Origin: Candidatus Endomicrobium procryptotermitis
Lineage (GTDB): Bacteria; Elusimicrobiota; Endomicrobiia; Endomicrobiales; Endomicrobiaceae
NCBI GenBank assembly: GCA_031279415.1
Contig: JAITIP010000018.1
Span: forward strand, 62,001 to 126,000
Length of the DNA stretch: 64,000 nt
Direction: 5' to 3'
The notes below the pieces were generated by a model. The model saw nothing but the letters and a program-made list of their open reading frames with translations. It searched no databases and was not told the origin of the DNA. Of the stretch, positions 1 through 64,000 are shown piece after piece. A program made the position numbers and the translations under genes. Within the stretch, counting starts at the first letter, position 1; every line of letters begins with the position of its first letter.

Positions 1-1
1 T

Positions 2-349
2 AAATCTGGCAGAACCAATTATGTGCTAAACGAGTTAAAAGAACTCAGAAAATCGGCTGGAAAAAGTGTTCTCAAAATCATTATTGAAAGCTGTTGTTTA
101 AGTAAAGAAGAAATCGCGGCAGTTTGCGCTCTAGTGTCGGAAAGTGGTGCAGATTTTGTTAAAACTTCGACGGGGTTTGGTTCCGGTGGTGCAAAAATCG
201 GAGATATAAAATTGATAAAAAATTCCATTCCCCGGCATATAAAAATAAAAGCTTCCGGATGTATAAAAACTTTACAGCAAGCGCAGGAGTTTATAAAAGC
301 AGGAGCTTCAAGAATAGGTACATCGTCACTTTTAAGTGCAGAATTTTAA
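2..349 (+). CDS. deoC: deoxyribose-phosphate aldolase, C-terminal part (cut by window edge)
   Basis: Cleaves 2-deoxyribose-5-phosphate to glyceraldehyde-3-phosphate and acetaldehyde, the last step of deoxynucleoside catabolism in the cytosol. The reading frame is open to the left edge, so only the C-terminal half of the TIM barrel is present. The Schiff-base lysine motif VKTSTGFGSGG and the second conserved lysine segment IKASGCIKT are both visible, followed by the usual phosphate-binding GASRIGTSS end. A GTG at position 23 lies inside the gene and is not taken as the start. It heads a same-strand run of nucleoside-catabolic genes, which fits its role. Confidence 0.93.
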   Translation, partial: KSGRTNYVLNELKELRKSAGKSVLKIIIESCCLSKEEIAAVCALVSESGADFVKTSTGFGSGGAKIGDIKLIKNSIPRHIKIKASGCIKTLQQAQEFIKAGASRIGTSSLLSAEF

Positions 350-472
350 ATGGGAAATATGGAGATGTAAAGCTGCATTTGAAAAGATATAAGTGATTTT
401 CTCAAGCGGCTTAATTCCGGCAGTTATGTCAAAAAGATGAAATTTAATAGCATTGTAAAAAAGGAGCTGTAA
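350..472 (+). other. intergenic spacer with ribosome binding site for the transketolase gene
   Basis: A 123-bp non-coding gap separates deoC from the transketolase genes. An AAGGAG sequence near 461-466 sits at good distance from the ATG at 473 and fixes that start. I see no terminator hairpin, so read-through from deoC is possible. Confidence 0.5.
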
Positions 473-1309
473 ATGCAGACATCAGATTTGAAAATAATAT
501 CTGCGGAGGTGCGCAAAGATATTATCAAAATGCTAGGGCTTGCGGGTTCTGGACATCCTGGCGGGAGTTTGTCTTCAGTAGAACTTTTGGTCAGTTTGTA
601 TTTTAACCATATGAAATTTAATCCTCGCAATCCTGATGATCCGAACAGAGATTATTTTGTCCTTTCGAAAGGGCATGTATGCCCGGTTCTATATGCGGTT
701 TTAGCCCAGCTTAAATGTATAGACGTAGACGAACTTTGCACTTTAAGGCAGGCGGGGAGCCGTCTTCAAGGACACCCGGCAAAAGACAAAAAACTACCTG
801 GCATTGAAATTTCAACAGGTTCTTTGGGATACGGGCTTTCTATAGGCGCGGGCATATGCGCAGGCATTAAACAATTAAAAAAAGAAAATAGAGTTTATGT
901 TTTGATGGGAGACGGCGAACAGCAAGAGGGAAGTGTATGGGAAGCCGCAATGGCCGCGTCGCATTTAAAACTTGACAATTTGTGCGCGATAATCGATGAT
1001 AACGCTTTGCAGATTGACGGGGAAACAAAAAAAGTCATGAACATACAGCCTTTGGCCGAAAAATATAAATCTTTCGGCTGGAACGTAATAGAAATCGATG
1101 GACACGATTTAGATGCAGCAGATAGAGCTTATGCGTCGGCTAAAACTGAAACATGCAGACCTACGGTGATAATAGCAAAAACAATAAAAGGCAAAGGTGT
1201 TTCTTTTATGGAGAATCTTGCGGAATGGCATGGTAAGGCTCCTTCAAAAGAGTTGGTTGTCAAAGCTATTGAAGAAATAGATGCCGCCGCGCTGGATAAA
1301 AAAATTTAA
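473..1309 (+). CDS. transketolase, N-terminal (TPP-binding) subunit
   Basis: N-terminal half of a split transketolase, which moves two-carbon ketol units between sugar phosphates in the non-oxidative pentose phosphate pathway. At 278 residues it is the usual size for the separate PP-domain subunit. The GHPGGSLS motif is at residues 27-34 and the thiamine diphosphate/metal motif GDGEQQEG begins at residue 146, with the conserved IIDDN following near 176. The partner Pyr-domain subunit begins 25 bp downstream. Its place between deoC and deoB connects pentose phosphates released from nucleosides to central metabolism. Confidence 0.95.
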   Translation: MQTSDLKIISAEVRKDIIKMLGLAGSGHPGGSLSSVELLVSLYFNHMKFNPRNPDDPNRDYFVLSKGHVCPVLYAVLAQLKCIDVDELCTLRQAGSRLQGHPAKDKKLPGIEISTGSLGYGLSIGAGICAGIKQLKKENRVYVLMGDGEQQEGSVWEAAMAASHLKLDNLCAIIDDNALQIDGETKKVMNIQPLAEKYKSFGWNVIEIDGHDLDAADRAYASAKTETCRPTVIIAKTIKGKGVSFMENLAEWHGKAPSKELVVKAIEEIDAAALDKKI

Positions 1310-1334
1310 CATATAAATAAGACTAGGAGATAAT

Positions 1335-2282
1335 ATGGTTGAAGTGTTTGGAAAGAAAGCCACAAGGTTCGGTTTTGGGGAGGCTTTGGTTGCGCTAGGT
1401 GAAAAAGATCCAAAAATATTTGTTTTGGGAGCGGATACTGTTTCTTCAGTGGCAATAAATGATTTTCAGAAAAAATTTCCCGATAGGTTTATAAATGTAG
1501 GGATAGCAGAAACAAATTTGATAGGCATGGCCGCCGGACTTGCCGCAGCAGGTTTTATACCGTTTGCCGCGACTTATGGAGTTTTTGCTTCAGGCAGACC
1601 GTGGGAACAGATAAGAACTACAGTTTGTTATTCGAATTTAAATGTAAAAATAGGTGGTTCTCATTCAGGACTTATGGTAGGTCCAGATGGTGCGACACAT
1701 CAGGCTTTGGAAGAAATTGCAATAATGAGATGTATTCCAAAAATGACTGTAATAGCGCCCTGCGATTTAATCGAAACTAAAAAAGCGACAATGATGTCGG
1801 CATATTTTGACGGTCCTGTGTACATAAGATACGGAAGAGAAAACGTTCCTATTTTTACAAAACAGGAAACACCTTTTGAAATAGGCAAAGCAAATGTTTT
1901 GCGCGATGGAAAAGATGTGGCGATTCTTGCCTGCGGAACAATGGTTTACGAAAGTTTGATGGCGGCTGAAATTTTGGAAAAGAAAGGAATTAAAGCAAGA
2001 GTTGTCAATATTCACACCATAAAGCCCATTGATGAGAAAGTGATTATAGATGCTGCTAAAGACTGTGGCGCCATAGTTACGGCCGAAGAACATCAGATTT
2101 TTGCGGGTTTCGGTTCGGCTGTTGCAGAAGTTATAGTCAGAAACAGTCCCGTCCCGATGGAGTTTGTCGGAGTCGATGATTCATTTGGTGAGTCGGGAGA
2201 AGCTTACGATTTAATTGAAAAATTCGGTTTGAAAGATGTAAATATCGCGCAATCAGCTGAAAAAGTTTTAAAGAGAAAATAA
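1335..2282 (+). CDS. transketolase, C-terminal (Pyr/transketolase_C) subunit
   Basis: Second half of the split transketolase (315 residues), carrying the pyrimidine-binding and C-terminal domains. The conserved catalytic glutamate segment [15 protein letters not shown] and the later RYGRENVP and IHTIKPID segments are typical. A 1-deoxyxylulose-5-phosphate synthase also has this fold but would be a single chain of about 600 residues, so split transketolase is preferred. An AGGAGA lies 8 bp before the ATG. Its stop overlaps the deoB start by one base (TAATG), implying translational coupling. Confidence 0.94.
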
Positions 2283-3475
2283 TGCCGATAAACAGAATAA
2301 TTCTGATTGTTTTAGACAGTGCCGGAGTTGGCGCTCTTGCGGATGCAGCCGAATACGGCGATGATGGGGCAGATACAATCGGGCATATTATCGACAAGGT
2401 TGGAAACGGTTTTCATCTTCCTAATCTTGAAAAGCTTGGTCTTTACAAAATTTTGGAAAGAAAAACAAATTGTCAGAATTTGGATATTATCGGCTGTTAT
2501 GGAAAAATGATTACAAAATCGCCTGCAAAAGATACAACGGCAGGTCATTGGGAAATGGCTGGAATAGTTTTGGATAAGCCTTTCCCAACTTATCCGAACG
2601 GTTTTCCGCAGGAGTTAATAACCGAATTTGAGAAACTTATCGGAACGAAAATTTTAGGCAATTGTGTGGCAAGCGGTACGGAAATAATTAAACATTTTGG
2701 AGATGAACATTATAATACGGGCTATCCTATTGTCTACACTTCGGCGGATTCGGTCTTTCAAATTGCCGCTCATGAATGCGTTTATGGATTGGACAAGCTT
2801 TATAAAATATGTAAAATTGCCAGAAAAATGCTTATTGGTAAATATGTCATCGGAAGAGTTATAGCAAGGCCTTTTATCGGAGAAAGTGGAAATTATACTC
2901 GTACGGCAAATAGAAAAGATTATTCGCTTACTCCATTGGAGACTACAGTATTGGACGAAATTAAAAATGCGGGTGGAGAAGTTGTCGCCATAGGAAAAAT
3001 AGAAGATATTTTTAATGGGAAAGGGATTACAAAAACCGTTCACACCAAAGGCAATGCAAATGGCATGGAAGTTACGGCGGAAGAAATAAGGGTTGGCGGC
3101 ATAAGCAGTAAAAAAACTCTTATTTTTACTAATCTTGTCGATTTCGATATGCTTTGGGGACATCGCAGAGATATAATCTCTTATGCAAAAGCCTTGAAAG
3201 AGTTTGACGATTTTCTTCCGGCACTCATGGGCATGCTCGGAGATGGAGATATGCTGATAATAACGGCAGACCACGGATGCGATCCGTCTTTTACGAAACA
3301 TACCGATCATACAAGGGAGTACGTACCGCTGTTGGTGTACGGAAAAAAGTTACAAAGAAATATCAATCTCGGCGTCAGAAAGACTCTTGCGGATACCGCT
3401 CAAACGATAGCAGATATTTTTAATCTCCCGCCGCTTAAGAACGGCACAAGTTTTAAGAAAGAAATAGAAACTTAG
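2282..3475 (+). CDS. deoB: phosphopentomutase
   Basis: Interconverts ribose-1-phosphate and ribose-5-phosphate, and the deoxy forms, linking nucleoside phosphorylases to DeoC and transketolase. The 397-residue length matches DeoB. Alkaline-phosphatase-superfamily metal and phosphate sites are visible: LDSAGVG at 11-17, the threonine pair in KDTTAGHW near 83-90, ITADHGCDP and [11 protein letters not shown] near the C-terminus. It overlaps the preceding transketolase gene by one base and has no own Shine-Dalgarno site, so it is probably translated by coupling. Confidence 0.96.
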
Positions 3476-3516
3476 CGATTTGAGCGGAATTTTATTTACA
3501 CAGCGGACAAAGGTAA

Positions 3517-4347
3517 ATGAAGATGGTAAATGTTTTGGAAAAAATACAAAAAACAAAAAAGGCGATTCTGCCTCATTCTGGTTTTAACCTTTCTGCGGCT
3601 GTCATTGCTGGTTCGGGATTGGGAGAGCTTAGAAACTCTTTTACGGTTCTTAAAACCGTTAAATATTCTAAAATTCCATACTTTGCAAAAACTACAGTTA
3701 AAGGTCATGACGGCGAACTTCATTTGTGCCGCAGCGCAAAAACAGACTTTTTGATTTTTAACGGGCGCTTTCATTTTTATGAAGGACATTCTCCCGAAGA
3801 TATAATTTATCCCATAAGAGTTGTAAAAATGCTTGGAGCGCAGAAACTTATAATTACAGCCGCCGCAGGCGCGGTAAATAAAAAATATCATGCTGGCGAT
3901 GCGGTCATTTTAAGCGACCACATAAATTTTACAGGAACAGACCCTCTCAGAGGAAAACATTTTTCGGTTTTTGGAGAACGTTTTCCGAACATGAGCAGTG
4001 TTTACGATTTATCTTTGAGAAAAGAAGCATTGAAAGCGGCAAAAAAATATGCATTAAGAGTGCATGAGGGAATATATTTTGGCGTTTCGGGTCCATCGTA
4101 TGAAACTCCAGCCGCTGTAAAAGCTTATGAAAAACTCGGAGCGGACATTGTAGGCATGTCTGTAGTTTATGAAGCCGAAGCTGCTGTGCAAATGAATATG
4201 CGGATTCTCGGCCTTGTTTATGTATCAAATATGGCGGCTGGAATTCACCATATTTCTTTAAAACATGAAGACGTTTTGAAAACCGGAAAACAAACCGTTC
4301 CAAAATTTGCCGCCATAATAAAAGAAGTTTTGGAGAAAACTAAGTGA
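3517..4347 (+). CDS. punA: purine-nucleoside phosphorylase (inosine/guanosine type)
   Basis: Phosphorolyses purine (deoxy)nucleosides to base and (deoxy)ribose-1-phosphate. The 276-residue chain fits the trimeric PNP class, with the phosphate-binding GSGLG at 32-36, the glycine-rich AAGAVN segment, and the substrate-loop signature GPSYETPAAVKAYEKLGAD followed by GMS. The alternative, an MTA phosphorylase, is represented separately at 7731. Product flows directly to DeoB encoded upstream. The start is preceded by AAAGG close to the ATG, and a second in-frame ATG two codons later is also possible. The end overlaps the next gene (GTGA). Confidence 0.93.
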   Translation: MKMVNVLEKIQKTKKAILPHSGFNLSAAVIAGSGLGELRNSFTVLKTVKYSKIPYFAKTTVKGHDGELHLCRSAKTDFLIFNGRFHFYEGHSPEDIIYPIRVVKMLGAQKLIITAAAGAVNKKYHAGDAVILSDHINFTGTDPLRGKHFSVFGERFPNMSSVYDLSLRKEALKAAKKYALRVHEGIYFGVSGPSYETPAAVKAYEKLGADIVGMSVVYEAEAAVQMNMRILGLVYVSNMAAGIHHISLKHEDVLKTGKQTVPKFAAIIKEVLEKTK

Positions 4348-5651
4348 GAGTATATGATATAATATATAAAAAAAGAAACCTTCAAGCTCTTTCGAGAGAA
4401 GAAATAGAATTTATGGTTTTTAATTATAACAATGGGGAAATTGCCGACTATCAGATGTCGGCTTTTTTAATGTCGATTTTTTTTGCTTCAATGACCGATG
4501 AAGAAATGTTTTATTTGACCGAAGCTATGACAAAGTCCGGCGATATAATCGATTTGTCTTTTTTGGAAATGCCGACAGCAGATAAGCATTCCACCGGAGG
4601 AGTAGGCGACGGAACTTCTCTTATTGCTGTGCCGATTGCAGCAAGTGCCGGTATATGCGTTCCGATGATGTCAGGAAGGGGTTTGGGACATACAGGTGGA
4701 ACATTGGATAAATTGGAATCTATTCCGGGTTTCAGAGTAAATATAGATAAAAAGGAGTTTTTGGAATTTCTGGAATACGCCAATATGGCATTCATAGGGC
4801 AGACGCGTGAAATAGCGCCCGCGGATAAAAAAATGTATGCTTTACGCGATGCGACCGCTACGGTAGAATCGCTTCCTTTGATATGCGCCAGCATTATGTC
4901 AAAGAAAATTGCAGAAGGAGTGCAGACGCTTGTGCTGGATGTTAAAACCGGAAATGGTGCGTTTATGAAGTCTCATAAGGATGCGTTGGAATTGTCACGG
5001 AAAATGATAAGTATCGGAAAAACTTTTAAAAGAAACGTTTCCGCGGTTATTACTGATATGAATACCCCTTTGGGAAACTGCGTGGGAAACTCGATCGAAA
5101 TTAAGCAGACAGTCGAAATATTGAAAGGTGATTTGAAAAACGATTTATACGAACTTTCAGTTGACCTTGCCGCCATGATGATATTTGGATGTGCTAAAGC
5201 GTCAAGAATTGAAGATGCGCGTGAGATTGCAAAAAAGCAAATTTCAAGTGGCGCTGCGCTTGAGAAGTTCAGACAGGTAATAAAGATGCAGGGTGGAAAT
5301 CCGTCTGTTATCGATAATCCCGTCGGCGTTTTGCCTCAGGCAAAAAATTCGTTAAAGATTAAAGCTGTCAAAACCGGATATATCTCTTGCATGAGAACAA
5401 GAGATATAGGCATTGCCTCAGTTATGGCGGGAGCAGGAAGAAATAAAAAAGAAGATTCTATAGATTACAGCGCGGGAATTATGCTGTATAAAAAAACTGG
5501 AGATTATGTAAAAGAAGGAGAGACAATCGCAGAACTGCTTTACAATTGTGATAAAAATATTGACGAAGCATTATTTCTTATGAACGGCTCTTATATAATT
5601 TTAGAAGAAAAAACAGTAAATCCAGAACTTATAAAGGAAAGACTAAACTAA
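4344..5651 (+). CDS. pdp: pyrimidine-nucleoside phosphorylase / thymidine phosphorylase
   Basis: Splits thymidine, deoxyuridine and possibly uridine into base and sugar-1-phosphate. The family signature KHSTGGVGDGTS is at residues 81-92, followed by SGRGLGHTGGT. The length (435) matches the thymidine/pyrimidine nucleoside phosphorylase family. Starts at GTG overlapping the previous stop by four bases, so it is coupled to the PNP gene. DeoA (thymidine-specific) cannot be told from Pdp (broader) by eye. Confidence 0.94.
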   Translation: MRVYDIIYKKRNLQALSREEIEFMVFNYNNGEIADYQMSAFLMSIFFASMTDEEMFYLTEAMTKSGDIIDLSFLEMPTADKHSTGGVGDGTSLIAVPIAASAGICVPMMSGRGLGHTGGTLDKLESIPGFRVNIDKKEFLEFLEYANMAFIGQTREIAPADKKMYALRDATATVESLPLICASIMSKKIAEGVQTLVLDVKTGNGAFMKSHKDALELSRKMISIGKTFKRNVSAVITDMNTPLGNCVGNSIEIKQTVEILKGDLKNDLYELSVDLAAMMIFGCAKASRIEDAREIAKKQISSGAALEKFRQVIKMQGGNPSVIDNPVGVLPQAKNSLKIKAVKTGYISCMRTRDIGIASVMAGAGRNKKEDSIDYSAGIMLYKKTGDYVKEGETIAELLYNCDKNIDEALFLMNGSYIILEEKTVNPELIKERLN

Positions 5652-7696
5652 TGGATACGGAAAAAGACAGATATTGGAAATTTTTTCCTAATAATTCTCA
5701 AAAAATATCGGAAATTTCACACTCTCTTTCAATTAATCCCAAAATTGCCTCGGTTATGTTAAACAGGGGAATTGACAGCGTTGAAGAAGCCGCTGTTTTT
5801 CTGTATGGAGGAATAGAACATCTTTACAATCCTTTTATTTTTCCTGATATGCAGAAAGCTGTTGAAAGAATCAAAAAAGCCATAAGCGGCAAAGAAGCCA
5901 TTTTGGTCTACGGAGACAGAGATGTCGATGGCATAACCGCCATAAATGTCGTGGTTAACACGATAAGACAACTTTGTGGAAACGCTCAATGGTACGTTCC
6001 TGCAGATGAAGGATACGGCATACATAAAGATATACTTACAAAATATTATGCCGAAGGCGTAAAACTTATGATAACGGTTGACTGTGGAATATCCGCTTTT
6101 GAAGAGATAGATTATGCCAACAGTCTGGGAATAGATGTTATTTTAACCGATCATCACGAGCCGCCGTATGAAGGCGTTCCTCATGCGTATGCAATTATAA
6201 ATCCCAAAATTATGGATTCTCCGTATCCGTTTAAAGATATTGCCGGCTGTACGGTAGCTTTTAAAACGGCTCAGGCTTTGGTTATGTCGTTTGCAAAAGA
6301 CTATGACAGGGAAATCATAATTTGCTATGCGCAAAAGCAGGAGTCATATTTTGATGGATTTTATATGAAAATTAAAAATGACATTTGTATCGATAAACGT
6401 CCTTTTTCTTCTGCTTCCGAGATAAAAAGTATTTTTAAACAGGCTTTTAAGTCATATACTAACAGTAAAGAACTGAAAGAAACCGTTATGACAAGTGATG
6501 CTCTTTTGAAAGATAAAATCGAAGTTTTTGTAATTCGCGATTTTGATGGAAACGAAAGTATTGAAAAGAAAGTAATGCGCAGCTATAAAATCAAGAGGAA
6601 TAACGAATCCAGCGCAATGAAAGAGTTCTTTAAAAACAATCTGGATTTATGTGCTTTGGGAACGATTGCCGATTCTATGCCATTAATTGATGAAAACCGC
6701 ATAATAGTTAAAAAGGGGTTGGAATTGATAGCTGGAAATCCGTCGGCAAGGCCGGGGCTCGGTCTTTTGATTGAAGACGCTTTCGTTTCAAAAAATATAC
6801 AGTGTATAAATTCCAGAGCCGTTTCATGGAACGTAACGCCCGTTCTTAATTCTTCCGGCCGCATGGGAAGAGGCATGCTTTCGGCGCAGCTTCTTATGAC
6901 AAAAGATTTTTTTCAGGCAAAAAATCTTTATGCCGATATAGTAAAACTAAATGAAAACAGAAGGTGGCTTCAATCAGAAAATATTGAACAGTTCAAAATT
7001 CTTCTAACACAGCAATGCGATTTGGAACATGACAAAGTTTTTATAGTTGACGCGGCCAATCTTGAACACGGCGTGACCGGAATAGTAGCTTCACAGATGG
7101 TAAAAACATATATGAAACCGGCTTTTCTTTTAATTTCAGATGGCAATGAGGCCATAGGTGCAGCTAGATCAGTTGTGGGTTTTGATTTGATTGCAGCTCT
7201 GGAAGATGTTAAAGATATTCTTCTGAAGTACGGCGGTCACAGTCAGGCTGCTGGGTTTACGATTACCCATTCAAAGATTGAAGAATTTAAAAAGAGAATT
7301 AAAGAATATGCCGAAAAAAATATCATTGGGATTGATCCGTGCAAAAATATTGAAATTGATTGTGAACTTAAAATTTCAGATATAAATCTTGATTTTCATA
7401 AGCAGCTTGAAGTTTTGGAACCTTTTGGCATGGAAAACCAACGGCCGCTGTTTTATATAAAAGGTGTTTCCGTGACGGAAGTTTCAGTTTTCGGTGGAAA
7501 TTATAAGCATGTTAAATTTAAAGTGTCACAGAAAGGCAGCAGGAACGTTCAGGTAGTTTTTTGGAATAGTGGAGAGATTGCCGATATGCTGCGAAAAGAA
7601 AGTCTGGTAGACATAGTGTTCCACATTGACATTATGGGCAAAAATGACAAACAGATTGTGCAGATGTGTGCTGTAGATATAAAACCGTCTTATTAA
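5651..7696 (+). CDS. recJ: single-stranded-DNA-specific exonuclease RecJ with internal insertion
   Basis: 5'-3' single-strand exonuclease of the DHH superfamily. DHH motif I appears as GDRDVDG at 88-94 (usually GDYDVDG), the TDHH motif at about 167-170, LGTIADSMPL at about 336, and the DHHA1 motif GGHSQAAGF near 528; an OB-fold-like C-terminus follows. At 681 residues it is about 100 longer than E. coli RecJ. The extra sequence lies at roughly residues 215-330, between the DHH domain and the LGTIAD motif. It starts on the base shared with the previous stop (TAATG), so it belongs to the nucleoside operon, an unusual partner for a repair nuclease. Confidence 0.93.
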   Translation: MDTEKDRYWKFFPNNSQKISEISHSLSINPKIASVMLNRGIDSVEEAAVFLYGGIEHLYNPFIFPDMQKAVERIKKAISGKEAILVYGDRDVDGITAINVVVNTIRQLCGNAQWYVPADEGYGIHKDILTKYYAEGVKLMITVDCGISAFEEIDYANSLGIDVILTDHHEPPYEGVPHAYAIINPKIMDSPYPFKDIAGCTVAFKTAQALVMSFAKDYDREIIICYAQKQESYFDGFYMKIKNDICIDKRPFSSASEIKSIFKQAFKSYTNSKELKETVMTSDALLKDKIEVFVIRDFDGNESIEKKVMRSYKIKRNNESSAMKEFFKNNLDLCALGTIADSMPLIDENRIIVKKGLELIAGNPSARPGLGLLIEDAFVSKNIQCINSRAVSWNVTPVLNSSGRMGRGMLSAQLLMTKDFFQAKNLYADIVKLNENRRWLQSENIEQFKILLTQQCDLEHDKVFIVDAANLEHGVTGIVASQMVKTYMKPAFLLISDGNEAIGAARSVVGFDLIAALEDVKDILLKYGGHSQAAGFTITHSKIEEFKKRIKEYAEKNIIGIDPCKNIEIDCELKISDINLDFHKQLEVLEPFGMENQRPLFYIKGVSVTEVSVFGGNYKHVKFKVSQKGSRNVQVVFWNSGEIADMLRKESLVDIVFHIDIMGKNDKQIVQMCAVDIKPSY

Positions 7697-7730
7697 AAGA
7701 AGCACTTATCATGACAAACAGGAGGGCATA

Positions 7731-8612
7731 ATGTCAGAAAAAGAGAATTCGGCAAAAATTGCATTTATCGGAGGTAGCGGGTTATATGAAATTGACGGTA
7801 TTGAAAACGTCATTGAAAAAGATATAGACACGCCGTTTGGAAAACCTTCAGATAAAATCACAATAGGGACGATAAACGGAATTAAGTGCGCGTTTCTTCC
7901 CAGACATGGCAAAGGGCATACTCTTCTTCCGTCGGAAATAAATCAAAGAGCGAATATGTACGCTTTAAAATTGATAGGTGTGGAACAGATAGTGGCTTTT
8001 ACGGCATGCGGATCGCTGAAAGAGAAAATGAAACCAAAAGATTTCGTTATTCCCGACCAGATTTTTGACAGGACAAAAAATAGGATTAACACTTTTTTTG
8101 GAGAAGGGATAGTCGCTCATGTCGGTATGGCAAGACCTTTTTGCGATGAAATAAGAGAGATTATACATCAGTCAGTTTACGAGTTGGCGATAGAGCATCA
8201 TTTTGGCGGAACTTACGTATGTATTGAAGGTCCTCAGTTTTCATCTAAAGCTGAATCGGAAGTAAATCGCAGTCACGATTTTTCCATAGTAGGCATGACT
8301 GCCATACCGGAGGCGAAACTTGCGCGTGAAGCGGAAATGTGTTATGCAAACATATCTCTGGTAACGGATTTTGACGTGTGGAAAGAAGGGGAAGAAGTTA
8401 CAAACGACGCCGTTGTCGCCACAGTAGCTGCCAATATTTCAAACAGCAAAAAAGTAATTAAAGACATTGCCGTAAAACTTTCACAAAGGCATACAAAATG
8501 CAACTGTCACAAATCTTTGAAGTCGGCAGTTATGACAGCTGCGGAAAAACTTTTGATAAGCCCATCGTATAAAAAACTAGCGTTGTTTTTAGATAAATAT
8601 TATAACAAATAA
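7731..8612 (+). CDS. mtnP: S-methyl-5'-thioadenosine phosphorylase family protein
   Basis: PNP-superfamily trimeric phosphorylase, most like MTA phosphorylase (MTA to adenine and methylthioribose-1-phosphate). The family features visible are the N-terminal FIGGSGLYEIDG, the RHGKGH phosphate motif, the GPQFSSKAES loop, IVGMTAIPEAKLAREAEM and a C-terminal CNCHKSL segment of the CxC type. It has 293 residues. A strong AGGAGG at 7720-7725 sets the ATG at 7731. Some members act on inosine or guanosine, so substrate specificity is not certain from sequence alone. Confidence 0.88.
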   Translation: MSEKENSAKIAFIGGSGLYEIDGIENVIEKDIDTPFGKPSDKITIGTINGIKCAFLPRHGKGHTLLPSEINQRANMYALKLIGVEQIVAFTACGSLKEKMKPKDFVIPDQIFDRTKNRINTFFGEGIVAHVGMARPFCDEIREIIHQSVYELAIEHHFGGTYVCIEGPQFSSKAESEVNRSHDFSIVGMTAIPEAKLAREAEMCYANISLVTDFDVWKEGEEVTNDAVVATVAANISNSKKVIKDIAVKLSQRHTKCNCHKSLKSAVMTAAEKLLISPSYKKLALFLDKYYNK

Positions 8613-8619
8613 TATTCCT

Positions 8620-9018
8620 ATGAAAGAAAAAACCTATGTAAACCTTATTGAGAAAGCGAAAACTGCTGCAAAAAACAGTTATAACAAATATTCCAAATTT
8701 GCGGTTGGCAGTGCGGTTTTATGCGCAAACGGAAAGATATACTGTGCGGCAAACATTGAAAACGTTTCTTACGGGCTTACTTCTTGTGCGGAACGCAACG
8801 CTTTGTTTAATGCCGTGTCAAACGGTGAGAAGAAAATTGAAGCCGCAGCCGTCTGGACTAAATATGGAAATATTTTTCCGTGCGGCGCGTGCAGACAGGT
8901 AATTTTCGAGCTTGCGCCTGAAGCCGATGTTATAATAAATAAAAATGATAAAGATATTATAGTGATTAATATACGAGATCTACTCCCTTTTCCTTTTTTG
9001 GAAAAAAATTTATTTTAG
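8620..9018 (+). CDS. cdd: cytidine deaminase
   Basis: Deaminates cytidine/deoxycytidine to uridine/deoxyuridine, supplying substrates for the pyrimidine phosphorylase upstream. Zinc ligands and the catalytic glutamate are in CAERNA (56-61) and PCGACRQ (87-93). The 132 residues match the homotetrameric class. It starts seven bases after the previous stop and closes the nucleoside gene run. Confidence 0.95.
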   Translation: MKEKTYVNLIEKAKTAAKNSYNKYSKFAVGSAVLCANGKIYCAANIENVSYGLTSCAERNALFNAVSNGEKKIEAAAVWTKYGNIFPCGACRQVIFELAPEADVIINKNDKDIIVINIRDLLPFPFLEKNLF

Positions 9019-9432
9019 AATCCAGACAAATGCCAGAAGTTTAGAAAATAGAAACTTGTAAGCTAACGGTAAAGATCCCAACTGCCAATACTATTTTCTT
9101 CATCTGTTTCTCCATTGTTTTTATCAATTTCCTGACAAGAGCAATATATAGGGGTTTATATGAAAATTATATATACTAAAAGTCAACTTCATACTAATAA
9201 AACACATAAAAACTTTATAATTTCATTTTACTGTTGATATGTCGCCATATCATTAGAACGTTGTTTTTGACATAAAAAATATTATTATGTGCCGCTTGAA
9301 GTGAATTGTCCCCAAAAAATCATAAAAATTTAGGTTGTGGTATTTATGGTGTTTTATAGGCTCTTCAAATTTCGTTAAAAATTAAGTATGATTATAATAA
9401 AGTAAATAAAATTTTAAAGGAGAAGAAAAGTT
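9019..9432 (+). other. intergenic stretch with a small minus-strand ORF remnant
   Basis: 414 bp without a confirmed gene. On the minus strand, 9103-9041 can encode a 20-residue hydrophobic peptide (starting MKKIVLAVG) preceded by GGAGAAACAG; it looks like a signal-peptide stub of a truncated exported protein. A TATAAT at 9393-9398 lies upstream of the next gene and may be its -10 box, but no convincing -35 accompanies it. Confidence 0.35.
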
Positions 9433-10107
9433 ATGAAAAAGTTTAGTCTTGTTTTATTGGCATTGACGTTTATGTTTTCGGCGGCAATTTTATATGCTCA
9501 AAATGAAAACGCAGAAGTCGGAAGTGAAACTGAAACCTCCGTACCTGTATCTCAAGAAACAAGCGTACCGGTTGTAACGACCATTAAGACAATGGCAAAA
9601 ACTACTCCTGCGATAACGGCTAAAATCAACAAAACGAATGAAAACAAAGATGAAGAAAACGTTGCTGCTCTGATAACTGAAGCGCAAAAGAGTGAAGCCA
9701 AACAAAATGCCTCTATGATAAAGAAACAGGCAAAAGATTTGACCGACAATGCGAAGACGGCAAGAAAAAAAGCCGAAGCCGACGCTAAAGTTATAAAAAC
9801 ACAGGCTAAAAGCGATGAAAAAATAGTAACCGAAAAAGTCGTCACGATGAAAGAAAAAGCTACGGCCGAAAAAAAGCATTCTGATGCGGAAGCAAAAGCG
9901 CTTGAAGACAAAGCAAAAGCAATAAGAGAAATGGCAAAAAACAATTATAAAGAAATCGTAAATGAAGCCAATGCGATGGCGCAGAAGGCAAAAGAAACCA
10001 GAGAAGCCGCTTTCAGAAGAGCGGATGATTTGGTCAGTACTGCGATACAAAGTGAAAAAGAAGCAAGAAAACAGTCGGAACTTCTTTTACAGAGTATTCC
10101 TCAATAA
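9433..10107 (+). CDS. secreted Lys/Ala/Glu-rich coiled-coil protein, function unknown
   Basis: 224 residues. A clean Sec signal peptide occupies residues 1-22 (MKKFSLVLLALTFMFSAAI..YAQ). A short Thr/Val-rich linker follows, then from about residue 75 to the end an almost continuous charged alpha-helix rich in Ala, Lys and Glu with heptad-like spacing. It resembles periplasmic rod or envelope spacer proteins by composition only. AAAGGAGAAG precedes the ATG. I do not recognise a family. Confidence 0.75.
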   Translation: MKKFSLVLLALTFMFSAAILYAQNENAEVGSETETSVPVSQETSVPVVTTIKTMAKTTPAITAKINKTNENKDEENVAALITEAQKSEAKQNASMIKKQAKDLTDNAKTARKKAEADAKVIKTQAKSDEKIVTEKVVTMKEKATAEKKHSDAEAKALEDKAKAIREMAKNNYKEIVNEANAMAQKAKETREAAFRRADDLVSTAIQSEKEARKQSELLLQSIPQ

Positions 10108-10495
10108 CAAAAAATACGAAAAGAAAAGGATTGAAAAAGAATAATCAAATCAAGAATCTTTCCCATATCGTTAGTGGATATTGCCGTTAGAATGCAAGAT
10201 TTGACATTTCATTTAGGCAGCTCAAAATTTGTTATTCTGGAAAAGTCAAGCAGCTTGCTGAACGTTTTGTCGAAGATTTAAAATATAGACATTGTAGATA
10301 GATGATAAATATAATAAATTAAAAAATTTGTTTTCCGGTGCAGACTTAAAACTTGTGCCGGATTATTCCTTTTCCTCAAATAGTTTCAATTTCTAGAAAT
10401 TTTCCATCAAAAGTGTGCGCGGTATTTTTGTCTTTGTCTTTGATGAGGCTCATTTTCTCCTTTAATTTTCTTTATAAAAAGACTATAATAAATTT
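10108..10495 (+). other. intergenic stretch with weak hairpin and possible leaderless promoter
   Basis: 388 bp with no supported gene. A GC-rich imperfect stem (CCGGTGCA 10335-10342 with TGTGCCGG 10354-10361, using two G-T pairs) could be a weak terminator; its downstream T-run is poor. TATAAT at 10484-10489 ends only six bases before the next ATG, so transcription from it would give an almost leaderless mRNA. The -35 region (TTTAAT at 10461-10466) is weak. Confidence 0.35.
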
Positions 10496-13400
10496 ATGAA
10501 AAAATATATAAGGGTAATAATGTGTTTTTCTATATTTTTGTCTTTAGTATGTCGAGATTTTGCTTTTTCCGCAGCACAAATTGCATACAATGCCAAGATT
10601 TTTTTAAGAATTCCAGCAAATGCTGGATTTATATCCGCCAAAAACGTTTCTTCCGAAAACAAAATTTCCATTATAAACATACAGGATTTACATTATAATC
10701 CATCAGTTCAAAAAAACATATCTTTAATACTTGAAAATATAGAAAGACAAATTTCGCCTGATGTGGTTTACGTCGAAGGTGCGGTTGGAGAAATCGATAC
10801 TGGCTGGATAAGTGACATTGGCGATAAGAAGCTTCGCAAGGACATTGCAGAGCATCTTATTTTAAATTCACAGCTTACAGGATACGAATACTACCGCGCG
10901 ATAAGCGCTGCGGGCATGAGAATTTACGGTATTGAAAGCGAAAAAGTATATAACGATAATTTTTTGCTCTTAAACAAAATAACTGATTACAAAGACGAAA
11001 CCACTAGGCAATTAAAAATTTTCAATGAAAGCGTAGATGAAATAGCTAAGTCATTTCACGGTGAACGGCGCCTTGACGGTTTGATAAGAAAATATAGAGA
11101 AGGAAAAATTTCGCAGATAAAATATTATTCGGTTTTGATAAAGTTATACGATAGTTTCTGCGGCGGGAAAAAGCTTTTAAATATAGCGGGATATTATCCC
11201 AAAAATTACCTTTTTAATATAAAATCATTTATTCTGAATTCGCGCGAAATTTCGCTATTGTCTAAAAATACGATTGAAAGACAATATGCCGATTTTTATA
11301 ATTCTATAAAAAATATGTTACCTTACAAAGAATATGCGGTTTATTCCTCACTAGAAGACAAAACGGAAAATACTTTACGTTATATGGTTCGGTTTGAGCT
11401 TGCAAAAAAATATAATGAACTGTTTTCATATCTCACCTGTCTTAAAAATTTAAAATCTATCAACCCTTTAGAGCTTAGAAATGAAGAAATAAGGCTTATC
11501 GATTGTTTGAGAGTGGCTGTTTCGGATAATATTGTGCAGCAGGATATGGTTTTTATCAAGGATTTTTCCATTTACTTTAACAGTTTTTTCAACAACAGTA
11601 TAACCTTTGACGAGTATAAATATTTTTCGAAAAATTTTAAAAAATTTGAAGAGCTTTATTCATATTATAACGATGGCGGTATCCCAGAATTCTTTGTTGA
11701 AAATTTTGAGTTATTCGATAAATTTATTTCCAATAATGTTTTAAGAAACTCCGTGTTTGCAGCAAACATTTTAGAAGTTGCGCAAAAGCAAGGTTATAAA
11801 AATATCGTTTTAATAACCGGCGGTTTTCATACGGAAGGATTGGAAGAAATTTTTAAAGATGCTGGAGTTAACTTCATAGCATTGACCCCCAATGCTATAC
11901 TGCGTAAAGATACGCAAGATATATACGATTACAATGTGAAAAAACAATCGGGCGTTTTAAACAATGCCTATGCTTTAAAGCCTTCATCGGTTCTTCCCGA
12001 AGAAGAACGGCAGAGAATTATTTTATCTGCCGTTGAAAGCGTAAGGCTGCTTATGGAAACCAATCCGCAAGATTATAATCTAAAGCTTGAAGAAATAGCT
12101 GGGCATATTCCGATTTTAAAAGGCTTAAAGGTAAAAACTGGATTTTTAGGAGATTCTAAACTCGTATTTACGTATATTGACGGAGAAATTCGAGATATAC
12201 GCATTAAAGGCAGCGATGGTAAAAAATCGTCATTAAAAAAAAGGATAAGGTCATTATTTCCATATTTTAACGCAGATAATTATTATAAAGATATTTTTAA
12301 ATATATGCTGTTTGTCACGTCATTTTTATTTGCTTTTAACATAAACAATACCATTAGTGCCGCTTTGATGATTTTTTTATTTCCACCTGTTGCGATACTC
12401 ATCTTGCCGGCTATACAAGCTCTTATGCTTTCCGTTTATATTTTTAAGGACAATAAGTCTGTTACGGAATCCCCAAATTATGCTTTACGCATTAAAGAAA
12501 TGCCAGAAGGCGCGGAGTATTTAAAACAAACTACTTCCATACCTGTATACGACGAACCTTGGCGCATTATCAAACGCACTCTCGAATACGCTATAGATGC
12601 AAGAGACAGATACAACAAAAAAGCCGGAGGAGAATATGCAAATATCGTAGTAAGCGATGATGGACTTATGGTTTTTGCAAAAAATAATATTGAGTCGGCT
12701 TTAGAAGAAATAGAACGGAAAAATCAAAACGGACAACAATTGAGCACAGAAGAAGAGGAGATTTACTATAGAATTTCTTTTTACAAAGAACACAATATAG
12801 GTGTTATAGCAAGACCTAAAGATAAAACTAAGTACTCATGGGGCGATTTCGAAAGAAGAGGACTCTTCAAAAAAGCGAGCAATTTAAACCATTCTTTAAT
12901 AATAAATAAAATATTGGGAGAGCTTATAGAAAACGGAATGTCATATGAAGATGCTGTAAACAGTGTAAAAAAGCAGCTCATAAACGATAAACCTATATTT
13001 GAAAATACATATATATCTGGAAATATTATGGTAGGAGACATCATTTTGCTTTTAGATAAAGATTCAACCGTTGCACCCAATGCCATATCGGCTACTATGA
13101 CGGAATTTGTGATAGATACGTCTTTGGGATATACACAAAACCAAACAGTTATAAATAATCCCGACGAGACTAGAACCTCGCAAATGCGCGCACAGGAAGG
13201 GGATATTATTTGGAAATATGTGGTTCCTTTAGATGCAAGAAATGGATTTGTAAAATTTTTGGGTCACAACGGTTTTATACGAAGAGCCGCTCTTGAGAAA
13301 TCAGGCTTTTGGTCCGAAGATAATGTGGCCGAAGATTTTGCTATGATTATGAAAATGATTACTATAAAAGACGATATGACAGGAAGAAATTATCATGGCA

Positions 13401-15676
13401 GACAAATACAATACGAGCATATAACTTTTGAGGAACTTTCCGAACTGAGCATAGAGCAGCTTCAAAACTATGCGTCCAAAAGCAATATAGATTTATCTGA
13501 AACAAATTTTTCCTATGAAGAAATAATTGAAAAGCTTGCAATTTTTGGATATACGAGAAAAGAATTTAATGAAATATTAAAAACCGTAAAAGCTCAAAAT
13601 TCAGTTCCTTTAAGAGCTTTGAATATAATGTTAAATATTTATCTCGAATCGGTTATGTCATTTGGGGAAGGCATGCCGGAAGAGCCTCTTGAAGCTATCA
13701 AACAGATGTCAAAATTTGGATTTGGAACTACGGAATTGTGGCTTAATCCCGTCAAGGAATGGTTAAAAAAACGATCGCCGATAACGCCTTTATACAAAGG
13801 GGTTCTTTCGGCAAAGCATTTGGATTTCTTTTCAAAAATGAATTTGACTATGGGTTTTATAATGTTTTTATACCCTGTACTAATAACACTTTTTGTGTTT
13901 AGCGCACTTTTTTCCCCGTTTTTTCCGTCGTTTTTTAGGCTTGATTTTATACCGCTTATGCTGTTTACGATGCTGGCGGTCAATACACCTATTGTAGTTG
14001 ACGTTGTCAAAAAAAATAAAGATCGCGGTTTGTTGATTATTTTGAAGGCTCTTTTTCCATCGATTATTGAAAGAGCCGTTTTTAACGTGAGTGTCATGCA
14101 CAATTCGGCCATAGGTGTGATAAACAGATTGCTTGGAAAAAAGGAAACATTTGGTGCAACCAAAGTTGGTAAGGGAGAAAAAACGGGTGGTATATGGAAA
14201 AATGTCAGAGAAAATTTGAAAATTCAATACAGGGCAGGATATCTGTATTTTTCAGCAGTTGCTTTAGTATTAGCACTTTCTTTATTTTTTTCTTTACCGC
14301 TTGATGCATTTATAATACTTGCAGGCTTGGGTTCTCTTAATATTCTTCAGGCTATGTTTGCTCCTGTTTATTTTGATTCTTCATTAAGAAAAATTCAGAT
14401 TTCTAAAAAATTCCGCGATAATATAGCTTATTACGGAAATTCTGCAAGAAAAACTGTTTATTGGCTTTCGAGAAGTGGAAATTTTTCTGCAAAAACCGCT
14501 TACAAATTGCTTGAGATGGGATTTAATAATGTCGTAATAGAAATGGATAATTCCAAAAAGGGGGATTTTTTGACAAGATATGACATTGATGGCATAAATT
14601 CTAACTTTTCCGTAAGCGCGGCTTTTGAAAATGGACTAATGCGGTTCTATATCAACTCTTCAAATGAAGATTTATTGGATATACAAAAAGATAAGGCTCT
14701 TAATGAAGCTTTAAAGCATATAAAGCTTCTTTTATACGGTTCGCCGTTTTTGTCGCCGGATAACAAGAGCTTAAAGATGGTAAAAAAACTATACTCTAAA
14801 AATAAACATTTTGGCAGCATAAAATTCAAAGACATAAATTTTGGCGACTCTATAATTTTGCGGGATTCTCAAGATGGCGTTTATAAAACCAAGCAATACA
14901 TTAACGCTTTGTCTGAAAGTAAAAAGAAAAATGTTATTGCAAAGTTTGAATTTAGAAATGTGGCTCAAATTAAACATTTGTTGAAACAATCATTTTATGA
15001 TGAAATATTTTTGTCTGTTGAAAATGATAAAATAAGCGCGGATGGAATAAAAAAATTGTCGCAAATATTTAAAAATAGGTACGTGGGGTTAAGCATAGGC
15101 GTTGATTTTAAACAGGATAACAAGGACAATGAAACTTTTATAAAAAATTTATCCAAAAATAAAAATATAAAAAATCTTATTATAAATTATACTGGTTTTA
15201 GTGGAGAACAAATACTTGAATCACTTAAAAGTTTTGCCGCCTTGAAACAAACAGGAATATTGGTGCGCATAGATGAGGAATTGTTGAAAGATGATATTTT
15301 TATATCGGAGATTTCGAAGCTAAAAGATTTGGGTATTTCTTTATTTCAACACAATTTTATTGATTTGGATTTCAAAAACGTGAATTATGGCAATTATTCC
15401 AATTTTATAGAAGATGCTTATGAAACAGACATAAGAAACGTGCTTTTCGACATAGAATCTTTTGCAAATATGGCGGCTAGGTCAAATCTGGCTGAACAAA
15501 TAAATTTGAGCCGATTGGATTTTGATGATATATTTAAGAAATCCACCGAGTCAGACACTGCGGCTATTCTTGAAAATATTCTGTCAGGTTCTATAACTGA
15601 AGAAGAAAATATAGATGCAGGCTCTTTGAATATTTACAACTCTAAATCTGTCAATGCAATTTTACAAGCCGCTTAA
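10496..15676 (+). CDS. giant membrane protein: TraB/ChaN-like region fused to a GT2 glycosyltransferase core
   Basis: 1726 residues. Signal-like N-terminus; residues about 55-470 resemble the TraB/ChaN/Tiki superfamily, with NIQDLHYNP at 61-69, VVYVEGAVGEIDTGW near 90-104 and a late ITGGFHTEG at 440-448. Two membrane segments lie near 600-655. Residues about 680-1010 look like a processive GT2 core: VVSDDG at 718, LLLDKDS near 850, GHNGFIRR at 923-930 and the ED pair of NVAEDF at 946-947. Further membrane segments lie near 1115-1175 and 1248-1292, then a roughly 430-residue C-terminal domain I cannot place. No Shine-Dalgarno is visible. A polysaccharide or glucan synthase-like role is inferred, not shown. 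Confidence 0.7.
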   Translation: MKKYIRVIMCFSIFLSLVCRDFAFSAAQIAYNAKIFLRIPANAGFISAKNVSSENKISIINIQDLHYNPSVQKNISLILENIERQISPDVVYVEGAVGEIDTGWISDIGDKKLRKDIAEHLILNSQLTGYEYYRAISAAGMRIYGIESEKVYNDNFLLLNKITDYKDETTRQLKIFNESVDEIAKSFHGERRLDGLIRKYREGKISQIKYYSVLIKLYDSFCGGKKLLNIAGYYPKNYLFNIKSFILNSREISLLSKNTIERQYADFYNSIKNMLPYKEYAVYSSLEDKTENTLRYMVRFELAKKYNELFSYLTCLKNLKSINPLELRNEEIRLIDCLRVAVSDNIVQQDMVFIKDFSIYFNSFFNNSITFDEYKYFSKNFKKFEELYSYYNDGGIPEFFVENFELFDKFISNNVLRNSVFAANILEVAQKQGYKNIVLITGGFHTEGLEEIFKDAGVNFIALTPNAILRKDTQDIYDYNVKKQSGVLNNAYALKPSSVLPEEERQRIILSAVESVRLLMETNPQDYNLKLEEIAGHIPILKGLKVKTGFLGDSKLVFTYIDGEIRDIRIKGSDGKKSSLKKRIRSLFPYFNADNYYKDIFKYMLFVTSFLFAFNINNTISAALMIFLFPPVAILILPAIQALMLSVYIFKDNKSVTESPNYALRIKEMPEGAEYLKQTTSIPVYDEPWRIIKRTLEYAIDARDRYNKKAGGEYANIVVSDDGLMVFAKNNIESALEEIERKNQNGQQLSTEEEEIYYRISFYKEHNIGVIARPKDKTKYSWGDFERRGLFKKASNLNHSLIINKILGELIENGMSYEDAVNSVKKQLINDKPIFENTYISGNIMVGDIILLLDKDSTVAPNAISATMTEFVIDTSLGYTQNQTVINNPDETRTSQMRAQEGDIIWKYVVPLDARNGFVKFLGHNGFIRRAALEKSGFWSEDNVAEDFAMIMKMITIKDDMTGRNYHGRQIQYEHITFEELSELSIEQLQNYASKSNIDLSETNFSYEEIIEKLAIFGYTRKEFNEILKTVKAQNSVPLRALNIMLNIYLESVMSFGEGMPEEPLEAIKQMSKFGFGTTELWLNPVKEWLKKRSPITPLYKGVLSAKHLDFFSKMNLTMGFIMFLYPVLITLFVFSALFSPFFPSFFRLDFIPLMLFTMLAVNTPIVVDVVKKNKDRGLLIILKALFPSIIERAVFNVSVMHNSAIGVINRLLGKKETFGATKVGKGEKTGGIWKNVRENLKIQYRAGYLYFSAVALVLALSLFFSLPLDAFIILAGLGSLNILQAMFAPVYFDSSLRKIQISKKFRDNIAYYGNSARKTVYWLSRSGNFSAKTAYKLLEMGFNNVVIEMDNSKKGDFLTRYDIDGINSNFSVSAAFENGLMRFYINSSNEDLLDIQKDKALNEALKHIKLLLYGSPFLSPDNKSLKMVKKLYSKNKHFGSIKFKDINFGDSIILRDSQDGVYKTKQYINALSESKKKNVIAKFEFRNVAQIKHLLKQSFYDEIFLSVENDKISADGIKKLSQIFKNRYVGLSIGVDFKQDNKDNETFIKNLSKNKNIKNLIINYTGFSGEQILESLKSFAALKQTGILVRIDEELLKDDIFISEISKLKDLGISLFQHNFIDLDFKNVNYGNYSNFIEDAYETDIRNVLFDIESFANMAARSNLAEQINLSRLDFDDIFKKSTESDTAAILENILSGSITEEENIDAGSLNIYNSKSVNAILQAA

Positions 15677-15754
15677 CAAATAAAAAATATACATTTTATT
15701 AGAAAACATCTGCTCTTTATGACAGTAATAACAGTAATATTCGTATATTTTGCA

Positions 15755-15910
15755 TTAATACACGACTTGACCGATTAGGTGTCCCTTAATTATTAACACT
15801 ATACCCCGCAGCTTGCTGTGCGGTATCCCGTATTTCCTGCTTACTCCCTCTTTTATATTCTCCACTATTAGCTCATCCCTGAATTCGTCGGATATTTCTT
15901 CCCTTGTCAT
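15755..15910 (-). CDS. 51-codon HTH-like ORF, probable transposase-type remnant
   Basis: Encodes 51 residues starting MTREEISDEF. The middle (GVSRKYGIPHSKLRG) has the look of a helix-turn-helix of a transposase or small regulator; the C-terminal end is short and hydrophobic, suggesting truncation. AAAGGAGG lies seven bases upstream of the ATG, but this ribosome binding site is within the 3' part of a perfect 11-bp-stem hairpin (15911-15957). The hairpin repeat recurs after groEL without the ORF, so the pair may belong to a degraded mobile element. Confidence 0.4.
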   Translation of the reverse strand: MTREEISDEFRDELIVENIKEGVSRKYGIPHSKLRGIVLIIKGHLIGQVVY

Positions 15911-15957
15911 AAAAAAGCCTCCTTTGGCTTTTGTATTTTACCATTAGAGGCTTTTTT
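15911..15957 (-). repeat. 47-bp hairpin repeat, copy 1 (inverted relative to copy 2)
   Basis: AAAAAAGCCTC ... GAGGCTTTTTT forms a perfect 11-bp stem. The 47-bp sequence is identical, apart from one base, to the reverse complement of 29223-29269. Here it lies immediately upstream of a small minus-strand ORF and contains its ribosome binding site. Confidence 0.85.
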
Positions 15958-16025
15958 AACCTCTGCTCCCTGTGGACAGACTAGCTTTAGCAAGCAGCAA
16001 ATAGGGTTTTGATTTATGATTTTAA

Positions 16026-16844
16026 TTAATTTTCTTTAAAAAAGTGTCCCAGAACTTTACCAATAATTTCTAACTTGTTTGTTTTTATTTCTTTATCCTT
16101 GGAATTGGCATGTAATGCCAAAATGCTTCCTTTCTGTACAGAAGTTTTAGCTATTGTATAGCCCATATCGGTTTTAATGAACATGTTTTTATCATTTAGA
16201 GGACTTATCATCTTTTTTATTACACAAAAAGAGCTTTTTGGGATTTCTGGAAGCATATTGTCGCTTTCATATCTTATGACAAAGGTGGCATCCGAAAACA
16301 TGCTTATCGGAAGTTCCATAAAATCTTCGAATTCATTTTCCGCATACTTAAAATATCCGTCTTTTTTCCCATCGGTGATATTCAAAATTGGAACATTTAT
16401 GATTTTAGTCGGTATCGGCATACTGTAAGTGGCTTCGAAACTCTCTATTATATTGATGCCGGCTTCTTTTATTGCGCTGATAATTCTGTCGATTTGCAGT
16501 CTACTCAAAGGATGTTTGCCTTCAAGCCAGTTCTCAACCGAATTTACCGGCAGCTTTAATTTTTCTGCAAGCCACTTTGGAGTTTTTTCCAAATCCTTTA
16601 AGGCAAGCAGCGCATTCTTTCTTACGACTGCTTCATTGCTTTTTGAATCATAAATTAACTGTTCTTCACTGACATTAAAAAATTTTGCCAGTTTTGAAAC
16701 TTCGTAAACATTTGGAGTCCTCTTCTCATTTTCCCAGTAATTTACCGTGACCCGAGAGATATTAAGCTCTTTTGCAAGTTCATCTTGTGTGAGATGTCGT
16801 TCCCTTCTCATTAGTTCAAGCTTTTTTGAGTTAAATTTTTTCAT
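16026..16844 (-). CDS. XRE-family repressor with S24/LexA-like C-terminal domain lacking the catalytic serine
   Basis: About 272 residues in CI/LexA-like layout. An N-terminal XRE helix-turn-helix (LTQDELAKELNISRVTVNYW), then a second HTH-like segment (TPKWLAEKLKLPVNSVENW), then an S24-type fold. The position of the usual GDSM motif reads SDNMLPEI, so the catalytic Ser appears replaced by Asn and self-cleavage is unlikely. The ATG at 16844 is preferred because GGAG stands six bases before it; an in-frame ATG at 16856 lies upstream. A large inverted repeat just upstream (16863-16898) is a likely autoregulatory operator. The target regulon is unknown. Confidence 0.82.
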   Translation of the reverse strand: MKKFNSKKLELMRRERHLTQDELAKELNISRVTVNYWENEKRTPNVYEVSKLAKFFNVSEEQLIYDSKSNEAVVRKNALLALKDLEKTPKWLAEKLKLPVNSVENWLEGKHPLSRLQIDRIISAIKEAGINIIESFEATYSMPIPTKIINVPILNITDGKKDGYFKYAENEFEDFMELPISMFSDATFVIRYESDNMLPEIPKSSFCVIKKMISPLNDKNMFIKTDMGYTIAKTSVQKGSILALHANSKDKEIKTNKLEIIGKVLGHFFKEN

Positions 16845-16862
16845 ATTCTGCTCCATTGACTT

Positions 16863-16898
16863 ACTGTAATACTTTTAGTATTTTATGTATATTACAGT
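16863..16898 (-). promoter_or_regulatory. operator-like inverted repeat upstream of the XRE repressor
   Basis: ACTGTAATA (16863-16871) and TATTACAGT (16890-16898) are perfect 9-bp inverted arms separated by 18 bp, with a nested ATACT-TTT-AGTAT palindrome between. It lies directly upstream of the repressor start, where an autoregulatory operator is expected. Confidence 0.55.
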
Positions 16899-17025
16899 TG
16901 TCTTAAAATAAATAATGCGTTTCTTTTTAAGAACATACAAAGCTATTTTCTTTAAAATACGCATATTATTGTATTATTATAGTATATAATACTAGCGCAA
17001 CCACAAATTAATTTCAATATTAACA

Positions 17026-17054
17026 TTGAAATTTAATTGACAACTAATTATAAT
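17026..17054 (+). promoter_or_regulatory. sigma70-type promoter overlapping an inverted repeat, probably leaderless
   Basis: TTGAAA (17026-17031), a 17-bp spacer and TATAAT (17049-17054). The -35 box lies in the right arm of a perfect 9-bp inverted repeat, AATTTCAAT at 17010-17018 and ATTGAAATT at 17025-17033. Only seven bases separate the -10 box from the ATG at 17062, and there is no Shine-Dalgarno, so the transcript is predicted to be leaderless. Confidence 0.6.
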
Positions 17055-17061
17055 TATTAAA

Positions 17062-17637
17062 ATGAACAAAATATTTAAGCTTGTATATATTATATCATTA
17101 TTTTTGTGTTATTTGTCAAGTACTTTTTTTGCAGATGAACTTAAAATAACTAAAATATCTACGGAAAAAGATAATTACAGTATAGTATTGAATAACGCAA
17201 TAACTATCAATAATATTGCATTGAAGAAAAATAGAAATAACACAAAAATTATAATATTTCCGAGCTATGCTGGAAAAGGAAAAATTTATACACAATTTTC
17301 TGTTTTAAACAGGGAATATTTGTTTTATCTTGCCCATTCAATTTCTGAAAATAAGATTTATGATTTTGCAGGAGAAACTTTGTTTGAAATAAATAAGTTT
17401 TCACAGACAAAGAAAAAAGGTGGCATAAAAGCTTTTGCTTCCGTTATCTTTGAAAATCTCCTTGAAGTGGAGTGCAGAGTTATGGAAGGAAAAAACGGTT
17501 TATGGATAGCGTGGCCGGCAAACAAAACTTCAACTGGCTGGAAAGCCGATTTTATCTTTGTCGATAAAGATCTTAAAAATCGAGTGGAGAAAAGCCTTAT
17601 TCAGAGATACGATAAAAAAGAAAATGAAAGAAAATAA
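17062..17637 (+). CDS. exported protein with two SpoVG-like domains (second one clear)
   Basis: 191 residues. The hydrophobic N-terminus (residues 4-24, ending TFFADE) looks like a Sec signal peptide. Residues 108-185 align by eye with SpoVG along its length: GIKAFASVIF at 121-130, RVMEGKNGLWIAWP at 139-152, then a DLKNRVEKSLIQRY helix. Residues about 26-95 look like a diverged first copy (ITINNIALKK, then IIIFPSYAGKGKIY). SpoVG is normally a cytosolic nucleic-acid-binding protein, so an exported tandem form is unexpected. It shares an operon with two diguanylate cyclases (14-bp overlap). Function unknown. Confidence 0.72.
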   Translation: MNKIFKLVYIISLFLCYLSSTFFADELKITKISTEKDNYSIVLNNAITINNIALKKNRNNTKIIIFPSYAGKGKIYTQFSVLNREYLFYLAHSISENKIYDFAGETLFEINKFSQTKKKGGIKAFASVIFENLLEVECRVMEGKNGLWIAWPANKTSTGWKADFIFVDKDLKNRVEKSLIQRYDKKENERK

Positions 17638-19000
17638 ATTAAGTAAAAACGTTCTTGACATTTTGTCATCGGTAGTATTTCCCGTTGTCGCAGGCGGTCT
17701 TTTTATAGTATGGATTATACATTTTATTAAAAACCCTCCGATAATTTTTTTTCTCATATCAATATTAGTTTTGGGTTTATATTATTTTTCCGGACGAGTG
17801 TACAGCGGAGTCCTTACCGCATTTGCCGTCATCGCCGCTTTGTTTGGCATCATATTTATCGGCGACAGTTTTTCGGCATTTTTAATTTTACTAGAAAGCG
17901 CTTGGCTTGTCGCTTTTTATTTTGTTTTGGAAATGTATACCAATCATTATATTTCAATGAAAAACAGGATGCAAGAAGAGTATGCAACTTTGGACAGAGA
18001 GATAACGTTCAAAGATTCGAAAATAAAAGAAGATAATAAAAGAATAAACGCGATTATGCAGCAGATAGACGGCTTTCAGACTATGGGAAGAATGATTCAA
18101 ACATTTGAGGATTCTCTTAATGAGCGGGAAATAATAGAAAAGTCCGGTAAGCTGGCATCAATGTTTATCGGCAGTGGAAACTGGAAGTTAAAAAAAAACG
18201 TTAGCGGTGATATTTTTGCAAAATATGTAAAAACAACTATGCAGCCTTTGATTATCACGGACTTATCAAATGATGTTCGTTTCCCTATGTTTAGAAACAG
18301 AGAATTTTCGGTTATTGCGTTTCCCGTGGAAGTAAACGGCGTTTTCTGGGGAATGCTTATAGGAAGTATGCCAAAAAGTAATGCCTTTGAAAATGCAGAT
18401 ATGCGACTTCTTTCAATTCTATCAGGGATAATAAATACAGTTTTGAACAATGCTTACCTTTACCAAAAAATACAGGATTTGGCCATTACCGACGGGCTTA
18501 CAGGTTTATATACACAGAGCTATTTCAAAGAAAGATTAAAAGAAGAAATGAAACGCTCCAGAAGTAATAAAGTCAAGCTTTCCGTCGCTGTAGTGGACAT
18601 AGACTTTTTTAAAAAGATTAACGATATGTATGGACATTATTCCGGTGATGTTATTTTACAACAAGTTGCAGTTCTTTTAAGAGGAAGGCTTAGGGAAACA
18701 GACCTGATTTCGCGTTATGGCGGTGAAGAATTCGGCATTATAATGCTTCATACTGATGCTGTTGAAGTAAAAAAAATTCTTGAAGATATAAGAAAGAGCA
18801 TTGAAAAAGAACGCTTTTTTCTTCCTATAGAAAGTTACACGCCCATACAAGTAAAAATAACCGTAAGCATAGGGTTTGCCGAACTTGAAGGAGATTCGCT
18901 ATCCATAGAAGACGGACTTATAAAGAAAGCTGATAAAGCGCTTTATAAAGCAAAAATTTCAGGAAGAAACTGTACGGTAAAATATGAGAATGAAAACTAA
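17624..19000 (+). CDS. membrane-bound diguanylate cyclase (GAF-like + GGEEF)
   Basis: Predicted to make cyclic di-GMP at the inner membrane. From the preferred ATG at 17624 it has 458 residues: four or so hydrophobic segments in the first 110, a coiled-coil stretch, a GAF-like sensory region, then the GGDEF domain with DGLTGLYTQ, GGEEF at 366-370 and an RETD I-site five residues before it, so product inhibition is plausible. An upstream in-frame ATG at 17558 would overlap the previous gene by 80 bases and add a charged, non-hydrophobic start, so I reject it. Confidence 0.88.
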   Translation: MKENKLSKNVLDILSSVVFPVVAGGLFIVWIIHFIKNPPIIFFLISILVLGLYYFSGRVYSGVLTAFAVIAALFGIIFIGDSFSAFLILLESAWLVAFYFVLEMYTNHYISMKNRMQEEYATLDREITFKDSKIKEDNKRINAIMQQIDGFQTMGRMIQTFEDSLNEREIIEKSGKLASMFIGSGNWKLKKNVSGDIFAKYVKTTMQPLIITDLSNDVRFPMFRNREFSVIAFPVEVNGVFWGMLIGSMPKSNAFENADMRLLSILSGIINTVLNNAYLYQKIQDLAITDGLTGLYTQSYFKERLKEEMKRSRSNKVKLSVAVVDIDFFKKINDMYGHYSGDVILQQVAVLLRGRLRETDLISRYGGEEFGIIMLHTDAVEVKKILEDIRKSIEKERFFLPIESYTPIQVKITVSIGFAELEGDSLSIEDGLIKKADKALYKAKISGRNCTVKYENEN

Positions 19001-20324
19001 AATTGTTCCATTGATTATTATTATAGCTTTGTCTGTTTTATATTATCTCCTTCCAAAAGGAATGGACATGATGGCATTGGCATATTTTATTATGCTTTCG
19101 GGGCTTTATTACGGGAAATGGGTTAAACAATCCGTAATAGCTGGCAGTATTGTGGCGTCTTTTGTCATGATAAAATATACAAACGAATATCTTTTTGTAT
19201 GCATTGCCTCTACGGCATTTTTTGTATCGGTTATCCCTATACCCTATTATTTTTTAAACAAAACAAAAAAAGAAGAAAAAGAACTTGCAGCAAAAAACGC
19301 CAGACTTAAAGAAAAATATACGGATATTCTGGTCGAGTATTCTCATACTTTGGAAGAAAGAAAAAAATATGAAGATGATATAGAACGCATAATGCAGCTA
19401 TATCTTATAGGAAAAGATTTGTCAAAAAGTGTTTTTATGCAGGATTATATAGAAACTGTTTTAAGGTCTCTTATGGGACGCGGCGGAGTCATAAGTGTGA
19501 ACTTATTTAAAAGAGAAAAAGGGAAATGGGTTGCTCTGGCTTTTTCAAAACCCTCACAAAAAGACAGCTGGATAAAATATATGACTGGCAACAAATCTCT
19601 TGAAAAAGAAAATGGCTGCGCTATAGCCGACACTCCTGATTTTTGCACGTCTGAAGAAAGAATAGTTTTCTTGCCGCTGAAAAGTGAACACAAACTACTC
19701 GGCTGCATTTTAATGGCAGTTGAAAAGGAATACATTCTGCATTATGTTGAAGAGGGAGCGATTTTAGGTCCGCAGATATCGCTTGGGGCCAAAAGAGTAA
19801 ATCTTTTTGCCGAAATAAGTGAACGTTCAAGAAATGACGGACTTACCGGATTGTATTTAAAAAGATATTTTATGGAAAGGCTTCACTTGGAAATTCAAAG
19901 AGAAAAACGTTATTCTGGTGGTTTTTATATTATTATGTTGGACATAGACTATTTTAAGAAAATTAATGATAAATACGGACATCTAACTGGAGATAAAGTT
20001 TTGTGTGCAATAGCTAAAATCCTCGTTGACTGTGTTCGTCCGGGAGATTTCGTCGGCAGATACGGTGGTGAAGAGTTTATCGTTTTTATGCCCCTGGCTA
20101 AGCAATTCGATGCCAAAAAAGTTGCTCAGGAAATAAATGACATGGTTAAAAACAAGAAATTTTGTGAAAATAACGAAATTTTTCACGTAACCATAAGCGC
20201 AGGCATAAGTTGTTATCCTAAAGATGGTCAAACGATAGACCAAATAATAGAAGCCGCAGATAAAGCACTTTATAAAGCTAAAGAAAAAGGCAGAAATAGT
20301 GTTGTTTTGTACGGAAGCCGATAA
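18984..20324 (+). CDS. membrane-bound diguanylate cyclase (second copy, GGEEF)
   Basis: 446 residues, overlapping the preceding cyclase gene by 17 bases. Hydrophobic segments in residues 5-90, coiled coil about 92-140, a GAF-like domain, then a GGDEF domain: DGLTGLYLKRYF, DIDYFKKINDKYGH and GGEEF at 361-365, with the inhibitory I-site RPGD just upstream. Same architecture as its neighbour with moderate similarity, pointing to an old tandem duplication with separate sensory inputs. Confidence 0.88.
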   Translation: MRMKTKIVPLIIIIALSVLYYLLPKGMDMMALAYFIMLSGLYYGKWVKQSVIAGSIVASFVMIKYTNEYLFVCIASTAFFVSVIPIPYYFLNKTKKEEKELAAKNARLKEKYTDILVEYSHTLEERKKYEDDIERIMQLYLIGKDLSKSVFMQDYIETVLRSLMGRGGVISVNLFKREKGKWVALAFSKPSQKDSWIKYMTGNKSLEKENGCAIADTPDFCTSEERIVFLPLKSEHKLLGCILMAVEKEYILHYVEEGAILGPQISLGAKRVNLFAEISERSRNDGLTGLYLKRYFMERLHLEIQREKRYSGGFYIIMLDIDYFKKINDKYGHLTGDKVLCAIAKILVDCVRPGDFVGRYGGEEFIVFMPLAKQFDAKKVAQEINDMVKNKKFCENNEIFHVTISAGISCYPKDGQTIDQIIEAADKALYKAKEKGRNSVVLYGSR

Positions 20325-20387
20325 ACTTGCTGCTGCGGCTACAGATCATTCCATTTTTATCTTTCAACTAACGGTTTTTGCCAATTC

Positions 20388-20416
20388 TTGACTTGAGCTG
20401 TCTAAAAGGATATAAT
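20388..20416 (+). promoter_or_regulatory. sigma70-type promoter for the ABC ATPase gene
   Basis: TTGACT at 20388-20393, exactly 17 bp, then TATAAT at 20411-20416. It points to the ABC ATPase start at 20464, giving a leader of roughly 40 bases. Confidence 0.75.
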
Positions 20417-20463
20417 AAGCAATCATTTTCTTAAAAAATCAATAAATTTTGCTTGGGGGAAAG

Positions 20464-21567
20464 ATGGCTGGAATTGTCCTAAAAAACGTTTGGAAGCGGT
20501 TCGGAAATTTAGATATTGTAAAAAATTTTAATCTTGAAATACCAGATAAATCTTTTTGCATACTTGTAGGACCTTCCGGCTGCGGAAAAACTACGACACT
20601 GCGCATGGTTGCCGGCCTTGAAGAAATATCCGAAGGCGAAATATTTATTGACGGCGTAAAAGTCAACGATGTCCCTCCAAAAAATCGTGACATAGCAATG
20701 GTATTTCAAAGTTATGCACTTTACCCTCATATGACGGTATATGACAATATGGCTTTCGGATTAAAGTTAAGAGGTTACAGCAAAAAAGAAATACAGCAGC
20801 GTGTAAACGAAGCTGCAGAAATTTTAGGCATCGGACATCTTTTGGAAAGGCGGCCTAAACAACTTTCGGGCGGTCAAAAGCAAAGAGTTGCCGTAGGAAG
20901 AGCAATAGTGAGAAAGCCTAAAGTATTTTTATTTGACGAGCCGCTTTCGAATTTGGACGCGAAACTCAGGGTTCAGATGAGAGCGGAGCTCAAAAAGCTT
21001 CATGAAAGGCTTCAAAGCACCATGATATATGTTACGCACGACCAGACAGAAGCTATGACTATGGGTGACAGAATATGCGTTATGAAAGAAGGAATAATAC
21101 AGCAGATAGCAGGTCCTTTAGAACTTTACGATGATCCAGCAAACAAATTCGTTGCGGGTTTTATCGGAAGTCCTCCGATGAACTTTTTTGAAGTTGACGT
21201 CATAAACAAAAACGGAGAGATATTTCTAAACGAAGGAACTTTTGAAATAGCTTTGCCTGCTCACCATAAAGATAAAGTTATGCCTTATGCCGGCGCAAAA
21301 GTTGTCATGGGAATAAGACCGGAAGATATATACGATAAATTATTTTATAATTTTACAAATAAAGAAATAATCAGTTTTAGCGCTACCGTGGAAATAGCCG
21401 AACTGCTTGGCAGCGAAATATATCTGCATTTAAACACTGGCAAAAACGCTTTAGTAGCTAAGGTAGACGCTCATAATCATGCAAAAACCAACCAGATAAT
21501 AGAGCTTGTATTTAATCTCGGAAAAAGCCATCTTTATGAGCTGAAAGATGGTGTAAAAATTATTTAG
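20464..21567 (+). CDS. ABC transporter ATPase of the sugar-importer (UgpC/MsmK) type
   Basis: 367 residues. Walker A GPSGCGKTT at 36-44, Q-loop VFQSYALYPH, signature LSGGQKQR near 134, Walker B FLFDEPLSNLD and H-loop THDQTEA, then a TOBE-like regulatory C-terminus (GIRPEDIYD). This is the layout of ATPases energising carbohydrate or glycerol-phosphate importers. No permease or binding-protein genes are adjacent, so it may be a shared MsmX-like ATPase. Start chosen at the ATG behind GGGGGA (20455-20460); a TTG at 20449 is the less likely alternative. Confidence 0.9.
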   Translation: MAGIVLKNVWKRFGNLDIVKNFNLEIPDKSFCILVGPSGCGKTTTLRMVAGLEEISEGEIFIDGVKVNDVPPKNRDIAMVFQSYALYPHMTVYDNMAFGLKLRGYSKKEIQQRVNEAAEILGIGHLLERRPKQLSGGQKQRVAVGRAIVRKPKVFLFDEPLSNLDAKLRVQMRAELKKLHERLQSTMIYVTHDQTEAMTMGDRICVMKEGIIQQIAGPLELYDDPANKFVAGFIGSPPMNFFEVDVINKNGEIFLNEGTFEIALPAHHKDKVMPYAGAKVVMGIRPEDIYDKLFYNFTNKEIISFSATVEIAELLGSEIYLHLNTGKNALVAKVDAHNHAKTNQIIELVFNLGKSHLYELKDGVKII

Positions 21568-21580
21568 AAGGTCGCAGCGT

Positions 21581-22516
21581 ATGAAAAAATTTTTAATATC
21601 CTTTTTGGCGGGTTTATTTATCTTAACGGTAAACGCTTGTTCAAATCCCAGAGTTGATAAATCAGAACCTCCGGCCCCAAAACCCAATAATTATATTGAT
21701 ACTGCGGCAGTAGCGGCAAAAAAGATAGATTTTTATGCGCGGCTTGCTTTTGATTTGGCCGATGGATACCTTTCCGATCAAAGCGTAGTAAGAAAAAAAT
21801 ATGGTAAAGATAGCAAGTATGTGGAATCACTTGATTTTGGAAATGCAAAAATTGAAGGGACAATTTCTTCTTTGGATATAAGCAAACCTGTTTTTAAGTA
21901 TTGGTATCGTGACGAACATGGTACGTCTAATGTTGTGCTTTATGAAAATCTCGATGGTTTTACTACAAGAGATGGAAAAAGAGGAGCTGTTATAGCAAAG
22001 GCATCGGGTGCCACTTATCCTACTTATCAATACAGCATAACTTTTTCCCAAACCGATATTCCCAGAGAAGAAGAGTTATTTTTTCCCGTAACTCTTTCAA
22101 CCGCTCCCCCTTATTTGACTTCAAGAGGTGCATCAATAAATATATCTCTTATTAAAGTTAAAGTTTTGAATTCTTCTGGAGTCTCTAAAGAGTTTGATGT
22201 TACGTTTACGAATATTTCTGGAAAAATTAAAGTTGTGGGAGCGGGATATAAACCAAAGCCCGCAGATGAATTTATAATAACCAGCGGAAAAATAAGTTTG
22301 ACTGGTACTGACACAACAGTTACTCCTAATATGACTTGTACTATTGAACTGGAATATACCGATGATAAAGTCGAAAACAGAACCTACAATTTTACGGTAG
22401 TCAGTGGCACTTCAACCGTGAAATATACATATAATATAGATAAAGATACGGCATTCTATACCAAAGATTCCGAACCATCAAAAAAATATTATGTCTATTG
22501 GGATTATCCTTTATGA
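21581..22516 (+). CDS. lipoprotein of unknown function
   Basis: 311 residues with a lipoprotein signal peptide (MKKFLISFLAGLFILTVNAC, lipobox ending at Cys20). The rest is rich in beta-type sequence with several short Ser/Thr/Gly stretches, like Ig-like extracytoplasmic proteins; I recognise no catalytic motif. It starts 13 bases after the ABC ATPase gene and shares its terminator, but nothing suggests it is a classic sugar-binding protein, which would be longer. Confidence 0.7.
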   Translation: MKKFLISFLAGLFILTVNACSNPRVDKSEPPAPKPNNYIDTAAVAAKKIDFYARLAFDLADGYLSDQSVVRKKYGKDSKYVESLDFGNAKIEGTISSLDISKPVFKYWYRDEHGTSNVVLYENLDGFTTRDGKRGAVIAKASGATYPTYQYSITFSQTDIPREEELFFPVTLSTAPPYLTSRGASINISLIKVKVLNSSGVSKEFDVTFTNISGKIKVVGAGYKPKPADEFIITSGKISLTGTDTTVTPNMTCTIELEYTDDKVENRTYNFTVVSGTSTVKYTYNIDKDTAFYTKDSEPSKKYYVYWDYPL

Positions 22517-22534
22517 GATGCAATTTTAAAAAAA

Positions 22535-22562
22535 AAAGCTTTACCAGATAAGGTAAAGCTTT
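22535..22562 (+). terminator. rho-independent terminator
   Basis: AAAGCTTTACC and GGTAAAGCTTT form a perfect 11-bp stem with an AGATAA loop, followed by TCTTTTT. It ends the ABC ATPase-lipoprotein transcript. Confidence 0.9.
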
Positions 22563-22595
22563 TCTTTTTGTATAAATAATTTGTGGAGATGTGAA

Positions 22596-23933
22596 ATGAA
22601 GAAACAAGATACACAAAAACTTTTAAAGGCCGCTCATGAGCCTTCAATTCTTGCCCAAAAAATGCATCCTTTTTATAAAGGAAAAATAGAAGTGCTGCCG
22701 AAATGTAGAATTAAAGATTTCAATGATTTCTCAATATGGTACAGTCCGGGCGTTGCCGCGGTATGCGCCAATATTAACAAAAATCCACAGCTTGTTTATG
22801 AATATACGAATAAGTGGAACAGCGTAGCCGTAGTAACCGACGGCACAAGAGTTTTAGGTCTGGGAGATATTGGACCCGAAGCGGGAATGCCCGTTATGGA
22901 AGGAAAAGCTCTTTTATACAAATATCTTGGCGGAGTTGACGCATACCCTATCTGCCTTGGCACAAAAGATGAAAAAAAGATTATTGAAACGGTGAAAATA
23001 CTTCAACCTTCTTTTGGCGGAATAAATTTGGAAGATATAGAACAGCCAAAATGTTTTCCGATACTTCATACTTTAAGAAAAGAATGCCGCATACCCGTAT
23101 GGCATGACGATCAACAAGGCACGGCTCTTGTAACGCTTGCGGGATTTATCAATGCTTTGAAAGTCGTAAATAAAAAAGCCGGCAAAGTTAAAGTTGCCAT
23201 GATAGGTGCAGGTTCGGCAAATATCTGTATAGCCGGACTTCTAATGCTTTACGGAGTAAAGCCCGGCAATATAATTATGACCGATTCAAAAGGCATTTTG
23301 CACAAAGGCAGAATCGAACTCAAAAATTCTCATCCTGAAAAATGGGAAATGTGCGTTAAAACGAATGAAAAAGGTGATCAAGGATATATTGAAGAAGCTA
23401 TGGAAAATGCAGATGCGGTTATCGCGCTTTCTACTCCGGGACCGGATATTATTAAAAAAGAGTGGATACAGGAAATGGCTAAAAATCCGATAGTTTTTGT
23501 CTGTGCAAATCCCGTTCCAGAAATTTGGCCTTGGGAAGCTAAAGAAGCGGGAGCTGCCGTTGTTGCTACCGGCAGAAGTGATTTTGAGAATCAGGTTAAC
23601 AACTCATTGGGTTTTCCAGGAGTATTCCGCGGTGCACTAGACATAAGAGCTTCAACCATAACCGACGGAATGTGTATAACCGCTGCAACAGAACTTGCAG
23701 CCTGCATTGCAGACAATAAAATAAGGCATAATAAAATTCTACCCACTATGGACGATTGGAGAATATTTCCGCGGGTAGCGGCTGCTGTAGGAATGAAAGC
23801 GATAAAAGAAAAAGTTGCTGGCAGAAAAATGACAAAAGACATACTGTTTAATCAGGCTGCGGAAATGATAAAAAGAAGCCGAAATATAACCCGGATCATG
23901 ATGCAGAAAGGGTACATAAAAAAATATAAATAA
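22596..23933 (+). CDS. malic enzyme (NAD(P)-dependent malate dehydrogenase, decarboxylating)
   Basis: Converts malate to pyruvate and CO2 with reduction of NAD(P). 445 residues, a single-module enzyme without the phosphotransacetylase tail of MaeB. Visible: [34 protein letters not shown] (substrate/metal site), [11 protein letters not shown] and the dinucleotide fold [17 protein letters not shown] seven bases before the ATG at 22596 decides the start over a TTG at 22581. Fumarase genes follow directly, so fumarate, malate and pyruvate form one metabolic unit. Confidence 0.94.
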
Positions 23934-23941
23934 GGACAAAA

Positions 23942-24781
23942 ATGCGTACTATAACGGCTGACGCAATTACTGCAGCGGTTGAAAAACTTTGTGCGGAAAC
24001 GAATTTTGAGCTGCCACATGATGTTTTAAAAACTTTGAAAAAATCAGCTTCAAAAGAAGAGGGTATTGCAAAAAGCATCATGAATGAAATCATTGAAAAT
24101 GCTGCTATAGCACGTGAAAAAAAAGTGCCTCTTTGTCAGGATACGGGTGCGGCCAACTTTTTTATAAAACTCGGCAAAGACGTGCAAATTGATGGTGGCA
24201 ATATTTACGATGCCGTAAACAAAGGCGTTGTCGCGGGATATAAAAACAATTATCTGAGAAAATCGATAGTTTCAGATCCGCTTGAAAGAAAAAATACCGG
24301 AGATAATACTCCCGCAAACATTTATATAGATATTGTCGAAGGCGACAATATTGAAATAGATTTTTTACCTAAAGGCGGAGGAAGCGAAAACGCCAGTGCT
24401 TTAAAAATGCTTGAACCTTTGTCCGGCTGGGATGGAATAAAAGAATTTGTCTTAAGTGTGATAAAAGATAAAGGTAAAAATGCTTGTCCGCCTTTAGTGG
24501 TAGGCGTTGCTATAGGTGGAGATTTTGCTTCAGTAGGTAAACTGGCAAAAAAAGCGCTTTTAAGAAAAATCGATATGCAAAACGCCGACCCTTTTTATGC
24601 CGAAAAGGAATGTGAACTTCTAAAAGAAATAAACAATCTCGGCATAGGTCCCATGGGAATGGGTGGTAAAACTACGGCTTTATCGGTTTTAATTGAAACA
24701 AATCCAACTCATATAGCTTCGCTCCCTGCAGCAGTCAGCATTCAATGCCATTCGTGCAGAAGAAAAAAGACGGTGATATAA
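23942..24781 (+). CDS. fumarate hydratase class I, alpha subunit
   Basis: Iron-sulfur fumarase alpha chain (279 residues) of the two-subunit type. LCQDTGAANFF provides a conserved Cys, KGGGSENASALKML is the substrate loop, the GIGPMGMGGKTTAL motif is present, and a C-terminal Cys-rich HSCRR completes it. L-tartrate dehydratase is homologous, but the neighbouring malic enzyme supports fumarase. The beta subunit is 140 bp downstream. Confidence 0.92.
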   Translation: MRTITADAITAAVEKLCAETNFELPHDVLKTLKKSASKEEGIAKSIMNEIIENAAIAREKKVPLCQDTGAANFFIKLGKDVQIDGGNIYDAVNKGVVAGYKNNYLRKSIVSDPLERKNTGDNTPANIYIDIVEGDNIEIDFLPKGGGSENASALKMLEPLSGWDGIKEFVLSVIKDKGKNACPPLVVGVAIGGDFASVGKLAKKALLRKIDMQNADPFYAEKECELLKEINNLGIGPMGMGGKTTALSVLIETNPTHIASLPAAVSIQCHSCRRKKTVI

Positions 24782-24921
24782 AAGAGTCCTAACGGATGGA
24801 AAATTAGAAAAACAATAGCCGCAAAAGCTCATTTGCCATTGTGCGCGTTATTACAAAATCTTGACAAAAACTCAGAAAAGTAGTTTTTGAAGCCTGATGA
24901 CCTAAAACAGGACAAATTAAA

Positions 24922-25446
24922 TTGAAGATAAATGTAAAAGATTTGGCATTAGATACAAGCATAGTAAAAGCTGGGGAACAGATTTTACTTTCTGGCGTTC
25001 TTTATACTGCCAGAGATGCCGCGCATTTAAGGCTTATAAAAATGCTTGACGAAGGTGTAAAAATGCCGTTTGAATTACAAAATAGCGCAATTTATTATTG
25101 TGGACCTTCTCCGGCAAGACCCGGAAACGTAATCGGAGCATGCGGCCCTACTACTTCGGCAAGAATGGATATTTTTACGCCGCGCATGCTTAAAGAAGGT
25201 GTAAAGATACTTATAGGCAAAGGCGCCAGAAAAGATTTTGTCATAGATTCAATAAAAGAAAATAAAGCCGTTTATCTTACGGCAACAGGAGGCATTGCGG
25301 CTTTGCTTTCAAAAACTGTTAAAAAAGCAGAGGTAATCGCTTTTGAAGACTTAGTGCCCGAAGCTATACGCAAATTGGAAGTTGAAGATATGCCTCTTAT
25401 CGTAGCCATTGATTCAAAAGGCATAAGCATTTTTGATATACTATAA
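24922..25446 (+). CDS. fumarate hydratase class I, beta subunit
   Basis: Beta chain (174 residues): GEQILLSGVLYTARDAAHLRL at the N-terminus, then YYCGPSPARPG and GPTTSARMD, the typical catalytic-side motifs. The start is a TTG, with AGGA about ten bases upstream; the family's usual N-terminal length supports it. The 140-bp gap after the alpha gene contains no recognised signal, so both subunits are probably co-transcribed. Confidence 0.92.
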   Translation: MKINVKDLALDTSIVKAGEQILLSGVLYTARDAAHLRLIKMLDEGVKMPFELQNSAIYYCGPSPARPGNVIGACGPTTSARMDIFTPRMLKEGVKILIGKGARKDFVIDSIKENKAVYLTATGGIAALLSKTVKKAEVIAFEDLVPEAIRKLEVEDMPLIVAIDSKGISIFDIL

Positions 25447-25493
25447 TATATGTATTTTTTCCGTATTTATAAAATTAAAAAAGAGGGCGTTTT

Positions 25494-26288
25494 ATGTTTC
25501 TTGCTTTAGATATAGGAAATACGAATATAACAATAGGACTTTTTAAGTTTGAAAACGGAAAAGCGGCTGAAAGCCCGGCAAAAGTCTGGAGAATGTCTAC
25601 GGAAAAAGGTCAGACAGCCGATGAATACGGTACCTTGCTGATGGACATGTTCTATTATTCGGGTTTCAATGCCGCTGAAGTTTCATATGTGGGCGCTGCA
25701 AGTGTAGTTCCTTCGCTTAACAGTGTTTTTGAAGAGTTTGTCAAAAAATATTTTAACAAAAAAATCTTTTTCGTTAATTATTTAAACAGAGGCGGATTAA
25801 AATTTGCCGCAGGTAATCCGAAAGAAGCCGGCGCGGACAGAATAGCCGATGCGATAGCCGCATACTCTCATTACGGTGGAGGTACGGTTGTCATAGATTT
25901 TGGAACTGCGACAACTTTTGATTGCATAGACCAAAAAGGCAGGTATCTCGGTGGCTCCATAGCTCCGGGACCTGCAATGTCCGCACAGTCTTTAAGCCTG
26001 AAAACATCCCAGTTGCCGCATGTCGAAATAAAAAAGCCGGCGAAATCCATTGGCACTGCTACCGTTGAATGCATACAGTCCGGTTTATATTTCGGTTATA
26101 TAGGACTTGTAAAAGAAATAATCGCGCGGATAAAAAAAGAGATGAAAGTCAATAATATAATTGCAACCGGCGGGCTGGCGGAATTTATGTCCGGCGAAAT
26201 AGAAGAAATTAAATCCATATGCCCTGATTTGACTCTTGAAGGAATAAAAATCATCTGGGAAAAATCTTATAAAGTTGGGAAAAAATGA
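25494..26288 (+). CDS. coaX: type III pantothenate kinase
   Basis: Phosphorylates pantothenate, first step of coenzyme A synthesis. 264 residues; the ASKHA fold phosphate loop LALDIGNTNITIGLF at the start, GADRIADAIAA, and IDFGTATTFDCID are characteristic of CoaX. RBS AGAGGG before the ATG. It overlaps the next gene by four bases (ATGA). Confidence 0.95.
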   Translation: MFLALDIGNTNITIGLFKFENGKAAESPAKVWRMSTEKGQTADEYGTLLMDMFYYSGFNAAEVSYVGAASVVPSLNSVFEEFVKKYFNKKIFFVNYLNRGGLKFAAGNPKEAGADRIADAIAAYSHYGGGTVVIDFGTATTFDCIDQKGRYLGGSIAPGPAMSAQSLSLKTSQLPHVEIKKPAKSIGTATVECIQSGLYFGYIGLVKEIIARIKKEMKVNNIIATGGLAEFMSGEIEEIKSICPDLTLEGIKIIWEKSYKVGKK

Positions 26289-27076
26289 AAAAATTTTTAA
26301 TTATGGCTTTATTGGTTTTTTACAGCGGCACGCTTTTTGCTCACCCTTATGAAGCTTTCAATATAATGCTTTTTCAGTACGAATTTGATGGATACGGTTC
26401 GGGCAGTAGGGCAAAGGCTCAAAGGTATCTTGACGAGCTTGCAAAAGACGTTGGTCAGGCCATAGCCGGCGGTTCGTATGGAGTGGTAGGGAATTTTGAC
26501 ACTTTAGGTTTTACCATGAGCATAAAAATGTCTTATCAGCAGGTTACAACTGCAGACGTAATAGTAATGAGAAATGGCGACACGGCAATTTATTATCCTA
26601 TAATACAAAGCGAATTTTTTCTTTCGGAAAAAATGACAGGAATCGCAAGAATTTCGTATTCCAACGATTCTTTTGTTGCCGGCGGAGGCGTAAAGTATCT
26701 GCTATATGAAGGCTATGATTATATTCCTACTATTTCGGCGCAGTCAATTTATAACTATCTTTTAGCCGATGCAGATGATCCATATAAACTCACTACCGGC
26801 GAAAATCGTGTAAAATTTAATGCATGGAATATAAAAACTGCGGTTACAGCTTATTTTGGGGATATTCCTTATATACAGCCATATGCGTTTTTAAGTTATG
26901 ACATAACCGGTTTACACGCTGTCACTTCAAACAGAGCCGGAATGTCTTCAATAATTTCGGGCATAGGTTACGGGATAGGCGGTCAAATGGTTTTAAGTCC
27001 TTTAAATCTTTCTTTTACTTTGTCGGTTTATGAATATCGAATAAATTATAATTTCGGAATTTTTTTTAATTTTTAA
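26285..27076 (+). CDS. outer-membrane beta-barrel-like protein, unknown function
   Basis: 263 residues with a signal peptide (MKKFLIMALLVFYSGTLFA). The remainder has alternating hydrophobic and aromatic residues and ends in a phenylalanine (GIFFNF), the usual barrel-assembly signal. No enzyme motif. It overlaps coaX by ATGA, so it is translated with it, but a functional link is not evident. Confidence 0.65.
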   Translation: MKKFLIMALLVFYSGTLFAHPYEAFNIMLFQYEFDGYGSGSRAKAQRYLDELAKDVGQAIAGGSYGVVGNFDTLGFTMSIKMSYQQVTTADVIVMRNGDTAIYYPIIQSEFFLSEKMTGIARISYSNDSFVAGGGVKYLLYEGYDYIPTISAQSIYNYLLADADDPYKLTTGENRVKFNAWNIKTAVTAYFGDIPYIQPYAFLSYDITGLHAVTSNRAGMSSIISGIGYGIGGQMVLSPLNLSFTLSVYEYRINYNFGIFFNF

Positions 27077-27120
27077 TTTCCTTTCCTTCAAAATTTCCAC
27101 AAAAAAATAAAAAATGCCTA

Positions 27121-27149
27121 TTGACAAAAAAAATGAATATTTATATAAT
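27121..27149 (+). promoter_or_regulatory. consensus sigma70 promoter of groES-groEL
   Basis: TTGACA (27121-27126), 17 bp, TATAAT (27144-27149): both boxes are perfect consensus. Downstream, the leader holds two AGCGCT palindromes (27168-27173 and 27184-27189), not a CIRCE element, which may serve heat-shock control. Confidence 0.85.
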
Positions 27150-27230
27150 CAGCAATCATAATATTTGAGCGCTAACATATCAAGAGCGCTACAAAAAATA
27201 AAATGACAAAAACTAAGGAGGGATTTCAGA

Positions 27231-27515
27231 ATGATTAGACCATTAGGTGACAAGATTTTAGTTAAGCCTGTAGAGGCAAAAGAAGTAAAAAAAGGGGGTA
27301 TAATAATTCCCGATACAGCGAAAGAAAAACCTCAAGAAGGTGAGGTTATAGCAGTGGGAAAAGGCAGAACTACCGATGACGGTAAAATTATAGCCCTTGA
27401 TGTAAAAGCCGGAGACAAAGTACTTTTTGGAAAATACTCGGGCACGGAAATAAAAATTGATGACGTTCAGTATCTTATAATGGGTCAGGACGATATTCTC
27501 GGCATATTGGAATAA
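27231..27515 (+). CDS. groES: co-chaperonin GroES
   Basis: 94-residue cap of the GroEL folding chamber. It begins [12 protein letters not shown], has the mobile-loop [18 protein letters not shown] and ends with the GQDDILGIL signature. AGGAGG before the ATG is strong. First gene after a consensus promoter. Confidence 0.97.
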
Positions 27516-27551
27516 TTAAACGAGAAAGTTTAAATTCAGAATATTTATTAA

Positions 27552-29192
<1,641 letters not shown>

Positions 29193-29222
29193 TTTCCAAA
29201 AAACCCAAAGTAGAGAAGTATA

Positions 29223-29269
29223 AAAAAAGCCTCTAATGGTAAAATATAAAAGCCAAAGGAGGCTTTTTT
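29223..29269 (+). repeat. 47-bp hairpin repeat, copy 2, probably acting as the groEL terminator
   Basis: Perfect 11-bp stem AAAAAAGCCTC/GAGGCTTTTTT with a 25-base loop, 31 bp after groEL. It is the inverted second copy of 15911-15957 (one mismatch in 47). The T-rich 3' side would let it work as a terminator. Confidence 0.8.
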
Positions 29270-29398
29270 ATTCAATGTTTATATTATTTCAAAACTAAAA
29301 TCGGACTGTTATCTTTGCGGTGCCAATGAGGTAGTGCAATAATTGCATTTTCCGTCAGGAGTTTATATAATTTTATATCCGACGACAGGAGGATGAAT

Positions 29399-29479
29399 AT
29401 GAGTTTTAATTACAGAGAATTTTCCATATTCACTCCGCTTTTCAGTGCTTATTTCTTAAAATATTTCAATTTATATTGA
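29399..29479 (+). CDS. 26-codon ORF with strong ribosome binding site upstream of folD
   Basis: AGGAGG at 29387-29392 is ideally spaced from an ATG at 29399 that opens a 26-residue peptide (MSFNYREFSIFTP...), ending seven bases before the folD start. It could be a leader peptide for folD or a remnant. Only the signal quality supports it. Confidence 0.4.
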   Translation: MSFNYREFSIFTPLFSAYFLKYFNLY

Positions 29480-29486
29480 GGGCATT

Positions 29487-30353
29487 ATGAATATAATAGA
29501 TGGGAAAAAAATTTCAAATGATGTAAGGCTAGAAATCAAGAAAAAAATTGAACGATTAAAAAAAGAAACGGGCAAACTTCCCGGACTTGCAACAATACTC
29601 GTAGGAGACGATCCTGCAAGTCAGGTTTACATTAAATCAAAAATTAAAGCCTGCATTGACGTGGGAATACATTCGGAACACTGCACGATGCCGAGAAATT
29701 CTTCTAAGGAAGAAATTATTGCAAAAATAAAAGAACTTAATGCCAATTCGGATATTGACGGCATATTGCTGCAGCTTCCGCTGCCGGACAACAGGAACGC
29801 TCAAGAATGCATAAATGCCATAAGCCCTCTAAAAGATGTCGATGGACTTCACCCTTTTAATGCTGGACTGCTGAATCTTTCGAAAAGCTGGAAAGAGATT
29901 GCAGAAAAAAATATTTTGGTTTCCTGCACCCCGCTCGGCGTAATATATCTGCTTCACAAATCTGGTATTCAGATAGAAGGAAAAACTGCTGTAGTGATAG
30001 GAAGGTCGAATCTTGTCGGCAAACCTTTGTCAATGCTTCTTCTGGCAAACAATGCGACTGTAATAATGTCGCATTCAAAAACGGAAAATTTAAAAGAAAT
30101 ATGCAAAACCGCCGATATTGTCATCGCGGCAATCGGAAAACCAAAATTCGTTAACAGAGAGTTCATTAAATACAATGCGTGTGTAATTGACGTTGGCATA
30201 AACAGGCTGCCGGGAGGACTTTGCGGAGACGTAGATTTTGAAGATGTCAAAGAAATGGACATAACGATAACGCCGGTTCCCGGAGGAGTTGGACCTATGA
30301 CGATAACAATGCTGTTGGAAAACACGATTAAAGCTTTTGCAAATAGAAGATGA
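29487..30353 (+). CDS. folD: bifunctional methylenetetrahydrofolate dehydrogenase/cyclohydrolase
   Basis: Interconverts methylene-, methenyl- and formyl-tetrahydrofolate. 288 residues; ATILVGDDPASQVYIKSK (catalytic Lys), DGILLQLPLP and the NADP site VIGRSNLVGKP are standard FolD signatures, with TPVPGGVGPMT at the end. RBS GAGGG before the ATG. The following gene overlaps by four bases. Confidence 0.97.
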   Translation: MNIIDGKKISNDVRLEIKKKIERLKKETGKLPGLATILVGDDPASQVYIKSKIKACIDVGIHSEHCTMPRNSSKEEIIAKIKELNANSDIDGILLQLPLPDNRNAQECINAISPLKDVDGLHPFNAGLLNLSKSWKEIAEKNILVSCTPLGVIYLLHKSGIQIEGKTAVVIGRSNLVGKPLSMLLLANNATVIMSHSKTENLKEICKTADIVIAAIGKPKFVNREFIKYNACVIDVGINRLPGGLCGDVDFEDVKEMDITITPVPGGVGPMTITMLLENTIKAFANRR

Positions 30354-30900
30354 AAAAAGAAATTTTATTGAAGCCAAAAAAAGCTTCTTTGGATTTATTT
30401 TTAAGCCTTGAAAAGAAGAAACTTATCAGGCTCATACGTCCGCTGAAAAAAACCGTCGAAACAAAAATAAAGACTGGGTCCGTCGGCAGGTTTTATACTT
30501 CTTCGTCCAAGTTTGGAGCGCATACATTGATGAGCGTCGGAAAAAGAAACGAAGAGATAAAATTTAGCTGCCATGACGACAATGAAGATTTTTTGCTTAT
30601 AAATCCTTTGGGTTTAAAATTTAAAAAACTGTATCTGATTCTTTCTTATTTAAAAAAAAGGAATTTATAAAAAAAGAAGCCGCCGCAAAATTGACGGAAA
30701 AAGATTTTATAGCCATTGGACTTGAATTCAATAATCCTTCTTTAAGTTTTTTTATAATGATAAAAAACACGGTTCACTGTGAAATCACGGATAAATCGAA
30801 AGGACAGCATCCTGTATTTTTTGTAACAGAACCGTCGCGGCTGAAAGACAATAAAGTAAGAATGAAAAATTTTAATATATGTCTGACGGAGAGCAAATGA
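30350..30900 (+). pseudogene. frameshifted hypothetical gene (shift at an A8 run)
   Basis: Two frames together make one protein of about 183 residues. The first (30350-30670) ends KKRNL at a stop just after a run of eight A (30652-30659); the second continues without a stop from that run through EFIKKEAAAKL to 30900. A -1 shift, or one extra A in the message, would restore the frame; the heptamer A AAA AAA is in the right phase for -1 slippage. It overlaps folD (ATGA) and the next gene (ATGA), so position in the operon is preserved. No family recognised. It may be a true pseudogene, transcriptional slippage, or a homopolymer sequencing error. Confidence 0.55.
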
Positions 30901-31691
30901 ACTTAGATTTTGCCGTAACGGCGTTTCTTCCGATTATAACAGGTCTCTTATATTTTTTTATGGCTTTTGAGGTAAAAAGAACAAGCAAATATCGTTCAAT
31001 AATGTTCGGCGAAATAGGATTTAAAAAACTTGAGATCGCATTTATAATGTTCGCGATTTATTTTATCACACGTCCTCTGCAAAACATAACGGGCCCGCAT
31101 CCGTGGCCTATGATAATAAATTCGGCAAGGCAGTTTTTTTTGATGTCGGTAATAGCGCCATCGATACTTGTCGCGATTTTTCATTGGGTTCCCGCGACCA
31201 GCGGTGCGCCAAAATCATCGACATTTGCGGCTTACATAATAGGTTCGTTAATGGGAGTAATTTTTGTTCTTGTAAACACCATCGCCGCTACGAGTTCCAA
31301 AATCATTTACTCCTGGGGAATTATCAGTATGTACGATCCCGTATGGTTTGCATCCGGAGTCCCTCTAATACAGCTTGTGATTATACATTTGATATGCCAG
31401 TTCGTTTCTCCTGTAGGATTTCTTCTTCTTGCCGCGGCGTATGTAAAGCATAGAAGACACAATTATCAGCTTACACATATTTACAATTTAATGCCGAAAA
31501 AATGGAGATACCTTGAAGCGAGTCTTATGATACTGGCGGGTTCGTTTCTCGCCGCGGGAACTGCCGTGGTTTTCGGTTCTTATTATACTTATGTATGGGT
31601 GATTTATTTTATCGGAGCGATAATTTCCGGAGCATTTGAGCTTATCGGAATCAAACTTCCGCCCAGAGAAATTCCAGATGATTTAAAATAA
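30897..31691 (+). CDS. polytopic membrane protein, unknown function
   Basis: 264 residues with about seven hydrophobic helices, near residues 3-21, 45-60, 75-98, 115-138, 155-190, 215-235 and 235-255. The last helix is followed by a short basic/acidic tail. No transporter motif recognised. The ATG at 30897 is chosen because GGAG lies five bases upstream and it makes a 4-base overlap with the previous frame; an ATG six codons upstream is less likely. Confidence 0.7.
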   Translation: MNLDFAVTAFLPIITGLLYFFMAFEVKRTSKYRSIMFGEIGFKKLEIAFIMFAIYFITRPLQNITGPHPWPMIINSARQFFLMSVIAPSILVAIFHWVPATSGAPKSSTFAAYIIGSLMGVIFVLVNTIAATSSKIIYSWGIISMYDPVWFASGVPLIQLVIIHLICQFVSPVGFLLLAAAYVKHRRHNYQLTHIYNLMPKKWRYLEASLMILAGSFLAAGTAVVFGSYYTYVWVIYFIGAIISGAFELIGIKLPPREIPDDLK

Positions 31692-31696
31692 AACTA

Positions 31697-31725
31697 TTGC
31701 ATTTTATAATTTTCATTTATATAAT
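31697..31725 (+). promoter_or_regulatory. sigma70-type promoter plus palindrome upstream of the histone-like gene
   Basis: TTGCAT (31697-31702), 17 bp, TATAAT (31720-31725). A 12-bp perfect palindrome CCGCTTAAGCGG at 31746-31757 follows within the leader, a possible operator or small RNA stem. Confidence 0.65.
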
Positions 31726-31793
31726 ACGCATATGAAGTTATTATCCCGCTTAAGCGGAGAAAAAAAATGCCGATAGGCAAAAGGAGCCGAACG

Positions 31794-31928
31794 ATGGCTT
31801 GTGGATGCAAAGGGAAGAAAGCAGTAGCGCCGAAGAAAAAAGTTGCAGTAAAAAAAGCGGCTGCGCCGAAGAAAAAAGTTACGTCGAAAAAAACCGTAAA
31901 AAGTGCTGTTACAAAGAAGAAGAAATAA
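31794..31928 (+). CDS. 44-residue Lys/Ala-rich histone-tail-like protein
   Basis: Encodes 44 residues: MACGCKGKK, then repeats of the type APKKKV with Ala, Val and many lysines (about 45 percent Lys), ending KKKK. Composition and the PKKK repeats resemble histone H1-like tails of bacterial nucleoid proteins (Hc1/AlgP type), so DNA or RNA binding is inferred. The CxC at residues 3-5 is unusual. AAAGGAG precedes the ATG, a promoter lies about 70 bp upstream and a perfect terminator follows, so it looks like a complete monocistronic gene. Confidence 0.75.
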   Translation: MACGCKGKKAVAPKKKVAVKKAAAPKKKVTSKKTVKSAVTKKKK

Positions 31929-31945
31929 GAGTGTTTGGTTTGTAT

Positions 31946-31977
31946 AAAAAAGCCGTCTCTTGAGAGACGGCTTTTTT
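31946..31977 (+). terminator. rho-independent terminator of the histone-like gene
   Basis: GCCGTCTC and GAGACGGC form a perfect stem with a TTGA loop, flanked by A6 and T6; a strong, bidirectional-looking terminator. Confidence 0.93.
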
Positions 31978-32048
31978 ATTATGATATTTTCCGCCGGTTA
32001 GGTCTATTTTATATATTTATAGCACTACTTTGCAAAGTCGAATTTTAA

Positions 32049-32482
32049 CTATATTTTAGCCATTAGTTTTACTTTAATTTGTTCGTTACAAACATTGCCA
32101 TTTACTATCAGAGTTATACTCTCTATTGCATCTATGCCGTCTTTATTTACTCCCCTCATCCTATCTGATATTTTCACGTAGACAATACTTTTGTCTGTTT
32201 GCCTTTTTTATCCAGCATTACCACTCCCTTAAATCCTTTTTCCACATTATACTCAAAATCCCATTGCCATAACTCTACATTATCCCCCGTTGCAGTAAAA
32301 GTTATTTCTTTATCCTTTTTAGTTCCTGCTTCTTTCCATTCGTAGCTAAGTGTTATACGTGGAGGTTTTTTTATAGGGATTATTCTATCCCTTCTTAGTC
32401 TGACTGCTTCTTCTACCGCTACCTTCCCAAACGAAAATACTATGATATATCCACGCCTGCAATTTTTATCAAAACGCTTCAT
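32049..32482 (-). pseudogene. PKD-like domain protein fragment, frameshifted
   Basis: The first frame gives 102 residues (ITLSYEWKEAG, then NVELWQWDFEYNVEKG, a PKD-like pattern) and stops at 32174. The sequence continues sensibly in another frame after an AAAA run near 32190 (IVYVKISDRMRGVNKDG, then ITLIVNGN) to a stop at 32049. The N-terminus has no signal peptide, so the fragment is also 5' truncated. PKD-like domains usually belong to large surface proteins. Confidence 0.5.
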
Positions 32483-32501
32483 TATAGACTGAGAATTATC
32501 G

Positions 32502-33250
32502 GACTATATTATCGCTTTGTTTTTTAAAGACAGATACAAATGCTAGATATCAAGGGTATATGTTTTATTTTAAGGAGCGTTTTTTTCTCTTTTGTATCCT
32601 ATATGAAAATACAAAAAAAAGGAGTGATTTTATGTTTTACGGTTATATTCGCGTGAGTACGGATAAGCAAAATATGGAAAATCAGAGATTTGAGATTGAA
32701 AAATTTGCTAAGGATAGAAATATCATTATTGATGAATGGCTTAGTGAAACCATTAGTGCAGGCAAAGCGCTGGAAAAAAGAAAATTTGGCAAGTTAATGA
32801 AAAGATTGAAAAACGGCGATACTGTAATTTCTACAGAATTATCTCGCTTTGGCAGAAATTTAATGCAGGTTATGGGTATTTTAGATTTTTGTATGAATAC
32901 GGGGGTGCGAATTTTAACCGCAAAAGAAAAATATGAGTTAGGGGATAATATAAATGCCAAAGTTTTAGCTTTTGCTTTTGGACTTTCTGCAGAAATTGAA
33001 AGGAATTTAATTTCACAGAGGACAAAAGAAGCTCTTCAAAGAATCCGTGCAGAGGGCAAAATTTTAGGACGACCAAAAGGCAGAAAAAATACAAGCCTAA
33101 AATTAACCAATAAACGCGAGTATATAGGGGACTTGTTAAAAAAGCATAAAAGCAAAAGCGCTATAGCGCGAAAATTAAAAGTACATAGAACGACTTTAAG
33201 TAATTTTATAAAAAGTAATATATTTTTCTAAACGCTTATATAATATAGTC
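32502..33250. repeat. 11-bp inverted repeats flanking the serine recombinase gene
   Basis: GACTATATTAT at 32502-32512 and its exact complement ATAATATAGTC at 33240-33250 bracket the recombinase gene (and little else). They could be recombination sites, mobile-element ends, or chance in AT-rich DNA. Confidence 0.4.
32632..33231 (+). CDS. serine recombinase (resolvase/invertase family)
   Basis: 199 residues. The N-terminal resolvase domain has YGYIRVSTDKQ with the nucleophilic Ser, STELSRFGRN and the conserved AFGLSAEIERNLISQRT; the C-terminus has the hinge GRPKGRKN and a HTH (KSAIARKLKVHRTTLSNFI). It catalyses site-specific inversion or resolution via a phosphoserine intermediate. It resembles the Bacteroides Mpi-type invertases at its N-terminus, as far as I recall. 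The start at 32632 is decided by AAAAGGAGTG; an upstream ATG at 32560 lacks support. Confidence 0.9.
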   Translation: MFYGYIRVSTDKQNMENQRFEIEKFAKDRNIIIDEWLSETISAGKALEKRKFGKLMKRLKNGDTVISTELSRFGRNLMQVMGILDFCMNTGVRILTAKEKYELGDNINAKVLAFAFGLSAEIERNLISQRTKEALQRIRAEGKILGRPKGRKNTSLKLTNKREYIGDLLKKHKSKSAIARKLKVHRTTLSNFIKSNIFF

Positions 33251-33397
33251 TAATGTTAAAGCATTGAGTTTATTTTTGGTTTCACGCCAATGCCAATAAT
33301 ATAACAGATAGGTATCCATATAAGCAATAAACGCTTTGCCATGTTTATAGTGGATTATATGGACAAGTTCGTGAACAATAATGAAGTCAACTTTCAC
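33236..33397 (-). pseudogene. remnant of a YgjP/SprT-like metallohydrolase C-terminus
   Basis: About 53 codons after an in-frame stop: VHELVHIIHYKHGKAF (zinc HExxH) followed by YYWHWRETKNKL, as in the C-terminal half of YgjP-type hydrolases, which often accompany restriction systems. The N-terminal half is missing, so it is a relic. Confidence 0.6.
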
Positions 33398-33573
33398 TTA
33401 TGGCTGTATTCAGATTAACAAAAAAAGCAAACAAATTGTTTGAAAGTTTGTGCTTGGAGTAAAAAAGACAGATTTTAAATTTGATTAATTCCAGTTTTTC
33501 TATAAACGAAAGGACATTAGTTTACATATAAAAACTCTTTGGACTCAGTGCCAAAAGAATGTTTAAAAATAAG

Positions 33574-33645
33574 CTCCGACGGCTGGACTCGAACCAGCAA
33601 CCGATCGGTTAACAGCCGATTGCTCCACCATTGAGCTACGTCGGA
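33574..33645 (-). tRNA. tRNA-Asn (GTT)
   Basis: Full cloverleaf on the minus strand: acceptor TCCGACG/CGTCGGA, D arm GCTC/GAGC, anticodon stem ATCGG/CCGAT around CTGTTAA (anticodon GTT), T arm GCTGG/CCAGC with TTCGAGT. CCA is not encoded. 72 bases. Confidence 0.95.
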
Positions 33646-33896
33646 ACTAATTATTTTTTAATTTGTTAAATAGCCCTTTGTTTAAATCGAATGTACTAAT
33701 TATACATTTTTTGAAAAAAAATTCAACTATATTTTTTCGCTGAACATATTTTATATTAAAATAAAAATGATATAATAACACAAAAGATAAAAATGATATG
33801 TCAAGAATATAAATATTCGCAATAATACGGATAAAAAACTATATGAAATAGCATCTTTGCAAGTAACTGCGTAATATAAGGGTTGATTAATTACTC

Positions 33897-35888
33897 ATGG
33901 TAAAAGAATATAATTTTGAAAAATATTTTGACTGTCTTTTAAAAATAGTGCCGATAAATATAGCTGCTCTTGCAGCAATGACTGCTTACAGGGTATTTTT
34001 TTTATTTTATTTCGCAGATTTTGGAAGTTTAAAAGGACTTTACATCGATATTTTTAAAGCTTTTGTGCTGGGGCTTAGATTTGATTTGTCGGTTTTGGCA
34101 TATTTAAATTCATTCGTTATTTTAATTTTTACGGTTTTTTTGTTTTTAAGAAATTTGAAAGTTTTTAAATTGTTTACCGTCATAATAAAATTATATTTCT
34201 GGCTTGCTTTTACAGCAAGTGCTGCTTTAACTATAATAGATTTTGGGTTTTTTACTTATTTTTATGAACACATAAATCTCTTATTTTTTCAGTTTTTTGA
34301 AGACGATACGGTTAGTCTTGCAAAAACAATAGTTTATGACTGGCGTTTCCCGATGGCGTTTACAGTTCTTGTCTTCGTAAGCTATACGGCTTATAAGTTT
34401 AGTTCGTATACGTGTAAAATGCTTCTGAACATGAAATGCATAATAGCTTCGTCATATTGGAGTTTTCCGCTAAAAACGATAATCGTTTTGATTGTCATAT
34501 GCATGACTTTCATTACGGCAAGAGGAACCGTATCGATGTTTCCGCTTGGAACTTTTCATACGCAGATTTCGACTAATCATTTTATTAATAAACTTTCAAT
34601 ATCCAGCATGCATTCTCTGACTGATGCTTTATACGCTAAATCCGAACAAAGCAGAAACAAAATAAAGCTTTATGAAAAGCTGGGAATCGAAATTGACTCT
34701 GTAGATTTATCTATATTTAATAAGATTACACCACCGAACAGCGATATCACAGTGCTTAAACCGAATGTTGTTTTTATCGTACTTGAAAGTTTTGGCGAAG
34801 TACCGATACTTTATAACAGTGAAAATTTCAACGTTTTAGCCGGATTGAAGAAGCATTTTGACGAAGATACCGTTCTTTACAATTTTCTGGCGGCCGGCAG
34901 AATCACGATTCACTGCCTTGAATCCACAATTTTAAATATGCCGCAAAGACCTTATGCGCTGCAAATTACGCAAAGCCCTTTAGCATATAACGAATATTCA
35001 AGTGCAGCTGCTCTGCCTTATAAAAATGCTGGATACGATACGAAGGCTATTTATGGAGGAAGTCTTACATGGAGAGGAATTGAAAGCTTCTTTAAAACGC
35101 AAGGATTTAATAAAACTTTTGGCGAAGGAAGCATCAAAAATAAATATCGACACGAATGGGGCATAAACGATGCTCAATTTTTTGAAATAATTTTAAGAGA
35201 GCTCAATGAAGCGACTGATAACCCTAAGTTTATTTATGCGATGTCTACGGGAACGCATCCTCCTTACGAAATACCGCCTTATTACAAGCCGCTTCCTTTA
35301 AATATTCCCGCAGAACTCTTACGTATGATGCGCGGAGAAAAGAAATACGGCAGAAAAATATTCGAAACTTATCAGTTTGCCAATCATGAAGCTGCAAAAT
35401 TTTTAGACGCCATTAAGAATTCGGACCTGGCTGAAAATACTATCGTCGTAATCACCGGTGATCATAATTTGAGAGAAATTAATCCTCTTCCAAAAGAAGA
35501 TTTATTCAAAAAATATGCTGTCCCAACATACATTTATATGCCGAAAAAGATAAAAAAGCAGATTGACGCAAACATCGCTGCAAGCCATATGGACATAATT
35601 CCGACGCTTTACGATTTGTCTCTTTCGGAAACAGCATATGTAGCCGCAGGCGTGAGTTTATTGGACGATTCAAAAAAACATATAGCGTTTAACAGCGAAG
35701 GTTTTATTTTGTCGGAAGATAAGGTGGTTTTGTATAATATTGATTCGGATGAAATTTTGTATTTTAACTTTGACACAAAATCAAAAACTTTAACTGAGAC
35801 GCAATATTCGCAGCGGCACGGAGAAATGCTCGATTACTACAAAAATATAGTTGCAGCTGCTGATATTTATCTCAACACGAAAAAATAA
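33897..35888 (+). CDS. LtaS-like phosphoglycerol transferase / sulfatase-fold membrane protein
   Basis: 663 residues. About five membrane helices in the first 210 residues, then a periplasmic alkaline-phosphatase-fold domain: PNVVFIVLESFG with metal-ligand Glu297, GRITIHCLES with nucleophile Thr337, STGTHPPYE, and GDHN with Asp522-His523. The family includes lipoteichoic acid synthases, OpgB-like and phosphoethanolamine transferases; the substrate cannot be decided, but in a diderm an envelope glycan or lipid modification is likely. No Shine-Dalgarno is obvious before the ATG. Confidence 0.85.
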   Translation: MVKEYNFEKYFDCLLKIVPINIAALAAMTAYRVFFLFYFADFGSLKGLYIDIFKAFVLGLRFDLSVLAYLNSFVILIFTVFLFLRNLKVFKLFTVIIKLYFWLAFTASAALTIIDFGFFTYFYEHINLLFFQFFEDDTVSLAKTIVYDWRFPMAFTVLVFVSYTAYKFSSYTCKMLLNMKCIIASSYWSFPLKTIIVLIVICMTFITARGTVSMFPLGTFHTQISTNHFINKLSISSMHSLTDALYAKSEQSRNKIKLYEKLGIEIDSVDLSIFNKITPPNSDITVLKPNVVFIVLESFGEVPILYNSENFNVLAGLKKHFDEDTVLYNFLAAGRITIHCLESTILNMPQRPYALQITQSPLAYNEYSSAAALPYKNAGYDTKAIYGGSLTWRGIESFFKTQGFNKTFGEGSIKNKYRHEWGINDAQFFEIILRELNEATDNPKFIYAMSTGTHPPYEIPPYYKPLPLNIPAELLRMMRGEKKYGRKIFETYQFANHEAAKFLDAIKNSDLAENTIVVITGDHNLREINPLPKEDLFKKYAVPTYIYMPKKIKKQIDANIAASHMDIIPTLYDLSLSETAYVAAGVSLLDDSKKHIAFNSEGFILSEDKVVLYNIDSDEILYFNFDTKSKTLTETQYSQRHGEMLDYYKNIVAAADIYLNTKK

Positions 35889-35925
35889 GACATAAGTTTC
35901 ACAAATTTAAATAAGGAGGAATGGA

Positions 35926-36504
35926 ATGGTTACGATTTTATTGTTTTTAGTCGCTTTGCTTGTTTTGTTTGTCTTGATTGCAGGACTATATCTTCTTGTG
36001 ACATACAATGCATTTGTCGCTCTCAAAAATAGGGTGAAAGAAGCATGGAGCGATATTGAAGTTCAGATGAAACGCCGTTATGATCTTATTCCGAATCTCG
36101 TAGAAATAGTTAAAGGTTACGCGTCGCATGAAAAAAGTACGCTTGAATCCGTTATTCAAGCAAGAAATATGGCCATGGCAAGCAAGGGTTCTCTAGAAGA
36201 CAAAGCCAAAGCGGAAAATATGCTTACTGGAACTTTGAAATCTCTTTTTGCGTTGTCTGAAAATTATCCGAATCTTAAAGCAAATGAAAACTTTTTGGAA
36301 TTGCAGAGAGAACTTACAGATACAGAAAATAAAATACAGGCAAGCAGAAGATTTTATAATTCCAACGTGCTTGCGATAAATACCAAGCTTGAAATGTTTC
36401 CCAGCAATATAGTAGGAAGAATCTTTGGCTTTGAAAAACAGGAATTTTTTAAGCTCGATGAAAACGAACAGTCCGCTAGACAAGCCGTTAAAATTTCTTT
36501 TTAA
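35926..36504 (+). CDS. lemA: LemA family protein
   Basis: 192 residues: one N-terminal membrane helix, then the helical LemA domain with YNAFVALKNRVKEAWSDIEV, QMKRRYDLIPNLVEIVKGYA and ASRRFYNSNVLAINTK, all diagnostic. Strong AAGGAGG before the ATG. Encoded 15 bp upstream of an HtpX-like protease, a pairing often seen for LemA and M48 peptidases. Confidence 0.94.
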   Translation: MVTILLFLVALLVLFVLIAGLYLLVTYNAFVALKNRVKEAWSDIEVQMKRRYDLIPNLVEIVKGYASHEKSTLESVIQARNMAMASKGSLEDKAKAENMLTGTLKSLFALSENYPNLKANENFLELQRELTDTENKIQASRRFYNSNVLAINTKLEMFPSNIVGRIFGFEKQEFFKLDENEQSARQAVKISF

Positions 36505-36519
36505 TCAAAGGATTGATAA

Positions 36520-37512
36520 ATGGCAAATATTACAACTTACGATTTTATAGATTCAAATAAAAGAAAAACGATACTGCTTATGATTCTTTTTCTGGTAAGT
36601 CTTGTAGTTTTGGTTTATCTGGCAATCTTGTTATTTAGCGCTGTGGGTTCTCCAAATCCAAACAACAACCATATTTCATCCGTCGCCACAGCAAACCGTC
36701 TGGCAATACAGGTGCTGCCTGTCGTATCCGTTATTGCCATAGCATGGGTGCTGATAAGCTATTTTTTCGGCCAGAAATTTATTCTTTCTGCAGCGGGCGC
36801 GGTAAAACTCACGAAAGAATCGGCTCCAGAAATAATAAGAATTGTCGAGAACATAGCGATAACGGCAGGGCTGCCGATGCCTAAAGTTTACGTAATTAAC
36901 GATAACTCTTTAAATGCTTTTGCAACGGGAAGAGATCCCAAACATTCTTATATAGCTTTGACAAAAGGCATCATTAAGAAACTTGAAAGACCAGAACTTG
37001 AAGGCGTCATTGCGCATGAAATGGCACATATAGGCAACAGAGACATAAGGCTTATGCTTATAATGGTTGTCTGCATAAGTTTTGCCACCATAGCAGCCGA
37101 AATATTGCTCAGGATAGCAATGACAAAAAGCGGCGGCTCAGGTAAAAATAAAGGCGGCGGACAGGTTTTATTTTTGGTATTGGCTCTGGCATTATATCTT
37201 TACGGATATCTTGTTGCCCCGCTGATAAAGCTCGCAGTTTCAAGGACGAGAGAATATCAGGCGGACGCTACGGCTGCTCTTTTAACTAGAAATCCTGAAG
37301 GACTGGTGAATGCTTTAAGAAAAATATCAAAAAATTCCGTCGTAGAAAAACTTAACGACAAAGAAACTATGGCAGCAATGTGCATAGTAACACCGTTGTC
37401 TCCGGAAAAACAAAATTCGCTTTTTTCAAAAATTTCGGGTCTGTTCGCGACACATCCTCCGATTGAAGATAGAATAAAAGCTTTAATGACAATGGATGGA
37501 TACAGAAGCTGA
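36520..37512 (+). CDS. M48-family (HtpX-like) membrane metalloprotease
   Basis: 330 residues with two N-terminal helices, a soluble zinc site HEMAH at 166-170 and the third ligand in the SRTREYQADATAAL segment, and further helices near 180-240. Predicted quality-control protease of the inner membrane. Operonic with lemA. Confidence 0.92.
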   Translation: MANITTYDFIDSNKRKTILLMILFLVSLVVLVYLAILLFSAVGSPNPNNNHISSVATANRLAIQVLPVVSVIAIAWVLISYFFGQKFILSAAGAVKLTKESAPEIIRIVENIAITAGLPMPKVYVINDNSLNAFATGRDPKHSYIALTKGIIKKLERPELEGVIAHEMAHIGNRDIRLMLIMVVCISFATIAAEILLRIAMTKSGGSGKNKGGGQVLFLVLALALYLYGYLVAPLIKLAVSRTREYQADATAALLTRNPEGLVNALRKISKNSVVEKLNDKETMAAMCIVTPLSPEKQNSLFSKISGLFATHPPIEDRIKALMTMDGYRS

Positions 37513-37649
37513 AAAAATAATAGAACGGATACAACTCTCTAAATGCAGTAGTAAAATTAGAGATATCTTAAAGTGTAAGAAAATGTCTTGGTTTCAAGAC
37601 CCCTCTAGGAGGTTTTTAATTCCTATAAGTTAAGTCCGGAGGTTATTTT

Positions 37650-38540
37650 ATGAGAAAAATTATTGCACTACTTATGCCCTTTATTGTTTCGGCATGTATT
37701 CCTATGACAACTATGCAGCAACGGTTGGTGCCGAGAGAAAAAATAAGAGAAATCAAGACAAAAGCTGAGGACACAAGTAGAACTGAATCACTTGCTTTTA
37801 AGGAGCTTGATGGGTATTTTTTAAAAAACAGTGTAAAACTTGTCGATGACGTCAATTTTTTTGTTATAAGTTCTCAAAAAATTTTTGACAATTTTCTCAG
37901 GCAGTCAAAAACAATAACGGATGTAGCTGCTTTTCCAGATTTTAAAAATAATCTAACTGTAATAATTGCAATGAAACCCTCTCAAATTTTAAATGATATA
38001 AAAATTGTAAAGGCATATTTTATAGAGAACGATATTTATATAGAGTATGAAATAGTTCCGCAATCGACGCCGGAAATAGGATATTTTACTTCAAATGTAA
38101 AAACTTTTGAAATAGAAAAATCAAAACAGGTTTTAAATGTAAGTTTTGTTGATACGAACAAAAACATGACAATACTTCCGTTTGGCAGAAGAACGGCCGC
38201 TTCTCCCGTAAGTATTGATGCTTTGCTGAAATACTATACAGGAAGATATAAGGGAACGATTCCTGCTGCGGATGATGCCGGCATTGCAATGATTTTAACT
38301 TTATCAAACGATTATACATATCGTCTTGAGCAAAGTTATCTAAGCAACCCCGCAAGGACTTTTGAATCAGCCGGGAAATGGTCGCCGAGTGACGATTTAT
38401 CTTTTTTTGTGTTAGATTATGATAAGCCTACAGATGAGCAAATGGCTTTTTATTTTTTAGGCAGAAGTATTATAGAAAAACTTGATATTTACCATGAGAA
38501 AATAGAAACATCCCCAGAACTTTACAGATTGAAAAAATGA
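37650..38540 (+). CDS. lipoprotein of unknown function
   Basis: 296 residues. Signal peptide MRKIIALLMPFIVSAC gives a lipobox with Cys16. The body holds two similar-looking beta-rich halves with an ADDAGIAMILTLSNDYTY segment in the second, reminiscent of NlpE-like copper-stress lipoproteins (GTIPAADDAGI), though no CxxC is visible. Overlaps suhB by ATGA. Confidence 0.65.
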   Translation: MRKIIALLMPFIVSACIPMTTMQQRLVPREKIREIKTKAEDTSRTESLAFKELDGYFLKNSVKLVDDVNFFVISSQKIFDNFLRQSKTITDVAAFPDFKNNLTVIIAMKPSQILNDIKIVKAYFIENDIYIEYEIVPQSTPEIGYFTSNVKTFEIEKSKQVLNVSFVDTNKNMTILPFGRRTAASPVSIDALLKYYTGRYKGTIPAADDAGIAMILTLSNDYTYRLEQSYLSNPARTFESAGKWSPSDDLSFFVLDYDKPTDEQMAFYFLGRSIIEKLDIYHEKIETSPELYRLKK

Positions 38541-39325
38541 GAAATAAAATGAATTTGTCAAAATATACGCAGACGGCTTTGGCAGCAGCTGAGGCTGGCG
38601 CTAAGGTTTTGATGCGGCATTATAATAAAGATTTAAACATAGAATATAAAGGTGAGATAGATCCAGTATCTCAGGCCGATAGGAATGCGCAAAAAGCTGT
38701 TATAAAAGTCGTGAAAAATGTTTTTCCTCAGCATGGTGTTTTAGCCGAAGAAGACGGCGTAAATGATATAAAGAAGGATTTTTGTTGGATAATAGATCCC
38801 CTCGACGGTACGGTAAATTTTGTTCACGGACTTCCGATGTTTTGCGTTTCGGTTGCTTTAAAATATAAAAAAGATATAATTTCTGGAGTTGTATATTCCC
38901 CTGTAATGAAAGAAGTTTTTGCCGCCGAAAAATCAAAAGGGGCATATCTTAATGGAAAAAAAATAAAAGTTTCTGAAATAAAAGAATTTATACGGGCATT
39001 GCCTGTAACGGGCTTTCCATATTATGTTAGAGAAAAAAGTGAAAGAGCAATAAAAAATTTTACGAATATCATGATGCGCACGCAAGGTATGAGGCGGCTC
39101 GGTTCCGCAGCTTTGGATTTAGCTTATGTCGCCTGCGGAAGATTTGAATTTTTTTGGGAAGAAGGCCTAAATCCGTGGGATATAGCGGCTGGAGCGTTAA
39201 TTGTCAAAGAGGCAGGTGGGATAGTTTCAGATTACTACGGAGACAAAGATTTTATCTTTAAAAATACCATATTGGCTTCAAATAATAAAATGGTACATAA
39301 AACGGTTTTGGAGATACTGGGATGA
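38537..39325 (+). CDS. suhB: inositol monophosphatase family protein
   Basis: 262 residues. Metal sites EED (in HGVLAEEDGV), DPLDGTVNF and the C-terminal WDIAAGALIVKEAGG identify the family, which dephosphorylates inositol phosphates and related sugar phosphates. Overlaps the previous gene and the next (ATGA), so it is in a lipoprotein-suhB-nth operon. An internal ATG four codons in is a possible start. Confidence 0.92.
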   Translation: MRNKMNLSKYTQTALAAAEAGAKVLMRHYNKDLNIEYKGEIDPVSQADRNAQKAVIKVVKNVFPQHGVLAEEDGVNDIKKDFCWIIDPLDGTVNFVHGLPMFCVSVALKYKKDIISGVVYSPVMKEVFAAEKSKGAYLNGKKIKVSEIKEFIRALPVTGFPYYVREKSERAIKNFTNIMMRTQGMRRLGSAALDLAYVACGRFEFFWEEGLNPWDIAAGALIVKEAGGIVSDYYGDKDFIFKNTILASNNKMVHKTVLEILG

Positions 39326-39963
39326 AATCGGAAGATAAGAAAAAAAATGTCCTAAAAATAATAAAAATACTTGATAAACAATACAAAAACGTCGATATTG
39401 CCTTGGGATTTTCAAATCCTTTCGAACTTCTTGTGGCCGTTATTTTGTCGGCGCAATGTACAGATGAGCGCGTCAATAAAGTGACTGAAGTTTTATTTCG
39501 CAAATATAAAACATTAAAAGATTATGCACAGGCGGATAGCACTGAGCTTGAAAATATTATACGTTCAGCTGGTTTTTTTAGAAATAAAGCAAAAAATATT
39601 ATTAATTCGGCAAAAATGGTGCTTGAAAAATATGGTGGGAAAGTTCCACAGACAATGAAAGAGCTTTTGGAACTTCCTGGAGTTGCAAGAAAAACGGCTA
39701 ACGTAGTTTTAGGCAGCGCTTTCGGAAAAGCCGAAGGCATAGCTGTAGATACACATGTCATAAGAATTTCAAATTTGTTGAAACTTACAAAATACGATGA
39801 TCCCGTAAAAATAGAAAAGGACTTAATGGAAATAGTTCCACACAAAAATTGGAGAAAAATATCTTTTTTAATACAAACTCTCGGAAGACGCGTATGCAAG
39901 GCCCGCCACCCGGATCATGCACAATGCTTTTTAAATAAAATATGCCCCTCAGCAAATGTTTAA
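39322..39963 (+). CDS. nth: endonuclease III with His in place of one cluster cysteine
   Basis: 213-residue DNA glycosylase/AP lyase removing oxidised pyrimidines. The helix-hairpin-helix LPGVARKTA carries the catalytic Lys124, and Asp143 is in VDTHV. The C-terminal [4Fe-4S] motif should be C-x6-C-x2-C-x5-C; here the positions read Cys192, His199, Cys202, Cys208, so the second ligand is His. Spacing is otherwise exact. Cluster may be His-ligated, or altered. Fourth base of overlap with suhB. Confidence 0.93.
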   Translation: MKSEDKKKNVLKIIKILDKQYKNVDIALGFSNPFELLVAVILSAQCTDERVNKVTEVLFRKYKTLKDYAQADSTELENIIRSAGFFRNKAKNIINSAKMVLEKYGGKVPQTMKELLELPGVARKTANVVLGSAFGKAEGIAVDTHVIRISNLLKLTKYDDPVKIEKDLMEIVPHKNWRKISFLIQTLGRRVCKARHPDHAQCFLNKICPSANV

Positions 39964-40092
39964 TGTTGCTAGGGTCAAGGAGATATGCACTATTTAGATT
40001 AAAGAATTCCCTATTCGAAAACAGTCGGCTGTTAAAAATTAAAGACCTGTAGTCTTAAATAATTACAGAATTATCCCATTGTGAATAGTGTA

Positions 40093-41847
40093 TTACTTAA
40101 TTAGTTCATATTTTTTTAAGTCTTTTATAATTTCGTCTGCATAATATACTTTCAGTTCCTTATTAAGAGCCTTGACATCCCAATCCAATGATACATATTT
40201 ACGTTTTTTTATGTCTTTGCCGCTGTGGTCTTTTCCTATAATCTCTTCAACATTTATCTCTTCCATAATTTGCCATAATCCTAATGTTGCGGAAAAACAT
40301 TTTTTAATAATTATCTTATATTCATCTGTTTCTTTCGCTTTTGCAAGAAGTTCATTCCATAATTTTAATAAAGAATCTTCACGTGCGTTTTAGGTAATTC
40401 TTTTAATTTTTGTGAAGCCAATGTATTGCCGTCAAAACATAATTCATTACGATAATCACGTTTATCGCTGCCTTTTAGACTGCGACACTTATTTTTAGGA
40501 GTTAAGGCAGTATAAAAAAGCATTTTTTTAAAAATATGTTATCTTTCAAATAAGAACCTTGTCCATCGTAGCACTTAGAGTACACGTCTGTTTTCCACTA
40601 TTTGTCATAAGGAAAATAACTTGCTACAAATATCGGGAGTTTTTCAACAAAATTGTCGGAGCGAACATAAAAGCCGTGACCACGATATTCTGCCGCACGA
40701 AGTAATCCAATGTGTTTTCTATCAATTAAAAAGCTGTCAGCAATCATATATGCAATAATGTTATTATTGTAAAGTGGTTTATTTATGGCAATTTTTCTTC
40801 CATCTTTTCCAAATTTTGTGCCGTCTTTTTCACAAAGAATCTCGTCTATTTTGTCTGTTTCCATTTTATGCTTGTCGTATGCTTCAGTCAAATTAATGTG
40901 TGCTTTACGTAAAATTATATCACCGACCGATTCCGCACAAACAACAGCCTCGTTATTTTGTATATTATAAGGTGTCATTGGCGGTAATTCCTCACGACTT
41001 TCATCTATGTTTTGCCACCACATCACACCTGTTGCCGAATTTTGCGGAGCATGAAATTCTTTACGATTACATAAAAATCCGCCGAGAAACTTTTTATTTA
41101 CAAGTTCTTGATTACGCCAATACTTTGTTGGCGAATATACAATAAATGAATCGGTTGTATTTTTAAGATAGTATTTAAAACCTGACCATATAAAAAGATT
41201 GCCAAGCTCGTTTGTGGCTACGCCCTTAACTTCCTTTTTATTTCTTTACAAACAAAACTTTTTTTCCATTTATTTTCCTTTCGTCCCGTTTTTTGAGATC
41301 CACCGCTCCCTGATTTAAAATATGGAGGATTTTCCACAATAATTTTAACGCTGTTATTATCCATAACCTTTTCACGATATATTACGAGCATCAATACGAT
41401 AACGAATAAGGGATTCGTCTTTAACGATATTTATTAATTCAGCTCTTTTATCAATATCGTCATAGCGTATAGTTTCATATTGTATAGTGTTATATATGAG
41501 AGGCATCCATTTATTGTTTTTGCTTGCAGCACCAAAATAATTGCCGTGTATCTGTTCATATAAATCTTGTGTTTTGTAAATATAAGCAGTTTCACGAATA
41601 AGGTCATTCAAAATTATGGTGGCAGGCATTGTTTCGCCACGTTCTCTACGAGAGCAAGATATTTAATTGCTTGCCATAATGTTTCATTTATACTGTCTAT
41701 TGTTTTTTTATTTTCAAACAAACAGCCACGAAAAACACCATCAGTGCTGTGAGATAAATCGGAATTTATTCCCAACATTTTGTAAAAATTTTCTTGTAAT
41801 ACTATTTCTTGTTCCACGCATACCTCAAAGTTTAAACTAAAACACAC
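40093..41847 (-). pseudogene. decayed adenine-specific DNA methyltransferase / restriction-modification gene
   Basis: A run of minus-strand fragments reads as one protein once several frameshifts and stops are bridged: KTIDSINETLWQAIKYLAL, LNDLIRETAYIYKTQDLY, the N6-adenine methylase motif ENPPYF (codons at 41320-41331), NELGNLFIWSGF, then AAEYRGHGFYVRSDNFVEKLP and LKLWNELLAKAKETDEY, ending KKYELIK at 40093. The NPPY motif and target-recognition-like C-terminus indicate a large type II/IIG or related enzyme. The 5' end abuts an IS1595 relic. At least four disruptions make it non-functional. Confidence 0.7.
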
Positions 41848-42212
41848 TGTTTTAATAATCCATCAAAGCTATTGCCGTTCATTCTAAACGTAAATTCGTT
41901 GATATATCTCTTATATTTTACTGAAATATGATGTAAATTCCATAGATACCTCTTTTCAGTAAAGCCCAAAAACTTTCAATCCCGTTTGTGTGGACACCGC
42001 TACTGCTAACATATTGCCCTGCTGAATGATTTACTGACAATATAATATAAATGATTATAATGTATTTTCTTAGGTTCAGTATGACAATGATATACTCCTT
42101 CTGTTTTACCGCATTTCGGACATACAACATTGTCGTTATATCTAATCTTAATAAAGTAATCTATTACTGCCTTTTCCGTTGGGAACTTCTTTTGAAATTC
42201 AAAGTAATTCAT
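41832..42212 (-). pseudogene. IS1595-family transposase remnant with internal deletion
   Basis: N-terminus ([20 protein letters not shown], then [10 protein letters not shown]) is the zinc-ribbon of ISXO2/IS1595 transposases. The middle is missing; the sequence resumes, with frame changes, at [17 protein letters not shown] and [15 protein letters not shown], the conserved C-terminal signatures, and stops at 41832. AAGGAGAAAGG precedes the ATG at 42212. Most of the DDE catalytic domain is gone, so it is inactive. Confidence 0.8.
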
Positions 42213-42235
42213 TGCCTTTCTCCTTAACATAACAA

Positions 42236-42264
42236 TTGACTTGCAATTTAATTTTAAGTATAAT
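42236..42264 (+). promoter_or_regulatory. sigma70-type tRNA promoter
   Basis: TTGACT (42236-42241), 17 bp, TATAAT (42259-42264), 20 bp before the tRNA-CAU gene. Confidence 0.82.
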
Positions 42265-42284
42265 TTTTAAATATTTTGATAAGC

Positions 42285-42358
42285 GGGCCTGTAGCTCAGT
42301 TGGTTAGAGCACTCGACTCATAATCGAATGGTCGTAGGTTCAAGTCCTACCAGGCCCA
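42285..42358 (+). tRNA. tRNA with CAU anticodon (probably Ile2, possibly Met)
   Basis: Acceptor GGGCCTG/CAGGCCC, D arm GCTC/GAGC, anticodon CTCATAA, T arm GTAGG/CCTAC. The body resembles Ile2 tRNAs, whose C34 is modified to lysidine to read AUA; elongator Met tRNA is the alternative. CCA is not encoded. 74 bases. Confidence 0.9.
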
Positions 42359-42367
42359 ATTAAAGAT

Positions 42368-42394
42368 AACTCTTGAGAAATCAAGGGTTTTTTT
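42368..42394 (+). terminator. rho-independent terminator after the tRNA
   Basis: AACTCTTGA and TCAAGGGTT pair as a 9-bp stem (one G-T) with a GAAA loop and a T-run; ends the tRNA-CAU transcript. Confidence 0.85.
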
Positions 42395-42446
42395 ATTTGC
42401 CGTGATGTTTAAAACTTGCTATAATAATCAAAAATTTGTTAAAAAA

Positions 42447-42521
42447 GGGTAGTTAGCTCAGCGGAAGAGCACTCGCCTCACACGCGAGTGGCCGCAGGTT
42501 CGATCCCTGCACTACCCACCA
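42447..42521 (+). tRNA. tRNA-Val (CAC), CCA encoded
   Basis: Acceptor GGGTAGT/ACTACCC, D arm GCTC/GAGC, anticodon stem CTCGC/GCGAG around CTCACAC (CAC), T arm GCAGG/CCTGC with TTCGATC. Unlike the other two tRNAs here, it has the CCA end in DNA. Confidence 0.95.
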
Positions 42522-42568
42522 TTTAAAATGTGAGGCTGAAATTATAAATTTTTATAAATGGAGTGAAA

Positions 42569-43279
42569 ATGGAAAATTTGAGACAGGATTTGGAACTTTT
42601 GTACGAGCTGCAGGAGTACGATATAAAAATAGAAAATATCAGAAATGCCATCTCGGATGTTCCTTTGCAGATTGATAACAAACAGAAAGAACTTGAAATA
42701 AAAAAACGAGAAATGGAAGAAAAGAAGAAAAACTATGTAAATCTGAACTCTTTAAGAAAAGAAAAAGAAGCGGTTCTAGACGCAAAAGAAAAAGCTATAG
42801 GAAAACATTCTTTGGAATTAAACACCATAAAATCAAACGATACTTATAAGGCTTTGCTTTTGGAAATTGGAAAAGCCAAAGCGGATAAAAGCATCATTGA
42901 AGATGAGATTTTAGAATTGATGGACAAAATAGAAAACGAAAATAAGATCGTAAAAGATAGTGAAACAGAACTGAGAGAATTTGAAGTCAAAATAAAAAGC
43001 GAAATTGCGGAGATTGAAATTTCCGCAAATAAATATTCGGATGAAATAAAAAAAATTGAAGAAGAAAGAGAGCGGCATAAATTAAAAGTAAATAAAAATA
43101 TTCTGCAGCAGTACGAAAGGATTCGCGAAGGCAGAAACGGGCAGGGAATATCTATTATAGAAGGTGAAAGCTGCGGCGGATGTGGAATGGTTCTCAGACC
43201 TCAGTTGATAAATCAGGCACAAAAATGTCATGACCTTATATTTTGTGATAACTGTTCAAGAATACTTTTAAAAAAATAG
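42569..43279 (+). CDS. coiled-coil protein with C-terminal C4 zinc ribbon
   Basis: 236 residues. Residues about 5-175 form a long two-stranded coiled coil; the end has CGGCGMVLRPQ and CDNCSRIL, two CxxC knuckles of a zinc ribbon (the COG1579-like family, role uncertain, possibly nucleic acid binding). The ATG at 42569 with GGAG upstream is preferred to a GTG at 42563. It precedes the RNase P RNA gene by about 10 bp. Confidence 0.9.
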   Translation: MENLRQDLELLYELQEYDIKIENIRNAISDVPLQIDNKQKELEIKKREMEEKKKNYVNLNSLRKEKEAVLDAKEKAIGKHSLELNTIKSNDTYKALLLEIGKAKADKSIIEDEILELMDKIENENKIVKDSETELREFEVKIKSEIAEIEISANKYSDEIKKIEEERERHKLKVNKNILQQYERIREGRNGQGISIIEGESCGGCGMVLRPQLINQAQKCHDLIFCDNCSRILLKK

Positions 43280-43290
43280 GAAAATATTGT

Positions 43291-43635
43291 ACAGACGGAC
43301 GCGCGCTCGCTTCACTTTCTGTATTTGTGAAGAGGAAAGTCCGAACTTTACCATCAGTCAGTTTTCTGATGATGGAAAACGGTAGCAGGTAATCCCTGTC
43401 GCGCGTGAGCGCAGAGGTGCGAGCAGAGACGCCTCGGCCGGAAACGGCCAGGTATCCTTGTACAAGGATAAGCTTTTACAGTAATGTAATAGGTGAAACG
43501 GCTAAATCCTTATCGGAAAGCAAGGCTGAAGTATGGCCGCTTGACCGTTAAAAGTGATTTTAACGGCAGAGAAATGATCGCGCTTTCAAAAAGTTTACTT
43601 TTTGAAAGACAGAATTCGGTGTACGTTCCGTCTGT
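43291..43635 (+). ncRNA. rnpB: RNase P RNA, bacterial type A
   Basis: Catalytic RNA that trims tRNA 5' ends. The diagnostic 5' core GAGGAAAGTCCGAAC (near 43332) and 3' core ACAGAATTCGGTGTAC (near 43610) are present; the ends ACAGACGGA (43291-43299) and TCCGTCTGT (43627-43635) pair to form helix P1. Length about 345, as expected. Confidence 0.96.
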
Positions 43636-43646
43636 ATTAAAATAAA

Positions 43647-44000
43647 ATGGAAACAGCAATCTGCATAGGTATCGGTTTGGCCGGAGGTGTTTTAAGCGGT
43701 CTTATGGGAGTGGGAGGGGGGATAATTTTGATTCCCCTCATGATTATTTTTTTGAAAATGACACAGCATCAGGCTCAGGGAACATCTCTTGCAATAATAA
43801 TGCTCAGTTTTTTTTCAATGTTGGTCTATTATAAAAAAGGATATGTAAATTTAATCGTCGCTGCTCTTATAGGGATAGGTTTTATAGCCGGAGGTTTTAT
43901 CGGAGCATATTTTGCAGCTTCTCTTCCGGAAAATTTGCTAAGAAAATGTTTTGCGGTTTTAATGATTGCCGTAGCGGTAAAAATGCTGTTTTTTAAATAA
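43647..44000 (+). CDS. half-size TauE/SafE-family membrane permease
   Basis: 117 residues with about four helices; GIGLAGGVLSGLMGVGGGIILIPL is split by a typical G-rich motif (GLMGVGGG), and GFIGAYFAASLPENLLRK is the conserved second half of a repeat. Full TauE/SafE exporters are about 240-260 residues with two such repeats, so this is a one-repeat version that would have to dimerise. Confidence 0.85.
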   Translation: METAICIGIGLAGGVLSGLMGVGGGIILIPLMIIFLKMTQHQAQGTSLAIIMLSFFSMLVYYKKGYVNLIVAALIGIGFIAGGFIGAYFAASLPENLLRKCFAVLMIAVAVKMLFFK

Positions 44001-44001
44001 A

Positions 44002-44880
44002 ATGGATTATCATATCTCCGTAATGCCTTCCGAATCATCACAATATCTTATAACCGATCCTTCGGGATTGTACGTCGATTGTACGTTCGGCGGCGGAGGC
44101 CACACTTCCTATCTTCTTGATAAATTCAGAGATATAAAAATAATCACTTTTGATTGGGATGCCGCCGCATTTGAAAGATTTTGTGAACGCCGTGCCGATT
44201 TTGAAAACCGAGTGACTTTCATGCGTGATAATTTTAAAAATATTAAAAATGCTTTGGAAAACTCGTCAGTGGGCAAAGTCGATGGAATTTTGGCCGATAT
44301 CGGGGTTTCTTCCAAACAGTTTGACGACTTGGAAAGGGGTTTTTCTTTTAATTCTAAAAACCTTGATATGCGCATGGATTTAAGAAATCCGCTTACGGCA
44401 AAAGAAATAATAAATGAATACGGCGAAGAAGAACTGGCGGACATATTTTATAGATACGGTGAAGAGCATTTGTCGAGACGGATTGCAAAAGCAGTTGTAA
44501 ATCGTAGAAAAAGAGGCATAATAAATACTTCCATAGAGCTGCGCGATATAATTTGTTCAGTTAAAAATCTGGAAGGAAGAATAAATCCGGCGACGAAAGT
44601 TTTTCAATCGTTGAGAATTTTTGTCAATAAAGAACTTGAAAATTTGGAAGGGCTGCTCGATGCTGCTCCGGGACTTTTAAATGATGGAGGGCATATAGTC
44701 ATAATAAGTTTTCATTCTCTTGAAGACAGGATCATAAAACAGAATTTTAGATGGAACGCTTCCAGAAACATATATAAAATCCTTACGAAAAAAGTCATTA
44801 CGGCAAGTGCTGAGGAAATAAACGCCAATCCGCGTAGTAGAAGCGCGAAAATCAGGGCTGCGGAGAAAATATATGTATAA
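44002..44880 (+). CDS. rsmH: 16S rRNA (cytosine-N4)-methyltransferase
   Basis: Methylates C1402 of 16S rRNA; traditional first gene of dcw clusters. 292 residues: YVDCTFGGGGHTSYLL (SAM site), DGILADIGVSSKQFDD and NFRINKELENLE-like segment FVNKELENLE, SFHSLEDRI. It overlaps the next gene by eight bases. Confidence 0.96.
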   Translation: MDYHISVMPSESSQYLITDPSGLYVDCTFGGGGHTSYLLDKFRDIKIITFDWDAAAFERFCERRADFENRVTFMRDNFKNIKNALENSSVGKVDGILADIGVSSKQFDDLERGFSFNSKNLDMRMDLRNPLTAKEIINEYGEEELADIFYRYGEEHLSRRIAKAVVNRRKRGIINTSIELRDIICSVKNLEGRINPATKVFQSLRIFVNKELENLEGLLDAAPGLLNDGGHIVIISFHSLEDRIIKQNFRWNASRNIYKILTKKVITASAEEINANPRSRSAKIRAAEKIYV

Positions 44881-45124
44881 ACCTTTTGCAGTTGTCATAT
44901 GCATAATATTTTGTGTTTTTGTATATCTTTGGCAGCAGACTACGGCTACACGTCTCGGCTTTAAAGTGAGCGAAATGCAAAATGAGTATGAAAAAATAAG
45001 CGCTGAAAACGACAATTTGCTGTTAAAAATAAATTCGATACTGGCTTTGGAAAAGATGGACAAAATTGCCCAAGAAAAACAGCTTTCAAAGCCCGATGAA
45101 AAGTCAGTGGTTTATATAGATTAA
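44873..45124 (+). CDS. ftsL: FtsL-like small septal membrane protein
   Basis: 83 residues: one N-terminal membrane helix (residues 5-20) followed by a short coiled coil (VSEMQNEYEKISAENDNLLLK), the form of FtsL, which links PBP3 (FtsI) and FtsW activation in the divisome. FtsL is poorly conserved, so the call rests on size, topology and its place between rsmH and pbpB. Confidence 0.78.
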   Translation: MYKPFAVVICIIFCVFVYLWQQTTATRLGFKVSEMQNEYEKISAENDNLLLKINSILALEKMDKIAQEKQLSKPDEKSVVYID

Positions 45125-45128
45125 AAAA

Positions 45129-46865
45129 ATGAAAAGAAAAATTGAATCTGTTAAGAGAAGAAAAATATTGGCTTTCGCCGTATTTTTCATTTTTTTTGCT
45201 TTGTTTGTCAAACTTATTTTTGTCCAGCTTTTTATGTATCCTAAGATAAACAGAGCCGTAGAAAAAATGGTTAGGCGTGAAAATATTGAAATGCCGAAAA
45301 GGGGAGATATTCTCGACGCAAAAGGAAGAGTGCTGGCGACGAGTGTCAGAAGGTATAATCTTTTTATCGATCCTAAAATAATCGTCGATTTGAATGAAGT
45401 CAAAAATAAGCTCGCCGCTTACGGAATTAGGATTAAGCAAAAAACAGTAAAAGAGTTCGGAGGCAACTCATATGTTCCACTTGCTTTTAATCTGGAAGAA
45501 AAAACCGTCAGAAAAATTAAAGCGGAAAAAATTTTCGGCGTAGGTTTTGAAAGCAAGTATGCAAGACAGTATCCGGAAGGAAGGCTTTTAGCGCATATAT
45601 TGGGAATAACCGGTGCTGATGGCAGCGGGTTGGAAGGAATAGAAAAAATCTGCAATGCTTATTTGTCCGGAGAACAGGTTAAAACAATGCATTCTAAAGA
45701 TGGTCGCGGCAGAGTAATACGCGATAAATTTGTGGATACTACAAAAATTCGCGGGTTGGACGTTACTTTAACTATAGATAAGAACATGCAATTTATTGCC
45801 GAGCAGGAACTCAGAAAAGCTTTTTCAGATTTTAAAGCAAAGAAAGCAATGTGCATAATTCAAAATCCCAAAAACGGAGAAATCCTGGCGATGGTTTCTC
45901 TTCCAGATTTTGATTTTTCCGATGAAATAAAAAATGTTGGCGTATTGAGAAATGCGGCGATAAGCGATATTTTTGAGCCCGGTTCGACTTTTAAAATCGT
46001 AACGGTTTCGGCTGCTCTCGATAAAAATAAAATAAAATTTACCGATACTTTTTATCTTGAAAATGGAAGAATGAAAATCGGAAAACATACGATTAATGAT
46101 GATCATAAAATTGCCGGTTATGCTTCACTGAGCAGATCCATGGAACAGTCGTCAAACATAGGAATGGTTAAAATCGCACAAAAGACCGGAAGCCGCGATT
46201 TTTATGATTACATAAGAAAGTTTGGTTTCTATTCTTTGACGGGAATAGATCTTCCAGGAGAAGCTAAAGGCATTTTGCTTGACGAGAAAAACTGGAGTTC
46301 GTTAAGTTTGCCTACAATCTCCTTCGGGCAGGGCGTAGGGGTGACAGCGATACAGCTTATAAATTCATTTTCCGCCATAGCCAATGGCGGCGTTTTGATG
46401 AAGCCGATAATAATAAAAAATATTGAAAATACGCTGCCGGAAAATATGTCATTTTTTGAGCCCAAAGAGATAAGGCGCGTAATTAGCGAAGAAACTGCCA
46501 GAGAAATGAAAAAAATCTTAAAGAATGTCGTGGACAAAGGTACCGGTAAAACCGCTAAAATACCCGGATATTCCGCAGGAGGGAAAACCGGTACGGCGCA
46601 AAAGATAGACCCTGTGATGAAAAGATATTCTACGAAGCATTATGTGGCTTCATTTTGCGGAATGCTGCCCGCTATGAATCCGGAACTCGTGATTCTCGTC
46701 ATAATTGACGAACCAAAAGGAGATTATTATGCCGCTTCGGTAACTTCTCCGGTGTTTGCCAAAATAGCCGCAAGAGCAGTTCAGTATCTTGATCTGCGAA
46801 AAGACGAACCTGAAGACGTTAAAAATGATAAAATAAAAAATGAAAATAAAAAGGTGAAAAGATGA
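45129..46865 (+). CDS. ftsI: septal penicillin-binding protein (FtsI/PBP2B-like transpeptidase)
   Basis: 578 residues. One N-terminal membrane helix, a PBP-dimer domain (MPKRGDILDAKGRVLATS), then the transpeptidase with S286-x-x-K (GSTFK), SSN at 341-343 and K486TG (GGKTGTAQ). Cross-links septal peptidoglycan. The end overlaps murE by four bases. Confidence 0.95.
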   Translation: MKRKIESVKRRKILAFAVFFIFFALFVKLIFVQLFMYPKINRAVEKMVRRENIEMPKRGDILDAKGRVLATSVRRYNLFIDPKIIVDLNEVKNKLAAYGIRIKQKTVKEFGGNSYVPLAFNLEEKTVRKIKAEKIFGVGFESKYARQYPEGRLLAHILGITGADGSGLEGIEKICNAYLSGEQVKTMHSKDGRGRVIRDKFVDTTKIRGLDVTLTIDKNMQFIAEQELRKAFSDFKAKKAMCIIQNPKNGEILAMVSLPDFDFSDEIKNVGVLRNAAISDIFEPGSTFKIVTVSAALDKNKIKFTDTFYLENGRMKIGKHTINDDHKIAGYASLSRSMEQSSNIGMVKIAQKTGSRDFYDYIRKFGFYSLTGIDLPGEAKGILLDEKNWSSLSLPTISFGQGVGVTAIQLINSFSAIANGGVLMKPIIIKNIENTLPENMSFFEPKEIRRVISEETAREMKKILKNVVDKGTGKTAKIPGYSAGGKTGTAQKIDPVMKRYSTKHYVASFCGMLPAMNPELVILVIIDEPKGDYYAASVTSPVFAKIAARAVQYLDLRKDEPEDVKNDKIKNENKKVKR

Positions 46866-48397
46866 AAGCAAAAGATATTTTTCCAGTTCAAGATATGCTG
46901 TTTGCAGGAGACGGAGATATCGAAATTTCCGGAATTTCCTACGATACAAGAAAATTACAAAAAGGTGATGCTTTTTTTGCTTTACCCGGTCATATGACTG
47001 ACGGAAAAAATTTTATCCGCGAAGCCGCTGAAAAAGGTGCTTCAGTCATAATTTCACAAGAAAAAGCCGACAATGTCGTTTTACCGCAAATAATTGTTAA
47101 AAACATCTTTTCTTTTATGTCGGAGTTTAGTGCCAAATTTTATAATTATCCCGACAGAGAAATGACGATTATAGGTATTACCGGAACTAACGGAAAGACT
47201 ACTATTACTTATATGATTGAAAGCATTTTGGCTCATTGTGGGATAAGTTGCGGTGTTATCGGTACAGTTAATTACAGGTACGGTGGAAAAGTTTTTAACG
47301 CTCCCAATACCACGCCTCAATCCGCAGATATATACAAAATGATGAGGGAAATGTGCTCTTGCGCAATAAGATATCTTGTTATGGAAGTTTCTTCTCACGC
47401 GCTTGCTTTGGGACGTGTCGCGGGAATAGATTTTGATATTGCCGTTTTTACAAATTTGACTAGAGATCATCTTGATTTTCATAAAGATATTGAGAGTTAT
47501 TTTGCGGCTAAAAGCCTTTTATTTTCAGAGCTTGGCAAAGGTATAAAAAGTAATATTAAGTATGCTATAATTAATGCCGATGATAAATACGGCAAAAAGC
47601 TTTTTAAAATTGATATTAATGCCAAGAAAAAGTCGTACGGCGTAAAAACAAATGAAGTTGATTTTAAAGCCGCAAATATAAACGTTTCAAGCGTCGGAAG
47701 CGAGTTTAATGTGATTGCTGCAAATGCTATGGCGGAGAGAGTTAAAATAAAACACATAGGTTTACACAATATATATAATGTTTTGTCGTCTATTGCCGCA
47801 TGTGTTGCCTGCGGTATAGATTTTAAGAGAGTCGTTGAAGCTTTGAACGGATGCACACAAGCTCCCGGAAGGCTTGAGAGAGTAAATACTAAAAATTTAG
47901 GTTTTGAAATAGTTGTCGATTATGCACATACAGATGACGCGCTTAAAAACGTTTTATCGGCTTTAAATGATTTAAAACCGAAAAGGATAATAACGCTTTT
48001 CGGCTGCGGCGGCGACAGAGACAGGACAAAAAGGCCTTTGATGGGAAAAATCGCAGTTGAAATGAGCGATTTTGTTTTCGTTACTTCTGACAATCCCAGA
48101 ACCGAAGATCCTTTGCAGATTATTTTAGATATAGAAGTAGGAATTAAAAGAATAGGAAAAACAAATTATAAAATCATTGCAGACCGCGAACATGCCATAA
48201 AAGAAGCTGTTATGATGGCAAAAAAAGGAGACATAATTCTTTTAGCCGGCAAAGGGCATGAAACCTATCAGATTACAGGAACCCAAAAGATACCTTTCAA
48301 CGATATTGAGTTTGCACAAAAATATTTGGATTTAAAAGAAAAACAAAAGGCATCGTTAAAATCCTGGCAGACACAGCAAAAGGAGTTCGATTTTTAA
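46862..48397 (+). CDS. murE: UDP-MurNAc-tripeptide synthetase, meso-DAP specific
   Basis: 511 residues. ATP site GTNGKTT at 108-114 and DNPR at 410-413, the motif that marks meso-diaminopimelate as substrate. Adds the third residue of the stem peptide. Its TAA is shared with the murF ATG, so translation is coupled. Confidence 0.97.
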   Translation: MKAKDIFPVQDMLFAGDGDIEISGISYDTRKLQKGDAFFALPGHMTDGKNFIREAAEKGASVIISQEKADNVVLPQIIVKNIFSFMSEFSAKFYNYPDREMTIIGITGTNGKTTITYMIESILAHCGISCGVIGTVNYRYGGKVFNAPNTTPQSADIYKMMREMCSCAIRYLVMEVSSHALALGRVAGIDFDIAVFTNLTRDHLDFHKDIESYFAAKSLLFSELGKGIKSNIKYAIINADDKYGKKLFKIDINAKKKSYGVKTNEVDFKAANINVSSVGSEFNVIAANAMAERVKIKHIGLHNIYNVLSSIAACVACGIDFKRVVEALNGCTQAPGRLERVNTKNLGFEIVVDYAHTDDALKNVLSALNDLKPKRIITLFGCGGDRDRTKRPLMGKIAVEMSDFVFVTSDNPRTEDPLQIILDIEVGIKRIGKTNYKIIADREHAIKEAVMMAKKGDIILLAGKGHETYQITGTQKIPFNDIEFAQKYLDLKEKQKASLKSWQTQQKEFDF

Positions 48398-49788
48398 TGG
48401 AGTCATTTTATCTTAAGGATTTTATTAAAGCCGTAAACGGAAAGTTTTTATTAGGCGATCCAAATCTTCTCATAAAAAGCGTTTCGATAGATTCCAGAAC
48501 CATTAAAAAAGGACAATTTTATTTTGCCTTAAAAGGTAAAAATTTTGATGGACATGATTTTATCAAAGAATGCATTGAAAGAGAAGCAGGAGGAATCGTA
48601 TATTCTAAAGATGACATAGACTTGACTAAATCTTTTCCACTCTTTCCTTCAATAATAAAAGTCAATGACACTCTTATCGCTTTGGGAGAGCTTGCAAAAG
48701 CGTATGTAAAACGCTGCAAAAAAGCAAAAGTCATAGGCATAACGGGTTCAAACGGCAAGACGACGACTAAAGAAATATTGGTTTCGATACTGAAAAGAAG
48801 GGGTAAAACAATTTGCAATAAAGGAAATTTTAACAATAGAGTAGGACTGCCTCTCTCCGCACTGAATCTTCAAATGGATACCGAATACGCCGTATTTGAA
48901 ATGGGAACATCGCTTAGTGGAGAAATCAAAATTCTTTCGGATATAATATCTCCAGACGTGGCCGTAATTACGAACATCGGTTATTCTCATTTGAAAACTT
49001 TTGGTTCGCCTATAGGCGTTTTCAAGGAGAAAAGAGCATTACTCGACAGTGTTTGCGCTGATGGCTTCATAGTTTTAAATGCCGATGATGAAATACTGAA
49101 AAATGTTTCTCAGAAAATGTATTCTAAAGTTATAACTTTTGGATTTTATGGCGGAGCTGATGTTTACGCGCACAATATAACTTTATGGTTGGATAAACCT
49201 AAATTTGAGCTTTATATAAACGGTGTCTCGATTTCTGTGACGATGCCGCTAAAAGGCAGATTTAATATCGCCAACGCTCTTGCCGCTTCCGCAGTTGCGG
49301 GAGGATTGGGTTTTTCTGCGGAAGAAATTAAAGATGGAATAGAAGCTTTCGTTCCTCCACCAATGCGGATGGAAACTGTAAAAACCAAATCCGGAGTTAT
49401 TCTTATAAACGATGCATATAATGCGAATCCTTCATCGGTAAAAGAAGCACTGCAGAGTGTATGTGAATCTTATCCGGACAGCGATATTAATCTTGTTTTT
49501 GGTGATATGCTTGAACTGGGGGAAAAAGCCGAAGTTTATCATGGCGAACTCGGAAGTTTTATAGATGGACTGCATAAGATACACAATATTTATCTGCTTG
49601 GAGAATTAAGCAAAGGCATGAAAAATTCTATAAATAAAAAACCATCATACCATGTGGAGAACAAGAAAGAACTTTTGGAGCTTTTGGAGAAAAACAGTAA
49701 TACTGCAAAAACTGTTTATCTTTTTAAAGGTTCGCGCAGTATGAAACTTGAAGAAGTTTATGAATCTTTTAAGATGAAATTGGATTAG
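48397..49788 (+). CDS. murF: UDP-MurNAc-tripeptide:D-Ala-D-Ala ligase
   Basis: 463 residues with ATP site GSNGKTT at 117-123 and NDAYNANPSS, a MurF signature. Attaches D-Ala-D-Ala to the UDP-linked tripeptide. Confidence 0.96.
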   Translation: MESFYLKDFIKAVNGKFLLGDPNLLIKSVSIDSRTIKKGQFYFALKGKNFDGHDFIKECIEREAGGIVYSKDDIDLTKSFPLFPSIIKVNDTLIALGELAKAYVKRCKKAKVIGITGSNGKTTTKEILVSILKRRGKTICNKGNFNNRVGLPLSALNLQMDTEYAVFEMGTSLSGEIKILSDIISPDVAVITNIGYSHLKTFGSPIGVFKEKRALLDSVCADGFIVLNADDEILKNVSQKMYSKVITFGFYGGADVYAHNITLWLDKPKFELYINGVSISVTMPLKGRFNIANALAASAVAGGLGFSAEEIKDGIEAFVPPPMRMETVKTKSGVILINDAYNANPSSVKEALQSVCESYPDSDINLVFGDMLELGEKAEVYHGELGSFIDGLHKIHNIYLLGELSKGMKNSINKKPSYHVENKKELLELLEKNSNTAKTVYLFKGSRSMKLEEVYESFKMKLD

Positions 49789-49799
49789 AGGAGAAATAA

Positions 49800-50885
49800 G
49801 TGCTGTATCATATTTTTTATGGTTTAAGCGAATATTTCAGCCCGTTTAACGTTTTTCAATATATTACATTCAGAGCAGGAGGTGCGGTTTTGACAAGCCT
49901 TGTCATCTGCCTTTTGGCAGGGCCTTTTGTCATCAATAAATTGAGAAATCTGAAAGTGGCACAAACCGTAAGAAGTGACGTTCCTTTTACTCATCATTCA
50001 AAAAATGGCACTCCCACTATGGGAGGCCTTTTAATTTTAATATCCATAGCTGTTTCCGCTCTGCTTTGGGCGCGGCTCGACAATAGATTTATAATATGGC
50101 TTATTTCTGGTACGCTTTGGCTGGGCTTTATAGGTTTTTGGGATGACTATATAAAACTGAAAAGAAAAGACCCGCGAGGACTTTCCGCCAAAGGAAAACT
50201 TTTTGGTCAAACGGTTTTTGCAGTTTCTTTTGCCGCATACTTGAGTTTTTTTCCGGCCAATCCTGATTATTTGACGGCGGTAAATATTCCATTTCTTAAA
50301 AATGTTTTTGTTGATTTTTCATTTTTTTACTTCGTATTTGTGATGATAATAGTCGTGGGTAGCTCGAACGCCGTTAATTTGACCGATGGTCTGGACGGTC
50401 TTGCCTCTGGATGCATAGTCATAGCCGCTTTTACTTTGGCTTTGTTTGCGTATTTTGCAGGACATTTTAAGATAGCGGGCTATTTGAAAATAGTTTCTGT
50501 TCCTGGCGCCGGTGAAATTACTGTTTTTCTTCTTGCCGTTGTCGGAGCTGGATTGGGCTTTTTATGGTATAATTCGCATCCAGCTGAAGTTTTTATGGGA
50601 GATACCGGCAGTTTGTTTCTGGGCGGGGTGCTCGGAATGACTGCTGTGTCAATAAAACAGGAATTGATTTTAGTGCTTATAGGAGGAGTTTTTGTCGTTG
50701 AAGCCCTTTCCGTGCTGATACAGGTATCGGTTTATAAAAGGACAAAGAAAAGAATTTTTAAAATGGCGCCGCTTCATCATCATTTTGAAATGCTCGGCTT
50801 GTCAGAAACAAAAGTTACGATAAGGTTTTGGATAATAGCTATAATACTTGCAATACTTTCATTTGCATCGCTGAAGCTGAGGTAA
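49800..50885 (+). CDS. mraY: phospho-MurNAc-pentapeptide translocase
   Basis: 361 residues, polytopic. THHSKNGTPTMGGLL, FWDDYIK, NLTDGLDGLASG and the C-terminal PLHHHFEMLG are the MraY signatures. Makes lipid I in the inner membrane. GTG start 12 bp after murF, with GGAG upstream. Confidence 0.97.
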   Translation: MLYHIFYGLSEYFSPFNVFQYITFRAGGAVLTSLVICLLAGPFVINKLRNLKVAQTVRSDVPFTHHSKNGTPTMGGLLILISIAVSALLWARLDNRFIIWLISGTLWLGFIGFWDDYIKLKRKDPRGLSAKGKLFGQTVFAVSFAAYLSFFPANPDYLTAVNIPFLKNVFVDFSFFYFVFVMIIVVGSSNAVNLTDGLDGLASGCIVIAAFTLALFAYFAGHFKIAGYLKIVSVPGAGEITVFLLAVVGAGLGFLWYNSHPAEVFMGDTGSLFLGGVLGMTAVSIKQELILVLIGGVFVVEALSVLIQVSVYKRTKKRIFKMAPLHHHFEMLGLSETKVTIRFWIIAIILAILSFASLKLR

Positions 50886-50891
50886 TATTAA

Positions 50892-52214
50892 GTGAAGAAA
50901 ATAAAACAGGCCGGCGTTTTGGGTATAGGAAAAAGTGGTGTTGCGGCTGCAAATCTCGCAGTGAAACTTGGTTATAAAGTTTTTGCCAGCGATAGCGGCA
51001 AAGAAAGAGAAATAAAAAATCTCGATAAAAAAGTTATGAAAGAGTTTGGTGGGCATACTGATAAAATTCTTACTTCTGATTTTGTCATAAAAAGTCCGGG
51101 AATATATCCCGACATTGAAATCATTAAAAAAATTAAAAGAAATAAAATTCCAATTATCAGCGAACTTGAGTTCTCTTTAAAAAATTCAAAATATAAAAAG
51201 CTCATCGCGGTAACGGGAACTAACGGAAAAACGACGACTACGGATTTGCTTTCAAAAATAATAAAAGCAGCTTATAAAGATTCAATAGTGACGGGAAACA
51301 TAGGATTTCCTCTTTCTGATAAAGCTTTGCACACGGCAAAAAATACTTTTATTACGATGGAGCTTTCAAGTTATCAGCTTGAAGATTCTCCTTCTTTCTG
51401 TCCAAATATTTCTATTCTGCTTAACATTACCCCCGATCATCTTGAACATCACAAAACCATGCATAAATATATAGCTGCAAAAAAAAACATATTTAAAAAT
51501 CAGCGGGCAGGAGATTTTTCAGTTATAAATTTTGATGATAAAATATGCAGAAAAATATCTTCCGAAATAAATGCCAAGAAAGTTTTTTTTGCTAAAAGAC
51601 CCTTAAGAAATGGCGTGTATTTTGATAAAGGTTCGATAGTGATAAATATAGGGAAGAAAAAGTCGGTTATAAAACCAAAAATTCAAATACCAGGGACGCA
51701 TAATGTCGAAAATATTCTTGCTGCTGTCGCTGCGTCCTACTGCGTCGGAATGAAATCCAGCATAATAGAAAAAGTCATATCTTCGTATAAAGGCGTCAAA
51801 CACAGGATAGAATTTGTACGCAGAATAAATGGTGTAGATTATTATAATGATTCAAAATCCACAAATGTGGACTCTACCAGAGTCGCTTTGGAAGCTTTTG
51901 AAGGAAACATTTTTCTTATTTTGGGAGGCATAGATAAAGGCGCTCCCTACATTCCTTTGAAAAATTTAATAAAAAAAAGAGTGAAAAAAATCTATCTTAT
52001 AGGTGAAGCCGCAGAAAAAATAAAAAAAGAGTTGGCGGGAGCTTCTTTTTTAGATTGCGGAAATATCGAAAATGCTGTTAAAGAGATTTTTAAAACTGCC
52101 GAAAGCGGAGATACGGTTCTTTTGTCTCCGGCATGTGCTTCTTTTGACCAGTTCAAAAATTTCGAAGAGCGCGGTAAATTTTTTAAAAAAATGGTTAAAT
52201 CAATTAGTGAGTAA
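50892..52214 (+). CDS. murD: UDP-MurNAc-L-Ala:D-Glu ligase
   Basis: 440 residues, ATP site GTNGKTTTT at 109-117, DHLEHH and YYNDSKSTN as in MurD. Adds D-Glu. GTG start. It is the last plus-strand dcw gene before the tail-gene insertion, and its 3' end faces the tail-fibre gene end-to-end with 41 bp between. Confidence 0.96.
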   Translation: MKKIKQAGVLGIGKSGVAAANLAVKLGYKVFASDSGKEREIKNLDKKVMKEFGGHTDKILTSDFVIKSPGIYPDIEIIKKIKRNKIPIISELEFSLKNSKYKKLIAVTGTNGKTTTTDLLSKIIKAAYKDSIVTGNIGFPLSDKALHTAKNTFITMELSSYQLEDSPSFCPNISILLNITPDHLEHHKTMHKYIAAKKNIFKNQRAGDFSVINFDDKICRKISSEINAKKVFFAKRPLRNGVYFDKGSIVINIGKKKSVIKPKIQIPGTHNVENILAAVAASYCVGMKSSIIEKVISSYKGVKHRIEFVRRINGVDYYNDSKSTNVDSTRVALEAFEGNIFLILGGIDKGAPYIPLKNLIKKRVKKIYLIGEAAEKIKKELAGASFLDCGNIENAVKEIFKTAESGDTVLLSPACASFDQFKNFEERGKFFKKMVKSISE

Positions 52215-52255
52215 TTAATATTTTTTTGCATAATTTCCATTTTTGATACTATTTC

Positions 52256-53839
52256 TTATTCTTCGCTGAAATATCCTATTTGATATATATTATCCGTTCC
52301 TCCTCTGTGATTGTTCATTCTCAAAGTGAATGTCTGCTGATTGGCTTTTATATACATATCCGCTACAACAATATTTATATCGCTGTTGTCAATACATCCA
52401 GCCAAATCTTTCCATGCCAAAATCCGCCAAGTTATAGTCCAATAAAAATCCTCTACATTTGATTGAGCTATATACATATGCGGAATTCCGCTATCGCCGC
52501 CAAAGTTTACGGCGAATCTCACCCATGTCGGTTTTGTAAAAACTTTTGGAGCTGTTATGGTTACTGTCTCGGCGCTTGTAAATCCGTATAAGTGTGTTTT
52601 GGAATAAACAAACTTCGGAACGCTGTACTGTGCAAGTTTTGTTTTGGCTGCGGTTGTAATATTTGATAAATCTAATTTGGCAAGAAATGTACTAAATAGC
52701 GATTGCGCTATTGTTGAAATAGTTGTTATGTTATCCAAATTCAAGCTCGCTTTGTTTGCTAATCCGTCAATAAACACATTATAATTTGCCTGCGAAGCGG
52801 GAACTACAGTATTTGATACAACCATCATTAACGGAAACTGAATATGACGAGGTTGAAATCTGTCTCCCGTATTGACTACTCTTGAAGTGTCGAAAGTGGC
52901 TCTATTACTTCTGTTTACCGAACTTGACGCTGTTACAGAACTACCGTATAAAGCAGTGTCGCCTTGTCTGAATGCTCCCTCACCCACTGCTACTAATCCC
53001 TGTGGACCTCCAAGCGTGCAGTCAAAATGGCCAGTGATATTTACAATTTGAGCTCTGCCGTATTGTCCTATATTGCCTATGGTTAAACACTGCATTATTG
53101 CAACTCTATCATCAAGACGTGGCATTTTAAATTTTTGATTTACGCTGTCAACACCGACAAAGCCGACATTGCCGGAATTATTGTTGTAAGCAGTTTCCCA
53201 TTGCGTATAAGTTCCCGTGGGTATTATGTTTGTCAGAAGATAATTATCGTAAAAATTTGGAAACATTGAACGCGTATATTCCCCGCCGTATAATCTTAAC
53301 AAGCCTTCCGGAGTGTCCGTTCTTGCTAAAGATTTAATTTCTCCTATATAAGACAGAGGAGCCACAGCGGTAACAAACCCGATAAACTGCCATGAATAAA
53401 TCGGCGTCGGAGTGTTTGGAGTATCTACCAGCTGCCACATTCCTGAATTAAATAAGTTTGTCACCCATGTTTTATTCCATACTTCTGAGGCTGTATGAGT
53501 TACACCGTTGATTACATATGTGGATTGCGAAATATCGTTTACGTCTAATGTCCATGTTCCGCCTGCACCAAAAATATCCTGACAGGCATAAAGCGTAAGT
53601 TCTTCCTGCGTCGGTTGTGCCGAATCAAAGTTTTTAGCGGTTAATGAGCCTCCCGCCGCCGCATTAATTTTTTGATTAATTGCGGTCAAGACTTGATTTA
53701 ATATATTTTCATCCGTCGTCAAACCCGCGTCAATTATAATATTTTTAAGCTCCGCGGTAATCTGGTTTAATTCCTGCGCTTTCCAAACAGTAGATGAATT
53801 CGGCAGTACTCTTGCATTTTGTTTTTGTCCTATATCCAT
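52256..53839 (-). CDS. phage tail fibre protein with tail-collar-like domain
   Basis: 527 residues. The middle (GEIKSLARTDTPEGLLRLYG, then QKFKMPRLDDR) is typical of the short tail-collar domain that ends many phage fibres; the N-terminal third is helical and probably attaches to the tail, and the C-terminal part is probably the receptor-binding tip. Last gene of the module. Host-range determinant by inference. Confidence 0.82.
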   Translation of the reverse strand: MDIGQKQNARVLPNSSTVWKAQELNQITAELKNIIIDAGLTTDENILNQVLTAINQKINAAAGGSLTAKNFDSAQPTQEELTLYACQDIFGAGGTWTLDVNDISQSTYVINGVTHTASEVWNKTWVTNLFNSGMWQLVDTPNTPTPIYSWQFIGFVTAVAPLSYIGEIKSLARTDTPEGLLRLYGGEYTRSMFPNFYDNYLLTNIIPTGTYTQWETAYNNNSGNVGFVGVDSVNQKFKMPRLDDRVAIMQCLTIGNIGQYGRAQIVNITGHFDCTLGGPQGLVAVGEGAFRQGDTALYGSSVTASSSVNRSNRATFDTSRVVNTGDRFQPRHIQFPLMMVVSNTVVPASQANYNVFIDGLANKASLNLDNITTISTIAQSLFSTFLAKLDLSNITTAAKTKLAQYSVPKFVYSKTHLYGFTSAETVTITAPKVFTKPTWVRFAVNFGGDSGIPHMYIAQSNVEDFYWTITWRILAWKDLAGCIDNSDINIVVADMYIKANQQTFTLRMNNHRGGTDNIYQIGYFSEE

Positions 53840-53877
53840 TTTTTACCTCTTATTTTTGACAGATACCAAGTCAAAAT

Positions 53878-54603
53878 TTAATTGATTTTTTGTTCCAACA
53901 ATTCTATTTGTTTTTTCAGCAATTCGTTTTGTTCTCTCAAAAGTTCTTTTTCGCTTTGTTTGTGTTCTTTTACTTTTGTTTTTTTTGGCTCTTTGCCTGC
54001 TCTATTTATCTTTGGAAAATTAAAATCAAATTTGTATCCTATGTTAAAGTTGAAAGTTTGGTAATTTATGCGGTTTTCTTGTACAAGAATATTCTCCAAG
54101 TATAGTTTATACATTTCATTATCAGAAGCATATAAAAACTCAAAAATAAAATTTTTATATTCATAGCCTATCCCGAGTCCGTAATGTAAACCAAGATTTT
54201 CTTCTTCTATATCTTCATCAAAATCCATAATTTTACTAACGCCGATTTGTAAGATGGAGTATATATCTTTATATATACTCACTTTAGGCGAAATATAAAA
54301 TGCTTGCAGCGTAAATCCTAAGCTGTCATAATCTTTAACGTTTCTTTTTATCTGCTGAGCATAGCCGATTCCAAACTTAAAAATTGAATTTATTTTCCTG
54401 TAATATTCCAAATAAAAAACAGTCCCAATGTTTATATTTGAGAAATTTGAATTTTTTTGTTCATTAAAAAGAACAAAAGTTCTTTCTTGAGAAAATATTG
54501 AATACGGCGTTATGCCAAATTTCAAGATGAGCGAATTCTGTTTATCGGCAAATACGCTTTGAGCTAAAAACAAAAATAAACCTAAAAATAATATTTTTTT
54601 CAT
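53878..54603 (-). CDS. signal-peptide beta-barrel-like cargo protein with C-terminal coiled coil
   Basis: 241 residues. Signal peptide MKKILFLGLFLFLAQSVFA, then about 180 residues with barrel-type alternation (GFTLQAFYISPKVSIY, then GIGYEYKNFIFEFLY), then a charged coiled coil ending KKQIELLEQKIN. Not a structural tail family. Placed between hub and fibre genes, it is best read as a cargo (moron) gene, perhaps altering the host surface. Confidence 0.6.
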   Translation of the reverse strand: MKKILFLGLFLFLAQSVFADKQNSLILKFGITPYSIFSQERTFVLFNEQKNSNFSNINIGTVFYLEYYRKINSIFKFGIGYAQQIKRNVKDYDSLGFTLQAFYISPKVSIYKDIYSILQIGVSKIMDFDEDIEEENLGLHYGLGIGYEYKNFIFEFLYASDNEMYKLYLENILVQENRINYQTFNFNIGYKFDFNFPKINRAGKEPKKTKVKEHKQSEKELLREQNELLKKQIELLEQKIN

Positions 54604-54615
54604 TTTTAATCCTCA

Positions 54616-56965
54616 CTATTTTCGGACATCAAAAGTTTCCTGCGGCTGATATGCGAATTCTTTTGCCTGTTCAACGGGTATGTCAGTATCCGCTGTGTAA
54701 TCGATTAAATCAAGAGTTGTAATTCTTTTATTAAAATCCGTTTTGATGCCGACAACTTTACATTTCATATAATAAGTTCCTGTTTCTTTCCATTTTGTCA
54801 AATCTGTAAACGTCCGTTTTGCAAACAAATTATTATTGTGAAGCATTCTAACATAATCGCCGAGTTCAAGTTCCAAATCAATAATTATGTCAATAGTCAA
54901 CCTCAACCGTAGTTTTGAAAGTTCTGCATAAATTGTCGGAGCAATAGCATAAGCGAGGTCAACATTATCCGCGGGAAGCAGCTGCGATCCTGATATTTCA
55001 TAAGTCCTTTCGCCATATTTTTCTTTATTTGTCGGGTGCGGCTCATTTTGCTGGTCGCTGTCAATAACTTTTATATAGTTGCCGTAAGTAACTACAACGC
55101 GCGTTTTCAGCCTTGCAATATCGCTTTTTGCACCCGACATTGAAATAATCTCATTATCGGTTAGAGCTTTATATTCCGATGTTTGCTGCCTATTTCTAAA
55201 AAAGAATTTATCGTCATAGTCAAAACGATTTCATATATCGCAAGAGAAGCTAACTCTTCTAATGCCTGTAAAATTGACATATTTGTTAGATTACAGATGC
55301 TGAGTGGGATGTTTTGTTGTTGATAATAAGACGCATTCATATTAGACAAATTCAAATCATTGCCTTTTGTCGCATTATTTTTTATAACAACTTCAATATA
55401 GTTTGAAAAATTATTTATATTACTTCCAATATCAAGTTGTATCCAACTGCTCCACTGTGCATTTGGGTTATCTTTATAACGTGCTTCTATAGATAATTGC
55501 GGCATTCCTCCTATAACAGATACATTTGCCTTGAAGTTTGTCCACTGTATAAAATCAGATAATCCTGAATTTGATAAGTTAAATCTTATACCAGACTGGC
55601 TATACACAATACCCGCGTTGTCTATGAGTTGTATATTCTGAATAATCAGTTTTCCTGTTCTATACTGCCATATATATAATCCATTCAATGTTCCGTCTGA
55701 TATCGATATAGAATAGATTAGCGAACTATTTTTATAAATATAAAAAATATTGTTCTGCATACTAAAATTAAAATTTGCAGATCGACCGCCACCTGAAGTT
55801 TGAACTAAATTTCCATCTACAACTATCGCAAAACCATCAGAATAATAAAAATTATGATTGTCATAAATCAATATTGTGTGATTTGCAAATATAAATCTTA
55901 TATAACCAAATGTAGCTATATCTTCGTTGTATATATCCATATTGATACTGCAGAATAAAGACCAATTGCCTGAAGAATAGATTTCAAAATTTCTTGATGC
56001 ACCGCCACCAGATTTTTTTGGTCTATAACTATATAATTATTACCATCTACACTATTTGCATAAGTAATACTATTGTGTGTATTTGTAAAATTGAAACGAG
56101 TTGAGACATTTTGAATAAAATTATTCAGATATAAAATTACATTATTTTGAAAAACAACAGGATCAACAATCCTATGCGATTCGGCTACTCCTGCGCTCGT
56201 CAACAATTCATTCACAAGTGTATCAATCGTTATGCCTTTTTTCCAATAAATATAATCCGCACATATATTTTCATTTGATAGCAGAGCGGATTTCAACTCT
56301 ATAATTGCGCCGTTATTGTAATCGTTAAGCTGTGAAACTGTATAATCTGTTTTTTCGGTTAATTCAACGGCGTCTGAAAGGCTTGTTCCTTTTAACACTC
56401 TTTGAATTCTGCCGACTGCGGCATTTGCGGTTTTGCAATGAGTGGTATCTTGCTCGGTCAATTGTTCATTTTTAATTTTTGTTGATACATTTTCCGCTGA
56501 TATTGTTTTTAGCCAATCAAGGCGATTTAATACTCGCAATTCCACAAGCACTTCATCTTGTCTGTAATTTGGCAATTCCGTCAAATATCCAGTAAAACAT
56601 TTGACATAATCGTTTAATGTCGGACTTCCTATATAGTATTCAAGTTTTGAGCCGTAAATAATGTAAGGCTGGGGAAATAATCCGTCTTCTTTATCCTGCC
56701 AGAAGCGGTTATTCTCATTATATAGCGTCAAAGCCAAATTGCCGACTTTCCAAACATTTGCGGTATCATTATCAAGCTGCTGGGTAATTGAAACATTTGT
56801 GCCTTTATGGTTTATTGCGTCGGTAATGTCAACAGGAGTTGTTTCAATAATGTAAGAAGAAGATGCAGTATTCCATTTACGACGGTAAAGTAAAAGTTTA
56901 TGATGGAGTTCCGATATATTATTATGCTTAAGAAGTGATTTTATTGTAGGGCTAATTTGCCGCAT
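54616..56965 (-). pseudogene. tail hub / receptor-complex protein, broken by two homopolymer frameshifts
   Basis: Three consecutive frames join into one protein of about 783 residues. Frame 1 runs from 56965 and leaves the sensible frame at a run of seven bases (56013-56019); frame 2 continues (KKSGGGASRNFEIYSS, carbohydrate-binding-like) to a run of six at 55198-55203; frame 3 continues (QQTSEYKALTDNEI) to 54616. The N-terminal 300 residues resemble tail hub or baseplate proteins (VKCFTGYLTELPNYRQDEVLV). Either pseudogenised or affected by sequencing errors in homopolymers. Confidence 0.6.
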
Positions 56966-57227
56966 TTTCCTGTGCCTCTAATTTTAAATTGAAGTCAAGC
57001 AGCCCGCTCCACCTACTTATTTTGTAATCCAAATCCTGCCGTCTTATAAATACTTCATAGACATCCCTGTCTTCAAAATCCGCAAAAGGGATTATCGTTA
57101 TAAAGCCGTCCCTCCTGATAAAATTTTTTAACAGCTTGTATTGCTCTTTTGACATATTTTTGATGTTGATATTTGCCGACCATTTGCTGAAATCCGTCCA
57201 AGTTATAAGCCTGCCGTTATAAGTTTC
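56952..57227 (-). pseudogene. C-terminal part of the distal-tail protein in shifted frame
   Basis: The frame open from 57227 to 56952 (TYNGRLITWTDFSKWS, then FADFEDRDVYEVFI) reads as the natural continuation of the preceding protein, with a +1 shift needed near 57217-57236. An ATG at 57155 has no ribosome binding site, so independent expression is doubtful. It overlaps the hub gene start by 14 bases. Confidence 0.5.
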
Positions 57228-57732
57228 TCAAACTGCCGTCTTTTGCGGTATAATTTACGTCGGTATTAGTAGTCGCCTGTAAATCAAAAATTTTTTCTAA
57301 AACTCTTAACTGTCCGATTTTTATGCCTTCATTGTTAAAAGTGCTTTGTATGTTAAATATAATTTTTGAAGTCGTTATTTTTTGAGGCAGGGTTATTTTT
57401 ACTTCGCCGTTTAAATTGTCAGTCAGCGTATAGGCTAAAACTTCATTTTCAGAGTTGTCAATATATTTTATTTGCATTGTCTGCACATTGCAGTTTTGCA
57501 AAATAATCGTGTCAATATTTCTTGCTAAAAGTTCCCCAAACTTATCTTTAAACCAACAAGAAAAATTTAACGACGTCTGTGCATACATAAATGCCAAATC
57601 GTCGTTATAACATTCGAAATCGCAGAGTTTTAAAAAATCAAGAGGCTGTTCGCTTGATGTCTCAAACAAGCATTTTGTATTTAAATAATTGTATGAATAT
57701 ATTTGTATGGGATTATCTATAGCTTTTGTCAT
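57217..57732 (-). CDS. distal tail (Dit-like) protein, probably truncated by a frameshift
   Basis: 171 residues, starting in a 4-base overlap with the tape measure stop (ATGA). Beta-rich, located directly after the tape measure gene where distal tail proteins lie. It ends KDGSLRNL, and the following frame continues as if part of the same chain. Assignment mainly by gene order. Confidence 0.55.
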   Translation of the reverse strand: MTKAIDNPIQIYSYNYLNTKCLFETSSEQPLDFLKLCDFECYNDDLAFMYAQTSLNFSCWFKDKFGELLARNIDTIILQNCNVQTMQIKYIDNSENEVLAYTLTDNLNGEVKITLPQKITTSKIIFNIQSTFNNEGIKIGQLRVLEKIFDLQATTNTDVNYTAKDGSLRNL

Positions 57733-59198
57733 AATGCCACTCCCGACTGCTTTGCACCAACATTATACGTTACTCCCGCAAACTCTAAAGCTTCAAGAGT
57801 TCCGCGTCTTATGGCTTGCGTCAAACTGCTTAAGCCGCCGATACTTGAAGTAATTTCTATATTCTGGTTTATGGTAATTGGCGCATTCCCGTTAGATTCA
57901 ATTCCGGCGCCGTTTGCCAAATTCCACAGATTAGCCTGCTGATTTTTGTTTAAAATCATTTCGCCGCTGTTTACACGGGCAATCATATTGTCGCCGTTCC
58001 AAGAGTTTCCGCCTATAATGCCGCCTTGCTCAAATGCTCCCGCCATATTTGCAATAGCCATAAGCCCAGCCAATACTATTGCCGCCGTCACTACTTTTGT
58101 ATATGGGTTTGGATCTTTTGCGCCGGCATCTGTTGCGCCTACAATTGCGTTAAGAACTGATTTCCCAAGCGCTATGGTTTTTTCCACCGCGAAAGCTGCA
58201 AGCTCTTTTGCAATTATATCGGTAAGTGCTTTGATAATGGAATCTTTGAGAGTTCTCCAAATATTCGTTACCGCCATTCCAAACTTTCCCCATGTGTCAA
58301 TTTGACCGTCAACTAAATTTTGTATTGTTTGGGATATTGAGGAAACAAGCTCGTTATATATTCCCATAAAAACTTCTTTCCAATTTGTAGTTTGATTTAT
58401 TATCTCTTCAAATGCAAGCGCCCATCCGCTGACAAATTCATAATTTCCAAGCTCGTTTAGCTCTTTTTGATTTTCATATTCCCGCTGCCGTAAAGCATAA
58501 TACTCTGCACTTCCTTTTTCAGAGGCTGCAAGCCTCTCTTTAATTTGCTGCTGCTCTAACATCAAAGTATCTTGTTTCTGTTTATTGTTGAATTCATCAA
58601 ATTGAGCTTTTTCATAAGAAATACGGGCATCAATATCTTTTTTTCTGTCTTCGTTTATTTGTTTTTCCACATCAAGTAAAGCCTGTTTGAGTTCAATTTC
58701 CTTAAGAGTATTTGTTTTAACATTCGCCAATTCCTGCTGAACCAATTGTAAAAAATTAATTTTTATGCCCGATACTATTGCAGCGATTGTATATTTTGAC
58801 ATATCTAAATTGTTTAATAAAAGCGTAATGGCAACTCCCAATGCCAATATGGCGGTTACTGTTAATCCTATGGGACCGGTAATAATAGTAAAAGCGGCGG
58901 CAACTGCACTAATTCCTAAGGCTAGTTTTGAAATAATGGGTAAAATCTGCTCTTCTATTACATTTTTTAACTCTGAAAAATTTGGAAGGCTTGCAGCTTT
59001 ATTTAAGCTGTCTAAACTGCCTCTAGATTGATTTAACCCTGCACTAAATGCAGAAACTGCCGCGACTATACTAGAAAAAGCATTGCTGACTTTTTTAATA
59101 TCTTCGCTTGTTTTTGCGATTTCTTGGAGTTTATTTCTGAATTTCTCTAATGCTTTAGCATCTGTTTCTATTTTAACAGACAAATTTTCTTCAGCCAT
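57729..59198 (-). CDS. tail tape measure protein
   Basis: 489 residues from the preferred ATG (three codons after an upstream ATG, chosen for AGGTGA spacing). Long helical start (KFRNKLQEIAKTSEDIKK), hydrophobic segments near 95-130 and 330-360, and the Gly-rich C-terminus FEQGGIIGGNSWNGDNMIAR typical of lambda-gpH-like tape measures. Sets tail length; by the usual 1.5 angstrom per residue rule this is a short tail of roughly 70 nm. Confidence 0.85.
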   Translation of the reverse strand: MAEENLSVKIETDAKALEKFRNKLQEIAKTSEDIKKVSNAFSSIVAAVSAFSAGLNQSRGSLDSLNKAASLPNFSELKNVIEEQILPIISKLALGISAVAAAFTIITGPIGLTVTAILALGVAITLLLNNLDMSKYTIAAIVSGIKINFLQLVQQELANVKTNTLKEIELKQALLDVEKQINEDRKKDIDARISYEKAQFDEFNNKQKQDTLMLEQQQIKERLAASEKGSAEYYALRQREYENQKELNELGNYEFVSGWALAFEEIINQTTNWKEVFMGIYNELVSSISQTIQNLVDGQIDTWGKFGMAVTNIWRTLKDSIIKALTDIIAKELAAFAVEKTIALGKSVLNAIVGATDAGAKDPNPYTKVVTAAIVLAGLMAIANMAGAFEQGGIIGGNSWNGDNMIARVNSGEMILNKNQQANLWNLANGAGIESNGNAPITINQNIEITSSIGGLSSLTQAIRRGTLEALEFAGVTYNVGAKQSGVAL

Positions 59199-59409
59199 TT
59201 TTGTCACCTTTTATTTTGTGGAAAATTTTACATATCTGTTGAATTTACTTTTTTATGGATATTAGCTCTTGAGGAAAAGACTCAATATTTAAAATTTTTG
59301 TATATTTTTCATAGGTTTTCCTTTCAAATTGCCGCTTCTCATGGCATTATCGGGCAACATTTAAAAATATATCCTTATATTTAGTATCATCGTATTCTAT
59401 GAAATTTTT

Positions 59410-59808
59410 TTAATATTCAATAATTCCCGACGCGCTTACATATGCAAAATAAATGTTTGTTGCTTCATCTCGACTGAATACTCTTCCATCTTTATAAATT
59501 ACGCATCTTATTGTACCTGGACTTTTGCTCAGTGCCGATATAGCTGCGTAAAAAAAATCGTAATCTCTTTTAAGCTTAATCCTAAAACTTTTAGAATAAG
59601 GCAATGATACATTGCTGTAATGTTCTGAATCACCGTCAGCATTATTCAGGCTGATATCGGCTCTGGCGGCCGTCCCCGTAACTTCATATTCTATAATATA
59701 CTCCTTTTTTCTGTCGCAGGAAGAAAACAAAACGGTGATAAATACAAAAGCAAATACGGCTAATAAAAATTTCCTTGTTTTTATTCTGTTTTGCATAACA
59801 AAGGTCAT
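59410..59808 (-). CDS. MmpS-like lipoprotein cargo gene
   Basis: 132 residues. Signal peptide with lipobox FSSC, then a small beta-sandwich-like region (YEVTGTAARADISLN, NVSLPYSKSF) resembling the MmpS/Ig-like accessory fold. Starts 12 bp after the tail chaperone. Phage-borne lipoproteins of other phages can block superinfection; that role here is a guess. ATG choice is uncertain: GGAG touches the first ATG directly and lies 12 bases from the second (codon 5). Confidence 0.6.
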   Translation of the reverse strand: MTFVMQNRIKTRKFLLAVFAFVFITVLFSSCDRKKEYIIEYEVTGTAARADISLNNADGDSEHYSNVSLPYSKSFRIKLKRDYDFFYAAISALSKSPGTIRCVIYKDGRVFSRDEATNIYFAYVSASGIIEY

Positions 59809-59819
59809 CTCCTTTAACT

Positions 59820-60460
59820 TTATTTATTATCTTTTTTTCCGTGCTTTTTATGCAAAGCCTGCATTAATATAAGAAGTTCTTCGGGCTGAGGTTCTTTTTG
59901 TTCGGCTTGCGGATCTTTGCCGATAATATCTTCTATGGAAAGAGCGCGTTTCCCTTTGCCTCTGTTGACGTTTGCTATAGCTGCCGTAATAAGAGCGGCA
60001 TTGGCTAATTCTCGGCGATCATTTTGATATTTTCTTCCGCATAAAACTTGAAACAGTTTAGGTGTTAAATTCCAAAACTGTTTTTCCGTCAAATTTAAAT
60101 CATAAAGAGCAATGCCCCAGAAATCTGATATTTCAGGGGCATTTATGCCAAAGGGGAGGGGGAACCTTCTTTTTTATTTTCCGGCATGGCGTCTTTTATA
60201 AGTTCTGTTATCGCCGCGCCTATTGCGGATATATTTGACAAGTCAATAATATCGGCGGTTTCGTCTAAAGTGATATTTTCACATGCACTTTTTAAACACG
60301 CCCATAAAAGAACTAAAGTGTCAGTACCGCTGAACTCGCCGTTCATTTTAAAGAAATTTTTGCCCGTTTCTTTTTCAAAAAGCATTATTGTTTTAAAATT
60401 AAACTTTAACGTTCTCTCTTTATCCAAAGTAATGGTTTTTATTTTTACAAGTTCGCTCAT
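59820..60460 (-). CDS. tail assembly chaperone, long (G-T type) frameshift product
   Basis: Predicted 213-residue fusion made by a -1 frameshift at 60149-60155. The downstream frame is open from the slip site (GINAPEISDFWGIALYDL, then TEKQFWNLTPKLFQVL) to 59820 and lacks its own good start (a TTG at 60092 without ribosome binding site). In lambda-like phages the long form coats the tape measure during tail assembly. Confidence 0.8.
60112..60155 (-). promoter_or_regulatory. programmed -1 ribosomal frameshift signal
   Basis: On the minus strand: slippery heptamer C CCT TTG (60155-60149, X XXY YYZ in zero frame), a 6-base spacer containing the zero-frame TAA stop, then a hairpin with 7-bp ATGCCCC/GGGGCAT, a T-T mismatch and 5-bp GAAAT/ATTTC stem with a 5-base loop (60142-60112). 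All elements and spacing match known tail-chaperone frameshift sites. Confidence 0.85.
60143..60460 (-). CDS. tail assembly chaperone, short (G type) product
   Basis: 105-residue zero-frame product ending at the stop inside the frameshift signal. KIKTITLDKERTLKFNFK and MLFEKETGKNFF are typical of phage tail chaperone/gpG-like and TAC proteins. AGGAG is nine bases before the ATG. Confidence 0.82.
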   Translation of the reverse strand: MSELVKIKTITLDKERTLKFNFKTIMLFEKETGKNFFKMNGEFSGTDTLVLLWACLKSACENITLDETADIIDLSNISAIGAAITELIKDAMPENKKEGSPSPLA

Positions 60461-60463
60461 AAT

Positions 60464-60910
60464 TTATGCTCCTGTAGGAATTGTTGCTGGGGTAAATGTG
60501 GTCGTCCCAGTGATTTTTAATGTGGCAGTAAAAGGAATTATTTCGCCTTCAGCTAAATCTCCCACTCTTTTGCAGCTTGAACAAGTCGCCTTTCCTGTAA
60601 GCTTTGCAGCAGAACTTTCGCTGCCGACAGTAACTATTTCAATGACCCATTCAAAAACATTACCACTTTGAAAAAAACTGTATATCGCATCTTGCCCTGA
60701 GTCAACGGACTTATAATTTCCTTCAAGAGAAATTTCTCCGGGATCGGTAGCGCCGGAAATAAACTCTTTATTTCTGCCTGAACTGTCTAATGTGCTTACG
60801 TCTATCTGGTCTGTTACTGCTTCCGGTACGGTTATTGTCTTTAAATCTCCGACATAACTGTAATTTGTATCGCCAACTATGCGTACACCAAAATTACTCC
60901 CGCGAGACAT
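60464..60910 (-). CDS. major tail tube protein
   Basis: 148 residues, beta-rich: ITVPEAVTDQIDVSTLDSSG, DPGEISLEGNYKS, then IPFTATLKITGTTTFTPA near the end, the pattern of TP901-1/lambda-type major tail proteins. Lies just before the chaperone genes as expected. Confidence 0.83.
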   Translation of the reverse strand: MSRGSNFGVRIVGDTNYSYVGDLKTITVPEAVTDQIDVSTLDSSGRNKEFISGATDPGEISLEGNYKSVDSGQDAIYSFFQSGNVFEWVIEIVTVGSESSAAKLTGKATCSSCKRVGDLAEGEIIPFTATLKITGTTTFTPATIPTGA

Positions 60911-60945
60911 TCTTGCCGAACAGTCATCTTTAATCCTTCCTGTGA

Positions 60946-61329
60946 TTAGTTTTTTGCAAATACTTCAAAATCTAAATTTATACGTTTAATTTCCGTCGTT
61001 TCTTCATATATTTCCGCATATCCGGTTTTTGTTATTATTCGTATGTCCGTTTCGGAAGCAGTCCATTTTGACATTTCCTGTTCTAAAACGACGGCAATAT
61101 TATTTGCCTGCGCATAGTCTTCAAATACTACGCTGATTTGGATTTGTTTGCGTCCCTGTATGGAATCGCCTTCAAGAGTATATTCAGAAGAATCTGAAAC
61201 TATGCGGAAAGCCAAATAAGGTTTTTGTGCTTCGCCAGGAGCAGCAAGAGGATAAATGCGGTTTGAGACTAAATCAGTTATTTCCATGTCCTGCAATAAA
61301 TAATTATAAAGCTTAATTCCCAAAGACAT
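60946..61329 (-). CDS. tail completion/terminator-type protein (DUF3168-like)
   Basis: 127 residues: LYNYLLQDMEITDLVSNRIYP, PYLAFRIVSD, then QIQISVVFEDYAQANNIAVV, the DUF3168-type minor tail protein that caps the tail tube. GAGG precedes the ATG. First gene of the module on this strand. Confidence 0.8.
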   Translation of the reverse strand: MSLGIKLYNYLLQDMEITDLVSNRIYPLAAPGEAQKPYLAFRIVSDSSEYTLEGDSIQGRKQIQISVVFEDYAQANNIAVVLEQEMSKWTASETDIRIITKTGYAEIYEETTEIKRINLDFEVFAKN

Positions 61330-61694
61330 TTTATGCCTCTTTTTTATTTAGACATATTGTGCAATCTCGAAGAAAAATAATTTATGCGGGTATTTTGAAC
61401 TAGTGTTATTTACATTATATTACAAAAATATCCTGAATATTATAAGAATTTATGTGTTTTAATGTCAAATTTATCTTTGTAAATATCACAATATATTGAA
61501 CATTTTGCCATTTAAGAAGCTGGACGAATAATAAAAAGGCATCTGATAGTTTAAAGCTTTGTGATGTTTTTATTGTGTTATACAAAAAAGCTAATTTTTA
61601 AGTCTTTCTTGCATTTTTTCACCATATATTGCTAACATTTTAGCAATAATTTTTGAAATTTTAATTTTTTGAATGCTATTATCAAAAGGACAAA
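61330..61694. other. divergent intergenic region between tail module and ftsW
   Basis: 365 bp, AT-rich, with no gene. It must carry promoters for both directions. An 8-bp inverted repeat ATTGCTAA-CATT-TTAGCAAT (61628-61647) lies 50 bp before ftsW. AAAGGAC stands before the ftsW ATG. No integrase-type attachment repeat is apparent when compared by eye with the murD end. Confidence 0.45.
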
Positions 61695-62792
61695 ATGTTC
61701 AACGTAGATTTTAAAAAATATGATTATTCTTTAATGTTTATCATTGCTATCGCTGTGGTTTTCGGCGCAATGATGGTATTTTCTTCGAGCGTTATCATGG
61801 CAGACGTAAGATGGTCAAGCCCTTATATGTTTTTTTTAAAACAGATGATTTGGGTAATAGTAGGTTTTATTTCCATGATGATAACAACTTTTTTTATCGA
61901 CTATAAATTCTATCGTAAATATTCCAAAATTTTGTATATAATCGCTTTAACGGCGGTTATAGCGGTTTTAATATTTGGCGTGACAAGAAGCGGTGCAAGA
62001 AGATGGTTTAGCTTAGGTTTTGCTACGATTCAACCTTCTGAAATAGCTAAAATTGCAATGGTAATAATTATCGCGGAATTTATAGAAAGAAAGAAGGATT
62101 TAATAGGAGAATGGAAAGGATTAATAGCGCCTATAGTCTTTTTGCTTTTTATTATAATCCCGATAGCCTTAGAACCTGATTTGGGCGCTCCTGTATTAAT
62201 TGCCGGAGTTTGTTTTGCAATGTTATTTTGTGCCGGAATAAAATTGCAGACCGTATTTGTAATGGCCGGTGCGGGCATCCTTTTAATGACGGCAGAAATT
62301 TTAAGAAAACCGTACAGACTTATAAGAATGCGCGATTATTTTGATTCCATAATTAATATTGACGCTTCGTCTTATCAGGTAAAACAATCGCTGTACGCTT
62401 TGGGTTCTGGCGGTTTTTTCGGTAAAGGACTTGGCAAAAGTGAAATGAAACTCATGTATCTTCCCGAAGCACATACGGATTTTATTTTTCCGATAGTAGG
62501 AGAAGAACTCGGATTTATCGGCGCTGCGGGTGTTATATCTTTTTATATATATATTTTTTTTAAAGGTATTGAAATAAGCAAAAACGCTCCGGATAAATTT
62601 ACAGAATATCTTGCTCTGGGAATAACGTTTTTGATAGTGTTTCAGGCTTTGATAAATTTATCAGTTGCTACGGGCATATTTCCCGCGAAAGGGCTGTCTT
62701 TGCCTTTTATATCTTTCGGTGGAACTTCGCTGATAATAAATATGGCTGCCGCAGGAATACTTATAAATTTATCACAATATAAAAGGTATTGA
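61695..62792 (+). CDS. ftsW: septal peptidoglycan polymerase FtsW (SEDS family)
   Basis: 365 residues, about ten helices. Characteristic segments: GVTRSGARRWFSLGFATIQP, the QVKQSLYALGSGGFFGKGLG segment and the PEAHTDFIFPIVGEELGFIG motif. Polymerises glycan strands with the septal PBP. Separated from murD only by the tail-gene insertion. Confidence 0.95.
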   Translation: MFNVDFKKYDYSLMFIIAIAVVFGAMMVFSSSVIMADVRWSSPYMFFLKQMIWVIVGFISMMITTFFIDYKFYRKYSKILYIIALTAVIAVLIFGVTRSGARRWFSLGFATIQPSEIAKIAMVIIIAEFIERKKDLIGEWKGLIAPIVFLLFIIIPIALEPDLGAPVLIAGVCFAMLFCAGIKLQTVFVMAGAGILLMTAEILRKPYRLIRMRDYFDSIINIDASSYQVKQSLYALGSGGFFGKGLGKSEMKLMYLPEAHTDFIFPIVGEELGFIGAAGVISFYIYIFFKGIEISKNAPDKFTEYLALGITFLIVFQALINLSVATGIFPAKGLSLPFISFGGTSLIINMAAAGILINLSQYKRY

Positions 62793-62793
62793 A

Positions 62794-63867
62794 ATGAAAA
62801 ATAAAAATATTATTATAGCCGCAAGTGGCACGGGAGGACACATATATCCAGGTATAGCTTTGGCGCAGGAACTGAAAGAAAAAAAATATAATCCAGTTTT
62901 TTTTGTGAGCAATAACGAAACTTCTGGAGAGATAATAAAAAACAGCGGTTTTGACTATGTATCATTTAATCTTTTTGGCATGCCAAGAAAAATTTCTTTT
63001 TCTTTTGCTGTCTTTTTTATCAAATTGATTTTTGCTTTTTTAAAAGCTTTAAAGAATATGTTTAAACTGAATCCCATTGCGGTTATAGGTGTGGGAGGTT
63101 ATATTTCAGCGCCTGCCGTCATTGCCGCAAAAATATACGGAAAGAAAACTTTTATACATGAGCAAAATACGATTCCGGGAATAGCAAATAAGTTTTTAAA
63201 CAGATTTGCCGGCAAAACGTTTATAAGCTTCAGAGACAGTGAAAAATATTTTAAAAATAAAAAAAGTATTATTTTTACCGGTTACCCCGTGAGAAAAGAG
63301 ATATTGGCAGTTGAAAGAGAGTCCTGCTGTAACGCTCTTAATTTAGACAAAAATATGTTTACTCTTATGATTTTTGGCGGAAGTCTCGGCGCCTTAAAAC
63401 TTAACAAAATAGCTTTTAAAGCCATAAAAATAATTTCAGAAAAAATGGATATTCAGGTTATACATATAACCGGGAAAAAGGGCTTTGAAGAGATAAATCA
63501 GAAAATCAGAAAATCGGCAAATTACCGCGTTTTTGATTATATGCATAATATAGCCCAAGCTTATGCCGCTTCCGATGCGGTTATATGCAGAGCTGGAGCT
63601 GGAACAGTTTTTGAATTGACATTTCTTAAAAAGCCTGCAATTTTGGTTCCATATCCATACGCTGCGGACAATCATCAGTATTATAATGCAAAAGAAGCAG
63701 CAAGAAACGGCATGATGACGATTATTGAGGAAAAAGATTTAACCGCCGAAAATCTTGCCGGTACAGTTGAAAATATAAAAAGGAGGTTGAAGCCAAATAT
63801 AAAAAATTCCGTATCTAAATTTCCTCAAGAAATAATGGCGGAAGAGATAATAAATGGCATAAGTTAA
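62794..63867 (+). CDS. murG: UDP-GlcNAc transferase making lipid II
   Basis: 357 residues, GT28 glycosyltransferase: GTGGHIYPGIALA (phosphate loop), IGVGGYISAPAVIAA, HEQNTIPG and CRAGAGTVFELTFLKKPAI. Adds GlcNAc to lipid I. Starts two bases after the ftsW stop. Confidence 0.96.
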   Translation: MKNKNIIIAASGTGGHIYPGIALAQELKEKKYNPVFFVSNNETSGEIIKNSGFDYVSFNLFGMPRKISFSFAVFFIKLIFAFLKALKNMFKLNPIAVIGVGGYISAPAVIAAKIYGKKTFIHEQNTIPGIANKFLNRFAGKTFISFRDSEKYFKNKKSIIFTGYPVRKEILAVERESCCNALNLDKNMFTLMIFGGSLGALKLNKIAFKAIKIISEKMDIQVIHITGKKGFEEINQKIRKSANYRVFDYMHNIAQAYAASDAVICRAGAGTVFELTFLKKPAILVPYPYAADNHQYYNAKEAARNGMMTIIEEKDLTAENLAGTVENIKRRLKPNIKNSVSKFPQEIMAEEIINGIS

Positions 63868-63873
63868 TAAAAA

Positions 63874-64000
63874 ATGGATACTATTTTAATTTCTAACGAT
63901 GACGGCGTTAAAGCTCCCGGACTTCAACCGCTGATGAAAGAATTGTCTAAGATAGGAAAAATTTATGTAGTTGTTCCCAAGAATCAGATGTCAGGTTCGG
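63874..64000 (+). CDS. surE: 5'-nucleotidase SurE, N-terminal part (cut by window edge)
   Basis: Only the first 42 residues are present: MDTILISNDDGVKAPGL carries the SurE metal site (NDDG). It starts six bases after murG. In standard dcw clusters murC usually follows murG; here surE replaces it. Confidence 0.9.
   Translation, partial: MDTILISNDDGVKAPGLQPLMKELSKIGKIYVVVPKNQMSGS

Follow-up and report, generated by a model that had tools for sequence, protein, structure and literature searches.

The source genome (G000; 2.01 Mb in 46 contigs) is placed by its MurD relatives in the Endomicrobiaceae (Elusimicrobiota), a family of bacteria from the guts of termites and other hosts (PMC11257099), and the named records closest to it are Endomicrobium and Endomicrobia MAGs. 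The analysed stretch (64,000 nucleotides, hereafter the window) lies inside a 266,684-bp contig and carries a dcw cluster with the order mraW-pbp-murE-murF-mraY-murD-[block]-ftsW-murG (names assigned from the sequences), in which the murD-ftsW gap extends over 9480 bp and is occupied by 12 minus-strand ORFs (52256-61329). The features of the locus are given below; G005 denotes a genome from another genus of the family.

50892..52214, plus strand: murD, intact, left flank (ORF; full-length relatives 71-80% identical)
52215..52255: left junction, 41 bp from the murD stop to the fibre stop, with no terminator-like hairpin
52256..53839, minus strand: tail fibre (phrog_1858; 46% identical to the G005 fibre)
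53878..54603, minus strand: small outer-membrane beta-barrel-like protein, OMP (PF13505, E=2e-4, below the gathering cut-off; same place in the G005 unit)
54616..55140, minus strand: tail hub/tip protein, C-terminal fragment, frame-broken (79% to part of an 894-aa G005 ORF)
55161..55940, minus strand: tail hub, middle fragment in another frame (homology to the G005 hub)
55916..56965, minus strand: tail hub, N-terminal fragment (79-81% identical to the G005 hub)
56952..57216, minus strand: distal tail protein, out-of-frame remainder, 88 residues cut off (frame comparison with G005)
57217..57732, minus strand: distal tail protein, N-terminal 171 aa, 259 aa in G005 (86% identity to G005)
57729..59207, minus strand: tape measure protein (phrog_1272, E=1e-13, and phrog_24676; 46% to G005)
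59410..59808, minus strand: small MmpS-like lipoprotein (PF05423, E=9e-4, below cut-off)
59820..60155, minus strand: T part of the tail chaperone, translated after a -1 frameshift (ORF listed at 59820-60092; PF06223, gpT, above cut-off)
60109..60148, minus strand: hairpin 3' of the slip site (-18.7 kcal/mol, z -3.9)
60143..60460, minus strand: tail chaperone G part (phrog_2115, E=1e-14)
60149..60155, minus strand: slippery heptamer CCCTTTG, read in frame as C CCT TTG and lying one codon ahead of the G stop (context C CCT TTG GCA TAA)
60464..60910, minus strand: lambda-type tail tube protein (PF16461 above cut-off, phrog_158; 72% to G005)
60946..61329, minus strand: tail terminator/completion protein, first gene of the block (PF11367 above cut-off, phrog_347; 70% to G005)
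61439..61468, minus strand: sigma70-like promoter TTGACA-18-TATAAT (12 of 12), directed toward the tail genes and placed directly before the terminator gene (pattern match)
61478..61608, minus strand: right-end remnant of a probable IS481-family insertion sequence, transposase 3' end (repeat comparison and translation)
61695..62792, plus strand: ftsW, intact, right flank (ORF; 82-84% to congeners)
62794..63867, plus strand: murG, intact (ORF; 73-74% to congeners)

Read from the promoter end, the block comprises terminator, tube, chaperone G with its frameshifted T part, lipoprotein, tape measure, distal protein, hub, OMP and fibre, i.e. a complete set of non-contractile, siphophage-type tail genes from terminator to fibre, in which no sheath gene was recognised. 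The phage tail module and the intact flanking genes announced in a preliminary description of the locus are both there, as tail profiles match the minus-strand ORFs and the ORFs of murD, ftsW and murG are whole. The hub and distal proteins were assigned mainly by position and by homology to G005 (their profile matches are weak), and the structure prediction for a hub fragment was unusable (pLDDT 31). The lipoprotein is predicted, at low confidence (pLDDT 63), to fold as one N-terminal helix followed by beta strands. Virus collections returned only weak phage matches for terminator, tube and fibre, and mostly hits to a short C-terminal motif for the tape measure, while no close relatives of hub, distal protein or tube were found in IMG/VR; PADLOC gave no match.

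The frameshift signal noted earlier is real, with an in-frame heptamer of the X XXY YYZ type, a short spacer, a downstream structure (the hairpin directly follows the heptamer, and none of 200 shuffles was as good) and a T frame that is open back to the slip site, all as expected of a programmed -1 G/GT frameshift. We stress that the heptamer by itself is no commoner than expected by chance, and that the case is made by its position, the frame and the hairpin. Promoter-like sites around 61200-61800 are likewise not clearly above chance (7, versus 4.1 +/- 2.3 in shuffles), and the perfect consensus match immediately precedes the opening gene of the tail block.

Among the block ORFs between murD and ftsW we found no genes for head, packaging, replication or integration, profile searches recovered no holin or endolysin, and the block holds no dedicated regulator (an XRE/S24 regulator at 16026-16856 lies 35 kb away).

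The block is an insertion, since three genomes of the same genus (G001, G002 and G004) retain the empty site, with murD-ftsW gaps of 150, 509 and 141 bp, respectively, and no tail gene; this is the comparison that the preliminary description had called for. It sits in the gap in opposite orientation to its flanks. Across the family (the window block aside) the murD-ftsW spacing ranges from 6 to 509 bp where the genes are neighbours, and a breach of a strictly conserved arrangement is not supported: in G026 a single contig has murD and ftsW at a distance of 455 kb, in G006, G011 and G023 the two are found on different contigs (so that strict proof by distance comes from G026 only), and the genes read directly after murD at loci L125 and L126 are not ftsW. 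The cluster has thus come apart at this point repeatedly without the block being involved, its split by the block probably does little harm, and the earlier notion of a rewired essential cluster is overstated. The locus also cautions that Endomicrobiaceae tolerate a divided dcw cluster, which has come about on several occasions in the family. The proposed search of the edges revealed no target-site duplication (the longest common direct word has 10 bp and consists of A/T only), and neither direct nor inverted repeats exceeded 11 bp of AT-rich sequence. The gaps of the three congeners (L120 in G002, L121 in G001, L122 in G004) contain other repeat-like or palindromic sequences, among them GTGTTTTCGCTTTGCGAAAAC in G001 and G004, hence the murD-ftsW gap seems to collect inserts.

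A misassembly, in which the tail block would have been falsely joined to murD and ftsW, is very improbable: the right edge does hold a repeated IS end, but the copies of this element differ mutually by 4-30%, the left junction has no repeat, the block is embedded in the long contig, and its third-position GC matches that of the host (0.31 versus 0.33). Because the codon use is also host-like, compositional foreignness of the block was rejected, and composition gives no date for its acquisition. The repeat at the right edge was considered as an attachment site or regulatory element and discarded as such, since its translation reveals the 3' end of a transposase; about nine remnants of this IS481-type element occur in the genome.

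The window copy of the tail unit is recently dead. The distal protein (259 aa) and the hub (894 aa) are single ORFs in G005, whereas in the window the former is cut after 171 residues and the latter is spread over three frames, amounting to three frame breaks in the unit. Considering that dN/dS is about equally low before (0.077) and after (0.083) the break in the distal protein, purifying selection acted on both sides (dN/dS about 0.08), and function was therefore lost recently. Frame breaks of this kind are missing from the neighbouring dcw genes, which speaks against a sequence rich in errors throughout.

The same headless unit is carried by G005 at a different locus. Its left edge lies on a short contig (C188), where host PHP-TPR-OMP genes (a conserved order in relatives) are followed by lipoprotein, terminator, tube and chaperone; its right edge (contig C87) runs from tape measure through distal protein, hub, OMP and fibre into the host genes HydCBA. 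The lipoprotein thus differs in position between the two units. No head, packaging or integration genes adjoin either G005 edge (the stretch between C188 and C87 is unassembled). The two contigs likely represent one locus with an unassembled middle, because the unit parts searched for are single-copy (a hub fragment excepted) and the contents of the contigs are complementary; relatives do not show HydCBA adjoining PHP-TPR-OMP. In G005, part of the hub 3' end is repeated between OMP and fibre (L132:5310-5560), perhaps left by recombination at that end of the unit.

Between window and G005, the conserved tail proteins are 70-86% identical (distal protein and hub 79-86%, terminator and tube 70-72%), and the fibre reaches 46%. 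The host genes murD (67%), murG (57%) and ftsW (54%) are less alike than this tail core, whose divergence is smaller than expected from vertical descent, which indicates that the unit was acquired horizontally within Endomicrobiaceae. Its distribution is narrow, as the hub was found in 2 of 96 genomes of the class (and not in the other 94) and a clear relative of the lipoprotein in 2 of 37 genomes searched, only the two with the tail unit. The preliminary description contained neither the headless state of the unit and its occurrence in a second species, nor its decay, nor the IS481-type remnant at its right edge.

The main rival to a self-standing tail unit is a pair of independent prophage remnants, a reading that we hold to be a serious contender although the less probable one. 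A temperate siphophage near murD-ftsW would have lost its head, lysis and integration genes, perhaps by a deletion that the IS481-type element brought about at the right edge; a related phage would independently have left the G005 copy. The broken distal and hub genes fit this history, as do the differing divergence and location of the two copies and the terminal position of the fibre gene, which many prophages share; in the window, the IS remnant lies where the missing genes would be, and a deletion starting in it could have removed upstream phage genes. Defective lambda-like siphophage prophages also share with the block the gene order, the G/GT frameshift chaperone and the lambda-type tube. 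Yet two independent trimmings to the same first (terminator) and last (fibre) gene would be needed, with the lipoprotein and the OMP retained both times; hub and distal genes are also unbroken in G005, where the unit borders on host genes at its edges. Unlike in such prophages, no head, packaging, integration or lysis genes, or traces of the first three beside the tail module, were seen in the window or in G005, and the two units share their boundaries at unrelated loci. As the same headless set recurs at another place in a related species, it resembles a portable tail unit more than a scrap of phage left by chance.

Elsewhere in the genome lies a distinct siphophage prophage (L135, G000:C23:13000-32999) with integrase, endolysin, capsid, portal and tape measure; prophages in this genome thus keep their heads when intact. 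A search for TerL (PF03354) in seven genomes found none and was uninformative, as it also missed a genome whose prophage bears portal and capsid. With a head-bearing prophage in the same genome and a headless unit mobile between species, the unit might be imagined as a satellite that supplies alternative tails to the heads of a helper prophage, the mirror image of capsid-forming satellites; we regard this as far-fetched, given that no integrase, packaging or regulatory genes were seen in the unit, that the co-resident prophage brings an unrelated tail of its own, and that the window copy is broken.

We favour, with a probability of roughly 0.55, a headless, non-contractile tail unit that was horizontally acquired, resembles F-type tailocins and recently decayed in the window; the consensus promoter before its first gene is counted in its favour. 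Against it stand the missing lysis cassette and regulator, its presence in only two genomes and the unproven continuity of the G005 locus. The unit encodes everything from terminator to fibre plus two envelope proteins (the small lipoprotein and the OMP); genes for heads, packaging, integration and lysis are absent from it. Once acquired, it entered the murD-ftsW gap of the window lineage in opposite orientation. Intact copies would most likely form free tail-like particles that act in the F-type tailocin mode, the fibre setting the target, and particle release would require lysis from elsewhere; the lipoprotein, the OMP or both may shield the producer by masking its own receptor. Three frame breaks have recently put the window copy out of function.

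Phage T5 Llp and phi80 Cor are receptor-masking lipoproteins. The small lipoprotein encoded among the tail genes could, by analogy of role, block the receptor of the fibre; its fold is a low-confidence prediction. That the unit as a whole is a transferable Endomicrobia device with its own promoter, an envelope-masking lipoprotein/OMP and lysis provided in trans, serving as weapon or tail donor, is a more speculative and rather doubtful extension.

F-type tailocins (F-pyocin, Listeria monocins and rhizoviticin; PMC10811719) resemble the block in their siphophage-type tail genes from terminator to fibre, in having no head genes, and in combining a conserved core with a divergent fibre, as do the window and G005 units. 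Rhizoviticin, a characterised F-type tailocin without head genes, has described lysis and regulatory regions and a DUF3168 terminator (PMC10811719), whereas the terminator of the block is of the Tail_completion_gp17 type. The tail is complete and head, packaging, replication and integration genes are absent (the middle of the G005 unit being unseen), but holin/endolysin, regulatory region, integrase remnant and LexA-type repressor are also lacking; because the block has neither lysis cassette nor regulator, we did not file it as a tailocin. It further differs in its lipoprotein and OMP and in the broken frames of the window copy. Our literature search found no tailocin papers for the phylum Elusimicrobiota. 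Were the unit a real headless weapon, tail-derived bacteriocins would extend to the Elusimicrobiota of insect guts, and modules for tails and self-protection could be passed on independently of those for lysis and regulation.

The edge IS draws attention to a family of transposons that apparently select sites beside sigma70 -35 boxes. In the IS481-type elements compared (61478-61608; L146-L154, L227-L246, L286), whose ends were set by pattern and whose terminus in relatives reads ..TACA, a sigma70-like -35 mostly follows the right end at a distance of about 5 bp, in front of tRNA-tuf, rpsO, tRNA-Lys and other genes. Nineteen of the 29 right ends scored have a promoter-like pair with the -35 three to seven bases past the end (p<0.05 each), the commonest gap being exactly 5; the pooled statistic (Fisher p about 6e-25) is indicative only, as some ends are near-copies within one genome. 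The window remnant has a gap of 9, outside the scored range, although its promoter match is perfect. The one complete copy, in G027 (L246; 1251 bp, terminal repeats 22/26) has a 5-bp target duplication, ATAAC, abutting TTGAAT as the -35, and best matches NF033577 (E=4e-55; 187 bits, below the curated cut-off of 224). These sequences suggest promoter-targeted insertion by an IS481-type rve transposase, which would become directly testable. Mutator-type elements (TnGBS, ISLre2 and ISKra4) are documented to insert in a set orientation upstream of sigmaA promoters, TnGBS at 15-17 bp from the -35 (PMC3942029), in contrast to the rve transposase and the spacing of mostly about 5 bp seen here; no report of such targeting by IS481 was found in the literature searched (the search was not exhaustive).

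Elsewhere in the window, a serine recombinase (PF00239, 32560-33231) near a tRNA-Asn on the opposite strand (33573-33645) may mark a small mobile element; like the XRE/S24 repressor, it lies too far from the tail block to be assigned to it. An ORF of 1726 aa (10496-15676), unusually large for its neighbourhood, has an apparent N-terminal signal and membrane segments.
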